This document shows positions 1 to 64,000 of a stretch of 64,000 nt of DNA, one piece after another. The translations under genes and the position numbers were made by a program. The DNA comes from Nitrospirae bacterium JdFR-85. GTDB lineage: Bacteria; Nitrospirota; Thermodesulfovibrionia; Thermodesulfovibrionales; JdFR-85. The DNA lies in NCBI GenBank assembly GCA_002011745.1, contig MTOU01000012.1, positions 1 through 64,000 of the forward strand, written 5' to 3'. Each line of letters opens with the position of its first letter. The stretch's first letter is position 1. The notes beneath the pieces are model-generated. The model saw nothing but the letters and a program-made list of their open reading frames with translations. It was not told where the DNA came from and ran no database searches.

Positions 1-2
1 AA

Positions 3-92
3 AGTATAGAGAGGATAGTGTATGCAGTAATAAGTTATTTGAATGAGCATTGGAGTTTACACCCTCTTAAAGAATTTACACAGAAAGATTGA
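3..92 (+). CDS. C-terminal tail of an upstream gene (partial)
   Basis: An open frame enters from the left edge and ends at a TGA at 90-92, giving about 29 residues that include the motif YLNEHWSLHPLKEF. The start lies outside the window. The composition loosely resembles the end of a transposase or integrase, but nothing diagnostic is present, so no function is assigned. It could also be a chance open frame. Confidence 0.3.
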   Translation, partial: SIERIVYAVISYLNEHWSLHPLKEFTQKD

Positions 93-176
93 CATTACCT
101 CGGAACAGTAATTTCTGGTACTAACTGGTTTCTTTAGGTTAGAATAGATAGTTAAAGATTTTAAAAGGAGTAAAAA

Positions 177-3100
177 ATGAGACTCTATTACTTCTACAGG
201 ACGCCTGCCCTGAGCGAAGGTGTAGTAAGGCGTCTGAGAGAACAGATAAACTCCTTGACTAAAGAAGAGGTCCTTAAAATAGAGACGGAGTATTGCTTCT
301 ATGTCCAGTCTGAAGACCTTTTGACTGAGAATGAGATGTCTGTGCTGAGGTGGCTTCTTGCTGAGACATTCCAGCCAGAAGGCTTCTCCACTGAAAGCTT
401 TCTTGAAAAAGAAACAGGGGATTCTCTTTTGATAGAAGTAGGCCCGAGGATGAACTTCACCACCTCTTGGTCAACAAATGCTGTCTCAATCTGCAATGCC
501 TGTGGTATATACAAGATAAAACGGATAGAAAGATCAAGGAGGTACAGGTTCTATTTTAGACATCCTCTACCCCAGCAGAGGATCGAGGTATTGAAGGAGA
601 AAATACTTCCCCTCATACACGACCGTATGACAGAGTGTCCCTATCCTGAAAGGCTCACAAGTTTTGATACTGGCATAAAACCAGAACCTGTAAGGGTTAT
701 ACCGCTTATAGAGGAGGGTATTGAGGCATTAAAAAGAATAAACCGCCAGATGGGTCTTGGACTTGATGAGCAGGATATAGAGTATTATTACAATCTTTTT
801 GTGAATGATCTCAGGAGAAACCCTACTGATGTGGAGTGTTTTGACCTTGGTCAGTCAAACAGTGAACACTCAAGACACTGGTTCTTTAAAGGAAGGTTGA
901 TTATTGATGGAAAAGAGGCTCCTTATACCTTGATGAACCTGATAAAAGAACCCCTTATGAAGAATCCTACAAACTCGGTTATCGCCTTCAAGGATAATTC
1001 CTCTGCAATAAGGGGATTTAGGGTAAGAATTATAAAGCCCAAGGATACCACAAGGCCTTCTCCGTTCAGAGAGGAAGAGCCTCTTCTGCACCCTATTTTT
1101 ACAGCAGAGACGCACAACTTTCCCACGGGTGTTGCGCCCTTCCCAGGAGCTGAGACAGGCACCGGTGGAAGGATCCGTGATGTCCATGCCACAGGTCGTG
1201 GTAGCCATGTGATCGCAGGTACTGCAGCATACTGTGTGGGAAACCTCAGAATACCCGGATATGAACTGCCCTGGGAGGAGGACTTTCTTTATCCAGCCAA
1301 TCTTGCCACCCCACTGCAGATAGAAATAGAGGCGAGCAATGGTGCCTCTGACTACGGGAACAAGTTTGGAGAGCCTGTGATACAGGGCTTTACGAGGTCT
1401 TTTGGGCTGAGGACACCTGACGGACAGAGGTGGGAATGGGTGAAGCCTATAATGTTTACTGGTGGAGTGGGCCAGATAGATGACAGACATACTGAGAAGG
1501 GAGAGCCTGAGATTGGTATGCTTGTGGTCAAGATCGGTGGGCCTGCCTACAGGATCGGGATTGGTGGTGGAGCAGCCTCCAGTATGATACAGGGCGAGAA
1601 TGTGGAGGAGCTTGATTTTTCAGCTGTCCAGCGTGGCGATGCAGAGATGGAACAGAAGCTGAACAGAGTGATAAGGGCATGTATTGAGTTAGGGGAAGAG
1701 AATCCCATAATAAGTATACATGATCAGGGCGCTGGTGGTAATTCAAATGTGTTGAAGGAGATCGTGTATCCTGAGGGTGCAAGGATAGAGGTGAGAAAGA
1801 TACTCCTTGGAGACGAGACACTTTCTGTACTTGAGATATGGGGTGCAGAGTACCAGGAGAACGATGCTCTTCTGCTGAGGCCAGAGTCTCTTGAGACTTT
1901 CAAGAAGATCTGTGAGAGAGAGAAACTCCCCTTTTCTGTTGTTGGAGAGGTCACTGGAGATGGTTATGTGGTGCTTTATGATGAGATGGATGATTCCACT
2001 CCTGTTAACCTGCCCCTTGCGAAGGTACTTGGTAAGATGCCTCAGAAGACCTTTAATCTGGAGAGTAGACCCCAGAGGCTTGAACCCTTAACCCTGCCCA
2101 AGGGATTGAGGGTAAGAGAGGCATTGGATAGGGTGCTGAGAAATCTGGCTGTAGGTTCCAAAAGGTTCCTTACGAATAAGGTTGACAGGAGTGTTACAGG
2201 CCTTATAGTTCAACAGCAGTGTGTTGGGCCTATGCAGCTTACACTTAGTGATGTGGCTGTGGTTGCACAGAGTCATTTCAGCACCACAGGGGTGGCTATA
2301 TCCATAGGGGAGCAACCCCTCAAAACACTCATAAGTCCAGAAGCAATGGCAAGGCTTGCTGTTACAGAGGCCCTCACAAACCTTATGTGGGCAAAGATAT
2401 CAAGACTTGAGGATGTGAAGTGCTCTGGGAACTGGATGTGGGCACCAAAGCTGCCTGGTGAAGGTGTAAAACTATACCGGGCTGCATATGCCCTAAGGGA
2501 GACACTCATAGAGCTGGGTATTGCCATTGACGGTGGTAAGGACAGCCTATCAATGGCAGCAATTGTACGCGCCCCTGATGGTACCTCAGAAGTGGTGAAG
2601 TCACCAGGTACCCTTGTTGTCTCTGCCTATGCCCCTTGTACTGATATTAGAAAGGTGATAACTCCAGACATAAAGAGACCTGGCAGCAGTAGACTTATCT
2701 ATGTGAATCTCTCTGGATGGAGGTTCAGACCCGGAGGTTCTGCCCTTGCTCAGGTCTTCAAACAGATTGGTGATGAATCACCTGATCTGGTTTCTGCCGA
2801 GGCTCTCAAAGACGGATTCAATGCTGTACAGGAGTTGATAGACAGAGGACTTATTCTTTCAGGTCATGACTGCTCTGATGGGGGGTTAATAACATGCATA
2901 CTCGAGATGGCCTTTGGAGGAAACGGTGGACTCAGGATAGAACTGCAGACCCAAGAGGCAGACCCTCTCAGGGTTTTGTTCTCAGAAGAACCCGGTTTTG
3001 TTGTTGAGTACCTTCCTGAGAATGAATCAGATGTGATCGGAGTGTTTGAGAAGTATAGACTGTCCTGGCAGAAGATTGGTGAAACCATTGAAGAAGATTC

Positions 3101-4115
3101 AATCATTGTTTTTCATAATACCCGTGAGGTGCTGAAGGAGAGCATGACAGAGCTGAGGTTGGTCTGGGAGGAGACGAGTTATCAGATAGACAGGCTACAG
3201 GCCAACCCTGAGTGTGTAGATGAGGAGAGAGAGACAATTAGAAGGAGTTATGTGCCACCTTATAGGGTCTCCTTTGAGCCAGAACCTACACCTCATGAGG
3301 TGCTCCTGAGGCGGGCAAAACCAAAGGTTGCTGTACTCAGGGAAGAGGGTAGTAACGGAGACCGTGAGATGGCCTCTGCATTCTGGCAGGCTGGCTTTGA
3401 GGTATGGGATGTGACGATGACAGATCTTGTGAGGGGTGAGATCAGTCTCAGGGAATTCAAAGGAATTGCCTTTGTGGGTGGCTTCAGCTATGCAGATGTC
3501 CTTGATTCGGCAAAGGGCTGGGCAGGTGTGATAAGGTTCAACAGGAGGGTGTACGAGGAGTTTGAAAGCTTCTACGAAAGGTCTGACACATTTAGCCTCG
3601 GTGTATGTAATGGTTGTCAGTTAATGGCTCTACTGGGGTGGGTGCCCTGTAAGGGATTAGAGGACCATCGCCAGGTGAGATTTATAAAGAACCGTTCTGA
3701 AAGGTTTGAGTCAAGATTTTCTACAGTCAAGATCTTGCCCTCTCCCTCAATAATGCTCAAGGGCATGGAAGGCTCTATACTCGGTGTTTGGGTTGCCCAT
3801 GGAGAGGGGAGAGTACACTTTCCTGATGAGAAACTAAAAGATGATGTACTCAGCAGAGGTCTTGCCCCTTTAAGGTATGTGGATGAGAGGGGGGAGGTCA
3901 CCACAGTATATCCCTTTAATCCCAATGGCTCTCCTGAGGGTATAACAGGCCTCTGTAGCCCCGATGGCAGACACCTTGCAATGATGCCCCATCCTGAGAG
4001 GACATTCCTCCTGTGGCAGTGGGCATGGATACCGGAGGAGTGGAGTAGAGGTATGAAGGCCTCTCCTTGGCTCAGAATGTTTCAGAATGCGAGAGTTTGG
4101 TGTGAAGAGGCTTAG
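177..4115 (+). CDS. purL: Phosphoribosylformylglycinamidine synthase, long single-chain type
   Basis: This enzyme catalyses the ATP- and glutamine-dependent conversion of FGAR to FGAM in purine synthesis. At 1312 residues it is the fused form: an N-terminal PurS-like part (about 1-190), a synthase core with QSNSEHSRHWFF and TAETHNFPTGVAPF, and a C-terminal class I glutaminase. The glutaminase nucleophile is Cys1144 in GVCNGCQLM, with the His/Glu pair in MMPHPERTF. An AAAGGAG ribosome site at 164-172 supports the ATG. The core and C-terminus, for example SPWLRMFQNAR and HPERTFLLWQWAW, look more like eukaryotic PFAS than E. coli PurL (from memory). The downstream leuD follows after 58 bp on the same strand. 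The function is very secure. Confidence 0.97.
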   Translation: MRLYYFYRTPALSEGVVRRLREQINSLTKEEVLKIETEYCFYVQSEDLLTENEMSVLRWLLAETFQPEGFSTESFLEKETGDSLLIEVGPRMNFTTSWSTNAVSICNACGIYKIKRIERSRRYRFYFRHPLPQQRIEVLKEKILPLIHDRMTECPYPERLTSFDTGIKPEPVRVIPLIEEGIEALKRINRQMGLGLDEQDIEYYYNLFVNDLRRNPTDVECFDLGQSNSEHSRHWFFKGRLIIDGKEAPYTLMNLIKEPLMKNPTNSVIAFKDNSSAIRGFRVRIIKPKDTTRPSPFREEEPLLHPIFTAETHNFPTGVAPFPGAETGTGGRIRDVHATGRGSHVIAGTAAYCVGNLRIPGYELPWEEDFLYPANLATPLQIEIEASNGASDYGNKFGEPVIQGFTRSFGLRTPDGQRWEWVKPIMFTGGVGQIDDRHTEKGEPEIGMLVVKIGGPAYRIGIGGGAASSMIQGENVEELDFSAVQRGDAEMEQKLNRVIRACIELGEENPIISIHDQGAGGNSNVLKEIVYPEGARIEVRKILLGDETLSVLEIWGAEYQENDALLLRPESLETFKKICEREKLPFSVVGEVTGDGYVVLYDEMDDSTPVNLPLAKVLGKMPQKTFNLESRPQRLEPLTLPKGLRVREALDRVLRNLAVGSKRFLTNKVDRSVTGLIVQQQCVGPMQLTLSDVAVVAQSHFSTTGVAISIGEQPLKTLISPEAMARLAVTEALTNLMWAKISRLEDVKCSGNWMWAPKLPGEGVKLYRAAYALRETLIELGIAIDGGKDSLSMAAIVRAPDGTSEVVKSPGTLVVSAYAPCTDIRKVITPDIKRPGSSRLIYVNLSGWRFRPGGSALAQVFKQIGDESPDLVSAEALKDGFNAVQELIDRGLILSGHDCSDGGLITCILEMAFGGNGGLRIELQTQEADPLRVLFSEEPGFVVEYLPENESDVIGVFEKYRLSWQKIGETIEEDSIIVFHNTREVLKESMTELRLVWEETSYQIDRLQANPECVDEERETIRRSYVPPYRVSFEPEPTPHEVLLRRAKPKVAVLREEGSNGDREMASAFWQAGFEVWDVTMTDLVRGEISLREFKGIAFVGGFSYADVLDSAKGWAGVIRFNRRVYEEFESFYERSDTFSLGVCNGCQLMALLGWVPCKGLEDHRQVRFIKNRSERFESRFSTVKILPSPSIMLKGMEGSILGVWVAHGEGRVHFPDEKLKDDVLSRGLAPLRYVDERGEVTTVYPFNPNGSPEGITGLCSPDGRHLAMMPHPERTFLLWQWAWIPEEWSRGMKASPWLRMFQNARVWCEEA

Positions 4116-4173
4116 TGTGATAAAATAATACGGCTTCCTGTAGGATTTAAGAAAGTCTCTCGGAGGTGTTCGG

Positions 4174-4671
4174 ATGAAGATCAAAGGCAGGGTCTGGAAG
4201 TTTGGTGCTGATGTTGATACTGACGCGATCATTCCAGCAAGGTATCTCAACACCTCAGACCCGAAGGAACTGGCAAAACATGTTATGGAGGATGCTGACC
4301 CTGATTTTCCGAAGAAGGTCACCTCAGGTGACATAATAGTGGCAGATAAGAACTTTGGATGCGGTTCCTCCCGAGAGCATGCCCCTATAGCGATAAAGGC
4401 AGCAGGAGTACAGGCTGTGGTTGCAAAGAGCTTCGCAAGGATATTCTACCGGAATGCCTTTAATATAGGCCTTCCCATCTTTGAATCACCTGAGGCAGCA
4501 GAACGCGTTCAGGAGGGCGATATAATTGAGATTGATGCAAACTCTGGTATTATAAAAAACCTTACCAGAGATGAGCAGTACCAGGCAAAACCTATACCCT
4601 CTTTTATGCAGGAGTTAATCGCCTCAGGTGGTCTTATTGAATGGACAAAAAAGAGACTTCAGACACTATGA
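4174..4671 (+). CDS. leuD: 3-isopropylmalate dehydratase small subunit
   Basis: Small subunit of the leucine-pathway isomerase, which pairs with a LeuC [4Fe-4S] subunit not seen in this window. The 165-residue protein has the short LeuD layout: [19 protein letters not shown] at the start and the [13 protein letters not shown] substrate loop around residue 65. This is the archaeal/thermophile-like small-subunit length rather than the 200-residue E. coli type. Ribosome site GGAGG lies at 4161-4165. It overlaps the next gene (glgB), so the two are probably cotranscribed although functionally unrelated. A homoaconitase-type small subunit cannot be fully excluded without its partner. Confidence 0.92.
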
Positions 4672-6569
4672 CCAAGCTTCCTCCTTTGATCACAGAGTAC
4701 GATCTGTATCTGTTTGGAGAAGGTAACCATCTCAGGGTCTTTGAGAAACTTGGTGCCCATATTGTAGAGACAGACAGAGGTAGAGGTGTACACTTTGCGG
4801 TCTGGGCACCGAACGCTGAACAGGTGAGTGTGATCGGTTCTTTTAATGACTGGAATCCTGACAAACATAAGATGCTTCCACTCGGGTCCTCTGGAGTGTG
4901 GGCTACTTTTGTGCCTGAGGCGAAGGAGGGAGACCTTTATAAGTACTTTATAAAATCCCGTTATGATGGAGTGATAAGAATAAAAACAGACCCTTATGGC
5001 TTCTTCTTTGAAGAGAGACCGAAGACTGCTACTGTGATATACGACATCAATAAGTACTCTTGGTCAGACAAGGAATGGATGGAGGCAAGAAGAAAGACAG
5101 ACCAGCTCCGAAGACCCATGGCTATATATGAGGTCCATCTTGGCTCATGGATGAGGAATTCTGATGGTAGTTTTCTCTCATACAGAGAGCTTGCTGACAA
5201 ACTTATACCCTATGTGCGTCAGATGGGTTTTACTCATGTGGAATTACTTCCTGTAATGGAGCATCCCCTGGATGAGTCCTGGGGATATCAATGCACAGGG
5301 TATTTTGCCCCTACAAGCAGATACGGTCCACCTGAGGATTTTATGTACTTCATTGACTGCTGTCACCAGGCAGGTATTGGAGTTATCCTGGACTGGGTAC
5401 CAGGACATTTCCCGAGGGATGACCATGCGCTCAGACTCTTTGATGGCACCTGTCTGTACGAGTATGAAGACCCCAAAAAGAGTGAACACAAGGATTGGGG
5501 CACCTTGATATTTAACTATGCCAGGAATGAGGTGAGAAACTTTCTACTCGCCTCAGCCTTCTTCTGGCTTGATAAATACCACATAGATGGCCTCAGGGTG
5601 GATGCAGTTGCATCAATGCTATATCTGGACTATTCAAAGTCTCCAGGAGAGTGGGTGCCCAATGTATACGGTGGAAAGGAGAACTTAGAGGCAATTGATT
5701 TTATAAAGAGATTCAATGAGATGGTCCACAGTTATTTTCCCGGAGTCGTAACCATTGCAGAGGAGTCTACTGCATGGCCCGGGGTCTCAAGACCCACCTA
5801 CTTAGGGGGACTTGGCTTTACCATGAAATGGAACATGGGGTGGATGCATGACACCCTTGAGTACTTCTCAAAAGACCCTATATACAGAAAGTATCACCAC
5901 AGTAACCTCACCTTCAGCCTTCTTTATGCCTTTTCGGAGAACTTTGTCCTTCCCCTTTCGCATGATGAGGTGGTACATGGGAAGAGGGCCTTAATTGAGA
6001 AGATGCCTGGAGACCTCTGGCAGAAGTTTGCCAACCTGAGGGCACTTTATGGATACATGTACGGGCATCCTGGCAAAAAGCTCCTCTTTATGGGTAATGA
6101 GTTTGGTCAATGGTGGGAGTGGGACTGTAATGCCTCTCTGCAGTGGCACCTTCTTGAGGAGCAGATGCATGGCAAACTGAATCTGTATGTGAGAGACCTG
6201 AACCTTCTTTATCAATCAGAGCCTGCCCTCTACGAAGTTGACTTTACATCAGAAGGATTTGAGTGGATTGACTTTTATGATGCGGACCAAAGTGTGATAT
6301 CATTTATCAGAAAGGCCAAGCATCCTGACAACTTCCTTCTCTTTGTCTGTAATTTCACCCCTGTTCCGAGATTCAACTATACAGTAGGAGTTCCGAGGGG
6401 AGGTTATTACAGAGAGGTTCTCAATAGCGATTCTGAACTCTACGGAGGTAGTAACTTGGGGAACCTTGGAGGAGTTCTGGCAAAAGAGAAAGAGGCCCAC
6501 AACCGACCTTTCTCCTTAGAACTCACCCTTCCTCCACTTAGTGTGATTATACTAAAACCAGAGGAGTGA
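4641..6569 (+). CDS. glgB: 1,4-alpha-glucan branching enzyme
   Basis: GH13 glycogen branching enzyme that makes alpha-1,6 branches in glycogen. Visible parts are an N-terminal CBM48 module ([19 protein letters not shown]), the catalytic barrel with nucleophile Asp321 in DGLRVDAV, the acid in IAEES (Glu374/375) and [10 protein letters not shown]. The 642-residue length fits bacterial GlgB lacking the extra N1 module. The first ATG overlaps leuD by 31 bases. A second ATG at 4668 gives the classic ATGA 4-base overlap and may be the real start, shortening the protein by 9 residues. No other glycogen genes are nearby. Its stop touches the stop of the convergent asd gene, with no room for a terminator. 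Confidence 0.95.
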
Positions 6570-7589
6570 TTATGCCATCTCTATCAGTTTTTCTGCTATT
6601 TGTATAGTATTAAGTGCAGCTCCTTTGCGGAGGTTGTCAGCAACAACCCACATATTGAGTCCATTCTCAATAGACTCGTCCTCCCTGATTCTACCTACAT
6701 AGACCTCATCCTTGCCAGCAACATCAACAGGCAAAGGATAGACATTTTTGTCAGGTGCATCAAATACCACAATGCCTGGAAAGGCTGCAAGCAGTGCCCT
6801 CGCCTCGTTGGCTGTGAGTTTTTTCTCAGTCTCAATATTTATACTCTCTGAATGACCTCTAAAGACAGGCACTCTCACAGTGGTGGCAGTAACCCTTATT
6901 GAGTCGTCTCCCATAATCTTCTTAGTTTCATTCACCATCTTCATCTCTTCCTTAGTATATCCATTATCCATAAACTTGTCTATGTGTGGTAACACATTAA
7001 AGGCTATCTGGTAAGGATAGACATTGCATTGTATCTCTCTGAAATTAAGCAGATCAGTAGTCTGCTTCAGAAGCTCATCCATAGCCTTTTTGCCGGTACC
7101 AGAGACAGACTGGAAGGTGGTAACCACCACCCTCTTGATCTTTGCCTCATCATGCAGAGGCTTGAGTGCGACCACCATCTGGATAGTGGAGCAGTTTGGG
7201 TTTGCTATTATGCCTTTGTGCCAACTTAGGTCTTGGGGATTGACTTCAGGGACAACCAGAGGTACATCTGGGTCCATTCTCCAGGCAGAGGAGTTGTCAA
7301 CAACCACACACCCCTCTCTCACTGCCACAGGGGCAAAATGTCTTGATCTTTCTGCTCCTGCTGAAAACAGTGCGATGTCCACTCCCTTAAAAGATTCCTC
7401 AGTTAGTTTATGTATTGTAAGAGAGTCTCCCTTGAAGTCCATCTTTTTGCCTTCAGACCTTTCTGAGGCAAAAAGCCTCAGTTCTTCTACAGGAAAGTTT
7501 CTCTCCTCAAGGATTGATACCATCTCCTCTCCAACTGCTCCAGTAGCACCTACCACAGCCACAATGTATCTTTCTTTTTTCTTTAACAT
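6570..7589 (-). CDS. asd: Aspartate-semialdehyde dehydrogenase
   Basis: NADPH-dependent reduction of aspartyl phosphate to aspartate semialdehyde, the branch point to lysine/diaminopimelate, threonine and methionine. The 339-residue protein starts with the nucleotide-binding motif VVGATGAVGEEM and has the catalytic cysteine in ANPNCSTIQM. A GGAGGGT ribosome site sits 6 bases before the ATG. It is transcribed alone, divergent from the cooC-like gene and abutting glgB tail to tail. No lysine riboswitch is seen in the roughly 140 bp upstream. Confidence 0.96.
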   Translation of the reverse strand: MLKKKERYIVAVVGATGAVGEEMVSILEERNFPVEELRLFASERSEGKKMDFKGDSLTIHKLTEESFKGVDIALFSAGAERSRHFAPVAVREGCVVVDNSSAWRMDPDVPLVVPEVNPQDLSWHKGIIANPNCSTIQMVVALKPLHDEAKIKRVVVTTFQSVSGTGKKAMDELLKQTTDLLNFREIQCNVYPYQIAFNVLPHIDKFMDNGYTKEEMKMVNETKKIMGDDSIRVTATTVRVPVFRGHSESINIETEKKLTANEARALLAAFPGIVVFDAPDKNVYPLPVDVAGKDEVYVGRIREDESIENGLNMWVVADNLRKGAALNTIQIAEKLIEMA

Positions 7590-7731
7590 CCTTAAACCCT
7601 CCTCCAGAGTTTTTATATAAATTATTAATGTAATTAAAATATCAAAACAAAATCAAGCCAAAGGGGTCACCTTCCAGTGGTTTCTTACTTTATACATTTT
7701 GTGGTACTATTACTACATTGAGGAGATAAGG

Positions 7732-8499
7732 ATGCCATACATCATAGCTTTTGCAGGGAAGGGAGGAACAGGCAAGACATCCATAGCTGCTTTGACAGTG
7801 AGGTATCTGCTTCAGTTTCGTGGAGGTCCAGTGCTTGCAGTTGATGCAGACAGTAATGCCTGTCTGAATGAAGCACTTGGCGTACAGGTACACACCACTG
7901 TAGGAAGGTTGAGGGAGCAGTCTTTAAAGACTATACGAGAAGGAGACAACAGACCAGGTGGATTGAGTATGGAAGAGTTCTTAGAGTATCAGGTCCATCA
8001 GGCCCTTGTAGAGTCTGAGGGATTTGACCTCCTTGTAATGGGCAGACCTGAAGGGCCTGGTTGCTACTGTGCAGCCAATAATATTATCAGAAAATATACT
8101 GATTATCTCTCTGAAAAGTATCCCTATGTGGTGATAGACAATGAAGCAGGAATGGAACATCTCAGCAGGAGAACCACCCATCGAGTGAATCTTCTTCTTA
8201 TAATATCTGATCCTACTGTGAAGGGTATAAAAACCGCTGACAGGATAAACCGTCTTGTGGATGAGCTCGAATTGGATATAAAAGAGAGGGCTCTTATAAT
8301 AAATAGGGTAACAGGTGAAGAAGCAGAAGAACTCAGCAGTTTTGCTGAAGAGCTTGGTCTTACTGTTGCTGGCACTGTTCCTGATGATAAAGTGGTCTTT
8401 GAGTTTGACATGAAGGGTAAACCGGTCTTCCATCTGCCTGAGGATTCAGTGGCTCTTAAGGCTGTTTATGGTATTCTTGAGAGTCTCAATATTCCATGA
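7732..8499 (+). CDS. cooC: CooC-like P-loop ATPase (CODH nickel-insertion family)
   Basis: A MinD/ParA-type ATPase of 255 residues. The deviant Walker A FAGKGGTGKTS is at the N-terminus. The CooC hallmark GRPEGPGCYCAANN (paired cysteines that bind metal in CooC dimers) lies near the middle, followed by VIDNEAGMEHLSRRT. In characterised family members it matures the nickel site of carbon monoxide dehydrogenase or acetyl-CoA synthase. The ATG at 7732 is chosen because TGAGGAG lies just upstream; a TTG at 7699 would add an unlikely 11 residues. No CODH gene is adjacent, so the client enzyme must lie elsewhere. Confidence 0.85.
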   Translation: MPYIIAFAGKGGTGKTSIAALTVRYLLQFRGGPVLAVDADSNACLNEALGVQVHTTVGRLREQSLKTIREGDNRPGGLSMEEFLEYQVHQALVESEGFDLLVMGRPEGPGCYCAANNIIRKYTDYLSEKYPYVVIDNEAGMEHLSRRTTHRVNLLLIISDPTVKGIKTADRINRLVDELELDIKERALIINRVTGEEAEELSSFAEELGLTVAGTVPDDKVVFEFDMKGKPVFHLPEDSVALKAVYGILESLNIP

Positions 8500-8597
8500 A
8501 TACCATTTAGAAATAAATAAATGTTAAAATATACTATTATAGATGTTCTTACTGGTGGGGTTGACTGATAAGTGCCCTCCTGGAAAGTGTATCTGCC

Positions 8598-10022
8598 TTG
8601 AGTACTCTGGCAGAAGATAGGCTTTTTTATGAAATAAGAGAAGAATGTGGGGTCTTCGGGGTCTTTGGACATCCAGAGGCAGCCAACCTTACATACCTCG
8701 GTCTTTACGCCCTCCAACACAGAGGCCAGGAAGGTGCAGGGATATGCTCCACAGATGGAAAACAGCTCTATATTGAGAAGTCTACAGGTCTTGTAGCAGA
8801 TATATTCTCTGATAAGAGACTAAGAAAGCTTCCAGGTTTTGCAGCTATTGGACATAATAGATACTCTACAGCCGGAGGTAGCTCTTTAAAAAATGTCCAG
8901 CCACTTCTGGCAACCTTCTCTTTGGGTTCTATAGCGGTTGCCCATAATGGCAATCTTGTGAATGCGACTGAACTGAGGGAGCAACTCGAGAGAGAGGGTG
9001 CTATATTCCAGTCTACTGCTGACAGTGAGGTAATAGTACATCTTACTGCTCATTCCAGGGCAGATACATTTAAGGCGAGGCTTATTGATGCCCTCAGCCA
9101 AGTCGCAGGTGCCTTCAGTCTCCTGGTACTCAGAGAAAAGGAGTTGATAGCAGTCAGAGACCCTTATGGTGTCAGACCACTCTGCCTCGGGAGTTTTGAT
9201 GGCGCCTATGTAGTCTCTTCTGAGACCTGTGCATTTGATCTGATCGGAGCAGAGTATATACGGGATATTGAGCCTGGTGAGATGGTTGTGATAAGTGAGG
9301 ATGGGGTTGAGTCTCTGAAGGCTTTACATAGTCATAAGAAGGCGTACTGTATCTTCGAGTTTATTTATTTCGCAAGGCCTGATAGTTTTATCTTTGGAGG
9401 CATAAATGTGAATGAGGTGAGAAAGAGCCTTGGTAGAAATCTCGCAAAGGAGAGGCCTGTAGAGGCAGATCTAGTGATCCCTGTGCCAGACAGTGGTATG
9501 CCCGCAGCCTTAGGATATGCCACTGAAGCAGGTATCCCCTTTGAACTTGGTCTCATAAGAAACCACTATGTAGGTAGGACATTCATTGAGCCGAAACAGA
9601 GTATAAGACATTTTGGCGTGAAGATTAAACTAAATCCAGTGAGGAATATCCTTAGAGGCAAAAGAGTTATTGTAGTTGATGATTCAATCGTCAGAGGTAC
9701 CACAAGTAAAAAAATAGTGAAGATGGTCCGTGAAGTAGGAGGTGCAAGGGAGGTGCATGTGAGAATAAGTTCTCCCAAGACAATCGGTCCCTGCTTTTAT
9801 GGGATAGATACACCCACCAGAAGGGAGCTTATAGCTTCTTCGCATAGAGTAGAAGAGATAAGAAAGTATATTACAGCAGACAGTCTCGCCTATCTGAGCC
9901 TTGATGGTCTAAGGGCCTCTGTGCCCAATCCAGACGATTACTGTTATGCCTGTTTCACCAATGACTATCCTATAAGATTTCCAGGAGAGCAGGTGGAACA
10001 GATGGAACTTCTCTTTGTTTAA
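8598..10022 (+). CDS. purF: Amidophosphoribosyltransferase
   Basis: First committed enzyme of purine synthesis (PRPP plus glutamine to phosphoribosylamine). It is an Ntn-hydrolase whose nucleophile would be Cys17 in EECGVFG after removal of a 16-residue propeptide. The PRPP site is [13 protein letters not shown]. Cysteines in [15 protein letters not shown] and the YCYAC pair match the ligands of the B. subtilis-type [4Fe-4S] enzyme (known for the family, inferred here). Only a TTG start at 8598 (or CTG at 8565) is available; TGGAAAG serves as a weak ribosome site. It is separated from atpB by 146 bp containing a good promoter. Confidence 0.95.
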
Positions 10023-10086
10023 ATCCAGAGATCTTCTCTTCCCATTTCTGCTTATAGCCTTATAAAAAAAATAAAATGATTTTTCC

Positions 10087-10115
10087 TTGACAATTCCATA
10101 ATTGTTTTTTAATAC
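10087..10115 (+). promoter_or_regulatory. Sigma-70-type promoter for atpB-atpE
   Basis: A perfect TTGACA at 10087-10092 is followed by candidate -10 boxes TTTAAT (10108-10113, 15-bp spacer) or TAATAC (10110-10115, 17-bp spacer). It lies about 55 bp before the atpB start. Pattern recognition only. Confidence 0.55.
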
Positions 10116-10168
10116 TAACAACACTTTAAATTTCCAGTTAATAGAAAATCTTATTTTAGGAGGTAAAG

Positions 10169-10843
10169 GTGGAAGAGGGTGGTGTATTACTACATATTCC
10201 AGGGGTTCCTTCCTTTGTAACATATTCATGGCTTGCAATGGGAATTCTTGTAGTTGTATCTCTTGCAGTGAGAAAGTCTCTGAATCTTGTCCCAAGAGGT
10301 GTACAGAACTTTGTGGAGACCATAGTGGAAGCACTCTACAATTTATGTGAAGAGACGATTGGGCATCATTGGGCAAGGGCTCATTTTCCACTTATTGGTA
10401 CTCTGGGGATGTATATTCTTTTATGTAACTTTATGGGTCTTATCCCAGGATTTGATTCCCCCACTGCAAATATCAATACTACTGCTTCCTGTGCAATACC
10501 AGTGTTCTTTGCAACCCATTATTATGGTCTAAGAGTCCATGGATTTAAGTATATAAATCACTTTCTTGGGCCTATACGTTCTGCTGCGGCTTTGCCGCTA
10601 ATGATCATGATGTTTTTTATTGAGATTATAGGACATCTTGCAAGGCCTCTTACATTGTCTGTGAGGCTTTTTGGTAATATGGTCTCAAAGCACCTTATAT
10701 TAATAGTGCTTGCGATCCTTGCGCCTGCAATTATACCGGTCGCAATACTGGGATTAGGAGTACTTGTCAGTATAGTGCAGGCATTTGTGTTTGTGCTTTT
10801 GAGTTGTCTGTATCTTGCTGGTGCCGTTGAAGAGGCACATTAA
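10169..10843 (+). CDS. atpB: F0F1 ATP synthase subunit a
   Basis: Membrane stator subunit forming the two ion half-channels against the c-ring. The 224-residue protein has five to six hydrophobic segments and the conserved RPLTLSVRLFGNM helix, whose last arginine before LFGNM is the family's essential Arg. The start is GTG with AGGAGG at 10159-10164. It is followed after 27 bp by atpE, and the pair ends in a strong terminator. None of atpI, atpF or the F1 genes is present, so the FO a/c genes form a separate operon here. Confidence 0.95.
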   Translation: MEEGGVLLHIPGVPSFVTYSWLAMGILVVVSLAVRKSLNLVPRGVQNFVETIVEALYNLCEETIGHHWARAHFPLIGTLGMYILLCNFMGLIPGFDSPTANINTTASCAIPVFFATHYYGLRVHGFKYINHFLGPIRSAAALPLMIMMFFIEIIGHLARPLTLSVRLFGNMVSKHLILIVLAILAPAIIPVAILGLGVLVSIVQAFVFVLLSCLYLAGAVEEAH

Positions 10844-10870
10844 TGAAAATATGTGAAAGGAGGTAAGGGG

Positions 10871-11218
10871 ATGAAAAGGACAGTTGCCCTCCTGTTACTG
10901 ACATTTGCAGTGGTTCTTTTTGTTACTCCTTTGGTATTTGCTGAAGAGGCTGCTGCTGAGGGAGGCGGAAAGGCTATTGACTACTATGCTATGGCAGTAC
11001 TCGGATGTGGACTCGCCATAGGGCTGGCAGCCTTTGGTACAGGTATTGGTCAGGGTATCGGACTTAGCAGGGCCTGTGAGGGCGTAGCACGTAATCCTGG
11101 CGCTTCAGGTAAGATTACCACCACCCTCATAATCGGTCTGGCAATGATCGAGTCTCTCTGTATCTATGCCCTCGTCGTGGTCCTTATTGTGCTCTTCATG
11201 AATCCTTTCAAGGTGTAA
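10871..11218 (+). CDS. atpE: F0F1 ATP synthase subunit c, with N-terminal signal-like segment
   Basis: Proteolipid that forms the rotor ring. The mature two-helix hairpin ([15 protein letters not shown] to [13 protein letters not shown]) is preceded by about 30 residues resembling a cleavable signal peptide ([26 protein letters not shown], written here in part as [11 protein letters not shown]). The ion site has Glu followed by Ser in MIESLCIY, and a Gln in GIGQGIG on helix 1. Gln, Glu-Ser and Tyr at these places are part of the sodium-binding signature of c-rings, though Leu replaces the usual Thr. The ATG at 10871 follows AAGGAGG; a GTG at 10853 is in frame but lies before that ribosome site. 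Confidence 0.95.
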
Positions 11219-11231
11219 AAGGGTTTGTTCT

Positions 11232-11265
11232 GCCCACCAGGCTTAAGCCTGGTGGGCTTTAGTAT
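11232..11265 (+). terminator. Rho-independent terminator after atpE
   Basis: A perfect 11-bp inverted repeat (GCCCACCAGGC and its complement at 11247-11257) with a TTAA loop is followed by a T-rich stretch. It ends the atpB-atpE unit 14 bp after the atpE stop. Confidence 0.93.
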
Positions 11266-11354
11266 TTTTAATATTCCTCCCTGAATTTTTGTTACTCCTT
11301 TAGTTAATCTGTTATAATTATTAACTTTATTACTGCCCAAAAGAGGAGGTTTGT

Positions 11355-12830
11355 TTGGAAGAGATAAATGAGCTTATACTCCAGAGGAAGAAGAAGTTAG
11401 AAGAACTCAGAAGACTCGGTATTGACCCTTATGGAAGACCCTACGAAATCACACACCATGCCAGTGAAATCCATGAACAATTCAAGGACTGGGATGCCGA
11501 GAGATTAGAGAGAGAGAATATTACTTGCTCGGTTGCTGGAAGGATAATCGCCTGGCGGTCTTTTGGCAAGGCTGCATTCTCACATCTGCAGGATTTCACA
11601 GGCAGAATCCAGGTTTATTTCAGAAAGGATGTTCTTAAGGATAAATACAGTATTGTCAAGAAGTTTGATATAGGAGATATAATAGGTGTAAGAGGGAAGC
11701 TCTTCAGGACAAAGACGAATGAACTTACCCTGCTTGTTGAGGACTTTGATTTTCTTACAAAGTCCGTAAGACCTCTGCCTGAGAAGTGGCATGGACTAAG
11801 GGATGTAGAGCTTAGATATAGACAGAGATATGTTGATCTGATAGTTAATCCTCATGTAAAGGAGACTTTCATAAAAAGGAGTGAGATTATTAAATTTATA
11901 AGGGACTTTCTTGAGGGGGAGGGTTTTATAGAGGTTGAGACTCCAATGATGCAGCCAATCCCTGGAGGGGCGACCGCCAGGCCTTTCAAGACCCATCATA
12001 ATGCTTTGGGTATTGATCTGTACCTGAGGATAGCACCAGAGTTGTACCTGAAAAGACTGCTTGTGGGTGGTTTTGAGAAGGTGTTTGAGTTAAATAAGAA
12101 CTTCCGTAATGAGGGTATTTCCACGAAGCACAATCCTGAGTTTACGATGCTTGAATTTTATGTAGCCTATAAGGATTATAACTTTCTGATGGATTTCACG
12201 GAGAAGATGTTAACAGAGCTTGTAAAAAAGATCCATGGGACTTTAAAAATACCTTATGGTGATGAAGTGCTGGATTTTACACCTCCGTGGAAGCGTTTCA
12301 GTATGTTTGAGGCGATGAAGATGTACGGAGTACCAGAAGAGGTTATCGGTGATTATGAGAAGGCCAGAGAGTGGGCACTGAAAGAGGGTATTGATGTAAA
12401 GGATGCTTTTACACTTGCAAAAGTTCTTGATGAGATCTTTAAAGAAAAAGTTGAGCCTTATCTGATCCAGCCCACTTTTGTGATTGATTATCCTGTGGAG
12501 CTGTCTCCCCTGGCAAAGAGAAAGAAGGATGCCCCTGAGCTGGTGGAGAGATTTGAGCTGTTCATAGCAGCAAGGGAGATTGCTAATGCTTTTACAGAAC
12601 TCAATGATCCTGAAGACCAGAGACAGAGATTCATGGAGCAGATGAAGGCCAGGGAAATGGGAGACAAGGAGGCCCATCTCATGGATGAGGATTTCTTGAG
12701 AGCCCTTGAGTATGGAATGCCACCTGCAGCAGGTGAAGGTATAGGCATTGACAGACTCGTTATGGTCCTTACTGATTCTCATTCTATCAGAGATGTGATA
12801 CTCTTCCCACAGCTCAGGCCAGAACGGTGA
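11355..12830 (+). CDS. lysS: Lysyl-tRNA synthetase, class II
   Basis: Charges tRNA-Lys. The 491-residue protein has an N-terminal OB-fold anticodon-binding domain (about 55-150) and a class II catalytic core. Motif 2 is [16 protein letters not shown] and motif 3 is [12 protein letters not shown] near the C-terminus. The start is TTG with a strong GAGGAGG site at 11343-11349. Its stop overlaps the GTG of the lolC-like gene (GTGA), so they are translationally coupled. Confidence 0.97.
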
Positions 12831-14056
12831 GACTGCCCTATCAGTTATTCATAGCGCTTAGGTATCTCAGGTCCAGGAAGAGACACAGAAGTATCTCTTT
12901 CAATACCCTTATCTCCATAGGTGGTGTGGCTTTAGGGGTTACTGCCCTTATTGTGGTACTTTCTGTGATGAGTGGTTTTCATGAAGACCTTAAAAATAAG
13001 ATTCTTGGAGTGAATGCACATCTTTTAGTACTCAGTTATACAGGCGGTATAAAAGACTATGAGGATGTGATAGAAAAGATTAAGGATATATCAGAGGTAA
13101 AAAATGTCTCTCCTTTTGTCCTTGGTCAGGTTATGCTTGCCAAGGGCAGAAGTGCCCAAGGGGTTTATCTTAGAGGTGTGGACCCCAAGTATGAGGCAAG
13201 GACAACAGTGCTGAAGGAGAGAATAAAGGCAGGAAGTTTTGACACCCTTAAGGATTGGGCAGAGAAACCTCCCCTTATTATTGGTTCAGAGCTGGCAGCG
13301 ATTCTTGGTGTGTATCTTGGGGATGTAGTTCGTGTGGTCTCGCCTGTTCAGGAACCCGGTCCCTTCGGGATAGTTCCAAGGATTAGAGAATTCAGGGTGA
13401 CAGGCATTTTTGAGATAGGTATGTACGAGTATGATGCCAGTCTTGCTATAACATCACTCAAGGCTGCCCAGGAGTTTTTCAGGACAGCAGGAGCTGTGAC
13501 CGGAATAGAAGTGACCCTGTATGATATTTACAAGGCAGACAGAGTAAGAGAAGAGATACCCAAGGTCCTTGGTCCAGGATTCTATGGTAGAGATTGGATG
13601 CAGATGAACCGGAACCTCTTCTCGGCACTTAAGCTTGAGAAGTTTACTATGTTTGTAATACTCACCCTGATAATACTCGTTGCCTCCTTTAATATTGTGA
13701 GCACTTTGATTATGAATGTGATTGAGAAAGAGAGAGAGATTGCTATACTGAAGACAATGGGGGCGACAAATACTGCAGTGATGGGGATATTTGTATTTCA
13801 AGGCCTTATTATAGGGGTTACAGGTACTCTGATAGGAGTTATAGGAGGATATGTCCTTGGGTATATTATAAATAACTATGAGATAATAAAGCTTCCTGCA
13901 GATGTGTACTATCTCAGTCATCTACCAGTAAAGATGAAGATTTTTGATTTTGTTGTGGTATCTCTTTCTGCAATTGTGATAAGCCTTGTGGCAACCATCT
14001 ATCCAGCACTACAGGCTGCGAAATTGAATCCTGTTGAACCATTAAGGTATGAATGA
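12827..14056 (+). CDS. lolC: LolC/LolE-type ABC transporter permease
   Basis: Inner-membrane component of the lipoprotein-releasing ABC machine that passes lipoproteins to LolA. At 409 residues it has one N-terminal transmembrane helix (about 25-50), a large periplasmic MacB-like domain and three C-terminal helices in an FtsX domain, ending NPVEPLRYE as is typical of LolC/E. The downstream lolD ATPase supports the call. As in many non-gammaproteobacteria a single LolC/E (LolF-like) gene is present, which suggests a homodimer. It overlaps the next small gene by 4 bases. Confidence 0.9.
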
Positions 14057-14307
14057 TGTGTAAGTTACTTAAAAGACTAATCTGTCTTAGTATGATTGTG
14101 GTTATTGTATGGTTGGTGTTAAGTCTATCCATGGGTGGAAAACCCTTCAGATGGTTTGGACAAAAGGCAGAGGAGGCTGGTAAGACCATAAAACAGAAGA
14201 GCGAAAAGGTAGCAGAAGAGGCAGACAAGGTAAAGGAGCAGAAAAAGGCTATTGAGGAGGGGGTAAAGGAATTGGAGAAGCTTAAGGATAAGGTTTTAAA
14301 GAAATAA
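14053..14307 (+). CDS. Small single-TM coiled-coil protein between lolC and lolD
   Basis: An 84-residue protein of unknown function. Residues about 8-28 form one hydrophobic helix (CLSMIVVIVWLVLSLS). The remainder is charged, heptad-like and rich in Lys/Glu (KAEEAGKTIKQ onwards), predicting a coiled coil. The ATG overlaps the lolC stop (ATGA), and lolD begins one base after its stop, so all three are one translational unit. The position suggests a role beside the Lol transporter, but this is inference from context only. Confidence 0.75.
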   Translation: MMCKLLKRLICLSMIVVIVWLVLSLSMGGKPFRWFGQKAEEAGKTIKQKSEKVAEEADKVKEQKKAIEEGVKELEKLKDKVLKK

Positions 14308-14308
14308 A

Positions 14309-14986
14309 ATGGCATTGATCAGGGTCAGAGCTTTGAGAAAGGTTTTTCAAACAGAGGCAGGCCCTCTGGAGGTACTAAAGGGTATCGATATGGAGGTGGA
14401 AAGGGGTGAGATTGTCTCGATTGTGGGAACCTCTGGAGTGGGTAAGAGCACGCTGCTACATATCCTCGGAACCCTTGACAGACCCACCTCTGGTGAGGTG
14501 TTCTACAACGGTACTGATGTGTTTGCACTTGATGATAGGGCACTGGCATTGTTCAGAAACAGAAAGATAGGGTTTGTCTTTCAGTTTCATCATCTTCTAC
14601 CAGAGTTTACTGCCCTTGAGAATGTGATGATGCCTGCCCTGATAGCAGGTGAGCCTTATCAACAAGTGAGAGAAAGGGCCTTAGATTTACTTGAGTCTCT
14701 TGGGCTTGGTGGGAGGGTTTCTCACAGACCTGGGGAACTTTCTGGAGGTGAACAACAGAGGGTTGCGGTAGCAAGGGCACTTGTGATGAGGCCCCTTGTT
14801 GTACTTGCTGATGAGCCTACGGGTAATTTAGACACTGCCACGGGAAGAGAACTCTTTGCACTACTCAAAAGACTGAACCGAGACAGAGGTATTACTTTTT
14901 TAATTGTTACTCATAATACAGAGATAGCACAGATGTGTGACCGGAGGCTAAGAATGGTTGATGGAAGAATCTTTAACGATTATTGA
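14309..14986 (+). CDS. lolD: Lipoprotein-releasing system ATP-binding protein
   Basis: Cytoplasmic ATPase of the Lol exporter, 225 residues. Walker A is GTSGVGKST, the signature is LSGGEQQRV, and Walker B is VVLADEPTG. The sequence belongs to the MacB/LolD/FtsE class. It is translated directly after the small coiled-coil gene with a 1-base gap. Its last 7 bases overlap the 3' end of the convergent pyrB gene. Confidence 0.93.
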
Positions 14987-15888
14987 CCTCCTAACTGGTA
15001 AAGCACCGCCATACGGACAGCTATCCCGTTTGTAACCTGCTCTAAGATCACAGACCTTGGAGAGTCAGCCACCTCTGTATCTATTTCTATACCCCTGTTC
15101 ATGGGACCAGGATGCATAACTATTGCATCTTCTTTTGTAAGAGAGAGTCTTTCAGGTGTGAGTCCCCAGAGAGTAAAATACTCATTTTTTGAAGGGAAAA
15201 AGCCCCTGTCCTGTCGTTCAAGCTGTATTCTCAGCATCATCACCACGTCTACATCCTTTAACCCTTCTTCCATAGAGTAGTAGAGTTCCACACCTTCTTT
15301 CTTGAACCCCTCAGGCAGCAGAGTAGGCGGTCCTATGAGTCTCACCTCAGCTCCCAGTTTTTTCAAACAGTGGATATTCGACTTCGCCACCCGGCTGTGG
15401 AGTATATCTCCCACAATAGCCACCTTCAGTCCTTCAAATCTGCCTTTATGTCTCTTAATGGTGAAGGCATCAAGGAGTGCCTGTGTAGGGTGTTCATTTA
15501 TACCATCTCCGGCATTTATAACAGATGCCTTCAGATGCTTTGACAGTAAATGAGGTACTCCTGAACAGGAGTGTCTTATAACAACAAAGTCGGCTCCGAG
15601 AGCCTGTATTGTAAGGGCTGTATCAATGAGACTTTCACCTTTAACCACAGCACTGGTCGGTACAGAAAAATTCACTACATCCGCACTCAGTCTCTTTGCA
15701 GCAAGTTCAAAAGAGGTTCTTGTTCTTGTGGAGGGCTCAAAGAATAGATTTACCACTGTCTTGCCTCTCAGGGTAGGCACCTTTTTAATATCTCTCTTTA
15801 AGACATCTGAAAAACCCTCTGCTGTCTCAAGTATTAGTTCTATATCTTCCCTTGAGAGGTCTTTTATGCTTAGCAGATGTCTGTGCAT
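14980..15888 (-). CDS. pyrB: Aspartate carbamoyltransferase catalytic subunit
   Basis: Second step of pyrimidine synthesis (carbamoyl phosphate plus aspartate). The 302-residue protein carries the carbamoyl phosphate motif [13 protein letters not shown] near residue 52 and the [10 protein letters not shown] motif. It follows pyrR with a 7-base gap on the minus strand, a common pyrR-pyrB pairing. No PyrI regulatory subunit is seen. The 3' end overlaps lolD. Confidence 0.96.
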
Positions 15889-15895
15889 TATGTAC

Positions 15896-16489
<594 letters not shown>

Positions 16490-16535
16490 TTAAAATCGAG
16501 CTCATCTTCTTTTTATTCTAACCCTGAATAACTGT

Positions 16536-16564
16536 GTGATTTGAAACAGGTTGTGTAAAATCAC
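16536..16564. repeat. Inverted repeat upstream of a sigma-54 promoter
   Basis: GTGATTT (16536-16542) and AAATCAC (16558-16564) form perfect 7-bp arms 22 bp apart centre to centre. They lie about 125-155 bp upstream of the predicted sigma-54 start, the usual place for an enhancer site. A bound regulator is inferred only. Confidence 0.35.
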
Positions 16565-16617
16565 TACATTGAGGTCTCTTATAGAAGCAGGAGGGGATTG
16601 GTAAAAGAGGAGGTATT

Positions 16618-16686
16618 ATGGATTTTTATTTAGAGTGGCAAGTTAGAGAGGTACATACCTCAATGGCATCTTTTTTGCACAATTAA
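16618..16686 (+). CDS. Possible 22-residue leader peptide
   Basis: An ATG at 16618 has an excellent ribosome site (GAGGAGG, 16607-16613). It opens a 22-codon frame beginning MDFYLEWQVREV and ending in TAA at 16684-16686, eight bases before the HD-GYP gene. The frame spans the sigma-54 promoter, so it could be made only from a transcript starting further upstream. It could be a chance feature. Confidence 0.3.
   Translation: MDFYLEWQVREVHTSMASFLHN
16648..16661. promoter_or_regulatory. Short palindrome next to the -24 element
   Basis: GAGGTA-CA-TACCTC is a perfect 6-bp dyad ending 2 bases before the sigma-54 -24 element. It may be an operator or an accessory protein site, but could be chance. 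Confidence 0.3.
16664..16679 (+). promoter_or_regulatory. Sigma-54-type promoter for the HD-GYP sensor
   Basis: TGGCATCTTTTTTGCA matches the -24/-12 consensus, with GG at 16665-16666 and GC at 16677-16678 at the required 12-base offset. The predicted start is about 16690, only four bases before the gene's ATG. Two NtrC-type activators are encoded elsewhere in the window. Confidence 0.7.
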
Positions 16687-16693
16687 TTCAGGT

Positions 16694-18676
16694 ATGGTGT
16701 TAAAAACAAAAATAATCTCTCTTGTATTGATTGCAGTATTTCTGATACTCACGGTATCCACACTTGTGGTAGTTCAATTACAGCAGAACAAGCTTATTCA
16801 GGCAAAATTTGATGATGCAGAAATGATTGCGACTCTAATAGAAAACAGTATTGCCTCTGCAATGAGAAAAGGAGAAAGTACAGAAGTACAGTCAATAATA
16901 TCAGAATTGGGGAAGAACAAAGAGATAAAGACATTAAGGATTCTATCGAAGGAAGGAAAGATTTTAAAATCAAATGATGTTAAGGAGATAGGAATAAAAT
17001 CGAGGTCCTTTTTTCTGGTTGGGAAGAATGGTTTAAATAGACCTTTTCTGAAGGATGGACTTCTTTACGGATATAGAGTGATAAACAACAGAGAAGAGTG
17101 TTTTGGTTGTCATGATCGTTCAGAAAAGATTAATGGCATAATTGAGGTAGCTATAGACTTCAGTAGACATCAGCAGACTATAAAGACCTTGAAGAACACC
17201 CTTCTTAGTGTAAATATCTTTGCCCTGTTGTCTATAGCCCTCTTCTTGGGGATTCTATTGAGTATTTTTGTTATTAAACCCCTTGGTAAATTTCTCAGAA
17301 CCATTAAAGAGGTAGAGAAAGGCAACTGGGATGCAAGGGTAGAAATAAACTCACAGGATGAGTTAGGCAGATTGGGAGAATCTTTTAATAATATGGTTCA
17401 GGAGATAAAGGCTTTGTATGATAAGAATTTAAAGAAAGAGAAGGAACTTTCAAGGATAAAGACCGAACTACAGCATAAGTTTAAGCTCGAAGAGCTAACC
17501 ACTCAATTACAATACAAGATCAAGGAAGTTGAGAGTGCTAACAAAGCAATAATGTCATTAAGCAAGGAGATAAGAAATAAGAATGTGCAACTTTCTAACA
17601 TGGTCGAAAGACTAAAGAAGATTAATGAAGTAGGAAGGCTTCTTACTACAATCATTGAATCCAGAGAGCTTGTAAAACTGATAGTAAAAACATCAACAGA
17701 ACTATTGGATGCCGAAAAAAGTGCCATACACCTTAAGGATGAAAACAAAACAGAACTGTTTATTAAATATACTAAGGGGCTTGGAGTTGAAGAGATAGAG
17801 GATATAAGTGTAGAGTTTAGATCTATCTATAAAGAGGTGTTTGAGAAGGGGATCCCTTTATTCCTTTCCATCAATAATGATTCGAAGAAGACGGCAATGG
17901 CTGTGCCTCTGAAGATGAGAGGAGCTGTTGTTGGTGCTATTGTGGTAGAGAATAAAAAAGGAGGTTTAGAGTTTACTCCTCATGAATTGGAGATTCTTTC
18001 AACTTTTGCAAATCAGGCCATGGTGGCGATAGAGAATGCATGGCTTTATGAGAAGGTCAAAAGTAATTACTTTGCTACTATCCAATCACTTGTTAATGCC
18101 TTAGAGGCTAATGACAGATACACAAAGGGACACTCAGAAAGGGTTAGAATATTAGCTACAGAGTTGGGTAAGTATATTGGATTGGATTATAAGGACTTAG
18201 AGATTCTTGAACATGCAGCTATACTTCATGATATAGGCAAAATAGGAATTGATTCCATGATTCTCAGTAAAAAAGGCAAACTCACGGCTCCAGAGTACAG
18301 TATAGTAAAGTCTCATCCTCTTATAGGGGAGGAGATCCTAAGTCCTATTGAGACATTAGAAGATGTGAGAACAACCATTATTCAGCATCATGAGAGATAC
18401 GATGGACTGGGGTATCCCTATGGTCTTGCAGGTGAGGAGATATCTCTTAAGGCTAGGATACTTGCTGTGGTAGATACCTTTGATGCCATGCTTACAGACA
18501 GGCCATATAGAAAGGCTTTTCCCTATTCAAAAGTGATAGATGAGCTACGGGCTGGAGCAGGCACCCAGTTTGATCCCTTTGTGGTGGAGTCTTTTATTGA
18601 GATGCTTCAGATAAAGGGGCAGGATTATCTAATGGAGATAGGTTATGCATTAACACTTTCATCGTCTAATAATTGA
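16694..18676 (+). CDS. Membrane HD-GYP sensor with periplasmic CxxCH, HAMP and GAF
   Basis: A predicted cyclic-di-GMP phosphodiesterase of 660 residues. Order: TM helix (about 5-28), periplasmic domain with a heme c-type motif CFGCH at 136-140, second TM (about 172-195), HAMP, coiled coil, GAF (about 300-450) and a C-terminal HD-GYP domain. The HD-GYP domain has HDIGKIG and HHERYDGLGYP intact, so it is probably active. The ATG has no good ribosome site and lies just downstream of a sigma-54-type promoter. The CxxCH suggests a covalently bound heme used for redox or gas sensing, which needs testing. Confidence 0.9.
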   Translation: MVLKTKIISLVLIAVFLILTVSTLVVVQLQQNKLIQAKFDDAEMIATLIENSIASAMRKGESTEVQSIISELGKNKEIKTLRILSKEGKILKSNDVKEIGIKSRSFFLVGKNGLNRPFLKDGLLYGYRVINNREECFGCHDRSEKINGIIEVAIDFSRHQQTIKTLKNTLLSVNIFALLSIALFLGILLSIFVIKPLGKFLRTIKEVEKGNWDARVEINSQDELGRLGESFNNMVQEIKALYDKNLKKEKELSRIKTELQHKFKLEELTTQLQYKIKEVESANKAIMSLSKEIRNKNVQLSNMVERLKKINEVGRLLTTIIESRELVKLIVKTSTELLDAEKSAIHLKDENKTELFIKYTKGLGVEEIEDISVEFRSIYKEVFEKGIPLFLSINNDSKKTAMAVPLKMRGAVVGAIVVENKKGGLEFTPHELEILSTFANQAMVAIENAWLYEKVKSNYFATIQSLVNALEANDRYTKGHSERVRILATELGKYIGLDYKDLEILEHAAILHDIGKIGIDSMILSKKGKLTAPEYSIVKSHPLIGEEILSPIETLEDVRTTIIQHHERYDGLGYPYGLAGEEISLKARILAVVDTFDAMLTDRPYRKAFPYSKVIDELRAGAGTQFDPFVVESFIEMLQIKGQDYLMEIGYALTLSSSNN

Positions 18677-18874
18677 TTATTCAGAGAATTTTTTATATAG
18701 CCAGCCTTTTATTTTCTCTGCGATGGTTGTCCATCTACTGCCTCAATATCACTCCTGCAAGGGATATTCCTTTGAGGAAAACCTGTTCAGCATTGTAGAA
18801 ATTGTGCTTGATTTTGTCAATTCTAAGGAAACAAGACCCCTTCGTGTAGATTATTTTTGAGGAATGCGGTGCAG

Positions 18875-18904
18875 TTGACACAGGTAGAAAAAATCCTTTA
18901 AAAT
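18875..18904 (+). promoter_or_regulatory. Sigma-70 promoter for tRNA-Thr
   Basis: TTGACA (18875-18880), an 18-bp spacer and TAAAAT (18899-18904) would start transcription about 3 bases before the mature tRNA 5' end. The preceding region, 18677-18874, shows no gene. Confidence 0.65.
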
Positions 18905-18913
18905 CAATTGTGA

Positions 18914-18989
18914 GCCACCGTAGCTCAGCTGGTAGAGCAGCTGATTTGTAATCAGCGGGTCGGGGGTTCGAATCCCTTCGGTGGCTCCA
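18914..18989 (+). tRNA. tRNA-Thr (anticodon TGT)
   Basis: A 76-base cloverleaf. The acceptor stem GCCACCG pairs with CGGTGGC, the D arm contains AGCTCAGCTGG, and the anticodon stem GCTGA/TCAGC encloses the loop TTTGTAA with anticodon TGT. The T arm contains GGTTCGAATCC and CCA is encoded at 18987-18989. It reads ACA codons. A bidirectional terminator follows. Confidence 0.97.
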
Positions 18990-19033
18990 GAAAGTATAAA
19001 GACAATTGAAATATATATATATATAACAACCAT

Positions 19034-19078
19034 AAAAAGAGGGGCACCTTTTCATAATGAAAAGGTGCCCCTCTTTTT
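19034..19078. terminator. Bidirectional terminator between tRNA-Thr and HU gene
   Basis: A perfect 22-bp inverted repeat with GGGGCACC core arms and flanking A and T runs (19034-19055 and 19057-19078). It ends the tRNA transcript on the plus strand and the HU transcript on the minus strand. Confidence 0.93.
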
Positions 19079-19104
19079 CCCCTTTTATTCGCAACAGCAG
19101 CTAA

Positions 19105-19398
19105 CTACTTCTTCTTCTTACCCCCCACAGCTGCCTTGAGTACAGCGCCAGGTCTGAATTTAGGAACCTTCTTCGCCCCGATTTTGATAACCTCCCCTGT
19201 TTGAGGGTTTCTACCCTTTCTGGCCTTCAGTTTTACCACATCAAAAGTGCCGAAGCCTACAATTGTTACCTTGTTGCCCTTCTTCAGTGCCTTTGTGATC
19301 GCGTCAAACAGCGCATTTACTGTCTTCTGCACCTCTGCCTTCGTCTGACCTGTTGATTTTGCAATGGCTTCTACCAGTTCTGTTTTGTTCATCTTCAC
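19105..19398 (-). CDS. HU family DNA-binding protein
   Basis: Nucleoid protein that bends DNA. The 97-residue product has the full HU fold, including VGFGTFDVVKLKARKGRNP and AKKVPKFRPGAVLK, and ends in a lysine tail (GGKKKK). A clear GGAGGAG ribosome site and a near-consensus promoter precede it. An IHF subunit is possible, but the sequence is HU-like. Confidence 0.95.
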   Translation of the reverse strand: MKMNKTELVEAIAKSTGQTKAEVQKTVNALFDAITKALKKGNKVTIVGFGTFDVVKLKARKGRNPQTGEVIKIGAKKVPKFRPGAVLKAAVGGKKKK

Positions 19399-19418
19399 TC
19401 CTCCTTGGTTTTTGAAAT

Positions 19419-19447
19419 ATTATATTGAAAAACGATTTAAATTTCAA
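19419..19447 (-). promoter_or_regulatory. Sigma-70 promoter for the HU gene
   Basis: On the minus strand TTGAAA (19447-19442), a 17-bp spacer and a perfect TATAAT (19424-19419) lie about 20 bp before the ATG. Confidence 0.75.
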
Positions 19448-19494
19448 TACCTTTTTTTAAAAAATGAAAAATTTTTTCTCCTTCTCTATAAATT

Positions 19495-20385
19495 TTATCT
19501 CTTTTTCCATCTCCTATGAATCCATAACCACTCTGAAGGATTCTCTATAATGTATTTTTCAATATATGAATGCAATACAGAGACTGCTGATACAAGATTG
19601 TTCTCTTGAGGCCCATTCTGTAGACCTTCTATTTCAGGATATATCTTTATAGTATGTCCTTTTCCATTCCTCTGTATAAACACAGGAAGTACAGGAACTC
19701 CTGTCTTCTTTGCTATCAGTACAGGTGCCTTTGTTGACCAAGCAGGGCTTCCAAGAAAATCAATCAATATCCCTTCTGAAGGAACAACACTCTGGTCAAT
19801 CAAGATCCCCACAGCCTTATTCTCCCTCAGTGTAGACAGTATCTGTTTTATAGCTCCATGTTTGTAAATGATGCTATTTCCGTAGCTTTTTCTCACTCTT
19901 TCTACCAAAGCGTTTATGTAGGGATTGTTGATTCTTCTTGCTACTACCCTTAGAGGTACAACTCTATAAGAGGCTGTGAGGGCAAGGAGTTCCCAGTTGC
20001 CACAGTGTCCAGTTATAAAAAGTATACCTTTGTTTTTCTGCTGTGCCTTTTTGATATGTTCAATTCCCTCGATGTTTATATTCTTAAGGACCTCTTCTCC
20101 TCTTCCATGATAGACCTTTATTATCTCTACCAATGAACGACCGAGATTCTGGAAGGTCTGTTTTACTACTAAAACAGGATTTGTACTGTTTGGAAGATAG
20201 CCTTTTGAGACAGCTCTTTTTACATTCTCTATAGCTATCTTTCTTCGTGAGCGCCACAGAAGAAATACCACTGTACCAATCATTGCCCCAATCATTCGGG
20301 CTAATCCGAGAGGCATAATGGCTACAGGCAATGTGAAGATATAGAGAATAAGGGCCTGCAGTAGAAATACACCCTTTCTTATCAC
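19495..20385 (-). CDS. Lauroyl/myristoyl-type lipid A acyltransferase (LpxL/HtrB family)
   Basis: Inner-membrane late acyltransferase of 296 residues. The N-terminal hydrophobic helix (about 8-40) is followed by the catalytic HX4E motif in TGHCGNWELLAL and conserved downstream blocks (LIDQSVVPSEGILIDFLG). It transfers acyl chains to a lipid A precursor, consistent with an outer membrane. The ATG overlaps the stop of the upstream Lon-like gene by 4 bases, so the two are coupled. Exact acyl specificity cannot be told. Confidence 0.88.
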   Translation of the reverse strand: MIRKGVFLLQALILYIFTLPVAIMPLGLARMIGAMIGTVVFLLWRSRRKIAIENVKRAVSKGYLPNSTNPVLVVKQTFQNLGRSLVEIIKVYHGRGEEVLKNINIEGIEHIKKAQQKNKGILFITGHCGNWELLALTASYRVVPLRVVARRINNPYINALVERVRKSYGNSIIYKHGAIKQILSTLRENKAVGILIDQSVVPSEGILIDFLGSPAWSTKAPVLIAKKTGVPVLPVFIQRNGKGHTIKIYPEIEGLQNGPQENNLVSAVSVLHSYIEKYIIENPSEWLWIHRRWKKR

Positions 20386-22796
20386 TTCTTATTCTCTTCT
20401 CCCTCTTTATCCTTCTTCTCTTTTAATGCCTCTCTTATTTCTGTTAGTCTCTTTTCTACAAGATAATTAAAGGTTCCTTCTGGATATGAGCCATCAGGCT
20501 GAAGCTCTCCTGCAGGAATGCCCATAAGAAGTTCTATTCCTTCTTCTATCCTGTTTATGGCATAGATATGAAATTTTCCTTCTTTCACAGCCTCTACAAC
20601 CTCTTCTCTCAACATCAGATTTTTCACGTTTCTTTCAGGAATGATTACTCCATGAGAGCCATCGAGTCCTCTCAGTTTGCAGAGATAGTAAAACCCTTCA
20701 ACCTTTTCATTCACCCCTCCAATAGGTTGGACATTTCCATTCTGGTCCATGGAGCCTGTTATTGCAAAATTCTGTTTTATAGGTACACCTGAGATAGCGC
20801 TCAGCAATGCATACAGCTCTGCACAGGTTGCGCTGTCACCTTCTATCATTCCATAGAGTTGTTCGAATGTTATTGATGCGGACAGGCTGATCGGTTTATT
20901 CCTTGCATACATCCTACCAAGATAATTTGAGAGGATGAGTATTGCCTTCTCATGAATTTTCCCAGATAGTTTACTTTCTCTCTCAATATTCACCACACCT
21001 GCCTTTCCAGTATAGACAGTGGCTGTGATTCTCGAGGGTTTACCAAAACTATAGTCTCCCAAGTCTAATACAGCCAGTCCGTTTATCTGACCAACCTTTT
21101 CTCCCGAGGTTTCCACTATCAGAGTTCCCTCGGCCATCAGTTCCTGTAACTTTTCTTCTATTCTGTTATGTCGGTATATCTTCTCATTGATTGCCTTTTT
21201 CACATGTTTATCTGAGACTATTTTTGCCCCTTCTTTTTTAGCCCAGTAGTGTGATTCCCTAATAAGATCTGATATATCACTGAATCTGGAAGAGAGCTTT
21301 CCTTGATGCTCTGCCAGTCTTGAACCAAACTCTACCACTTTTGCAACACCTGAGCTATCAAAGGGTAGCAACCCTTCTTCCTTAGATTTAGTGGCTACAA
21401 AACTTGCGTAGTTAAGAACATTCTCTTCATTACGATCCATCATATTGTCGAAATCTGCCTTTACCTTGAAGAGTTCTTTGTATTCTTCATCAAGATTATA
21501 GAGGAGATAATAGATGAAGGGATTACCAATCAGTATTACCTTCACATCTAGGGGAATAGGCTCTGGTTTCAACATCGCAGTGGTAACAAGCCTATACTGT
21601 TCCCAAATATCCTCTATCTTGACCTCTCTGTTCCTCAAGGCCCTTTTAAGGGCATCATAGGAGAAAAGATTTCTTAGTAGATCAAGGGCATTTACCACTA
21701 AATAACCACCATTTGCCCTATGAAGTGCCCCTGCCTTTATCATTGTAAAATCTGTTACAGCTACCCCGTATTGGAATTTATGTTCTATTCTTCCAAATAG
21801 ATTGTAATAGGTAGGGTTTGATTCAAAGATACAGGGTGCTCCCTTTAGATTTGCATTGTTTACTATAACATTCACTGAGTATCTGGCAAAGTTTGCTTCC
21901 TGTTTGGGCATCTTCATAAAAGGCAGAGGAGGGGAACTCTCCTCTGTCTGTGCCTTGAAATCATCAATATTATTTAGAATGTCTTCTTTTACCTCTTCAA
22001 GATAGTTTATCAGCTTCTCATTACCAGCATATTTGTTTTTTAATTCATCTATCAGACTACCCAGTACTGAAAGAGCCACTTCTCTTTCAAGTTTTTTCAA
22101 GAGTTCCTTGACAAGTTTTTCTCCGGCCTTAAGGGCCCTTACCACATCATCCAATTTTTCTTGTAACTGTTTACCTATCTGTTCGATTTTCTTTTTGGTT
22201 TCTTCATCCAATGACTGAAATTCTTCCTCAGTTAATGGTTCTCCCGTCTTTTTCACAGGTACGATAAAGAAGCCACCCATCGACCTCCTTATGGTAAATC
22301 CCTTTGATTCAGCTTCTTCCTCTATGGCTGAAAAGAGGTCTTTCTGTCGTTTTTGGAATTCTTCAAGTATTTTCTGTTTCTGTTTCTCATACTCCTTTGA
22401 TTCAAAGACCTTTGGAATTTCCACCTTCAGAGAATGGAGTAACTCTTCCATATCCTTTTTGAATTCTATGCCCCTGCCTGGTTCAAGTGATATAGCCATT
22501 GGGCTATCCGGGTCTTTGAAGTTATATACATATACCCAGTCAGGAGGTACAGGCTCAGTCTCAGCCTTCTTTTTTATTAAGGCACGTATTGTGGAGGTCT
22601 TGCCTGTGCCTGGCTCACCAAGGACATATATATTGAATCCCTTTGACTGTAAAGACAGGCCAAAGTCAATGGCATGCAAAGCCCTCTGTTGACCAATGGT
22701 TCCTTCAAAAGGTGGAAGTTCCTCTGTAGTTTTAAAGGTGAATATCTTTGGATCACAACTTCTGTAAAGATCATCTGGTGAAAGTTTTCTTGCCAT
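20382..22796 (-). CDS. Lon-related AAA ATP-dependent protease (YcbZ/AAA_32 type)
   Basis: An 804-residue protein with a Walker A VLGEPGTGKTST near residue 58 and a long helical insertion (about 150-290). A C-terminal Lon protease domain carries the serine in EGDSATCAELYALL and the lysine in GGVNEKVEGFYYL, so the Ser-Lys dyad is intact. The start motif PDDLYRSCDP is typical of the family. Such proteins are soluble Lon-like proteases of poorly known substrates. It lies in a minus-strand run xerD, protease, acyltransferase with gaps of 8 and -4 bases. Confidence 0.92.
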   Translation of the reverse strand: MARKLSPDDLYRSCDPKIFTFKTTEELPPFEGTIGQQRALHAIDFGLSLQSKGFNIYVLGEPGTGKTSTIRALIKKKAETEPVPPDWVYVYNFKDPDSPMAISLEPGRGIEFKKDMEELLHSLKVEIPKVFESKEYEKQKQKILEEFQKRQKDLFSAIEEEAESKGFTIRRSMGGFFIVPVKKTGEPLTEEEFQSLDEETKKKIEQIGKQLQEKLDDVVRALKAGEKLVKELLKKLEREVALSVLGSLIDELKNKYAGNEKLINYLEEVKEDILNNIDDFKAQTEESSPPLPFMKMPKQEANFARYSVNVIVNNANLKGAPCIFESNPTYYNLFGRIEHKFQYGVAVTDFTMIKAGALHRANGGYLVVNALDLLRNLFSYDALKRALRNREVKIEDIWEQYRLVTTAMLKPEPIPLDVKVILIGNPFIYYLLYNLDEEYKELFKVKADFDNMMDRNEENVLNYASFVATKSKEEGLLPFDSSGVAKVVEFGSRLAEHQGKLSSRFSDISDLIRESHYWAKKEGAKIVSDKHVKKAINEKIYRHNRIEEKLQELMAEGTLIVETSGEKVGQINGLAVLDLGDYSFGKPSRITATVYTGKAGVVNIERESKLSGKIHEKAILILSNYLGRMYARNKPISLSASITFEQLYGMIEGDSATCAELYALLSAISGVPIKQNFAITGSMDQNGNVQPIGGVNEKVEGFYYLCKLRGLDGSHGVIIPERNVKNLMLREEVVEAVKEGKFHIYAINRIEEGIELLMGIPAGELQPDGSYPEGTFNYLVEKRLTEIREALKEKKDKEGEENKK

Positions 22797-22804
22797 AAAC
22801 CCTC

Positions 22805-23686
22805 CTAAGCCCTTGGATGATATTTTTTATATATCTTTTTTAGTCTCTCTGAAGTTACCTTTGTATAGATCTGTGTGGTGGAGATATCAGCATGTCCAAG
22901 CATCTTCTGTATAGATCTCAGATCTGCCCCTCCTTCAAGTAGATGGGTTGCAAAGGAATGGCGTAATACATGTGGGGTTACCTCTATACCAGAGATCCTT
23001 CCGTACTGTTTCAATGTTTGCCAGAAACGTTGTCTTGTTAACCTTTGCCCCCTTTTAGATAAAAACAGATATGGAGACTCACCCCGCTTCAGAAGTTTAG
23101 GTCTTAGATGCCTGAGATACTCCTTTAATTTGACAAGGGTCTGTTCACTCACAGGTACAACCCTTTCCCTTGAACCCTTCCCTTTTATTCTAAGAAATCC
23201 AGCCTCAAGACTAACATCCTCTATTCTTAGATTCACCAATTCAGATACCCTAAGGCCAGAAGCATACATTAACTCGAGCATTACAAGGTCTCTTAATGCA
23301 AGTTCTCCCTTGTTTACAGAATTCAAAAGTTTTATAACTTCTTCAATTGTAAGTGCCTTAGGTAGAGATTGCCATCCTTTAGGGTTCTGTATACCCTCTG
23401 AAGGATCGTCCTTCCGGAAGCCCTCCAGTATCATATAACGACAGAGACCACGAATACTGGATAGATATCTGGAGATGGAAGATACAGAGTAGTTTCTGTT
23501 TTTCATATCTATAAGGAAGTCAAGGATGTCGCTTCTTTGAAAGGTGGCGATATTTTTATCCCTTTTTTTCAAAAATTCTATGAATGCACGTAGATCTCTT
23601 TCATAAGACTGGACTGTATTAAGACTTCTCTGTCTTTCTACAGTCATATAATCTAAAAAGCTTTCTAAGATCTTATTGTCTAACAT
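22805..23686 (-). CDS. xerD: Tyrosine recombinase XerD
   Basis: Site-specific recombinase that resolves chromosome dimers at dif with XerC. At 293 residues it has an N-terminal SAM-like core-binding domain and the catalytic residues Arg (ASGLRVSELVNL), His-x-x-Arg (HVLRHSFATHLLEGG), His (KMLGHADIS) and Tyr (TTQIYTKV). The sequence is more XerD than integrase and no mobile-element genes surround it. No second Xer protein is in the window. Confidence 0.93.
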   Translation of the reverse strand: MLDNKILESFLDYMTVERQRSLNTVQSYERDLRAFIEFLKKRDKNIATFQRSDILDFLIDMKNRNYSVSSISRYLSSIRGLCRYMILEGFRKDDPSEGIQNPKGWQSLPKALTIEEVIKLLNSVNKGELALRDLVMLELMYASGLRVSELVNLRIEDVSLEAGFLRIKGKGSRERVVPVSEQTLVKLKEYLRHLRPKLLKRGESPYLFLSKRGQRLTRQRFWQTLKQYGRISGIEVTPHVLRHSFATHLLEGGADLRSIQKMLGHADISTTQIYTKVTSERLKKIYKKYHPRA

Positions 23687-23747
23687 GATCTATAGATTTT
23701 ACAAATTTATGTCTATCTTAATCCAGTAATTATAGATTTTTGGACAG

Positions 23748-23777
23748 TTGACTTTTAGATTCATTTATTGTTATAAA
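23748..23777 (+). promoter_or_regulatory. Sigma-70 promoter for the dsrHEF-tusA run
   Basis: TTGACT (23748-23753), an 18-bp spacer and TATAAA (23772-23777), each matching 5 of 6 bases, lie 45 bp before the dsrH-like ATG. Confidence 0.6.
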
Positions 23778-23822
23778 ATTAAGCCACTTTTATTCAAATC
23801 AAAAAGAAGGAGGTGTGTGGCG

Positions 23823-24116
23823 ATGAAATTAGCTGTATTTGTTCATGAGTACAGGGAGCCAGAAATCCTTGACAGGTTAAAGGCAGAGAAGTTTGGCATC
23901 ATATTGGTACAGAACGGAGTTTATCACGCAACACTTAAGAAGAATGGTCAAACCTCTCCTCTTCTTTCAAAGGAGGCAGAGTTTTATGCCCTTTCAGAGG
24001 ATCTGGCTTCAAGGGGATTGTCTGATGATAAGGTTGATCCGAAGGTGAAAGTGGTTAATTATGAAGGTCTTGTTGATCTTATCTTCAATGATTATGAAAA
24101 GATTCTCTGGTTATAA
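23823..24116 (+). CDS. dsrH: DsrH/TusB-like sulfur-relay protein
   Basis: A 97-residue protein resembling TusB/DsrH (ILVQNGVYHATL, FYALSEDLASRGL, ending EKILWL). In known systems it is the B/H subunit of the TusBCD or DsrEFH hexamer that passes persulfide sulfur. It contains no cysteine at all, so it cannot itself carry sulfur. The ATG at 23823 is chosen for its AAGGAGG site; an upstream extension from 23748 is not credible. It is followed by dsrE- and dsrF-like genes. Confidence 0.85.
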   Translation: MKLAVFVHEYREPEILDRLKAEKFGIILVQNGVYHATLKKNGQTSPLLSKEAEFYALSEDLASRGLSDDKVDPKVKVVNYEGLVDLIFNDYEKILWL

Positions 24117-24127
24117 GGAGGTATATC

Positions 24128-24490
24128 ATGGGTAAACTAACCATAGGTACTTTTTCATCACTTGTAGGTTCTTTATCACTGGACTTTGCCGTTAAGCTTG
24201 CTGAGGCAGCAGTAAAGAAGGGGCATGAAGTAGATTTCTGGCTTTCTGGTAATGCTACGATGCTTGGTAAAAAGAATCAGAGTAAATTCAGAGATTATTC
24301 CTATCTTCTCGGTACTATTGAAGAATTACTCAAGACAGGGAAGTTTCAGATAACACTCTGTGAGGCATGTGGAAAGGCAAGAGGAATTCATAAGGAAGAC
24401 ATTATAGAAGGGATGAATATTTATAGTATGGACTGGTATCTTGCAAGCATGTATAATGCGGATAGAGTTATACATATAGGAGGTGAATAA
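24128..24490 (+). CDS. dsrE: DsrE/TusD-like sulfurtransferase
   Basis: A 120-residue DsrE-fold protein. Cys78 in LCEACGKARG is at the place of the persulfide-carrying cysteine of DsrE/TusD, with a second cysteine at 81. It should accept sulfur from TusA and pass it to a DsrC/TusE partner, which is not in this window. Its TAA-containing end overlaps the next ATG by one base. Confidence 0.88.
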   Translation: MGKLTIGTFSSLVGSLSLDFAVKLAEAAVKKGHEVDFWLSGNATMLGKKNQSKFRDYSYLLGTIEELLKTGKFQITLCEACGKARGIHKEDIIEGMNIYSMDWYLASMYNADRVIHIGGE

Positions 24491-24903
24491 TGGCAGTCAA
24501 AAAATATGCTTTTATAATTGAAAAACTTCCTTATAAGTCAGAGACATCGAGACTTGCCCTCACTCATGCCATTGCGAGTCAGACTGTAGAGATTCATCTG
24601 GAGGAAGGAGAGAGTGTAGAGCCTGTTATCGCCTTTGTGGGGGATGGAGTTCTTAATTGTCTTAAAGATCAGAAGGCGTTAGATATGTACGGTGTAACTA
24701 GCCAGGAGATGCATATCAAGAATGCCCTCTTGCTTGATCTAAAAGTGCTTGTATGTAAAGAGGACCTTGAGAAATATGGTCTTACTGAGGATGATATAAT
24801 TATGGATGCAGAAGAGATTGGTGGAGAGGTGACCACAGAGATTGTGCCTTTCTCAGAGATCATGAATGTGATAGAGACAGCTGACCAGGTGTTGTTCTTT
24901 TAG
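24490..24903 (+). CDS. dsrF: DsrF/TusC-like sulfur-relay protein
   Basis: A 137-residue DsrE-family protein similar to TusC/DsrF (AFVGDGVLNCL, LKVLVCKEDLEKYGL, ending TADQVLFF). With the two preceding genes it gives the full H-E-F set. The order differs from E. coli tusDCB and from the A. vinosum dsrEFH order. A 57-bp gap with a hairpin separates it from tusA. Confidence 0.87.
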   Translation: MAVKKYAFIIEKLPYKSETSRLALTHAIASQTVEIHLEEGESVEPVIAFVGDGVLNCLKDQKALDMYGVTSQEMHIKNALLLDLKVLVCKEDLEKYGLTEDDIIMDAEEIGGEVTTEIVPFSEIMNVIETADQVLFF

Positions 24904-24914
24904 TATTAGCAAAA

Positions 24915-24931
24915 AAGGGACATTGTCCCTT
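24915..24931 (+). terminator. Hairpin between dsrF and tusA
   Basis: AAGGGACA-T-TGTCCCTT is an 8-bp perfect inverted repeat without a following T run. It may attenuate transcription or stabilise the mRNA 3' end, rather than be a full terminator. Confidence 0.45.
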
Positions 24932-24960
24932 AACAGAATTGGTAAGGAGGAGTAAATAAG

Positions 24961-25212
24961 ATGGCTGATCTAAAGACAATGGAACCCAAAGAGACACTTG
25001 ATGTCCTTGGAAGAGTATGTCCTTACCCTTTGGTTTTGACTAAGAAGGCTCTTCAGAAGTTAGAAAGTGGTGATGTGCTGAAAGTGCTTACTGATGCTCC
25101 TGCTTCAGCAGAAGATACAATCCCCCGTTTCTGTGAAAAACAGGGGTATCCTGTTGAAGTGGTAAAACTTGAAGACAAAGGATATTGGGAGATTTATATC
25201 CAGAAGAAGTAG
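24961..25212 (+). CDS. tusA: TusA/SirA family sulfur carrier protein
   Basis: An 83-residue two-layer sandwich protein with the family's CPxP motif (GRVCPYPLVLTKKAL), whose cysteine carries persulfide sulfur. It is located directly after the DsrEFH-like genes with its own AAGGAGG site. It may serve dissimilatory sulfur metabolism or tRNA 2-thiolation; the context alone does not decide. Confidence 0.94.
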   Translation: MADLKTMEPKETLDVLGRVCPYPLVLTKKALQKLESGDVLKVLTDAPASAEDTIPRFCEKQGYPVEVVKLEDKGYWEIYIQKK

Positions 25213-25236
25213 TTGATTAATAAAATTTATATAATA

Positions 25237-25269
25237 GAAAAAAAGAGGCTCAGTGAGCCTCTTTTTTTC
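25237..25269. terminator. Bidirectional terminator between tusA and ferredoxin
   Basis: A perfect 16-bp inverted repeat (GAGGCTCA core with seven A or T on each flank) lies directly between the convergent tusA and ferredoxin genes. Confidence 0.93.
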
Positions 25270-25455
25270 TTAAATCTCTGTTATTGTGATTGCATCTGTG
25301 GGACACACACCGAGGCAGCTTTCGCAATAGAGACATTCTGAAGAGTTGGCAGGATTTGATTTTCCATCATTCATCTCAAATACCTCTTGAGGACAGATAT
25401 TTACACATTCTTCACAGCCCTCGCATTTGTCCATATCCACCGAGACAAAATACAA
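25270..25455 (-). CDS. 2[4Fe-4S] ferredoxin
   Basis: A small electron carrier with two cluster motifs: CEGCEECVNICP and CLYCESCLGVCP. The TTG at 25455 is chosen because an AAAGGAGGTG ribosome site ends 8 bases before it, giving 61 residues. The longer frame from 25491 or 25494 would translate that ribosome site as KGGEER. It is convergent with tusA and separated from it by a strong terminator. The redox partner is unknown. Confidence 0.9.
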   Translation of the reverse strand: MYFVSVDMDKCEGCEECVNICPQEVFEMNDGKSNPANSSECLYCESCLGVCPTDAITITEI

Positions 25456-25551
25456 CCTTTCTTCACCTCCTTTCTCAAGGATTTTAGCCATCAAAGATTT
25501 ATATTATAGCATCCAATGTCCTTCTTCAGCAATTATTTTCCAGTTTCTAAA

Positions 25552-26655
25552 TTATTTTCTTCTTAGGGTCATTAGGAGGATTTTTGAGAAATTGTCTAAT
25601 AAGAAGGGGTTGAAATCCTTGGAAGCCCTTGTTTTCATCATGGCCAGAATCTCTTTAGCCTCTAAAGCCCTCCTGTAGGGTCTTATACTCCTTAAGGCGT
25701 CAAAAAAATCTGATATTGCAACTATCTGGCTGCAGAGATGCTGTTTTCTATTTATAGTAGGGTATCCAGAGCCATCGTACTTCAAATGATGTTCCAATGC
25801 GACAATAGTTGCCAGAGGAGTAAGTCCTTCTATTCTGGAAAGATAGTTTGCTCCATAAATTGGGTGTTTCTTGATCTCTTCAAATTCCGGCTTTTCAAGT
25901 CTACCCCTTTTTTCCAGAACCTCTTGTGATACAAACAGTTTGCCCACATCATGCAGAAGAGCTGCAATTCCGATCTCGTGCAGCAGTTTTCCACTGAATC
26001 CAAGAGATTCAGCCTGAAACATTGAGAGTATTGCTACATTTGTAGCATGGGTATACGTATACTCACTGTAAGATCTGACTGGGCTTAGAAGCCGTAATAT
26101 ATAAGCCTCCCTCCTCAGGGTGATTAGAAAATTAATCACTATCTCTTCTAGTCCTGCAATATTTATGGGTTTAAATAAAGAGACATCATTGTATATCTCT
26201 CTTAGATGTTCTACTTGGGTTGAGGCAACACCATTAAAGGTTTCTTCATCAAGAGCCTCTTCTGCTCTGTCTGTAAGACTTACGTCTATTATGCCTGTCT
26301 TTATATGAGGATAGGCTTTGACTTCACGGGCTTGCTCAGCGAGGTCTACAACCAGTGCCTTTAGTTCTGAAATGCTTATGCCTTTAACAAAATCTATCCG
26401 TGAGATTCCCTTTCTCTTCATTCTCTTTATAAAACCTGCAATATGTAGACCTCCATTCTTAATAGGATTTTTATTTATTACAAGCTCATCTTCTATAATC
26501 AATATCTCAAGAGTTTCTCCTTTATCAAAAAATTGAGTCAGTAGCCCAAAGGCCTTCTTTACATAACTGTCTACTGAAGGATGATCACTTTTGTAGAGGG
26601 AACAATTTGATATTGCAGCCATAAGAGAATTTATAAAGGCTGTTGCTGTATTCAT
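25552..26655 (-). CDS. Cytoplasmic HD-GYP domain protein with shared N-terminal domain
   Basis: A 367-residue protein without membrane segments. Residues about 15-140 form a domain marked by YKSDHPSVDSY, FVKGISISELK and HIKTGIIDVS, also found in the next gene upstream. The C-terminal half is an HD-GYP domain with LLHDVGKLF and HHLKYDGSGYP, so cyclic-di-GMP hydrolysis is likely. The ribosome site GAGGTAGAGGAG is strong. It follows the HEAT-repeat gene by 10 bp, in an operon. Confidence 0.88.
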   Translation of the reverse strand: MNTATAFINSLMAAISNCSLYKSDHPSVDSYVKKAFGLLTQFFDKGETLEILIIEDELVINKNPIKNGGLHIAGFIKRMKRKGISRIDFVKGISISELKALVVDLAEQAREVKAYPHIKTGIIDVSLTDRAEEALDEETFNGVASTQVEHLREIYNDVSLFKPINIAGLEEIVINFLITLRREAYILRLLSPVRSYSEYTYTHATNVAILSMFQAESLGFSGKLLHEIGIAALLHDVGKLFVSQEVLEKRGRLEKPEFEEIKKHPIYGANYLSRIEGLTPLATIVALEHHLKYDGSGYPTINRKQHLCSQIVAISDFFDALRSIRPYRRALEAKEILAMMKTRASKDFNPFLLDNFSKILLMTLRRK

Positions 26656-26665
26656 CTCCTCTACC

Positions 26666-28816
26666 TCATCTCTGATACATGCTTTTTATTTTCATCGATT
26701 CCCTTTTTATCACTTCATTTTTTGATTTTAGTCCAGCTTCAACCAAGTCTTTTATATCTGAATAGGGATAGTTTTTAAGGGTTTTATATATTTCTTCTTT
26801 CAGTTTTTCTATGGCTCCCCTATAGATAATACTCTTCATTGAGAGAATATTTCTTAACTCACCCAGTACCCTGGGGTCTCCTATCTCACCAAGGGCCCTG
26901 ATTATAGGTATCTTATCATGAAAGTCTGCTCCAGTCAGCCCTCTCTTCCCCAGTTTCTTTAGTAGATCAGGAATTAATTCCTTAAGACGGAAGGTCCCTG
27001 CCAAAAATATTGCTTGTTCAGACACTTCTATGTTGTCTGAATTAATCGACTCTCTCAGTGTCTCTATTGCATATCGATCTTTGAACTTTAGAAGACATTT
27101 AAGTGCTTCTGTTCTGACCTTTATATTCTCATGGTGACAATAGTTCCTCACATGGGGAATTATATCTTCTCCTCCACACTCATTCATAATATAGAGCATA
27201 TTCCTCTTCACATACCACCGATTATCCCCCAGTCGCTTAATTGCTTCGGGTATTGCAGAAGGCCCCAACTGGGTTATTATGCTCAAGAGGAATCTTCTTA
27301 CACTTTTTGATTCTTCTTCAATGAGTGCATCATAAAGTGCAGGTATAATCTCTTCGCCATAATACTCAACCAGTTTGAAGGCATCCTCTCTGGCTTGTCG
27401 CCCCATAATCCTTAAGGAATCAATTATAGATAAAATAAATTTCTCCGAATGGATAAAATTTAGAATTGAAGAGGTGACCTGAGGAAATGTATTGAGGGAT
27501 AAATTTCTTTCTATAGTCTCAATAAATTTTAGAATCTCTTTATATCTGCCTGTTTCAATAAAAATTTCAGAGAGTTCTTTTAATTTATCTGTTAGGAACT
27601 TATAATCATTTTCAGATAGTATTTTTGATGAAATGAGATCAAGTAAAACATAAAAGTACTGTTCTTCAATCTTTTCATCAGAAAACTCATCTTTTAGGTC
27701 TTTATACTCAGTATCTTTTAATTGAGAGACATCAGTCTCAAGAATCTTTTTTATCTCTTTATGATAGGTGTCTGACACAAATCGGCCAAATTGCTCCTCT
27801 CTCATCATATCTCTTAAATCTCTTGGGATAAAGAAATCATCGATAAATAAACCTTTTTCCCCAATTTCCAATGCGCCAAACTCTTCAGGAATACATTTGG
27901 CAAATTCATTTAAGAGATTCTTTAATGTCTCTGGTATAACAATGCCTTCTTCATTCAGGAGGGTGATCATCTCAACTACTCTGTCTACAGACATTTCTCT
28001 TAATGTATTGCTCATCTGATCTACTTTATTTGATGTATATTTTACTGTGGAAGACAGAAACTGCTTCTTTAGGTCGGGCCGGAGAGATTTTATCACTTCC
28101 ATTAATTTTTTGATGCCTTCTGCAGAGAAGGACCCTTCTGATGTTCTTCTAAGGTAGGATGTTATTACCTCCTCATAAGCCTCTTCCTTTATTCTGTCAG
28201 CAGAGATTTTATTTATTATCCTTGCAACATCTGTAGGAGGTATCTCCTGGAGCTTGTCTTGAATATCTTTTATACGGAGAGTTCCTGTCATAAGACCATA
28301 TATATACTTTTCCAGTAGTTTACCTCCACTTTTGTCCCTTTCTTTTTTGCCCTCTTCAAATACAAAGGCACTGTAGTCAACAAAGCCCACTCTGATATGA
28401 GTTATCTCATCTTCCTTTAGCTTTTCCTGGAGGTTTTCTTCTTTCTCTGAAATGAGCTTATGAAATCTATACAATTCATCAATACTCAGCCCTTTCAGAA
28501 AGGTAACATATGCAATATTGAGTCTACTTAGATGTAATGCAAACTCTCTAAATACTGGATTTTTCTTGTCAAGATAGTGTTCATCCACAATGATAGTGTC
28601 TTTTGCAATGGCAATCGTAATCTCTGATCTTAGTTCAAAGAGTCTCTGTAGGCGTTCATAGGCACGGCGAAGAGAGTTCTCTACCGCAGGATGGTCTTTT
28701 GGGTAAATAGCCACATTACGGCGTGATATATTCAACTCAATGATCGCATCACTTAGTAGACGAACATCGAGAAGTAAGTTTTCATCCTTCATGTAATATA
28801 TTATCCTATAAATCAT
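26666..28816 (-). CDS. HEAT-repeat protein sharing the HD-GYP neighbour's N-terminal domain
   Basis: A 716-residue soluble protein. Residues about 25-150 (YPKDHPAVENS, FLKGLSIDELY, HIRVGFVDYS) match the N-terminal domain of the adjacent HD-GYP protein. The middle is helical with no recognised fold. The last 220 residues hold HEAT-like repeats (IPEAIKRLGDNRWYVKRN, EALKCLLKFKDRYAIETL, IRALGEIGDPRVLGEL). It is probably a scaffold or partner of the HD-GYP enzyme; this is inference. An ATG at 28792 is an alternative start; neither has a strong ribosome site. Confidence 0.75.
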   Translation of the reverse strand: MIYRIIYYMKDENLLLDVRLLSDAIIELNISRRNVAIYPKDHPAVENSLRRAYERLQRLFELRSEITIAIAKDTIIVDEHYLDKKNPVFREFALHLSRLNIAYVTFLKGLSIDELYRFHKLISEKEENLQEKLKEDEITHIRVGFVDYSAFVFEEGKKERDKSGGKLLEKYIYGLMTGTLRIKDIQDKLQEIPPTDVARIINKISADRIKEEAYEEVITSYLRRTSEGSFSAEGIKKLMEVIKSLRPDLKKQFLSSTVKYTSNKVDQMSNTLREMSVDRVVEMITLLNEEGIVIPETLKNLLNEFAKCIPEEFGALEIGEKGLFIDDFFIPRDLRDMMREEQFGRFVSDTYHKEIKKILETDVSQLKDTEYKDLKDEFSDEKIEEQYFYVLLDLISSKILSENDYKFLTDKLKELSEIFIETGRYKEILKFIETIERNLSLNTFPQVTSSILNFIHSEKFILSIIDSLRIMGRQAREDAFKLVEYYGEEIIPALYDALIEEESKSVRRFLLSIITQLGPSAIPEAIKRLGDNRWYVKRNMLYIMNECGGEDIIPHVRNYCHHENIKVRTEALKCLLKFKDRYAIETLRESINSDNIEVSEQAIFLAGTFRLKELIPDLLKKLGKRGLTGADFHDKIPIIRALGEIGDPRVLGELRNILSMKSIIYRGAIEKLKEEIYKTLKNYPYSDIKDLVEAGLKSKNEVIKRESMKIKSMYQR

Positions 28817-28842
28817 TGTTATTTTCCACAGTTTTTTACTAA

Positions 28843-28848
28843 AATAAT
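28843..28848 (+). promoter_or_regulatory. -10 box placing transcription start at the HMA-protein ATG
   Basis: AATAAT (5 of 6) lies 7 bases before the ATG at 28855. The -35 region is weak. The 38-bp gap also has to serve the divergent HEAT gene. Confidence 0.4.
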
Positions 28849-28854
28849 ATATAC

Positions 28855-29070
28855 ATGGCTTCAGTAAAGCTCAGAGTAGAGAATATGTTCTGTTATGAGT
28901 GTGTTAAAGCGGTTAGAAAGTTTATTGGCTCGATGGAAGGTGTTTTATCAGTGGATGTAGTAGATGGAGGTATAAGGATAGATTTTGATGAAGAGGTACT
29001 TAATGAAGATAGAGTGAGGAAGCTGGTTTCTGATACAGTTCAGAGGCTTGGCTACAGAATTTCTGAATAA
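28855..29070 (+). CDS. HMA-like small metal-binding-fold protein
   Basis: A 71-residue protein with the ferredoxin-like HMA pattern: a CxxC in [27 protein letters not shown] and a C-terminal VQRLGYRI. The usual GMTC is replaced by NMFC. It may be a metallochaperone for copper or another soft metal. The gene has no ribosome site; an AATAAT box at 28843-28848 would place transcription start at the ATG itself, suggesting a leaderless mRNA. Its stop overlaps the region upstream of rpmE. Confidence 0.8.
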
Positions 29071-29087
29071 TGAGAGGAGGTATCTTG

Positions 29088-29306
29088 ATGAAGGAGAAGA
29101 TCCATCCAAAGTATGTAGAAACTCAGGTTATCTGTGCCTGTGGAGAGAGTTTCATTACAAGATCAACAAAACCAAAGATACAGATCGATATCTGTTCGAA
29201 GTGTCACCCTTTCTTTACAGGAAAACAAAAGCTTGTAGATAGTGAGGGAAGGGTTGAGAAGTTCAAGAGAAGGTATGCCAAATTCCAAGAAAAAAACAGT
29301 AAATAA
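29088..29306 (+). CDS. rpmE: 50S ribosomal protein L31
   Basis: A 72-residue zinc-ribbon (C+) form, with CACG near residue 17 and CSKCH near 37 making the four-cysteine metal site, and [17 protein letters not shown]. The ATG at 29088 follows GAGAGGAGG; an upstream in-frame start at 29070 is not credible. Its end overlaps the DUF1385 gene. Confidence 0.95.
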
Positions 29307-30219
29307 GCTGAAAAACCTTTCTGCTTTTATTTTTCGTATGCCCCTATGGGCATCTTTTTTTGTTGAGAGAAAGAAGGTTGGTGGACAGGCAGTAATTGAA
29401 GGAGTGATGATGCGTTCCCCTGAACACTGGGGTGTTGTAGTAAGGGGAGCAGATGGGAGAATCCATAGATTTAGAGCACCTTTAAAAAAATTGCCCCTCT
29501 TTTTCAGACTACCCCTTATAAGGGGTAGCAGTGTGCTTGTGCAGTCAATTGTCTTGGGCCTTAAGGCAATAAATTTCTCTGCACAGAAGGCATATGAGGA
29601 GGAGGAAGAGATAGGGACAGTGGCTATGGCCCTCACCTTTCTGGTAGCCTTTGTACTCGGAATGGGACTATTTCTTTTTATACCTCTTTATATAACAAAA
29701 GGTATAGGTTATTTTATTCCTTTAATTGATGAAAATGCCTTTATTTTTAATCTAATTGAAGGTTTTTTGAGAATTGCTATTTTTATATCATATATCATTG
29801 TAATAGGTCTCTGGAGAGAGATGAGAAGAGTATTTGAATACCACGGTGCAGAGCATAAGGTTATTCATACATATGAAGAGGGTAAACCACTTCGGGTTGA
29901 GTATGCATTCTTTTACAGTGCACAACATCCAAGATGTGGTACAAGCTTTCTACTTCTTGTAATGCTGTGTAGTATACTAATTTTCTCTTTTATACCAACA
30001 GAGTGGTCTCTTACAGCAAAGTTTCTATCAAGGGTCCTGCTTATACCTGTAGTGGCCGGTGTATCTTATGAGCTGCTGAGGATTTCTGCAAGAAAGAGAG
30101 AAAGTCTAATACTGAAGCCTTTGATAATGCCTGGACTCATGCTTCAGAGGTTTACTACAAGAGAGCCTAACAAGGATCAGTTAGAGATCGCTATTCTGGC
30201 ATTGAAGGAGGTGCTGTGA
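29275..30219 (+). CDS. DUF1385 (YqhQ-like) multi-pass membrane protein
   Basis: A 314-residue membrane protein of unknown biochemical function. Family features are [17 protein letters not shown] at the N-terminus and [15 protein letters not shown] with [10 protein letters not shown] in the middle, which look like metal-ligand clusters, plus five or so hydrophobic segments. The position between rpmE and prfA is conserved in many bacteria (known from other genomes). The start at 29275 is supported by AGAGAAGG; a GTG at 29242 is possible. Confidence 0.9.
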
Positions 30220-31292
30220 AGAAGGAAATGATAGAGAAGCTTGCTGCTGTAGAGGAACGATACAGAGAGATTGAGAGGCAACTATCTGATCCTGAGATAT
30301 TTAAAGACAAGAATCTCTATACAAAGCTCTCTAAGGAGCAGGCAGAGATAGAGCCGATTGTACAGAAATTCAGAGAGTATAAGGAGGTTGTTAAGGGGAT
30401 TGAGGAGGCTGAGGAGATACTCAGTGGAACGGATGAGGAGCTGAAGACCCTTGCCCGTGAAGAACTTGAGTTCCTTAAAGAGAGACTTCCTGAGATAGAG
30501 AAGGAGTTGAAGATTCTTCTTTTACCCAAGGACCCCAGAGACAACAAAAATGTTATTCTTGAGATAAGGGCTGGCACAGGAGGAGAAGAGGCAGCCCTTT
30601 TTGCTGCTGATCTTTTTAGAATGTATAGTAAATATGCAGAGAGAATGGGTTGGAAAGTGGAAGTAATTGATTCGAGTCCCACAGGGCTTGGAGGATTTAA
30701 AGAGATAATAGCCTCTGTACAGGGCAAAGGTGCATATAGCAGACTTAAATATGAAAGCGGTGTCCATAGAGTACAGAGGGTACCTGTAACAGAGACATCT
30801 GGAAGGATTCATACCTCAGCAGCAACAGTGGCTATTCTACCAGAGGCAGAAGAGGTGGATATAAAGATAGATGAAAAAGACTTGAGGATTGATACTTATA
30901 GGGCTTCAGGTGCAGGAGGGCAGCATGTTAATAAAGTCTCCTCTGCTGTGAGGATCACCCATATTCCTACTGGTATTGTGGTGCAGTGTCAGGATGAAAG
31001 ATCACAACACAAAAACAGAGAAAAGGCAATGAAGGTCTTAAGAGCAAGGCTCTATGAGATGAAGATAGCTGAGCAGCAGAAAGAGCTTACAGAGGCACGA
31101 AGGTCTCAAGTAGGAACAGGTGACAGAAGCGAAAGAATAAGGACTTATAATTTCCCCCAAAATAGAGTGACTGACCATAGAATTGGTCTTACTTTGAAGA
31201 AGCTACCTGAGATACTGGAAGGAGACCTGGATGAGCTGATTGATGCCCTTATTACCCATTTTCAGACTGAGGAACTTAAAAAGGTAGCATGA
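30216..31292 (+). CDS. prfA: Peptide chain release factor 1
   Basis: Releases peptides at UAA and UAG codons. The 358-residue protein has an N-terminal helical domain, the RF1 recognition segment [16 protein letters not shown] (PxT-type motif PVT) and the catalytic GGQ in [14 protein letters not shown] at 30216 gives a 4-base overlap with the upstream gene; an ATG at 30228 is also possible. It is coupled to prmC, which methylates the GGQ glutamine. Confidence 0.97.
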
Positions 31293-32137
31293 GCAATGCA
31301 ACAACACTTCTCAGGGCTCTTTCTTCAACACTGGAGACAGCAGGCTTTGAAGAACCCTTCAAAGAGGCAGAGGAGCTACTGCTTAACGGAGCAAATATAG
31401 GGAGAACTATTTTATACAGAGATAACCCATTCTTAGAGAAACCTCTACTTAAGAAGATAAAGTTTCTTTTGAAGAAAAGACTTAAGAGAGTCCCTCTTCA
31501 GTATCTCACTGGATATACTGAGTTTTTTGGATTGAAGATATTTACCCCCCCTGGCGTGTTTATACCAAGACCTGAAACAGAGACCATTGTGGAAGAGACA
31601 TTAAGACTTGTCAAAGAGGAAGGACTTCAGAGATCATTAATTTTAGACCTTTGTACAGGTACTGGTTGTATAGCCCTTTGTTTGGCACAACATTTACCAG
31701 ATACAATTGTGTATGGAGTGGATATATCAGAGGAGGCAATCAGGACTGCTCTGGCAAATGCATCAATAAATAGGGTGATGAATGTGAAATTCTACAGAGG
31801 AGACCTTTTTGGGCCTGTAAGAGATAAGAGATTTGACCTTATTGTATCGAATCCTCCCTATGTAAAGAGTACAGAAATAGGGGAGCTACCTCCAGAGATA
31901 AGACTCTATGAACCACTTGAGTCACTCTATGCAGGCAGTGATGGATTGGAGTTTTACAGAAGAATCCTTCAGAATGCAGGAGATTTTCTTAAACAGAAAG
32001 GACATCTTGTGTTTGAACTCGGTATAGGCCAGTCATATATAGTTTCAGAGATGGCTAAGAACAAGGGCTTTTCTCCTGTAAGGATTATCAAAGACCTTTC
32101 AGGGATAGAGCGGGTTATAATCCTAAGGAAGGGATAA
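31289..32137 (+). CDS. prmC: Release factor glutamine N5-methyltransferase
   Basis: Methylates the GGQ glutamine of release factors. The 282-residue protein has an N-terminal helical domain, the SAM-binding [12 protein letters not shown] and the signature NPPYVKS. The ATG overlaps the prfA stop by 4 bases, matching the functional link. Confidence 0.96.
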
Positions 32138-32139
32138 GG

Positions 32140-33393
32140 ATGGATAGGCTTATTATAAAAGGAGGCAGAAGACTTGAGGGAAAGATTAATATCTCAGGTT
32201 CTAAGAATGCGACACTGCCTCTTATGGCAGCAACACTGCTTTGTCCAGACACCCATAGACTTACCAATGTGCCAGATCTGAGAGATGTGCATACAATGGG
32301 GAACCTTCTTGCTACCCTTGGTGCGGAATACTCTCTCAAAGATAGTGTTTTAGAGATAAATACCTCTTCATTAAAAGAATTTAAGGCTCCCTATGAACTT
32401 GTAAGGACCATGAGGGCCTCTGTTTTAGTACTTGGCCCCCTGATAGCCCGTTATGGCATGGCTGAGGTTTCTCTTCCAGGCGGATGTGCTATTGGGGCAA
32501 GACCAATAAACCTCCATCTGGAAGGTCTTCAGAAAATGGGGGTTGAGATAACTCTTGAATTCGGATATGTAAAGGCAAAGGCTAAAAGACTTCAAGGGAC
32601 CGATATCTATCTGGATATCCCTACTGTTACAGGTACAGAGAATCTAATGATGGCAGCTACCCTTGCAAAAGGGACTACCCGGATAGAAAATGCAGCAAAG
32701 GAACCAGAAGTGGTTAACCTTGCAGAGGCACTAAACAGGATGGGGGCAAGGATAAAAGGTGCTGGCACAGATCTCATTGAGATTGAAGGAGTGGAAGAAC
32801 TCCGTCCCCTTGCTCATACCGTCATCCCTGACAGGATTGAGGCTGCAACATATATTACTGCGGTGGCTATAACAAGGGGTGAAGCACTTATAGAAGGCGT
32901 AAAGCCTGAACACTTAGAGGCTGTTATAGCTAAACTGAGGGAGACCGGTGTAGAGATAAAGACAGAGAAGGATAAGATCTTTGTAAGGGCGGATGACAGA
33001 CCAAGAGCAAGTAATATTAAGACAATGCCGTATCCAGGCTTCCCCACAGATATGCAAGCCCAGTTTATGGCCCTTATGTCTGTGGCAGAAGGAACAAGTA
33101 TAATAAGAGAGACAATATTTGAGAATCGGTTTATGCATGTAGCGGAGCTAAGAAGGATGGGAGCTGATATAATTGTAGAGGGCTCAACAGCTACAGTAAG
33201 GGGGAAGGAGAAACTAAAGGGGGCTCCGCTGATGGCCACAGACCTCAGAGCGAGTGCCTCGCTGGTTATTGCTGCACTTGTGGCAGAAGGAGAAACCATA
33301 GTCGACAGAGTTTACCACCTTGATAGAGGTTATGAGAAGATAGAAGAAAAACTCCGTGCTGTTGGTGCGGATATAGAAAGAGTCAGAATATAA
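32140..33393 (+). CDS. murA: UDP-N-acetylglucosamine 1-carboxyvinyltransferase
   Basis: First committed step of peptidoglycan synthesis. The 417-residue protein shows the EPSP-synthase-like double fold, with [13 protein letters not shown] at the N-terminus and the active-site loop [11 protein letters not shown], in which the fosfomycin-target cysteine is kept. It starts 2 bases after prmC and overlaps hisG by one base. Confidence 0.97.
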
Positions 33394-34031
33394 TGCTTAC
33401 CATCGCCATATCAAAGGGGAGATTAATAGAGGAGAGTCTTAATCTGCTTCATAACCTCGGAGTAGAGTTTAAAGAGGACCTCATCAGCTCAAGAAGATTA
33501 ATCCATTACTCAACTGATAAATCTTTAAGAGTACTTATAATCAGGGCAAAGGATGTCCCTACCTTTGTAGAGAATGGAGGTGCAGATCTCGGAATTGTTG
33601 GTAAGGATATCCTGGTTGAAGAACCTGCCGATGTCTATGAGATGCTTGACCTTGGATTTGGTTATTGCAGGATTGTGGTTGCAGAATCTGAAGACAGAGA
33701 AGGTAAATGTTACCAGAAGGGTTATCTAAGAATTGCAACAAAATATCCCAATATCACAGAGAAGTTTTTCTCACAGAAAGCAGTACAGTTTGAGATAATT
33801 AAACTCTATGGCTCAGTAGAGCTTGCTCCTCATGCTGGTATCGCAGATCTTATTGTAGATCTTGTCTCTACAGGCAACACCCTGAGGGCAAACAAGTTAA
33901 AGGAGGTAGAGACGATTCTTGAATCAACAGCAAGATTGATTGTGAATCGCATCTCTTTTAAGAGCAATAATAAAGAGGTGGTCCAGTTTATTACAAGATT
34001 AAAGGAAGGGCTTGATAGGAAGAATTCTTAG
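33393..34031 (+). CDS. hisG: ATP phosphoribosyltransferase, short form
   Basis: First step of histidine synthesis. At 212 residues it lacks the C-terminal regulatory domain, so it is the short HisG that needs HisZ as partner (family knowledge); no hisZ is in this window. Motifs are ISKGRLIEESL at the start, GADLGIVGKD, and the PRPP loop DLVSTGNTL. The ATG overlaps the murA TAA (TAATG). Confidence 0.95.
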   Translation: MLTIAISKGRLIEESLNLLHNLGVEFKEDLISSRRLIHYSTDKSLRVLIIRAKDVPTFVENGGADLGIVGKDILVEEPADVYEMLDLGFGYCRIVVAESEDREGKCYQKGYLRIATKYPNITEKFFSQKAVQFEIIKLYGSVELAPHAGIADLIVDLVSTGNTLRANKLKEVETILESTARLIVNRISFKSNNKEVVQFITRLKEGLDRKNS

Positions 34032-34054
34032 AGCATTTTTGGTTATAATTAAAA

Positions 34055-34279
34055 ATGCGGCCAAGGTTGTATCTTAGAGTTGGAGACAGGGTAAGACATA
34101 TAAGATATCATTACTGGGGGGAGGGGGTAGTTATTGAAGAGAGGCATTCCAGCCTGGAAGGGGGGTTTTGTTTTGTAAAGATACTATTTGAAGATGGAGA
34201 GGAGAGGCTATTTATCAATGACCTTGACAATGAGTGTTGTTGTTATTATGCAGGCATTAGACTATTATCAACCCTGTAG
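34055..34279 (+). CDS. Small DUF3553-like protein
   Basis: A 74-residue protein with a beta-rich, CarD/KOW-like start (RVGDRVRHIRYHYWGEGVVIEE) typical of DUF3553-like small proteins, and a CCCYY motif near its end. The function is not known. It follows hisG after 23 bp, and its last 12 bases overlap the convergent radical SAM gene. Confidence 0.6.
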   Translation: MRPRLYLRVGDRVRHIRYHYWGEGVVIEERHSSLEGGFCFVKILFEDGEERLFINDLDNECCCYYAGIRLLSTL

Positions 34280-35206
34280 ACATTTAACAAGACTCCGTCT
34301 ATAGAGCCTACCTTGATAGATTCCTTTTTCTTCAAGATATCTTTCAATATCTCTAAGTATCTCCTGTTTGCTCTTACCCCACTTAGGAGCTACAAGTATA
34401 CTGTCTGGTGCTGTGGCGAATAGTCTCTGTATGACTATCTCGGGAGAGAGTCTCTCAAGAAATCTTGCCAGAAAGTCTAAATACTCACTGTAGTCAAAGA
34501 TGTGGAAGGGATGAGTATTGTAATATTTTTCAAGGGCTGTATGTTTTATAACCTGTAGCTGATGTATTTTCAAGAATTCTATAGGCAACTCAGAAACAAC
34601 GTCAGCCATATGCAGCATCTCTTCCTCAGTCTCTGTAGGGAATCCCACAATGATATGGGCACCAATCTTTATCCCTCTTCCATGAGTCATCTCCACAGTT
34701 CTGACAAATGTGGCATAATCATGCCCTCTGTTTATAAACCTGAGTGTTCTGTCATAGATGGACTGAAGACCGTACTCAACAAGTATGAAGTAATCTTTTG
34801 CCAGATTCTCAAGAAGCCTTATCTTTTCTTCATCCACACAGTCAGGCCGTGTCCCGATGGCCAGACCAATCACAGAAGGCTCTGAAAGAGCTTCTTTATA
34901 CAGCGCCTCTAACCTTTCAACAGGTGCATAGGTGTTTGTGTAGGGCTGAAAATATACAATAAACTTTTTGGCACCATATCTTTTGCTGAGATATTTGATC
35001 CCTTCCTGGATCTGTTCCTTAAGTGGTCTTACTGCTCGGCAGGAAGAAGGCCGAAAACTGTCATTGTTGCAGTATATACAACCTCCATATCCCACTGTAC
35101 CATCCCTGTTGGGGCATGTGAAGCCCGCATCTACATTCACCTTATAGACTCTCTCACCAAAAAGTCCTTTTAAGTATACTCCAAAGGAGTTGTATCGTTT
35201 TGCCAT
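34268..35206 (-). CDS. Radical SAM protein, YhcC/TIGR01212 family
   Basis: A 312-residue radical SAM enzyme of unknown substrate. The cluster-binding cysteines lie in FTCPNRDGTVGYGGCIYCN, with the spaced CxxC end typical of this family rather than the plain CxxxCxxC. The downstream sequence (GTRPDCVDEEKIRLL, LVEYGLQS, IVGFPTETEEE) fits the elp3-like core. The ATG at 35206 is preferred; GTG at 35218 adds 4 residues. It follows thiE closely on the same strand. Confidence 0.88.
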   Translation of the reverse strand: MAKRYNSFGVYLKGLFGERVYKVNVDAGFTCPNRDGTVGYGGCIYCNNDSFRPSSCRAVRPLKEQIQEGIKYLSKRYGAKKFIVYFQPYTNTYAPVERLEALYKEALSEPSVIGLAIGTRPDCVDEEKIRLLENLAKDYFILVEYGLQSIYDRTLRFINRGHDYATFVRTVEMTHGRGIKIGAHIIVGFPTETEEEMLHMADVVSELPIEFLKIHQLQVIKHTALEKYYNTHPFHIFDYSEYLDFLARFLERLSPEIVIQRLFATAPDSILVAPKWGKSKQEILRDIERYLEEKGIYQGRLYRRSLVKCLQG

Positions 35207-35224
35207 ATTCCTAAGCACTCACTT

Positions 35225-35848
35225 TCATGTAGAGTATTTATTAACTATTTTAACAAATTCCCTGGCAGTCCTGTATATGTTATCTGAGGTAAGTATTCCC
35301 GAGGCTACAGCCACAGCCTCTGCTCCTGCCTTTATAACCTCTTCAAGGTTGTCCAGTTTTATTCCACCAATGGCAACAACAGGTATACTTACCGCATCTG
35401 TTACCTTTTTAAGGACCTCAATCCCCCGTGGTGTACCAGCAGCCTTCTTTGTTGAAGTGGAAAAGACAGGACCAAACCCTATATACTCAGCCCCGCCTTC
35501 TTCAGCCTCTTTTGCCTGCTCAAGGTCATGAGTGGATATGCCTATTATCTTGTCCTTCATTACCTTTCTCGCTTCCTTTAGTGGAAGATCGTCCTGTCCA
35601 AGATGTACTCCATCTGCACCAACAGAAAGGGCTATGTCCGCATGATCATTAATTATAAAGACAGCTCCATATTCCTGAGTAATCCTTCTCAGTCTCTCTG
35701 CAGTAAGGTATATCTCTCTCCTTGTAAGCTCCTTTTCCCTGTACTGGACCCACTTTACTCCTGCATCAAGCACAGCCTTAACAGTATCCTCAATACTGAG
35801 TGCAGAAAGCCTTCTGTCAGTAATAAAACATATACCTCCAAAAAGCAT
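35225..35848 (-). CDS. thiE: Thiamine-phosphate synthase
   Basis: Joins the thiazole and pyrimidine halves of thiamine. The 207-residue TIM barrel shows WVQYREKELT, FIINDHADIALSVGADGVHLGQDDLP and VVAIGGI, all family signatures. There is no TPP riboswitch in the 80 bp upstream. It is followed 18 bp later by the radical SAM gene. Confidence 0.94.
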   Translation of the reverse strand: MLFGGICFITDRRLSALSIEDTVKAVLDAGVKWVQYREKELTRREIYLTAERLRRITQEYGAVFIINDHADIALSVGADGVHLGQDDLPLKEARKVMKDKIIGISTHDLEQAKEAEEGGAEYIGFGPVFSTSTKKAAGTPRGIEVLKKVTDAVSIPVVAIGGIKLDNLEEVIKAGAEAVAVASGILTSDNIYRTAREFVKIVNKYST

Positions 35849-35929
35849 CTCTTACACCTTATATTATTATTTAAACATAAAAATAAACCTATACTAAACT
35901 CGAATGATAATACATGTTTTGAGTATACC

Positions 35930-37399
35930 TTATAGGAGTTCAAACACTATGCTGTTTCTGTCTTCATAAACCTTCTTGGCATAGGGATCATTTATTAACT
36001 GTTTATAAAAAGAAAGATGAACTCTATCGAGAAATACAAACCTGGAATGAAACTTTTCCTTTATTATCTTTGCTGGCTGCTCTATTTTACCTCTTGTTAT
36101 AGATTTGTATAAGAGATAGAGCTCCTTATCATAGGAATACATATACATTGGGTCAAGGCCAACAATGTAGTAATTTTTGTGATTATAGAAGAATAGAAAA
36201 GGAAAATCATCCCAATCAGCATTAAAGACAATCTCGCCTTCAGAGGTGTGTTCTTCAAGCCATGATGCAGCTCTTTCATAAGTCTTTGGATTGATGGACT
36301 TTTTTATCTCCATTTTTGTCTCTTTTAAATTGTACCAGAGCAGGGGCAAAAGTAACAGACCTGTAACTACCAAATATCTTGCCTTCAGATTTTTACCAAC
36401 GATTAAGGCAGTACTAATGAATACAAAAGGCGGCCAGTATTCAATAAATCTACGGGATTTCATAGTTAAGAGGAGAAAAACTATACTTATGATTAAAGAG
36501 GCATAAGCTTCTGGAGAGAGTCTTTTTGATAGAGGGATTGATAGAATACCCACAAGAAATACTATAAACACAGGTAGTGAGTTTGTCAATAATGACCATG
36601 TATCATAAGGCTTCCATTCAATACCCAGTTGTATGTCAGGAGTTTTAAGAAAAAGGGTCCTATAAATATTATAAAAGAAAGAGGTTATATTTTCAGGAAA
36701 ATAAGGATTTATCACTAAGGCAATAATAATGCTTATAGATGTAAATAGCATAGGCCTCCATTCTAATCTTCGGTCAATTATCCAGACAGAAAAGGTATAT
36801 ACTCCCGATATCAGCAGGATTAAAGGAAAGGCATCATAGAGCCATACAAACAGTATGGAAACAACCAAAATAAGAAGGTTTTTTCTCTTTACATGACAGA
36901 GCAGTATTATTATCAGAAAGGCCAGCGAGAGAGTGTGTACTCTCAGCAGTGATACTCTATAAAGAAAAGGTTGCGAGGAAAGCAATGCACTGATAACCCA
37001 TACTGAGGGGAATCTGATACCTGAGTACTGAAACAGAAGATACATAGCAAGTGATGGAAGTATAGAGAAAAACAAGGCTGCTATTTTCCCACCATTTATA
37101 AGGTCTTCGCCGAAAGTGAAAGGTATAAGAAGATAATGAAACAGAAGGTGATGGTCTCTGAAATATTCTTTGTGTATTGTGAATTGAAGATATGGTAGAG
37201 ATTCTATAAAACCGGTTTTACTTAATAGATAGCTGTACTTTATATGAAAATAGCCATCAAAGCCTATTAACCAAGGTACAGTGAATTGGACAGTAAAAAG
37301 AATTGCTCCAGTAATTAAGAGAAAGAAAAAAAGAGAGACACCCTTAGGTGACCAGGGTGTCTTCCAGATTTTAACTGCTTTCCCATTCAATTTCAACAA
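35930..37399 (-). CDS. GT-C-like multi-pass membrane glycosyltransferase (putative)
   Basis: A 489-residue protein with about ten hydrophobic helices and a soluble C-terminal tail. The first periplasmic loop carries FDGYFHIKYSYLL and then EYFRDHHLLFHYLL, a layout like the acidic catalytic loop of STT3/PMT-type GT-C enzymes. Activity and substrate (probably a lipid-linked sugar) are inferred. The start is uncertain: only TTG codons (37399 or 37390) are available, overlapping the end of the upstream lipoprotein gene, with no visible ribosome site. Confidence 0.6.
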   Translation of the reverse strand: MLKLNGKAVKIWKTPWSPKGVSLFFFLLITGAILFTVQFTVPWLIGFDGYFHIKYSYLLSKTGFIESLPYLQFTIHKEYFRDHHLLFHYLLIPFTFGEDLINGGKIAALFFSILPSLAMYLLFQYSGIRFPSVWVISALLSSQPFLYRVSLLRVHTLSLAFLIIILLCHVKRKNLLILVVSILFVWLYDAFPLILLISGVYTFSVWIIDRRLEWRPMLFTSISIIIALVINPYFPENITSFFYNIYRTLFLKTPDIQLGIEWKPYDTWSLLTNSLPVFIVFLVGILSIPLSKRLSPEAYASLIISIVFLLLTMKSRRFIEYWPPFVFISTALIVGKNLKARYLVVTGLLLLPLLWYNLKETKMEIKKSINPKTYERAASWLEEHTSEGEIVFNADWDDFPFLFFYNHKNYYIVGLDPMYMYSYDKELYLLYKSITRGKIEQPAKIIKEKFHSRFVFLDRVHLSFYKQLINDPYAKKVYEDRNSIVFELL

Positions 37400-38750
37400 C
37401 AGTTGCTATAATTATAGAACCATTCCATATGCCCTTTACCTCTACAGTCACTCCTGGAGCCAGGTCATTACTGCTGCAGTGTTTAAACCAGGCAGTAGAA
37501 ATATCTATCTCAATAGTGTTTGAAGGGGGCACAAAGTGTTCAGCTTCTGTTATTGATACTATAATGGTATTTGTATTAACAGTCTGTACTGTTCCTTTAA
37601 TCTCAACATAGTTTATGCAACCATTGTTGTTACTATTAGTATTCATATTACAGTTCTGATTTCCATTCGTATTTGTGTTTGTATTGGCGTTTGTATTACA
37701 TTCTCCACAGGGAGCTCCTTCAATCTCAATAACAACTGCGGTAAAGACGGCTCCATCCCATGTGCCTTTTATTTCAACCCATTGTCCTTCTGCCAATATC
37801 TCAATACTGCCCTTAATAAATTTGGCACTTGATACATTCACGGTGATTGTGTTAGAGATGGGCACAAAGTGTTCTGCCTCTTTTACGTCTACTACAATAG
37901 TTGTTCCATTTATTGACTGTATGAAGCCTTCCACTTCTGCCATATGTTCAGAGGAAGATGTTTTCTCGATTTTTACACTAATAGCCTCTAAAGTCAGTGT
38001 AGAAGCATCATAATTACCATATACCTCCACCTTCTGTGAAGGTTCCAGCAGTGAAGTATCTGAGCTTACAGCACCTGTGTTTTCATCAAAAACTACAGCT
38101 GTAACATGTAAGGTAACAGTGATAACTACACTTGTATCTTCTATCTGGAGTGTGAAACTCGAATCATTTAGTACCTCGACCACATAGCCTTCTATCTCAG
38201 CATAGGACTGATAAAGATCCTTTAATTCATTCTCAGGTTTAAATATAACTACTGCACTCACAAGCCCCGTGGTAGGATCATAGCTGAACTGCTTTGTATC
38301 AAAATCAAGGGCAAAAGAGGTCTTCCGTTCAGCAATGATTGTAAGAGTACCATGTACATCTATTACATACTGCTCTCCTGTAGTAGCAAACTTTGCATTG
38401 ATAGTGTTACCATTATGGTCAACAAGAACTATCTCATTTTTTACAGTGACTTTAATATCATTGTAAATACCTTCAGGGAGTGTGGTTATATTAAGTAGGG
38501 CCCCAATTCCAGACAGCTCCAGCAGATTGAAAACCTTTCCAACGGTATCCTCAAAAAGTACATATTCGACTCCATCTGTTGATATGGCTGTTATTTTCTG
38601 TATAGTTATCCATGCCTTTGAGTAGTCTCTGCTTATGTCATCTGTTATAAAGACCGAAACTGTACCTACAGAACTGGAAGAGCCACCTCCTCCACAGGAA
38701 AACATTAGAGGAAGGATAAACATAATTACTAAAAGGACTTTAATTTTCAT
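37371..38750 (-). CDS. DUF4382/DUF5666-type lipoprotein with Asn/Thr-rich linker
   Basis: A 459-residue secreted lipoprotein. The lipobox LMFSC is followed by GGGGSSSS. Residues about 30-170 fit DUF4382 (VSVFITDDISRDYSKAWITI). Three or four beta-rich DUF5666-like units follow, two of them with the near-identical EAEHFVP.SNTI motif. Between the last two lies a stretch rich in Asn and Thr flanked by cysteines (CGEC, then NTNANTNTNTN, then NNNGC). It is an outer-surface or periplasmic protein of unknown role. The ribosome site GGAGGTG is strong. Confidence 0.82.
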   Translation of the reverse strand: MKIKVLLVIMFILPLMFSCGGGGSSSSVGTVSVFITDDISRDYSKAWITIQKITAISTDGVEYVLFEDTVGKVFNLLELSGIGALLNITTLPEGIYNDIKVTVKNEIVLVDHNGNTINAKFATTGEQYVIDVHGTLTIIAERKTSFALDFDTKQFSYDPTTGLVSAVVIFKPENELKDLYQSYAEIEGYVVEVLNDSSFTLQIEDTSVVITVTLHVTAVVFDENTGAVSSDTSLLEPSQKVEVYGNYDASTLTLEAISVKIEKTSSSEHMAEVEGFIQSINGTTIVVDVKEAEHFVPISNTITVNVSSAKFIKGSIEILAEGQWVEIKGTWDGAVFTAVVIEIEGAPCGECNTNANTNTNTNGNQNCNMNTNSNNNGCINYVEIKGTVQTVNTNTIIVSITEAEHFVPPSNTIEIDISTAWFKHCSSNDLAPGVTVEVKGIWNGSIIIATVVEIEWESS

Positions 38751-38832
38751 AATTCACCTCCATTTCATAGAAATATATGTTACTTTATTATAAAATAAAT
38801 TATATCAAAAAATAGCCTTAAGGGGTGAGCTT

Positions 38833-41667
38833 ATTAGATCAACACTGGGAATAAAACTACTATTTGTTCTTCTATTAAGTATTTTGTTTTCTTTCAGTAT
38901 TCTCATCTTTTTTATTATCAAAAAAGAGAGAGCTATACTCATAGAATTCAACAATGAAAAATCCTCTCTACTTGCCAGAACTATTACAGAGAGTCTAAAA
39001 GAGGCTATGCTTGAAAGAGATCCATCTATTCTAAAGCGTGTGATAAATAGTCATAATAGTATAGGTGGAATGAAGGCAGCAGTATTTAGTAATAATGGAG
39101 AGCTTGTTTATGGAGAATTTGATTATAGAATACCAAAAGAAGCCTTTACCTCTCCTGTGGAAAAGACTTTGAAGACTGACAAGAGTCTTATCTTCCTTAA
39201 ACCACTTCTTAATGAGAAGAGATGTCAGCCCTGTCATACTGCGAAAGATATGATGAGAGGGGTAGTGGCAATAGAGATCTCTAATGAGAATTTAAGGAAG
39301 GAGTTAGATGAAACAGTAAGAAGAATAGTATTATTTGCTATTGTGGTTGTTGGGTTTAGTGGTTTAGTACTTCTATTTGTTCTGAGGAGAATGGTAATCA
39401 GTCCAATCAATCTTCTCAAGGAGGGTTCTTTAAGACTTAGAGAAGGCAATCTAAGCCATAGAATTAAAGTAATCTCAAAAGATGAGTTGGGTTCTCTTGC
39501 AGAGGCATTCAATCAGATGGCGGAAGAGATAGAAAATGCCCAGAAAACCTTAGAAGATGCTGTTAATAGACGGACAAAAGAGTTGAAGGTTATTGCTGAA
39601 TTATCAACAAATGTCTTCAGAGCAGATCTCCAACTAAATGAAATAATGGCGAGATTTGTTAACTCAACAGTAGATGATCTTGGTTACTCCTTTTGTATAT
39701 TAAGTTTTCTTGACAGAAAGAATGGATTACTGTTTCATAAATACAAAAGAGGAATTGAGAACACCTCTTTTTTAGATAAACTTTCTCTGGAGAGTGATAA
39801 CCCTATTATAAAAGCCTTTTATGAAGTAAAATCTATTATTGAGAAAGCAAAGAATATAGGAATATCAGACAGATATGGATATGTAGCAATAATTCCTATA
39901 GTCTCTCATCATAGGAGCAGATGTAGAGAGATAAACCTTTGCAACAGAAGAGACTGTCCAGCTTTTAATAGTGTTGATGAGAGATGTTGGCTTTTAAAAG
40001 GGGTACTTTGTAATAGCCACAGAGATTTTGGTCCTGCTTCTAATCCTTATGAATGTATCGATTGTGACGCCTTCCCATTAATTGGGGTGCTCATAGTAGG
40101 AGTAGATAGCGAAAGAGAAAAGATTTCTATTCATTCGCTTGAGATTCTTACATCTGAAATAGCCTCTGCAGTAGAGAATTATAGATTGATAGAGCGCCAG
40201 AGAGAGAATATTGAGACTCTTATAAAACTTCATGATATAGCTGTTGAAAGGTTTCAATATCTAAGCATGGAAAAACTTTCAGAATCTATTGTTTCTTCAT
40301 CCATGACGTTATTCTCCAAGTTTGATGCTTCTGTGCTATGGTTAAAGAAAGAAGATGGTAGATTGTATTTAACAAAAGCCTCTGGAATTGATGAAAATAA
40401 AATACCTTCTTCAATCTCTATGGACAGCCAAAATTCTATAGTAGAGGCGATCAAAAGTGATAGGATTGTGGAGGCTTCTGACATAGTCACTTCAGGTCTT
40501 CTGAAAGTACTTGTTGTTCCTCTGAAATTGAGAGACTCTGTTATTGGTTGTCTTGCGCTATTCAGAGAGAAGGATCTTTTAATAAATGAGACTGAAAGGG
40601 TGATGCTTACTCTCTTTGCAGCTCAGGCTGCCTCTTCTGTGTCTGCTGCAAGGATCTATGAGGAGTTAAAAGATGAAAAAGAATTCTCTGATGCTATATT
40701 CAATCATGCAGTAAGTGGCATAATGGTACTTGATAAAGAAGGTAGAGTATTAAAGATAAACAAGGCAGCCTTAGAGATGTTGGAAGTTTCACCAGATGAG
40801 ATAATGAATAAAAAAATTGAGACAGTCTTTCCTGAGTTGAAAAATATGCTCTCTATTACTACAGGAAGTGCTGAGATAGAAATGAAAACCAAAAAAGAAG
40901 GTATAAAGACGATAGGTTATATTAACTCTTATTTGTTTGATAAGAAGGGTGTACAGAAAGGGATTATAGTAATCTTTAGAGATATCACAGAAATTAAGAA
41001 ACTTCAGGCTGAGATAAGGAAAAAACAGCATTTTGAGGCACTTGGTAAGGTAATATCTGGAGTAGCTCATGAGATAAGGAATCCTCTTTTTGCTGTACAG
41101 TCAATGACCCAGATACTTGAAAGAGAGATTGAATCCCCACAACATCAGATCTTTATACAGACAATGCTTAAAGAGATCCAGAGGATTAAAAGACTGGTAG
41201 ATGAACTGCTCTTTTATAGTAGACCTTCAAAACTTCAGATTGCAGAAGTTCCGTTAGAAGTGCTTTTTGAAGAGCTTAAAAGTTATATAAAGACAAAATA
41301 TCCAGAGGTAGATCTGTCAATATCTATACCAGAGCCGATTATATTGAAAGTTGATAAAGACAGATTAATACAGGTTTTCAGGAATCTTTTCGATAATGCA
41401 GTAGACGCTAAGTCTAAGAAGATTAACGTAGTAGCTGAAAAGAGAAACAAAACAGTGGTGATATCCATAACAGATGATGGTATTGGTATTAAGAAGTCTG
41501 ATTTGGATAAAGTCTTTGATCTATTTTTTACTACAAGAAAGGAGGGCACAGGGCTGGGGTTAGCCATATGCAGAAAAATAATTGAGGAGCACAATGGAAG
41601 TATAGAGATTGAGAGTACCGAAGGTAAAGGTACCACCGTAAGGCTTATTTTTAGAATTCTCAACTAA
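38833..41667 (+). CDS. Sensor histidine kinase with periplasmic CxxCH and cytoplasmic seven-Cys domain
   Basis: A kinase of about 944 residues. Order: TM (about 7-28), periplasmic domain with CQPCH at 131-135, TM, HAMP, GAF-like region holding a seven-cysteine block (about 366-415, with RDCPAFNSVDERCWLL and CIDCDAF), GAF, PAS (about 617-735), HisKA with His746 in AHEIRNPLF, and HATPase (DDGIGI, GTGLGLAI). No ATG, GTG or TTG opens the full first TM helix. An ATT at 38833, five bases after AAGGGGTG, fits best; TTG at 38884 would cut the helix in half. It overlaps cheB tail to tail by 4 bases. Confidence 0.88.
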   Translation: MRSTLGIKLLFVLLLSILFSFSILIFFIIKKERAILIEFNNEKSSLLARTITESLKEAMLERDPSILKRVINSHNSIGGMKAAVFSNNGELVYGEFDYRIPKEAFTSPVEKTLKTDKSLIFLKPLLNEKRCQPCHTAKDMMRGVVAIEISNENLRKELDETVRRIVLFAIVVVGFSGLVLLFVLRRMVISPINLLKEGSLRLREGNLSHRIKVISKDELGSLAEAFNQMAEEIENAQKTLEDAVNRRTKELKVIAELSTNVFRADLQLNEIMARFVNSTVDDLGYSFCILSFLDRKNGLLFHKYKRGIENTSFLDKLSLESDNPIIKAFYEVKSIIEKAKNIGISDRYGYVAIIPIVSHHRSRCREINLCNRRDCPAFNSVDERCWLLKGVLCNSHRDFGPASNPYECIDCDAFPLIGVLIVGVDSEREKISIHSLEILTSEIASAVENYRLIERQRENIETLIKLHDIAVERFQYLSMEKLSESIVSSSMTLFSKFDASVLWLKKEDGRLYLTKASGIDENKIPSSISMDSQNSIVEAIKSDRIVEASDIVTSGLLKVLVVPLKLRDSVIGCLALFREKDLLINETERVMLTLFAAQAASSVSAARIYEELKDEKEFSDAIFNHAVSGIMVLDKEGRVLKINKAALEMLEVSPDEIMNKKIETVFPELKNMLSITTGSAEIEMKTKKEGIKTIGYINSYLFDKKGVQKGIIVIFRDITEIKKLQAEIRKKQHFEALGKVISGVAHEIRNPLFAVQSMTQILEREIESPQHQIFIQTMLKEIQRIKRLVDELLFYSRPSKLQIAEVPLEVLFEELKSYIKTKYPEVDLSISIPEPIILKVDKDRLIQVFRNLFDNAVDAKSKKINVVAEKRNKTVVISITDDGIGIKKSDLDKVFDLFFTTRKEGTGLGLAICRKIIEEHNGSIEIESTEGKGTTVRLIFRILN

Positions 41668-42710
41668 GCCCTTTTTAGAATCTCTTTTGCCATTTCATCA
41701 ATAGATACAACTTTATCTACTACACCCCTCTCTATTGCCACTTTTGGCATTCCAAAAATAACTGAAGTCTTCTCGTCTTGTGCAATTGTTATTCCTCCTT
41801 TCTCTTTTATCCTTTTCAAACCTTCCACTCCGTCTGACCCCATTCCAGTCAGTATTACTCCTATTGCACGTGCACCGAATGTTTTAGCTACTGATTCAAA
41901 TAATACATCCACAGAGGGTTTATGTACTGAATCCTTAGGTTCTGGATCAAGCCTCACAAGAATGTCTTGATCTGAAGAGCTATCTTTTTTCAGTTTCATA
42001 TGTATACCAGAAGGTGCGATTAATGCTAAACCAGGCACTATTCTGTCTCCATCTGTTGCCTCTTTTACATCTATAGCAGATAGACTATTCAGTCTTTTTG
42101 CAAGAGACTTTGTGAACCCTTTAGATATGTGCTGTACTATAAGGATTCCGAAATTAATATTCTTAGGAAATTTTGGTAAAAGTACTTGTAAGGCTTGAGG
42201 GCCTCCTGTGGATGCACCTATAGCTACAACATCTACAACTCTGTCGCCTTTTGTAGAATAAAGAGGCTTCTTCTTATCTGTTACCCGAATAGGTTTGCCA
42301 ATAGCGATCGTCTTTACCTTTGTTAATATCTCTGTAGCAAGTTCAGAGAAACTCATATATCCTTTTGAGGATTTATCCACAAAATCCATGGCACCCAGTT
42401 CGAGCGCTTTTAGTGTAAGATCAGCCCCTTCCTTTGTGAACTGGGAAAGCATTAATACCGGCGTGGGTTGTATATCCATTATTCTCTTAAGAACTTCTAA
42501 TCCATCCATCTCCGGCATCTGCACATCAAGTGTTATCACATCAGGTTTGAGAAGGAGTGCTTTCTCAAGACCTTCTCTGCCATTGGATGCAGTGCCTATA
42601 ACCCTTATCAGTGGATCTGCATCAAAGATTCTAAGAAGGGCCTTTCTCACAAAAGGAGAATCATCAATAACCAATACTCTAATCTTATCTATCTTATCAC
42701 TTTTGGACAT
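41664..42710 (-). CDS. cheB: Chemotaxis protein-glutamate methylesterase CheB
   Basis: A 348-residue response regulator plus esterase. The receiver has Asp62 in LDVQMPEMDG. The esterase has the catalytic serine Ser167 in IGASTGGPQAL and a glycine-rich GVILTGMGSDGVEGL near the C-terminus. It removes or deamidates methyl-accepting glutamates on the receptor encoded in the same operon. It starts directly after the cheR stop and is the last gene of the operon. Confidence 0.95.
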   Translation of the reverse strand: MSKSDKIDKIRVLVIDDSPFVRKALLRIFDADPLIRVIGTASNGREGLEKALLLKPDVITLDVQMPEMDGLEVLKRIMDIQPTPVLMLSQFTKEGADLTLKALELGAMDFVDKSSKGYMSFSELATEILTKVKTIAIGKPIRVTDKKKPLYSTKGDRVVDVVAIGASTGGPQALQVLLPKFPKNINFGILIVQHISKGFTKSLAKRLNSLSAIDVKEATDGDRIVPGLALIAPSGIHMKLKKDSSSDQDILVRLDPEPKDSVHKPSVDVLFESVAKTFGARAIGVILTGMGSDGVEGLKRIKEKGGITIAQDEKTSVIFGMPKVAIERGVVDKVVSIDEMAKEILKRA

Positions 42711-43613
42711 TCAAGCTTTATTGTGAATATAGGGATTCTTTCTATACACTATAACACCATCTTTGTACTCAGGAATAAAAAGGTCTGTTTTATGTATAAG
42801 ACTTTCTGCTGAACCTATTATAAGATATCCATTGTCTGAAAGGATATTAAAGAAATTTTGGGTGACCTTTTTTATGGCACTGTCAGTCATGTAAATAAAG
42901 ACATTTCTACAGAATATTACATCCATGATATCAAGTGATTTGAAAGACTCAGGTGAGAGTAGATTGCCCTGAATAAACTGGACATTCTTCTGGTATATCT
43001 TTTTCAGAATATAACGTTCTCCTTTTATATTAAAATACTTTCTGATAAATTCTTTGTCTCCATTGAATGGCCTGAAAGAGTTTTTTGTGTAAATGGCGGT
43101 TTCAGCTTTCCTAATAGCGGTCATACTCACATCCATTCCTATTACTTTTACATCCCATCCCCAGGTAAAGAGTCCGCTCTCCAATATTAATATATTTAAT
43201 GTATAAGCTTCCTCTCCTGAAGAACATCCCGCAGAAAGAACTCTTAAAGTGTATTCTTTGCTACTTGATTTATAATTTTTGATTTCAACAAGAAGTTTTC
43301 TGAACAGATCTAATCTCTCCTCTTCTCTCATAAAATAGGTCTCATTGTTCACAATATGAGATACACAATGTAGTAATTCCTGTCTGGATGGCTCATTGAT
43401 AAGATAATTATAATACTCTCCATAAGATTTGAACCCCAAGATGCTCAATCTATGAGAGAGCTTTGTATGTAGAGTCAGTCTTTTATCTCCATTGATATTT
43501 ATTCCAAACTCTTTCTTTATTAAATCCTTAAGACGATTAAAATCCTCTTCTTTTAGTTCCGGTTCTTTTCTACCAAGCTTCTTCATTTCTGGATTAATAT
43601 TTTTTTGGGGCAA
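42711..43613 (-). CDS. cheR: Chemotaxis methyltransferase CheR
   Basis: SAM-dependent receptor methyltransferase, about 300 residues. The N-terminal helical domain contains HIVNNETYFMREEERL and the catalytic domain RVLSAGCSSGEEAYT and DVIFCRNVFIYM. The start is unclear: TTG at 43613 overlaps the HEAT gene by 20 bases, while ATG at 43586 begins 8 bases after its stop; neither has a clear ribosome site. The receptor in this operon has no C-terminal CheR-binding pentapeptide. Confidence 0.93.
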   Translation of the reverse strand: MPQKNINPEMKKLGRKEPELKEEDFNRLKDLIKKEFGININGDKRLTLHTKLSHRLSILGFKSYGEYYNYLINEPSRQELLHCVSHIVNNETYFMREEERLDLFRKLLVEIKNYKSSSKEYTLRVLSAGCSSGEEAYTLNILILESGLFTWGWDVKVIGMDVSMTAIRKAETAIYTKNSFRPFNGDKEFIRKYFNIKGERYILKKIYQKNVQFIQGNLLSPESFKSLDIMDVIFCRNVFIYMTDSAIKKVTQNFFNILSDNGYLIIGSAESLIHKTDLFIPEYKDGVIVYRKNPYIHNKA

Positions 43614-44724
43614 GTTTTTTTATTGATTTTTCTGCTGCCATTCTCACTTCATCCTCTGGATCATGGATCATTTCATTGAGAATTCTATATGCCTCTTGGG
43701 AGTCAATAAAGCCAAGAGCAAGAGCAACCTCGGTTCTTACTTCTGGATCAATATCATTGTAGAATTCCATCAATGCCTTGTATTCACCTAAGGAAGAGAT
43801 AAGTTTTGCAATTATGAATCTATGGAATCTGCCTGTATCTCGTAGTGCATTAATAAGGGCAGGTATCGCCTCTTTTCCAATTTTTAATATAGCTTCAATT
43901 GCATACTCCTGGAGTTTTTCATCTTCTAAGGCATTTATATAGTAGGTAAGCCCTCTTCTGTCCTCTGTCCAGCAGAGGGCTATAAACGCTGCCCTTCTGA
44001 TTTCAGGTTGGGGAGATTGCTGTAATTTTATCAGAAGCTCTATCCGGTCTTTAAGTTTTTTAATATCAGGTATGATACCCTCTCTAAGAGAGATAGTTAC
44101 TATAGCCTTTAAAGCAATCTCATTGAGATGAGGGTCTTTCAAAATAGGTAGAAGATATTCTATTGAAGATATATTCCCTGATTCTTCTAATGCCTTTATG
44201 ATCATTTCCCTGTATTCGTCTCTTTTGAGGGTTTCATGTAGTACCTTTAATGCTACTTCACCTCCAATATCACCAAGTGCCTTAATTGCTGCCATTGCAA
44301 CCCATGGCTCATCATCTTCTATGGCAATGGCCAAAAATCTCACTGCTTTTTTGTCTCCTATTTTACCGAGGGCTTCAGCAGATAAAGTCCTTACATTTAC
44401 AGAGGGGTCCTTTAGTCCTTCTATAAGTACAGGCACTGCAGAGGGGTCTTTTATATCGCCTAAAAGGGTTGCAGCAAATATTCTGACCTCTTCATCTTCG
44501 TCTTTCATTAATTTTAAAAGTGAGGGTAATGATTTAGAACCCACAATTCTGTAAAATTCCATTGATGCATTCCTGAGAGTATCGTTTTCATGGTCCTTCA
44601 GTGCACGTTCTAAAAAAGGGATATAGAGCTCTTCAGGATACTGAAGAAGTTTTTTTATGATATTGTTTCTCTTCCACCACTCCTTACTATTTAATCCTTC
44701 AAGTAAAGTTTTGATGTCTTCCAT
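43594..44724 (-). CDS. HEAT-repeat protein in the che operon
   Basis: A 376-residue, nearly all-helical protein made of about ten HEAT/PBS-lyase-type repeats (for example VPVLIEGLKDPSVNVRTLSA, AIKALGDIGGEVALKVLHE and ALALGFIDSQEAYRIL). There is no catalytic motif or signal peptide. It lies between the receptor and cheR genes, so it may be a scaffold or adaptor for the chemosensory array; that is inference from position. Its end overlaps the possible cheR start. Confidence 0.85.
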   Translation of the reverse strand: MEDIKTLLEGLNSKEWWKRNNIIKKLLQYPEELYIPFLERALKDHENDTLRNASMEFYRIVGSKSLPSLLKLMKDEDEEVRIFAATLLGDIKDPSAVPVLIEGLKDPSVNVRTLSAEALGKIGDKKAVRFLAIAIEDDEPWVAMAAIKALGDIGGEVALKVLHETLKRDEYREMIIKALEESGNISSIEYLLPILKDPHLNEIALKAIVTISLREGIIPDIKKLKDRIELLIKLQQSPQPEIRRAAFIALCWTEDRRGLTYYINALEDEKLQEYAIEAILKIGKEAIPALINALRDTGRFHRFIIAKLISSLGEYKALMEFYNDIDPEVRTEVALALGFIDSQEAYRILNEMIHDPEDEVRMAAEKSIKKLAPKKY

Positions 44725-44733
44725 GGAATCTCC

Positions 44734-47106
44734 TTAATTTCCATCTATTCCTTGTATAACTCTATAGGCATCACAGGTTATGCAGGTACGAATTTTTGTC
44801 TTGAAATCACCCTGTTGTACCCCTTTACACCATGTGCCTTCAATAAGCCAACATCTTTCATCTTCTGAGTTATAGGCAGGACACCTTTCTCTTACTTCTA
44901 TAGGACAATTGGTGATCTGCCAACACCTTTTATTGCTATTATGCGAAATTCTGAAATGGCTAAGTTTATAAGTCAGGTTCTCAACCTCAAGTAGTGTCTC
45001 CTCCGAAAGATTCTTCATTTCAGTGGCAAGTTTAAGGTTCTCAGAGGCTATATGGTTTATACTTTCCATTGCTCTGACTATGGCCTCACCACCAGCCCTC
45101 TGTTCTGTAGTAGCAGAGGCGATCTGTTGAGTCATGCTATTCATTAGCTCTATTGACTGTACCACCTGTCTTATACCTTTTACCTGTTCCTTCACTGCCA
45201 TATTAACTTCATTCACCATCATTTTCATCTTCTCTAAGGCCTCTCTGATCTGTTTCCCTCCCTTTGCCTGTTCCTTTACTGCTATATTTACATCTCTTAC
45301 ATGATTATTCATTGTTTCTATACTGTTCCTTATAATATCTGCACTGTCTGCCTGAGTTTTTACTGCAATTGCAACCTCCTCAGCTGAGTTGTTCATATCT
45401 TCAATGTATCTTATTGCCTGTTCTGCTCCTTTGCTCAGTTCTGATGCAGATCTTGCTATATCAGTCATTATCTCTGAGTTCTCTTTCATTGATGCCACAA
45501 TGCTCTGGAATGCCTCTTTACTGCCCGCTGCTAATGAAATACCAGCCCTTCCTTCATTGAATGTTTCCTCTATTGCCTTTACTGCTGTAGATGTTTCCTG
45601 TTGTACCTGTTTTATCACCTCACTGATCTCTTTTGTGGCTTCCATAGAACGTTCTGCAAGTTTTCTGATCTCTTCTGCGACCACTGCAAAGCCTTTGCCT
45701 GCTTCTCCAGCCCTTGCAGCCTCTATGGCTGCATTCAGTGCCAGAAGATTTGTCTGATCAGCTATTTCATCAATCACTTCCACAATAGAACCTATCTCTT
45801 CAGAACGCCTTCCTAAGCCTTCTATAATAGACATAGCCTTTTCAGTAGCCTTACCCATGTTCTGGAGGCTCTCGATTCCTTTATATATGGACATACCTCC
45901 CTTTTCAGCCTCCTCATAAGCCCGTCTGCTTAATGTACTGGCACCCTCTATCTTTTTTGCCACCTCCTGAATAGTGTAGATCATTTCATTGATTATATCT
46001 GATGTGTCAGAAACTAAATGTTTCAGGGAATCTGTGCTCTTTGCTATCTGTTCTATAGAGATAAGAAGGTTTTCAACAGTTAAGGAAGTATCATTAACTG
46101 CCTCTGTCATTGATGAGGCATTCTTAGCAGTATCCTCAATAGAGGATATCATCTCTTCTACAGTTGCAGATACTTCTTCTACTGAGATGGCCATATTATC
46201 AGCATTCTTCCCCACCTGCTCTACTGATACAGCCATCTCATTAACAGTTGCAGAGGTTTCTTCTACATTTATTGCTAAGGCTTCTGTATTTTTAGCTACT
46301 TCAGAAATGGATGCAGCAATCTGTTCAATTGAGGATGTGGTCTGCTCCGTTGCAGAGGCCTCCTGATGCACACCATCGGCTATCCGGTTTGAGCTTTTAA
46401 CCACATTTTCTGTTTTTAAGGCTATATGATATGACGAGGTTATGACACGAGAGATTAAATCTCTCAGTTTTTTTACAAGATTGTTAAAGGCAAAGGCCAT
46501 TCCACCCATTTCGTCAGAGGAATTTAAGGATACCTCTGCTGTAAGATCACCTTCTTCTGCATGGTTTATCACCTCATTCATTGTCTCAATCGGCTTTATT
46601 ATAAGCCTATTCAGAAGAAACAGTAGCAGAGCAGATGAAAGGGTAAGAGCACCAAGCATCATGACAAAAGTCTTTGTTATATTTTTTTTCAACATTCCAT
46701 GAGCCTCTTCTAAGGAATAACCAATAATTACATTTCCTGCTTTATCTCCTGCAACAATAATAGGTGTCTTTACCTCAATATAGTGTTTGTCAGATCGTGT
46801 CTTTTTCCTTTCTCTTAGAAGATTGCCTTCCTTCCCGACAACCTTGATATAAAGAATTTCTTTTTCCTCCATCACCTTCTGTATTGTTTTGTCCAGAAAG
46901 GTAAAATCCATAGTAAGAAGAGTATAAGCTCCCACACCGCTTATCAATCTACCAATTGTAGCAACCCTTTCTTCTGCTTCTCTCTTAGTTTCTTTGTACT
47001 GATTCCAGTAATAATAACCCCAGATTAAACTCAGAATTACAGCCAAAAGACCAACCACCAATATACTTATTTTTGATTTCAGACTCTGCAATCGAACTCC
47101 TTTCAT
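44734..47106 (-). CDS. Methyl-accepting chemotaxis protein with C-terminal seven-Cys domain
   Basis: A 790-residue chemoreceptor. Order: TM (about 13-35), a periplasmic domain of about 110 residues, TM (about 150-170), HAMP, long coiled coil, and a signalling tip with [19 protein letters not shown]. The last 60 residues form a seven-cysteine block with [22 protein letters not shown] and CITCDAY, closely matching the kinase at 38.8 kb and the small protein at 61.1 kb. ATG at 47106 is preferred because GGAGG lies just before it, within an in-frame extension from 47118. It follows a periplasmic binding protein gene. Confidence 0.93.
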
Positions 47107-47121
47107 GATAACCTCCATATT

Positions 47122-47913
47122 TTATTTAACTCTTACAAAACCATTCTTTTCTATGAGGGCTTGACCTATTTCAGAAAGCATAAACTCTATAAATTTCTTT
47201 GCCTTTCCAGTTGCAGGTCCTTTTGTAACAAGATTTATTTCTCTTACAACTTTGTATTTTTTGGTTTTTATATTTTCAGAAGTTGGTGCTACTCCATCTA
47301 CTTTTATAATTTTTACTTTCTGTTTATCGATTACTGCAGTGGCAAGAGGACCAATGGCTCCAGGTATATTTTTTACTGTTTCACTCAATGTTTCCATTGG
47401 TGAAATAATAGCTTTTTTCACATAAGGTTCACCGTTCATTACTATTTTCCGGAACTCTTCTCTACAGGCACATCCAGGTGTGCTTGTTACTACTTTAATT
47501 GGAAGATTGGGGCCACCCACTGCTTTCCAGTTTCTGATTTTACCAGTCATGATATCTTTTAACTGTTGTTTAGTAAGATTATCAATAGGAATATCTTTAT
47601 GAGCCACTACTCCAATTGCTCCATACCCTATGGTATAGGGTACAAGGCCTTTTTTTAATTCTTCTTCTTTCAACTCTCTGGAAACTCCTCCTATATCTAT
47701 AATTCCTGCAAGAGTGGCCTTAATACCTGCTAAAGAGCCACCTCCACTTAGGCCGATTTTTATTCCCGTTTTTCTTTCAAATAGAGGAACGGCCTTCTTC
47801 ATAATTCCTTCCAAGATAGTGACTGAACCTCCATATTTCAGGTCTACTGCTACTGCAACTGTTGAATATAGGAGAATAAAGATCGTTCCTATTATTAAAA
47901 CTACTCCTTTCAT
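47122..47913 (-). CDS. PstS-like periplasmic substrate-binding protein
   Basis: A 263-residue secreted protein. The signal peptide (about 1-22, ending VAVA) is followed by a PBP type 2 phosphate-binding-like fold (LSGGGSLAGIKATLAGIIDIG, ELKEEELKKGLVPYTI). The loop that is usually SGSGTR in PstS reads TPGCACREEF here, with two cysteines. No transporter permease or ATPase genes adjoin, and it sits between cheW and the receptor. A role as ligand-presenting partner of that receptor is likely but inferred. Confidence 0.88.
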   Translation of the reverse strand: MKGVVLIIGTIFILLYSTVAVAVDLKYGGSVTILEGIMKKAVPLFERKTGIKIGLSGGGSLAGIKATLAGIIDIGGVSRELKEEELKKGLVPYTIGYGAIGVVAHKDIPIDNLTKQQLKDIMTGKIRNWKAVGGPNLPIKVVTSTPGCACREEFRKIVMNGEPYVKKAIISPMETLSETVKNIPGAIGPLATAVIDKQKVKIIKVDGVAPTSENIKTKKYKVVREINLVTKGPATGKAKKFIEFMLSEIGQALIEKNGFVRVK

Positions 47914-47936
47914 TTCAGTTTCCTCCTTAACTGAAT

Positions 47937-48464
47937 TTATGAGAAGTTTTGTTCACTTTCCTGCCATCTACTTTTATTTTCATTTCTAAAAAGCTTTTCG
48001 AGATCCAAAATAATGATGATTCCTTTAGAGGTTTTTCCTACTCCTATTATATAATCTGTATCTATATCAAGTACTTCATCTGGAGCTGGTTCAACAGCAC
48101 CAGAAGGAAGTTTCATAACATGTGAGACTGCATCGACAAGAAGTCCAATAATTTTATTACCAATCTCTGCAACAATAATCCTTGAAGATTTTGTTAGTTC
48201 CCTGTCAGGCAGTCCAAGCCTTTTCCTAAGATTTAGAACAGGTAGTATCCTTCCTCTCAGGTTTATCACACCTTCCATATAGTGAGGAGAGTTCGGGACC
48301 CTTGTTATATTCCCAACTCTTATTATCTCTTGTACCTGTGTTATAGGCACACCATATTCTTCATTAAGAGAAAATACAACAATCTGGAGTTCTTCCTCTG
48401 ATTTTTCGATCTCAGACAGAATCTCTTCAGCAAGTCCTGAAGGTGGCAGTGTTATCTTAGACAT
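47937..48464 (-). CDS. cheW: Chemotaxis coupling protein CheW
   Basis: A 175-residue SH3-like adaptor that links receptors to CheA. Core motifs are VFSLNEEYGVPITQVQEIIRV, VINLRGRILPVLNLR and GLLVDAVSHVM. Its start overlaps the cheA end by 8 bases. An N-terminal extension of about 25 residues is present. Confidence 0.95.
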   Translation of the reverse strand: MSKITLPPSGLAEEILSEIEKSEEELQIVVFSLNEEYGVPITQVQEIIRVGNITRVPNSPHYMEGVINLRGRILPVLNLRKRLGLPDRELTKSSRIIVAEIGNKIIGLLVDAVSHVMKLPSGAVEPAPDEVLDIDTDYIIGVGKTSKGIIIILDLEKLFRNENKSRWQESEQNFS

Positions 48465-50070
48465 CTAATGTCCTCCTTTTCTCAAAGAATGTTGAGATGT
48501 CTATTATCAGTACTATTCTTCCATCTCCTAAAATAGAGGCACCTACTATGCCTTGGGTCTTGCCAATAGAATCATCCAGTGGCTTTATAACTATCTCCTG
48601 TTGTCCTCTTAGTCTGTCCACTGTTATAGCAAGACGTTTATCAGCTTTACTGAGTATAACGAGATAAAATCTCCTCTGTCTTCTGGTGTTTATTCCAAAA
48701 AATCTGTCGAGCCTTATAACAGGCAAAAGTTTTTCTCTAAATTTTATAACCTCATGATTGTTTATATAGTGAAGGTCCTCTTCTTTGACCTTTATTGTCT
48801 CATCTACTGCGCTCATAGGTATAGCATATATTTCATCCCCGATCTCTGCCATAAGAGCAGGGATTATGGCGAGACTAAGGGGCAATTTGATAATAAAGGT
48901 TGTCCCTTTCCCAGCAGAGGAGTCAACTATTACATGGCCATTCAGTCGAGTTATATTTCTATTCACCACGTCAAGACCCACCCCTCTGCCCGAGATTTCT
49001 GTAGCCTCTTCTTTGGTACTAAAGCCTGGAGAAAAGATAAGAGAAAGAAGAGATTCTCTGTCAGGAAGTGTGTCAGGACTTATTAGTCCCTTCTCAATAG
49101 CCTTCTTTTTTATCTCTTCTATATCTATACCCCTGCCATCATCTGAGACCTTTATAACTATGTAGTTTGATTCCTGGAAGGCTGATAGGGTGAGCTTACC
49201 AGTAGGTGGTTTGCCTTTTTTTACTCTCTCATCAGGTGGTTCTATTCCATGATCAATCGCATTTCTTATCATATGTAGAAGTGGCTCACCCAGTTCATCT
49301 ATAACTGTCTTGTCAAGTTCTGTATCCTCTCCCTCAAAAGTGAGTTCTATCTCTTTTCCCTGCTGTCGTGCAAGGTCTCTAACCATTCTGGGGAATTTAC
49401 TGAATACATGTTTTATAGGCAACATCCTTGCCCTCATTATTCCTTCTTGAAGTGCTGAAATTGTTTTGCCCATTATATCGAGGGTGTCCTTCAGCTCTTT
49501 TGCCAGATATTTGTCCTGTATAATCCCTCTCAATTCCGTTTCTATCTGATTTAGCCTTGTTTTATGGATCACGAGCTCTCCCATAAGGTTCAGAAGTTCA
49601 TCGAGACGTTTGAAATCTACTTTTATTGTGTCGGTCTTTGTACCCAGATAAGAGGAGAGTTCTATAGCCTTTTTTTCTCTTTCCTGTGGAACGCCTTTAG
49701 AAAGTCTCTCTATCTTGAGGATATCATCATTAAGGTCAACATCCTGTTCTGGTCTTTTTTCTATTTCCTGCAGGGCCCTTCTTATGACATTAGAACTCTC
49801 AAAAAGGATATCCATCACATCAGAAAAGGTTTTCTCTTTCTCAAGCACTTTCTTTAGAATCTCTTCAACCTTATGAACGTAGGTTTTGAGTGATTCATAC
49901 CCCATCATTCCAGAGTTTCCTTTTAGGGTATGAAGGGCCCTCAGGGTATTCTGAATAACCTCTCTGTTGTAACCCTCCTTCTCCAGAGACAACAGGGCAG
50001 CATCAAAGACTTCCAGATGCCCTTTTGATTCATCGAGATATTCGTTTAAGAGTGCTGAAAAATCCATCAT
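48457..50070 (-). CDS. cheA: Chemotaxis histidine kinase CheA
   Basis: A 537-residue kinase. P1 has the phospho-accepting His47 in RALHTLKGNSGMMG. The P3 dimer helices begin near residue 155, and the P4 ATPase has HMIRNAIDHGIEPP and SGRGVGLDVV. A CheW-like P5 (about 400-530) closes the protein. The short linker between P1 and P3 leaves no room for a full P2 domain, so the response regulators may be phosphorylated without P2 docking. It overlaps cheY by 4 bases. Confidence 0.95.
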   Translation of the reverse strand: MMDFSALLNEYLDESKGHLEVFDAALLSLEKEGYNREVIQNTLRALHTLKGNSGMMGYESLKTYVHKVEEILKKVLEKEKTFSDVMDILFESSNVIRRALQEIEKRPEQDVDLNDDILKIERLSKGVPQEREKKAIELSSYLGTKTDTIKVDFKRLDELLNLMGELVIHKTRLNQIETELRGIIQDKYLAKELKDTLDIMGKTISALQEGIMRARMLPIKHVFSKFPRMVRDLARQQGKEIELTFEGEDTELDKTVIDELGEPLLHMIRNAIDHGIEPPDERVKKGKPPTGKLTLSAFQESNYIVIKVSDDGRGIDIEEIKKKAIEKGLISPDTLPDRESLLSLIFSPGFSTKEEATEISGRGVGLDVVNRNITRLNGHVIVDSSAGKGTTFIIKLPLSLAIIPALMAEIGDEIYAIPMSAVDETIKVKEEDLHYINNHEVIKFREKLLPVIRLDRFFGINTRRQRRFYLVILSKADKRLAITVDRLRGQQEIVIKPLDDSIGKTQGIVGASILGDGRIVLIIDISTFFEKRRTLDV

Positions 50071-50468
50071 TGTTCTGCCTCACCCTTCTTGCCAACCAAT
50101 TTTTCAATTAGACTATGAAGCATCTCTGGTTTAAGAGGTTTTGTGATATACCCCTTTGCTCCAAGTTTGAGCATTTTTAGAGTGTCCTCCTCTCTCCCCT
50201 CTGTGCTTATTACAATCACAGGTATATGCTGAAATCTACCATTTTCTCTGAACTTCTCCATGAATTGGACTCCATTCATTACAGGCATATTAATATCAAG
50301 CAGTATAAGATCAAAATCATTTTCTCTTGAGAGAATCTCCAGAGCTTCCAGACCATTCATTGCATCTACTATCTTACAGTTCTTATAGCGCATAAGCAGA
50401 ATTTTGTACATCTGGTGGACCAGTTTTGAGTCATCCACAATAAGGACCTTATTTAGTGAAACAGCCAT
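50067..50468 (-). CDS. cheY: CheY-like response regulator
   Basis: A 133-residue single receiver domain with acidic residues at VDDSK, phosphorylation site Asp58 in LLDINMPVMNG, and the conserved lysine in YITKPLKPE. It is directly coupled to cheA. No flagellar gene is present, so its output target is unknown. Confidence 0.93.
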   Translation of the reverse strand: MAVSLNKVLIVDDSKLVHQMYKILLMRYKNCKIVDAMNGLEALEILSRENDFDLILLDINMPVMNGVQFMEKFRENGRFQHIPVIVISTEGREEDTLKMLKLGAKGYITKPLKPEMLHSLIEKLVGKKGEAEQ

Positions 50469-50483
50469 TTTTAACCTCCTCTC

Positions 50484-50876
50484 TTATCTGATATTTACTG
50501 GAATACCACACTCCCGAACCTTCAGGAGTAGGTCTTCCATATCAATGGGTTTTTCGTAATACCAGTAGGCACCTCTTCTCAGAGCAGAGTCCCGCATCTC
50601 TTCAGAACCATAGGCTGTCATAATTATCACAGGAGTCTCAGGACTCACCTTTTTGATATAACTTAAAAGTTCAAGTCCTTCTATTCCGTATACACCACTC
50701 AACCGGATATCAGCAATCACAAGGTCAAACTTATACCTCTCTATTGCCTCTTCTGCCTCTTCAATTCTGCTACAAGTAATAACGATAACCTTATTATTGC
50801 TAAGAAGATGAGAAAGACTTAAAAGAATAGAAGGTTCATCATCAACTATTAGTATCTTTTTGAGGTCATTCTTCAT
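50484..50876 (-). CDS. Single-domain response regulator heading the che operon
   Basis: A 130-residue receiver with VDDEP, Asp56 in IADIRLSG and lysine in YYEKPIDME. There is no output domain. It is the first gene after the sigma-54-type promoter and has a strong GGAGGTAG ribosome site. It resembles the receivers of NtrC-type regulators more than CheY. Confidence 0.9.
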   Translation of the reverse strand: MKNDLKKILIVDDEPSILLSLSHLLSNNKVIVITCSRIEEAEEAIERYKFDLVIADIRLSGVYGIEGLELLSYIKKVSPETPVIIMTAYGSEEMRDSALRRGAYWYYEKPIDMEDLLLKVRECGIPVNIR

Positions 50877-50911
50877 GCTACCTCCATAATTCGCTTTTTT
50901 ATGATTTAATA

Positions 50912-50927
50912 AGCAAGAAGAATGCCA
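50912..50927 (-). promoter_or_regulatory. Sigma-54-type promoter of the chemosensory operon
   Basis: On the minus strand TGGCATTCTTCTTGCT matches the -24/-12 consensus with GG and GC at the required 12-base offset. The predicted start is near 50901, leaving a 24-base leader with a good ribosome site. An NtrC-type activator gene lies directly upstream. Confidence 0.75.
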
Positions 50928-50984
50928 GAGCCTAAGATATTGATATTTAAAGAATTTTAAATAAGATGTTTATCTCAGGTGTCC

Positions 50985-51016
50985 GAAAATTGGTCAGAAT
51001 GAATGAAAATCGGTCA
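50985..51016. repeat. Tandem 12-bp direct repeats upstream of the sigma-54 promoter
   Basis: GAAAATTGGTCA (50985-50996) and GAAAATCGGTCA (51005-51016) differ at one base and are spaced exactly 20 bp apart, close to two DNA turns. They lie about 90 and 110 bp upstream of the predicted start, as expected for an activator site. The distal copy overlaps the stop codon of the NtrC-type gene. Confidence 0.6.
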
Positions 51017-52324
51017 ACTGAGGTTATACTGCTTTATTTTTTCGTTCAAAGTAGAGCGAGATATGCCCAAGAGTTGGGCTGCCTTTGTACGATTTTTGCC
51101 TGTGAGCTCAAGAACTTTTTTGATATGGAGGCGTTCTACTTCTTTAAGAGAGAGAGGTTCTGTATCCCTTGAGGATGAGGTCTCTGGTTGCAGTAGCTCA
51201 GGTATCCTTATTACACCTTCAGTGGAGAGGATGGCAGCTCTTTCAAGTACATTTCTGAGTTCTCTTACATTTCCTGGCCAGTGATAGGAACAGAGAATGT
51301 GTATGGTCTCGGTGTCTAAAGGTCTGAATCTTTTATTCATATTTTTTGAGAATTCTTCAATAAAGTACTCCACAAGAAGGGGTATATCTTCTGGTCTTTC
51401 CCTAAGGGGCAGTATCTTAAGAGGCATTACATTTAATCTGTAATAGAGGTCCTCTCTGAAGGTGCCTTTCTTTACACATTCTGCAAGGTCTCTATTGGTA
51501 GCTGCTATAACTCTTACATCTATCTTGATATCCCTTGTACCACCAATTCTTCTGAAGGTCTTGGTTTCAAGTACTCTAAGGAGTTTTGCCTGCACTGGAA
51601 GGGGCATTTCTGCTATTTCATCAAGAAAAATAGTGCCTCCATCTGCTATCTCGAAAAGCCCTTTCTTGGTGGTCTTTGCATCCGTGAATGCACCTGCTTC
51701 ATATCCGAACAGTTCTGTTTCAAAGATATTCACCGGGAGAGATGCACAGTTTATATCTACAAAGGGTTTATCTCCTCTGTTGCTAAGGATATGAATATTT
51801 CTGGCAACAAGCTCTTTTCCTGTACCAGTTTCACCTTCTATTAGTACTGTTGTGGAAGGATTACTTGCCAATAGATTTATAAGATGTATAAGTCCCTGGA
51901 TATGTCTGGACCTTCCGATTATTGGATATGGTCCCTTCTGTAGAAGTTCTTTCTGTTTGAGCTTTCTCGTATCCAGGGCCCTTTCAACAATAATAATAAT
52001 CTCATCAAGATCAACAGGTTTCTGCAGATAATGCTCAGCACCGAGCTTTATGGCCTCTACAGCCTCTTTTATCTCTCCATATCCTGTCATTATAATAATG
52101 GCTATCTCAGGATGTTTGGATTTCAGTTCTTTAAGTATCTCAAGGCCATATATATCAGGCAGCCGCAGATCCAGAAGTACTACATCAGGAAGTTCCTTCA
52201 AGGCAAGATGTAGCCCTTCTCTGCCTGTATAGGCATTTATAAAGTCATAACCTCTTCCTTCAAATAGGGCTTTGAGGCTTAGGGTTATACCCTCTTCATC
52301 TTCAATTAACAGAATAGAGGCCAT
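51014..52324 (-). CDS. NtrC-type sigma-54 response regulator with GAFTDA loop
   Basis: A 436-residue activator: receiver with Asp52 in LLDLRLPDIYG, AAA+ domain with Walker A GETGTGKE and a C-terminal Fis-type helix-turn-helix (TKAAQLLGISRSTLNEKI). The sigma-54 contact loop reads GAFTDA rather than GAFTGA. The ATG at 52324 is chosen because a strong promoter would start transcription at about 52328; the ATG at 52336 lies inside its -10 box. It probably controls the chemosensory operon just downstream (inference). Confidence 0.92.
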   Translation of the reverse strand: MASILLIEDEEGITLSLKALFEGRGYDFINAYTGREGLHLALKELPDVVLLDLRLPDIYGLEILKELKSKHPEIAIIIMTGYGEIKEAVEAIKLGAEHYLQKPVDLDEIIIIVERALDTRKLKQKELLQKGPYPIIGRSRHIQGLIHLINLLASNPSTTVLIEGETGTGKELVARNIHILSNRGDKPFVDINCASLPVNIFETELFGYEAGAFTDAKTTKKGLFEIADGGTIFLDEIAEMPLPVQAKLLRVLETKTFRRIGGTRDIKIDVRVIAATNRDLAECVKKGTFREDLYYRLNVMPLKILPLRERPEDIPLLVEYFIEEFSKNMNKRFRPLDTETIHILCSYHWPGNVRELRNVLERAAILSTEGVIRIPELLQPETSSSRDTEPLSLKEVERLHIKKVLELTGKNRTKAAQLLGISRSTLNEKIKQYNLS

Positions 52325-52334
52325 TTTGAAAATC

Positions 52335-52364
52335 ATTATTTCAGATACAAAGATAATGTGTCAA
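52335..52364 (-). promoter_or_regulatory. Sigma-70 promoter giving a leaderless NtrC-type mRNA
   Basis: On the minus strand a perfect TTGACA (52364-52359), an 18-bp spacer and AATAAT (52340-52335) predict a start at about 52328, four bases before the ATG at 52324. There is no ribosome site. Confidence 0.65.
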
Positions 52365-52448
52365 CTCTATTTGGTTTTAAAGAGTATTACAGAAAGCCCA
52401 TTTGAGTTTTATTTTCTTCAAATCTACCTGAAAGTATGGTGATTGTAG

Positions 52449-52454
52449 TATAAT
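52449..52454 (+). promoter_or_regulatory. -10 box for the carboxylase operon
   Basis: A perfect TATAAT lies 49 bp before the biotin carboxylase ATG; the -35 is weak. A TGTAAA-N5-TTTACA dyad (52474-52490) lies between it and the ribosome site and may be regulatory. Confidence 0.45.
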
Positions 52455-52502
52455 TGTAAGGTTTAACTTCAATTGTAAAAAAACTTTACAGGAGTAAGGT
52501 AA

Positions 52503-53960
52503 ATGAAAAAGAGGATACAGAAGATACTGATTGCGAATAGGGGAGTACCTGCAGTAAGAATAATGCACACCTGTAGGGATAGAAAGATTCCTACAGTGGC
52601 AGTTTATAGTACACCAGACCGTCTTGCACATCATGTATTTATGGCTGATGAGGCTGTACATATTGGAGAGGCACCGCCTTTGGAGTCTTATCTTAATATG
52701 GAAAATATAATAGAGGCTGCTTTAAGTACTGGCTCAGACGCTATTCATCCTGGATGGGGCTTTCTTGCTGAAAATGCAGAATTTGCTCAGATGGTGATTG
52801 ATGCAGGGCTTGTATGGATTGGGCCACCTCCAGATATTATTAGAACAATGGGAGATAAAATACAGGCAAAGAGGCTTGCCCAGAGAGCCAATGTGCCTAC
52901 TATACCAGGTATCAGTGATGTGAAGAAGATAGAGGATATCAAGAGGTGGCTCAGAGAGGAGGATGTACAGTTTCCTATTATGATAAAGGCGGCTGCGGGT
53001 GGAGGCGGAAAAGGGATGGTTAAGGTTGAAAATGAGGAGATGCTTCCGACAGCTTTTTCACAGGCTCGTTCAGAAGCAAAGAAATCCTTTGGAGATGATA
53101 CCCTTCTTGTAGAGAAATATATACAACGGGGTAGGCATATTGAGGTGCAGGTTGTGGCAGATCAGTATGGTAGTGTGGTGCATTTATTCGAAAGAGAATG
53201 TACAATCCAGAGACGGAATCAGAAGATTATTGAAGAGGCTCCCTCTCCAACACTGAACGAAGATCTCCGTACAGAGATATGTTTTACTGCTGTAAGGCTT
53301 ATGAGAGAGATAGGATACCACTCTGCAGGCACAGTAGAGTTTATTTTTGATTCCAGTACCCGTAAATTTTATTTTCTTGAGGTTAACACACGGCTACAGG
53401 TTGAGCATGGTATTACAGAGCTTATAACAGGTCTTGATATCGTCAATATAATGATAGACATAGCAGAAGGGAAACCATTACCTTTTAAACAACTTGACAT
53501 CTATCCTAACCGCTGGGCCTTGGAGGCGAGACTGAATGCAGAAGACCCCAAGACATTTAGTCCTTCTTTTGGGACAATCACAAGGCTCCAGGTTCCCCAT
53601 GGTCCAAATGTAAGAGTTGCTTCAGGTGTAAATGAGGGAGATGATATACCACCCTATTATGACTCACTCTTTATGCTTCTGATGACAGCAGGTGCAAATC
53701 GAAGAGATGCTATTAGGGTCATGGACAGGGCATTAGGCAGGAGTCTGAGAGTGGAAGGGGTTAAGACACTGCAGCCCTTGTTGTTGAGCATTATAAGGCA
53801 TCCCAAGTTTATAGAGGGTGAGTTCTCTACCCGTTTTATTGAAGAACACATGGAGGAGTTGATCTCCATGTTTAAAGAGAGAGACAGTGAGGATGAGGTA
53901 TTAAAAATTGCGAGATATGTAGCAGAGGTATCTGCTCTGGGACCACAGCAATGGATGTGA
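52503..53960 (+). CDS. Biotin carboxylase subunit (pyruvate/2-oxoacid carboxylase type)
   Basis: An ATP-grasp enzyme of 485 residues that carboxylates biotin on its partner. Seen motifs are AAAGGGGKGM (ATP lid), ERECTIQRRNQK and EVNTRLQVEHGITE. The N-terminal loop reads ANRGVPAVRIM where most biotin carboxylases have NRGEIAxR, and EHG replaces the usual EHP. The next gene encodes the carboxyltransferase and biotin carrier, so the pair probably forms a two-subunit pyruvate or 2-oxoglutarate carboxylase. The substrate is not determined by sequence alone. Confidence 0.87.
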   Translation: MKKRIQKILIANRGVPAVRIMHTCRDRKIPTVAVYSTPDRLAHHVFMADEAVHIGEAPPLESYLNMENIIEAALSTGSDAIHPGWGFLAENAEFAQMVIDAGLVWIGPPPDIIRTMGDKIQAKRLAQRANVPTIPGISDVKKIEDIKRWLREEDVQFPIMIKAAAGGGGKGMVKVENEEMLPTAFSQARSEAKKSFGDDTLLVEKYIQRGRHIEVQVVADQYGSVVHLFERECTIQRRNQKIIEEAPSPTLNEDLRTEICFTAVRLMREIGYHSAGTVEFIFDSSTRKFYFLEVNTRLQVEHGITELITGLDIVNIMIDIAEGKPLPFKQLDIYPNRWALEARLNAEDPKTFSPSFGTITRLQVPHGPNVRVASGVNEGDDIPPYYDSLFMLLMTAGANRRDAIRVMDRALGRSLRVEGVKTLQPLLLSIIRHPKFIEGEFSTRFIEEHMEELISMFKERDSEDEVLKIARYVAEVSALGPQQWM

Positions 53961-53968
53961 GGTGAAAG

Positions 53969-56026
53969 ATGAGAAACAATAAAAACAATAATGATTATAG
54001 CAGTATCTTTGTAAAACCGGGCATGACCCCCAGAGAGATAGTTAAGAAAGTGAGAGACCTTGATGCAGTTGCAATCACCTCAACTGGCATGAGGGATGCT
54101 GGGCAGTCAGACTATAAGAATCGTTTAAGAATACACGATCTGGCAACTCTTGCAGATCATTACAACAGGATGGGTCTTTTTAGTGCTGAGTGTCATGGTG
54201 GTGCCCGCTGGCATGTAGGAATAATGAATCGTCGAGAAAGTCCATTTGAAGAGATAGAGATTCTTCGTGAGAGAATGCCCAATGTTCTACTTCAGACTCT
54301 TATAAGAGAGACAAACCTCTGGGGTTACAGGCCCTATCCAAAGAATGTAATAGAGTATGTGGTACAAAGGGTAGATATTGATGTATGGCGATGTTTCTCT
54401 TTTCTGAACGATATAAGAAATATGCGGGCAGTAGCAGAAGTGGTGATGAAAAGGGGTAGATTATTTGAGCCGGCCATCTCCTTTACACAGGCGGAATGGG
54501 CTACAAATGATTATTATCTAAGGGTGGTAGATGAAATAATCACTCTGTGTGGTGGTATGGATGAGATAATTCTCTGTATAAAAGATATGGCAGGTGTTGG
54601 CAGTCCTGAAAGAATCCGTTCTCTGGTGGATGCCATTAAACAAAAGTATCCAGATCTGGTAATTCAGTATCATAGACATACAACGGATGGTCTTGCCTTG
54701 CCAGCTCTGCTTGCAGCAGCTCAGGCAGGGGCAAAGATCCTTGATGCCCAGGAAGACTCACTTGCCCGTTTTTATGGACAGGCACCTATACTTGCACTGC
54801 ATGCTTATTTAGAGGAGGCAGGCATAAAGGTTCATCTTAACAGAGCAGAGGCTGAAGAAGCAGTACAGAGGGTTCGTGAGTGGATATCTCATTATGAGTG
54901 GGCAGAATCACCTTTCAGGGGCTTCGATCATAATGTTACCAAACACAGAATGCCAGGGGGTGCCTTCCCAAGCTCTTTTGAACAGGCTGAAAAGGGTGGC
55001 TTTCTCCATCTTATGCCCGAGATTCTGAGAGTCATGTCACTTTACAACAGAATAATAAAGTATTTTGATGTAACCCCTGGGTCCCAGATTACCTGGGTAA
55101 CATGCAGTGGTCTTGTGAATCGTTATGAAAAGGAGTATGGTCGGGCAGGTGTACAGCATCTGATTCAGCTTCTTACAAAATTCGTGGAGGAAAAGAACCA
55201 GGACTTTGAGGCAATGGACAAAGAAGAGCAGGAGGAGTTACTACAACTCTTCCGTACAGCACCGGGTGATTTTAAGAACCTACTGCTTGGTGGCTATGGT
55301 AAGCTGCCTGTGGGCTGGCCAGCAGAATGGGTCTACAAGAGTACCTTTGGGGATGAATGGAAAAAGAAATTGAAGGAACGTAAGGAACTGTCACCACTTG
55401 ATAGTATTGAGGAAGACGACCTTGAAAAGCATAGACAGAATTTAAGAGATGCCATAGGGAGAGAACCTACAGAGGAAGAATATATCTTGTATTTAATGCA
55501 TCCCAAGGATGCTGTTGATTTTATTCAGTTTAGAGAACGCTATGGAGAGGCTCCTTTGGTTCTTCCCACAGATGTTTGGAGACAGGGATTAAGGAAGCCA
55601 GGTGACCGTGTGGAATTTGAATTATGGGGTAAACCTTACAGTATTGAGCTTGTCTCAGTAGGCTCAGAGCACGAGGGTTTAATACATGTGGTAATGCGGG
55701 TTAATAACAAGACCCGTGTATATACAATAGAAACCCCAAGATTAAAGAGAAGGGTCGAGGTAAGAATGGCCAAGAGACCCAATGAGATTGGTGCACCAAT
55801 AAATGGGAATGTCTGGAGAATAGGAAATCCACAGAGGGGAACACTTAATGTGGGAGACATTGTTCATGAAGGTGAAGAGATTGCAAATATTGAGGCCATG
55901 AAGATGGAGAATGCAATAATTGCTCCTTTTGATGCACAGATTGTGGAGATATGTGTGAAATTGAATGATACGGTTCAAGAAGGTCAGTTGCTGTTTGTTC
56001 TTGAAAAAATTAAAGAAAAAACCTAA
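53969..56026 (+). CDS. Carboxyltransferase/biotin carrier subunit (PycB/OadA-like)
   Basis: A 685-residue partner of the preceding gene. The N-terminal TIM barrel carries MRDAGQSDYKNRL (metal-binding Asp), IKDMAGVGSP and QYHRHTTDG in place of the usual HTHDTSG. A PYC/OADA helical part follows. The C-terminal biotinyl domain has Lys645 in EAMKMEN. The barrel motifs depart from canonical pyruvate carboxylase (RDAHQS to RDAGQS). It lies 8 bp after the carboxylase gene. The oxaloacetate decarboxylase alpha chain is a possible but less likely reading, given the adjacent biotin carboxylase. Confidence 0.87.
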   Translation: MRNNKNNNDYSSIFVKPGMTPREIVKKVRDLDAVAITSTGMRDAGQSDYKNRLRIHDLATLADHYNRMGLFSAECHGGARWHVGIMNRRESPFEEIEILRERMPNVLLQTLIRETNLWGYRPYPKNVIEYVVQRVDIDVWRCFSFLNDIRNMRAVAEVVMKRGRLFEPAISFTQAEWATNDYYLRVVDEIITLCGGMDEIILCIKDMAGVGSPERIRSLVDAIKQKYPDLVIQYHRHTTDGLALPALLAAAQAGAKILDAQEDSLARFYGQAPILALHAYLEEAGIKVHLNRAEAEEAVQRVREWISHYEWAESPFRGFDHNVTKHRMPGGAFPSSFEQAEKGGFLHLMPEILRVMSLYNRIIKYFDVTPGSQITWVTCSGLVNRYEKEYGRAGVQHLIQLLTKFVEEKNQDFEAMDKEEQEELLQLFRTAPGDFKNLLLGGYGKLPVGWPAEWVYKSTFGDEWKKKLKERKELSPLDSIEEDDLEKHRQNLRDAIGREPTEEEYILYLMHPKDAVDFIQFRERYGEAPLVLPTDVWRQGLRKPGDRVEFELWGKPYSIELVSVGSEHEGLIHVVMRVNNKTRVYTIETPRLKRRVEVRMAKRPNEIGAPINGNVWRIGNPQRGTLNVGDIVHEGEEIANIEAMKMENAIIAPFDAQIVEICVKLNDTVQEGQLLFVLEKIKEKT

Positions 56027-56110
56027 GAGTATGTTGACTTTCAAAAAAGGGGGTTGATAAACTTTATTTTATTCTTGGAGAAATAAAAACTTTGGTGTTT
56101 CTGTTAAAGT

Positions 56111-56920
56111 ATGCTCAAACATATTTTTAATTTAGCAATAATCACATTTAAAGGGGGGGTAAGAACAAGGGTTTTTATAACCCTGATAATCCTTTCAGTA
56201 GTTGCCTTTCTGGTGTTAATACCTTCGGCTTCCTTCTTTTCAATGCGTCAGGTGCGAGAAGTGGCAACCAGTCTCTGTCTCTCTTTAATATCCTTTATTC
56301 TGCTTGTATCAACAGTGTTCCTTGGAGTAAGTATTATATACAGGGATATAGACAGTAGGATAGCCTATTTTGTGCTTTCACAGCCAATCTCGAGAGGAAG
56401 TTATATTATTGGGAAGTTTGTGGGTCTGGTGTTTATAATTGTCCTTTCTGGAATTCTTCTTACAAGTTTTTCCTCAATAACACTGCTTATATCTGATAGT
56501 TTTTATGAGGGAGACCTCCCTATAAAATGGGACAATTATCTTATATCAGCCTCATTAGAACTCTTTAAGACCTTTATTGTTGCTGCCTTTGCTATATTCT
56601 TCTCAAGCTTTGCAACCAATCTGTTTTTACCTCTCTTTGGGACAATCGGAATATACATAATAGGTAGTGTCACACAGTCAATATACGATTATATTAACAC
56701 TCCTTATGGTGAAGAGCTTCCTTATATAACTGTACTAATATCCAAGCTGACCTATTATGTCTTTCCTAATTTTACTGCCTTTGATATAAAGTTTAAAGCA
56801 ATTTATAACCTTCCAATAGAAGGAAAATATGTTTTAAGTGTGCTTGCCTATGAGTTGCTTTACATTGTTATTATACTTTCCCTTTCTGTCTTGATCTTCA
56901 GAAAAAGGGAGATGTTATGA
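56111..56920 (+). CDS. ABC-2 type transporter permease
   Basis: A 269-residue membrane protein with six hydrophobic helices and the early motif YRDIDSRIAYFVLSQPISRGSYI (given as YRDIDSR and SQPISRG), typical of ABC-2/NosY-like permeases. The next two genes overlap by 4 bases each and supply a TPR-like protein and the ATPase. There is no clear ribosome site before the ATG. The substrate is unknown. Confidence 0.85.
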   Translation: MLKHIFNLAIITFKGGVRTRVFITLIILSVVAFLVLIPSASFFSMRQVREVATSLCLSLISFILLVSTVFLGVSIIYRDIDSRIAYFVLSQPISRGSYIIGKFVGLVFIIVLSGILLTSFSSITLLISDSFYEGDLPIKWDNYLISASLELFKTFIVAAFAIFFSSFATNLFLPLFGTIGIYIIGSVTQSIYDYINTPYGEELPYITVLISKLTYYVFPNFTAFDIKFKAIYNLPIEGKYVLSVLAYELLYIVIILSLSVLIFRKREML

Positions 56921-57774
56921 AGCAGAGATTACCCCTTCTGCTGATTGTATTCTCGATTATATTACTCTTTTTTGTGCAGGGCTATATTAGTTCTTTTCTT
57001 AGGGGCAGAACCCTCGAGGAGAAGCTCGGATATGTCCCTTCAAAAAGGGTACTAAGGATGGTGGTCCTTGATCATCAGAGTCTGATGAGTAGCTGGCTTT
57101 TATTCAAAGTAATAACCTATTATGGAGGAAAGATAGATCCCAAGATAGGTTCATTTAAGGATATTGAATACTACAATATGTACAGGTTTATTGATGCAGC
57201 TACAGACCTTGATCCATATAACATTGATGCCTATTATTTTGCTGAGGCTGTATTCACATGGGGGCTTGGTAGGATAAAAGAAGTAAACAGAATACTTGAG
57301 AGGGGATTGAGATACAGAACATGGGATCATTACATTCCCTTTTTTATGGGTTTTAACTACTTCTATTTTTTGAAAGACTACAAAAGAGCTGCGAAGTATC
57401 TAAGGATTGCAGCAGGTATTACAAAGAGTGCCTTTTTTACAAGCCTTACATCAAGGATGCTCTACGAGGCCCAACAGACAGAAGTGGCTATAGAGTTTAT
57501 TCAACAGATGATCAAGGAGATCAAAAATAACAATCTACGGAGGTCTCTTGAGGTAAGACTTGAGGCCCTCAAGGCAATTGCATATCTTGAGAAGGGTGTT
57601 AAAGAGTTTAAAGAGAGATATAAAAGGCTTCCCCATAATTTAGAAGAGATGGTTGGAGTAGGTGTAATAGAGAAGATTCCTCATGATCCCTATGGAGGAA
57701 ATTTTTATATTGACAGTTCTGGTAGAATCAAGACCACCAGTAAGCTGGCAAGACAACCAAAAAGGAGAGGATGA
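56917..57774 (+). CDS. Membrane-anchored TPR-like protein with pseudopilin-like tail
   Basis: A 285-residue protein of unknown function. One N-terminal TM helix (about 5-28) anchors a periplasmic-side helical region with TPR-like pairs (AATDLDPYNIDAYYF, YKRAAKYLRIAAG). The C-terminus (YKRLPHNLEEMVGVG, then PHDPYGGNFYIDSSG) resembles the DPWG region of type II pseudopilins. It is coupled by 4-base overlaps to the permease before and the ATPase after, so it is probably part of the exporter. Confidence 0.7.
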   Translation: MKQRLPLLLIVFSIILLFFVQGYISSFLRGRTLEEKLGYVPSKRVLRMVVLDHQSLMSSWLLFKVITYYGGKIDPKIGSFKDIEYYNMYRFIDAATDLDPYNIDAYYFAEAVFTWGLGRIKEVNRILERGLRYRTWDHYIPFFMGFNYFYFLKDYKRAAKYLRIAAGITKSAFFTSLTSRMLYEAQQTEVAIEFIQQMIKEIKNNNLRRSLEVRLEALKAIAYLEKGVKEFKERYKRLPHNLEEMVGVGVIEKIPHDPYGGNFYIDSSGRIKTTSKLARQPKRRG

Positions 57775-58691
57775 CCATAGAGGTAACAATAAAGACAATA
57801 GGTCTTACTAAAACCTACAAGGGAAGAAAAGGACGACAGGTTGAGGCCCTTAAGGACCTCAACCTTGAGATTTACAAGAGTGAGATTTTTGGTTTCTTGG
57901 GACCAAATGGTGCTGGAAAGAGTACTACAATAAAGATATTAATGGGATTGATATTTCCTACTGAAGGTAGATTTTTAATAAATGGGATAGAAGGCAATGA
58001 TATCTCTTACAAGAGATTTATAGGATATCTGCCTGAGAATCCATCTTTTTATGAATACCTTACGGCTGAAGAACTTCTCACTTTCGTGGGTAGAACATTT
58101 GAGATGGATGATAAAAAAATAAAAATAGAGACAGAGCGTCTTTTGAAATTACTTGACCTTTTTGATGCAAGAAAGAGATATATCAGAAGTTATTCAAAAG
58201 GAATGGTACAGCGTCTCGGTCTTGCACAGGCCCTTATTCATGACCCTGAAATATTGATACTTGATGAACCAATGAGTGGACTGGACCCTCTTGGAAGAAT
58301 ACTTGTAAAAGATATTATACTGGAACTGAGAGACAGAGGCAAAACAGTCTTTATGAGCACCCATATACTCAATGATATTGAGATACTCTGTGACAGGGTT
58401 GGCATCATAGTACAGGGTACCTTAAAGAAGATCATTAATATGGATGACCTTATGACAAAGGGTATAAGTAGTTATATACTGAAATTTAGTAAGCTCTCCG
58501 CAGATATGAGGAATAAACTTAGAGAGTATAATGCCGTTGAGCTGTCAGAGACGAGATTTAGGGTGTCTAAGGAATACATAACTGATATTCTATACTCATT
58601 GAAGCTTGACGAGAATACCGAACTTCGCCTTATTGAGCCTCAAAGAAAGGGCTTAGAGGTTCTGTTTAAAGAAGTTATAAGGGAGACATAA
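57771..58691 (+). CDS. ABC transporter ATP-binding protein
   Basis: A 306-residue ATPase with Walker A GPNGAGKST, signature YSKGMVQRLG and Walker B LILDEPMSGLDP. It carries the C-terminal extension typical of ABC-2 exporter ATPases (CcmA class). It partners with the permease at 56.1 kb. Confidence 0.93.
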   Translation: MTIEVTIKTIGLTKTYKGRKGRQVEALKDLNLEIYKSEIFGFLGPNGAGKSTTIKILMGLIFPTEGRFLINGIEGNDISYKRFIGYLPENPSFYEYLTAEELLTFVGRTFEMDDKKIKIETERLLKLLDLFDARKRYIRSYSKGMVQRLGLAQALIHDPEILILDEPMSGLDPLGRILVKDIILELRDRGKTVFMSTHILNDIEILCDRVGIIVQGTLKKIINMDDLMTKGISSYILKFSKLSADMRNKLREYNAVELSETRFRVSKEYITDILYSLKLDENTELRLIEPQRKGLEVLFKEVIRET

Positions 58692-58697
58692 CCAAAA

Positions 58698-59531
58698 ATG
58701 AGATACTTAAAACTACTTCGCCCTCACCACTGGATAAAGAATTTGCTGCTTTTTGCTGCTCCCTTTTTTGGTGGAACACTGTTTCGGACAGACAATCTTC
58801 TGATGGCCTTTCCTGTATTCCTCGCCTTTTCTCTCTGTGCAAGCTCAGTATATATCTTTAATGACTTGATGGATATTGAGAAAGACAGACTCCATCCAAG
58901 AAAGAGATTGAGACCTATAGCATCAGGAAGCATCAGTAAGGATGTAGCCGTAATCTTCGGGATGGTCCTTGTAGTCCCTTCTCTGAGTCTCTCTTTCTAT
59001 ATTTCAGTCTCTTTCTTTAGTTTTATACTTACATATATTCTTATACAGGTCTTCTATACTCTTTATTTGAAACATATTCCAATTATTGATATCTTCAGTA
59101 TAGCAGCAGGTTTTGTTATTAGGGTTCTTGCTGGTGGTGCTGCCTTTGATATTAAGGTGTCTCCATGGCTTTTCCTTACAATGTTTATGATCTCTGTTGT
59201 ACTTGCAACAGGCAAGAGACTCTCAGAATCAGAACTGCTTGAAGATAATGCCTCCTTACATAGAAAAACTCTTATGCATTACTCTGTAAGTACCTTGAAG
59301 GAGATTCTCTTAATAGCCTCTGCCTCTTCTTTGATTACCTATGCTCTGTATACAGTAGAGCAATCACAACAGCTTGTTTATACAGTACCTATAGTCACCT
59401 TTGGGCTATTCAGGTATATCCTTATCTCACAGAAAGGTCTTGGAGATGCTACAGAAGCATTATTTAAGGATAGGTGGCTTGTGTTAACAGTGATTGTATG
59501 GTTAACAATAGTGGGAATGATGAGATATTAG
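58698..59531 (+). CDS. UbiA-family prenyltransferase (decaprenyl-phosphate phosphoribosyltransferase-like)
   Basis: A 277-residue integral membrane enzyme with about eight helices. The first aspartate motif is NDLMDIEKDR, followed by HPRKRLRPIASG; RPHHWIKNLLLF at the start is typical of the DPPR-synthase branch, which attaches phosphoribose from PRPP to polyprenyl phosphate. A second motif with DIFSIAAGFVIRVLAG is present. It follows the ABC ATPase by 6 bp, suggesting a link to envelope polysaccharide export. Confidence 0.83.
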   Translation: MRYLKLLRPHHWIKNLLLFAAPFFGGTLFRTDNLLMAFPVFLAFSLCASSVYIFNDLMDIEKDRLHPRKRLRPIASGSISKDVAVIFGMVLVVPSLSLSFYISVSFFSFILTYILIQVFYTLYLKHIPIIDIFSIAAGFVIRVLAGGAAFDIKVSPWLFLTMFMISVVLATGKRLSESELLEDNASLHRKTLMHYSVSTLKEILLIASASSLITYALYTVEQSQQLVYTVPIVTFGLFRYILISQKGLGDATEALFKDRWLVLTVIVWLTIVGMMRY

Positions 59532-59557
59532 AGGTTTTAACTTGAGAAACGGCTGTT

Positions 59558-60889
59558 ATGTTCAGGTATCTCATTATTGAAGACGAGAGAGAGGTTGCAT
59601 CTTACCTCAAAGAAGTTGTTGAGACCATAGAAGGGACTGCCTATATCGCCTATACAGGTGAAGAAGCTCTGAGTTTAGCAGAATCCTATATTATAGATAT
59701 CGCCCTTGTTGACCTAATACTGCCTGATATTGATGGAATAAAATTGATAGCTAAATTGAGAACAATTTCTCCAGAAACGATATTTATAGTAATAACCTCT
59801 GTATATGAGACTCAGAGCATAGTAAATGCAATAAAAGAGGGAGCTTCAGAATACATTACAAAGCCTTTTGAACTGACATATCTCCAGAAGGTGTTAAAAA
59901 CATATCAGGAGTTAATAAACCTTAGAAAGAAGATTCATACTAAACCGGCAGAAGAGGCCCTTCCTCTGGAGAGAATAGTTGGTGAGAGTCCTCAGATAAA
60001 GAATATAAAAAAGATAATTAAGGAGATAGCATCTTATGACAGTACGGTCCTGATAACCGGTCCTACAGGGGTTGGGAAAGGACTGATAGCAGAAGCAATA
60101 CATATGTTAAGCCAGAGAAGGAACGGTCCTTTTGTGGTTTTTGACTGCACAGTCGTTCCCGAAGGCCTTATGGAATCAGAACTGTTTGGGCACATGAAGG
60201 GTGCTTTTACAGGTGCCCATCAGAATAGGATAGGCTTAATAGAGAGGGCAGACAGAGGTACCCTTTTTATTGACGAGGTGGGAGACCTTAGTGTTCAACT
60301 ACAAGCAAAACTCCTCAGAGCTATTGACACTGGAGAATTCAGAAGAGTGGGAGCTACCAAGGTCAGAAGGGCTGATGTAAGAATTATTGTAGCTACTAAT
60401 AGAGACCTTGAAGAGATGGTAAAAAGTGGAAGATTCAGGAAGGACCTCTATTATAGATTGAATGTGATTCATCTCAGAGTACCACCTCTTTCAGAAAGAG
60501 GCGAGGATGTATGGCTCTTGGCAAATCACTTTCTCTCTCTTTATACCAAATCTACAGGTAAAAAGATAAGGGGATTCAGTAAAGAAGTAGAGAAGTTCAT
60601 AAGAACCTATCACTGGCCTGGAAACATAAGGGAGCTCAAAAATCTTATTGAGCGGGCTGTGGTGATGTCAGAAGGTCCTTGGATAACCCTTGGAGATCTG
60701 GCTCCACCAGTGGAAAGATTACAGCGAGATGGTTTTGTTTTCCCCAAAGACATAGTTCCTCTCAAAGAGATGGAGAAAAGATATATAGAGTATGTGCTTA
60801 AACTCACAGGCAATAATAAATCTCAGGCAGCAACCCTCCTTGGTATTACAAGAAAAACATTGCGAGATAAACTCAGACGAAGTGGATAA
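59558..60889 (+). CDS. NtrC-type sigma-54 response regulator with canonical GAFTGA
   Basis: A 443-residue activator: receiver with Asp52 in ALVDLILPDIDG, AAA+ domain with Walker A GPTGVGKG and GAFTGA in HMKGAFTGAHQ, and a Fis-type helix-turn-helix (SQAATLLGITRKTLRDKL). It lies 26 bp after the UbiA gene and 193 bp before the seven-Cys protein and hybrid kinase. That kinase is a plausible partner (inference). Confidence 0.94.
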   Translation: MFRYLIIEDEREVASYLKEVVETIEGTAYIAYTGEEALSLAESYIIDIALVDLILPDIDGIKLIAKLRTISPETIFIVITSVYETQSIVNAIKEGASEYITKPFELTYLQKVLKTYQELINLRKKIHTKPAEEALPLERIVGESPQIKNIKKIIKEIASYDSTVLITGPTGVGKGLIAEAIHMLSQRRNGPFVVFDCTVVPEGLMESELFGHMKGAFTGAHQNRIGLIERADRGTLFIDEVGDLSVQLQAKLLRAIDTGEFRRVGATKVRRADVRIIVATNRDLEEMVKSGRFRKDLYYRLNVIHLRVPPLSERGEDVWLLANHFLSLYTKSTGKKIRGFSKEVEKFIRTYHWPGNIRELKNLIERAVVMSEGPWITLGDLAPPVERLQRDGFVFPKDIVPLKEMEKRYIEYVLKLTGNNKSQAATLLGITRKTLRDKLRRSG

Positions 60890-60938
60890 TTTCTACCCAA
60901 TTGGATAGTTTTTAACCACCAATAATTGCTGTATAAGA

Positions 60939-60968
60939 TTGACTTTGGTATAAGATAATTTGTATGCT
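60939..60968 (+). promoter_or_regulatory. Candidate sigma-70 promoter before the small seven-Cys gene
   Basis: TTGACT (60939-60944), an 18-bp spacer and TATGCT (60963-60968). The match is moderate. The rest of the 193-bp gap shows no gene. Confidence 0.35.
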
Positions 60969-61082
60969 TTAGTCTAACTCTTGGATTTTTAAAGGATTTT
61001 TATGTTTTTTAAGGTTAATGGTATGATTCTTGTTTTAAAAATATAAACTATTTAATAAACATTAATGGGAGGTAGTGGGCTT

Positions 61083-61322
61083 ATGATGAATTGTTGGGAG
61101 TTTAAAAAGTGTGGAAGAGACAAAACAGGTGACTGTCCTGCCTATCAGAAGAGAGCAGGAAAGATATGCTGGCTGGTAGCAGGTACCATGTGTGGTGGTA
61201 AACCACAGGGTACATTTGCCCAGAAGATATCCTCTTGTATGGAGTGTGATTTCTATCAGTACATACATGAAGTGACTAAAAAGTCCAAGAAAGAATCCCA
61301 AAAAGAGTCTAAGAAGATGTAG
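61083..61322 (+). CDS. Stand-alone seven-cysteine (two-CW-like) small protein
   Basis: A 79-residue protein made almost entirely of the cysteine block also found at the end of the chemoreceptor and inside the kinase at 38.8 kb: NCWEFKKC, GDCPAYQKRAGKICWLVAG, MCGGK and CMECDFY, seven cysteines in all. The tail is Lys/Ser-rich. There is no signal peptide, so it should be cytoplasmic; a metal or Fe-S site is possible but untested. The ATG at 61083 follows GGGAGGTAG. The hybrid kinase begins 39 bp downstream. Confidence 0.85.
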   Translation: MMNCWEFKKCGRDKTGDCPAYQKRAGKICWLVAGTMCGGKPQGTFAQKISSCMECDFYQYIHEVTKKSKKESQKESKKM

Positions 61323-61361
61323 TTACAAAACTTACCTCCCGAGGAAGGGAGGTGACGAGGT

Positions 61362-64000
61362 GTGTTCTTGAAAAGTCTTACCACAAGGCTCGTCTTGGTA
61401 GCTGCACTTCTTAGTATTCTGGTGTTAACTGTTGTCTTTTTTTATGACTACAGGAAACACTGGAGAATCATGGAGAATACTCTCAGCCACTTATTAGAAA
61501 AAAATTTAATGTTAATAGAAAAGATTGTTAAAACAAAAATAGTTGAACATAATATTGAGGCTCTTAGAGATGAACTAAAAATGTTTAAAGATGTAGGACT
61601 TTTGAAAGGAATTTATATTTTTGATAACACAGGGAGTGTCTGGTTTGCTGATAAGGAATTAGAAGGCTTTCTTCCTCCTTTCTTGTCCGGTGTCTGTGTA
61701 GAATGTCATGGAGCTATCTCTGAAAATATTCCTACAATTGCAACTGTTGAGTTTAAGAGGACATCAGAATGTATGGGTTGTCATGGTGAAGGAGATACCC
61801 CTATTGGCTATGCCACATTACTTATTGAACCTCCTCCAATGTTAAATCTGAGTGTAACTACGGAAAGAGGCCTCTTGATAGGATATATAGGAATCGTTTT
61901 TATATTTATAATTTTTGGTGGCTATATCCATTATTCGATAAATAGACGTCTTAGGAGATTGAGGAATGGGGTTTTAGCCTTTGATCCTAACAAATGGGAA
62001 CCTTTTAAAAGAATGGGAAGGGACGAGATTGGTGAGATTGCATGGTCTTTCAACAGGATGGCAGAAAGGATGATACAGCATGAGAAGGCTATTGAAGAAT
62101 CCAGAGCATATCTCAAGAATCTGTTTGATAATATCACTGATATGGTAGTTGTGATTGATCGTGAATATACCATCCAGTATATAAATGAGCCTACCTTAAG
62201 ATATCTTGGTAAATCAGAAGATGAAGTGCTGGGCAATAAATGTTACAGAGTATTTCATAATGCTGAAAAACCCTGTTCTGAGACAGTTCCTGAAGAACAC
62301 TGTGGTCTAAAAGAAGCATTCTCAGGCAAACAGGTACATACTGTGCATATGCATCATACCAAGGCAGGGAAAAGATGCTATTCTGTTAGATATCTACCTT
62401 TTTACATGAATGAAGAAATACCTTATGTGATAGAAATTGCCACTGATATTACAGAGTCTCAGAGACTACAGAAAGAGATAAAGGTCTTTAAGGCCTATGC
62501 AGAGGAGCTTCAAGGGATAAATACGCGTGAGGAATTTTTTGAAAGACTTGTAAGACTTGGAATAGAGGTTCTGGAAGCGGATGTATCCCTTGCTTCTCTT
62601 ATAAATGGGCATAATGGTAAAATGCGTTTTCATAAAAAACTTACAGATAAGAGCAATGTTGAGAGAGACCTGAGAAGTATAGACCCTGAAGAGTGTATCT
62701 CAGTGTTTGGTATAAAATCAGGGAAGCCTTTTGTGTCTGAAAGCCTTGAGGGTTTTCCTCAAAGTAGATTAAAAGAGGTTCTGAAGAGTTTAGGATTTGA
62801 GACCTTGGTATCTATCCCTCTGAAAAGAACAGGGAAAGTGGTAGGAGTGTATAATCTTCTTTACAAAAAGAGAGGTATATTTAGAGAATCGGATAAAGAG
62901 TTTTTGAATCTTCTCACTGAAAATATAAACACTGTAGCAGACAGAGTATGCCATTATGAAGACCTTAAATCCCAGACCGAGAGGCTTAATGCATTAATCA
63001 ATACTGTGGAAGTGCTTGCTGGTTCTGTAGAGCTGGATGATGTACTCAAGGCAATAGTATCCTCCACTGTAAAAATTCTTAAGCCCGATGTGGCTACTGT
63101 GATGCTCTATAATGATGAAAGAAATATATTGATCCCTGTTTCTGTCCACGGGATTGAAAAGGCAGTTTATGATGGATTGTATATACATCTTGATAAGATC
63201 GACTTAAAGTTTGACCCTAAAGACAATACTTTCAGCAGTCTAAATATATTCAATGAGAAAAAGTGGGCACCATTTCATGGTATTGCTTCCATGATAGAGA
63301 TGAAGTCTTTTTATGCAAGATGCTTTTTTAATAAGAAGGGTGAAAAGATGGGGGTATTAATTGGTTTGTGGAAGGAAGAACATCTACCAAGTTTTGACGA
63401 GATAGAACTATTTAATGCATTCAGTTCCTTTGCAGAGGTTGCCCTTGAGAAGGCTATTCTCATGAAACAGATCATCACAGAGCAGAAGCACTGGGAGGAG
63501 ACCTTTAATGCCTTTTCTGATCCTCTCTTTATTACTGATAGAGAATTCAAAATCCTCAAGGCCAATAAAGCCTTCTATGAGTTTTGTAAGATTAAAGAAG
63601 ATATTACAGACAAGAAATGCTATGAGATTGTTCACAAACAGGAAAACCCGCTGAAAGACTGTCCCCATTTTGAGACTATAGAGAAAGGAGAGACTGCTAT
63701 ACGTGAGATGGAAGATCGAGCAAGGGGGATAACCGTTCTTTACACTACCTCACCTATCTATGGTGAGACAGGGGAGGTTCAGAGCATAATTCATAATATC
63801 AAAGACATTACATTTGTAAAGAAGATGGAAAGAGAAAGAGAAGAACTCCATCAGCAACTCCTTCATGCCCAGAAGATGGAATCTATTGGTACACTCACCG
63901 GTGGCATAGCCCATGACTTTAATAATATACTTACTGCAATAATGGGTCATGCAGAGCTTGCAAGGCTGAAATCAAGAGACTCTTCCATAGAAGGTAATCT
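61362..64000 (+). CDS. Large sensor kinase with two periplasmic CxxCH motifs (partial, runs off the right edge)
   Basis: An open frame of at least 879 residues starting at GTG 61362 (GGAGGTGA just upstream; TTG at 61368 is an alternative). Order: TM (about 6-28), periplasmic domain with CVECH at 112-116 and CMGCH at 137-141, TM (about 170-190), HAMP-like, PAS (about 250-370), two GAF-like regions, a second PAS and a HisKA domain with His851 in GGIAHDFNN. The ATPase domain lies beyond the window. Heme c binding is inferred from the motifs. Confidence 0.9.
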   Translation, partial: MFLKSLTTRLVLVAALLSILVLTVVFFYDYRKHWRIMENTLSHLLEKNLMLIEKIVKTKIVEHNIEALRDELKMFKDVGLLKGIYIFDNTGSVWFADKELEGFLPPFLSGVCVECHGAISENIPTIATVEFKRTSECMGCHGEGDTPIGYATLLIEPPPMLNLSVTTERGLLIGYIGIVFIFIIFGGYIHYSINRRLRRLRNGVLAFDPNKWEPFKRMGRDEIGEIAWSFNRMAERMIQHEKAIEESRAYLKNLFDNITDMVVVIDREYTIQYINEPTLRYLGKSEDEVLGNKCYRVFHNAEKPCSETVPEEHCGLKEAFSGKQVHTVHMHHTKAGKRCYSVRYLPFYMNEEIPYVIEIATDITESQRLQKEIKVFKAYAEELQGINTREEFFERLVRLGIEVLEADVSLASLINGHNGKMRFHKKLTDKSNVERDLRSIDPEECISVFGIKSGKPFVSESLEGFPQSRLKEVLKSLGFETLVSIPLKRTGKVVGVYNLLYKKRGIFRESDKEFLNLLTENINTVADRVCHYEDLKSQTERLNALINTVEVLAGSVELDDVLKAIVSSTVKILKPDVATVMLYNDERNILIPVSVHGIEKAVYDGLYIHLDKIDLKFDPKDNTFSSLNIFNEKKWAPFHGIASMIEMKSFYARCFFNKKGEKMGVLIGLWKEEHLPSFDEIELFNAFSSFAEVALEKAILMKQIITEQKHWEETFNAFSDPLFITDREFKILKANKAFYEFCKIKEDITDKKCYEIVHKQENPLKDCPHFETIEKGETAIREMEDRARGITVLYTTSPIYGETGEVQSIIHNIKDITFVKKMEREREELHQQLLHAQKMESIGTLTGGIAHDFNNILTAIMGHAELARLKSRDSSIEGN

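Follow-up and report, generated by a model that had tools for sequence, protein, structure and literature searches.

We identified a seven-cysteine module that occurs three times in the window (the whole stretch of DNA analysed, 64,000 nucleotides of contig MTOU01000012.1 from Nitrospirae bacterium JdFR-85), in a sensor histidine kinase, in a chemoreceptor and in a stand-alone protein of 79 residues, and sequence comparison confirms that the three copies are homologous two-CW modules. The copy in the kinase belongs to a divergent subfamily and interrupts a GAF domain, lying between two of its beta-strands. That the module is a sensory part of signalling proteins is well supported by the anatomy of the proteins that carry it, as it is mobile, is combined with many outputs and is spliced into two relay folds, and therefore resembles an input domain.

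Three homologous copies of the module

All three proteins share the cysteine order C[WR]x4-5C...CPA...CW...C...CxxC. The first-pass annotation, which was made from the sequence alone, had proposed three matching blocks with their seven cysteines in common order; that order is seen directly in the sequences, and the NCBIfam model NF045718 (“two-CW domain”), profile-profile comparison and a shuffle control agree that the blocks match. In the kinase, the domain was placed at 39916..40074 (+) using profile scores, AlphaFold2 models and excision, and its seven cysteines span 39922 to 40065; the block reported earlier is real, with a quoted start (39925) one codon late, the first cysteine lying at 39922. 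The chemoreceptor domain lies at 44752..44928 (-), where NF045718 gives 45.2 bits. The most likely open reading frame of the stand-alone protein is 61083..61322 (+), with the two-CW block at 61086-61268.

Against the NF045718 cut-off of 35 bits, the stand-alone protein scores 71.9 bits (E 4e-20) and the chemoreceptor copy 39.8-45.4 bits (E 4e-10 at 39.8), both above it, and the isolated kinase block falls below it at 20.9 bits (E 3e-4). Despite this score, the kinase block is homologous in profile-profile comparison to both the chemoreceptor block (99.1%, E 4.6e-19) and the stand-alone block (96.3%, E 1.5e-9), and we therefore regard it as a divergent relative of the family. A profile from which kinase-type sequences had been left out gave 45.1 bits for the kinase block, compared with 14.2 bits for the best among 20,000 shuffles.

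The kinase block retains all seven cysteines and contains CR and CW, so that it does not have two CW dipeptides. The replacement of the first tryptophan by arginine had been noted correctly and characterises GAF-embedded copies, 16/22 of which show it. The kinase module also lacks Lys45 and Thr32 of the family, as seen in an alignment of 235 domains, and may therefore be tuned differently from other two-CW domains, judging from these residues. Beyond the window, the JdFR-85 genome (2.33 Mb, 47 contigs) encodes two or three further copies: a second stand-alone protein, a C-terminal copy in a histidine kinase (L167), and one weak, partial match.

Insertion into GAF and HAMP relays

The window kinase (38884..41667, +) consists, according to Pfam, of a periplasmic sCache_heme-like domain, HAMP, the GAF domain with two-CW, GAF_3, PAS, HisKA and HATPase. 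Its first TTG falls within transmembrane helix 1, so the true start probably lies upstream. The frame stays open upstream through 38794-38884 with no ATG, GTG or TTG, and the start is either unusual or missing. The periplasmic domain (residues 36-131) reaches 26.9 bits with PF21563, whose cut-off is 27, and its sequence contains a c-haem motif, CQPCH, at approximately 39223..39237 (+). A periplasmic CxxCH is present in the window kinase and in 6/6 orthologues with complete N-termini.

AlphaFold2, applied to eight orthologues, predicts that the segment at 39538..40221 (+) folds as a GAF domain (pLDDT 76.6) in which strand 114-122 precedes and strand 181-189 follows the module, and Foldseek matches it to GAF structures (E 5e-6). 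Structure prediction, which had been suggested as a check, thus resolved the kinase segment as a GAF fold, but the module itself was poorly predicted within it. When kinase residues 345-397 were excised, a fragmentary GAF_2 match became full-length and rose from 13.4 to 23.5 bits, a score that stays below the cut-off of 28.6. GAF-embedded modules occur in diguanylate cyclases as well as in kinases, and excision from one such cyclase (L192) gave a full-length GAF match of 27.8 bits, above the cut-off of 22.4.

A second group consists of kinases some 545 residues long, whose HAMP connector contains the module after AS1 and before the GDEIGEL...FNQM of AS2. When the module is excised, HAMP becomes a single match in 22 sequences (two entries being the same protein); in L188, for example, the Pfam HAMP model matches in two stretches before excision and in one (2-52/53) after. 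These HAMP-connector kinases (L188, L186, L207-L230) are mostly encoded beside sigma-54 regulators. A search for near-full-length relatives recovered them from roughly 40 of the phylum's genomes, and in 29/30 loci from that search a sigma-54 response regulator gene adjoins the kinase gene. No paper describing HAMP-connector insertions was found in the literature searched.

The survey of fusion partners across genomes that had been called for recovered MCP, HisKA/HATPase, REC, GGDEF and HD-GYP proteins. The module follows HATPase in L167 and L175, lies between HATPase and REC in L185 and L190 and between REC and HATPase in L189, and precedes GGDEF in L183, L184, L203 and L172, PAS-HD-GYP in L187 and REC in L179; it also follows MCPsignal, once with CZB in the same protein (L171). 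Tandem pairs occur in two proteins (L158:9599-10285 and L155:4169-4867). With at least six types of output fused, insertion into both GAF and HAMP, and neighbourhoods of signalling genes, the proposal of a shared signalling module is strongly supported.

Chemosensory cluster and gene neighbourhoods

The kinase gene is followed in the window by CheB (41664..42710), CheR (42711..43613), a HEAT-repeat protein conserved in the cluster (43594..44724), the chemoreceptor (44734..47118; HAMP and MCPsignal by Pfam, with the C-terminal two-CW domain matched by NF045718), a PBP-like periplasmic binding protein adjoining the receptor (47122..47913), CheW (47937..48464), CheA (48457..50070), two CheY-type receivers (50067..50876) and a sigma-54 NtrC-type response regulator (51014..52336), all on the minus strand. 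This regulator is the likely partner of the window kinase, a pairing supported by two other genomes (L083, L084) in which the kinase and sigma-54 regulator genes are adjacent. The HEAT-repeat gene is conserved between CheR and the receptor, with two copies in L072 and L073. A predicted lipoprotein at 37371-38750 has an Asn/Thr-rich low-complexity stretch containing cysteine (CGECNTNANTNTNTN...).

In 13 Nitrospirota MAGs, the same CheA/CheW/MCP set is accompanied by a stand-alone two-CW gene directly after CheW. These stand-alone proteins share 64-77% identity with that of the window, the receptor also carries two-CW, and the 8/13 MAGs whose contigs extend to the other end of the cluster have a convergently oriented two-CW kinase gene there. 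In the JdFR-85 genome, the PBP-like gene occupies the place after CheW. The stand-alone gene is found at a distance of 14 kb, flanked by the genes for a sigma-54 response regulator (59558..60889, +) and a multidomain hybrid histidine kinase (61361..64000, +). The latter is a frame of 1210 codons that leaves the window and is for this reason absent from simple lists of open reading frames; its full frame (L170:6357-9986) contains periplasmic CVECH and CMGCH motifs. The arrangement of regulator, stand-alone gene and hybrid kinase is repeated in L094 and L095 and partly in L087 and L088. The earlier statement that the domain sits on a cytoplasmic signalling protein in every case holds for the kinase and the chemoreceptor but not for the stand-alone protein, which is not itself a signalling protein.

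Around stand-alone genes at named loci, the fraction of DNA in kinase, receiver, MCP, GGDEF or HD-GYP open reading frames was 0.23-0.32 within 2.5 kb compared with 0.09 at 6-8 kb. Signalling genes are absent from the neighbourhood of some stand-alone genes, and no recurrent enzyme family was found beside these.

Family extent and conservation

NF045718 matches 162/396 sampled genomes of the phylum (E 1e-6). Named relatives are mostly from Nitrospirota and Deltaproteobacteria, and others come from MAGs labelled Actinomycetota, Chloroflexota, Elusimicrobia, Spirochaetes and Phycisphaerae and from two archaea. Haem-copper oxidase was found in 108/162 genomes with two-CW and in 50/234 others, a comparison within the Nitrospirota sample that is phylogenetically confounded. 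As the module is commoner in genomes with the oxidase, the idea that it is simply a strict-anaerobe trait is not supported. The window's own genome lacks a haem-copper oxidase.

Among 235 distinct domains, a set gathered by profile and hence biased to sequences that retain the cysteines, Cys 1-4 are present in 235/235, Cys 6-7 in 232/232 and Cys 5 in 226/235; Lys45 (221/233), Pro17 (218/235) and Thr32 (220/234) are also well conserved. An acidic residue (D/E) after the last cysteine was considered as an extra ligand and rejected, as it is not conserved in the inserted forms. The model of the stand-alone protein has low-to-moderate confidence and few secondary-structure elements, in keeping with a cofactor-dependent fold. 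A Foldseek search with this AlphaFold2 model returned no structural matches, the family profile found no relative among PDB sequences (one chance match, E 0.34), and a Pfam scan of 88 members returned no family for the module. We found no paper on the two-CW domain in the literature searched; articles on the “CW domain” concern the unrelated eukaryotic zf-CW. The earlier remark on function stands in that none is recorded in the sources searched, but the family was already named.

Proposed function and alternatives

The homology, the seven cysteines, the two insertion sites, the variety of fusions and the conserved cluster are shown by the results above; which cofactor is bound, what is sensed and which way the effect runs, we infer from them. 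The module, inserted as it is into several kinds of internal sensor protein, probably binds a metal or an Fe-S cluster and monitors the state of the cell interior. The fuller reading that we favour, at a little under an even chance, is of a cytoplasmic module whose cysteines ligate a metal, most likely as an Fe-S cluster, and which serves as an input to signal transduction through mechanical coupling. A redox- or gas-responsive metal centre is favoured because the cytoplasmic cysteines are invariant, the fold is sparse and predicted with low confidence, and partner proteins often carry periplasmic c-haem sensors. The cysteines of the roughly 55-80 residue module would hold the centre, and cluster oxidation, cluster loss or NO, O2 or sulphur chemistry would alter its fold. 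This change would then be passed mechanically to the host relay, as the module either interrupts the GAF beta-hairpin or the HAMP connector or directly adjoins an output (kinase, MCP or GGDEF). The window kinase, with a putative periplasmic haem and cytoplasmic two-CW, would probably have a sigma-54 response regulator as its target, and the receptor, through its C-terminal copy, would signal to CheA/CheW/CheY; since both carry the module, both outputs would read one internal state.

Conservation of the cysteines is also compatible with a zinc site, or with a role in structure or docking alone. The strongest competitor, though itself unlikely, is a zinc-binding domain with one or two Zn-Cys sites, acting as a structural brace or as a Zn-thiolate redox switch comparable to CZB. 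The small size, abundant cysteines and few secondary-structure elements of the module would suit zinc, as would its CZB-like C-terminal place in MCPs and the co-occurrence of CZB and two-CW in L171, but the module has a single CxxC knuckle, its other cysteines precede W or P, and any Pfam zinc family that matches among the 88 members does so weakly and in a single member. Less probable still is that the module is mainly for docking, the free protein binding embedded copies and linking the kinase and receptor arms. Consistent with docking, 13 MAGs have the gene for a free copy between those for CheW and a receptor with two-CW, and wherever the contig is long enough a kinase with two-CW is also close by; however, docking does not require invariant cysteines, and many fusions have no linked free copy. 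Binding of haem or another small ligand through a Cys-Pro motif of the haem regulatory type is very improbable: proline follows Cys 3 in 218/235 domains and partner proteins often have periplasmic c-haem motifs, but CP is common at Fe-S ligands too, and the conservation of six or seven cysteines would be left unexplained.

Cytoplasmic sensor families with a wide range of fusions, such as PAS, GAF and CZB, are few, and two-CW has a name without a function. Its residence within HAMP and GAF allows one to test directly by what means an internal input can drive these relays, the conserved chemosensory cluster is a system in which its effects on a relay can be tested, and the free 79-residue protein makes identification of the cofactor straightforward. 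We tentatively propose, as an idea more doubtful than the metal-centre reading itself, that two-CW is a cytoplasmic Fe-S sensor of a new class, housed directly in the moving parts of relay domains (HAMP connector, GAF hairpin), with redox sensing in two compartments and two outputs from one signal. If true, single kinases would combine a periplasmic haem with a cytoplasmic cluster, and two-component and chemosensory outputs would be coupled to one signal.

Comparison with known systems

As NF045718 already names the family, two-CW is not a new kind of domain. The stand-alone and chemoreceptor copies share its seven-cysteine order and lie above its cut-off, whereas the GAF-embedded kinase form, with the same order, lies below it and mostly carries R in place of the first W. 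No function is given in the entry, and in nothing that we found are the GAF-embedded subfamily, the HAMP-connector insertion or a chemosensory cluster encoding as many as three two-CW proteins described.

CZB (PF13682) is similarly a small cytoplasmic metal-type module on chemoreceptors and other output domains. The metal site of CZB is a His/Cys set, whereas two-CW has cysteines and no sequence match to it; the Pfam scan gave no CZB match among the 88 two-CW domains. The Geobacter class 40H Esn chemosensory system (PMC5585712) offers a resemblance only, as a CheA/CheW/MCP system of a redox-active bacterium. The sCache_heme (DUF3365/Tll0287) sensors differ in that theirs is a periplasmic domain, and the portions of PMC12889525 drawn on here, which report that a domain of this type binds NO, do not mention two-CW. 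These sensors resemble the periplasmic CxxCH sensor of the window kinase, whose score with PF21563 (GSU0582-type) lies just below the cut-off.
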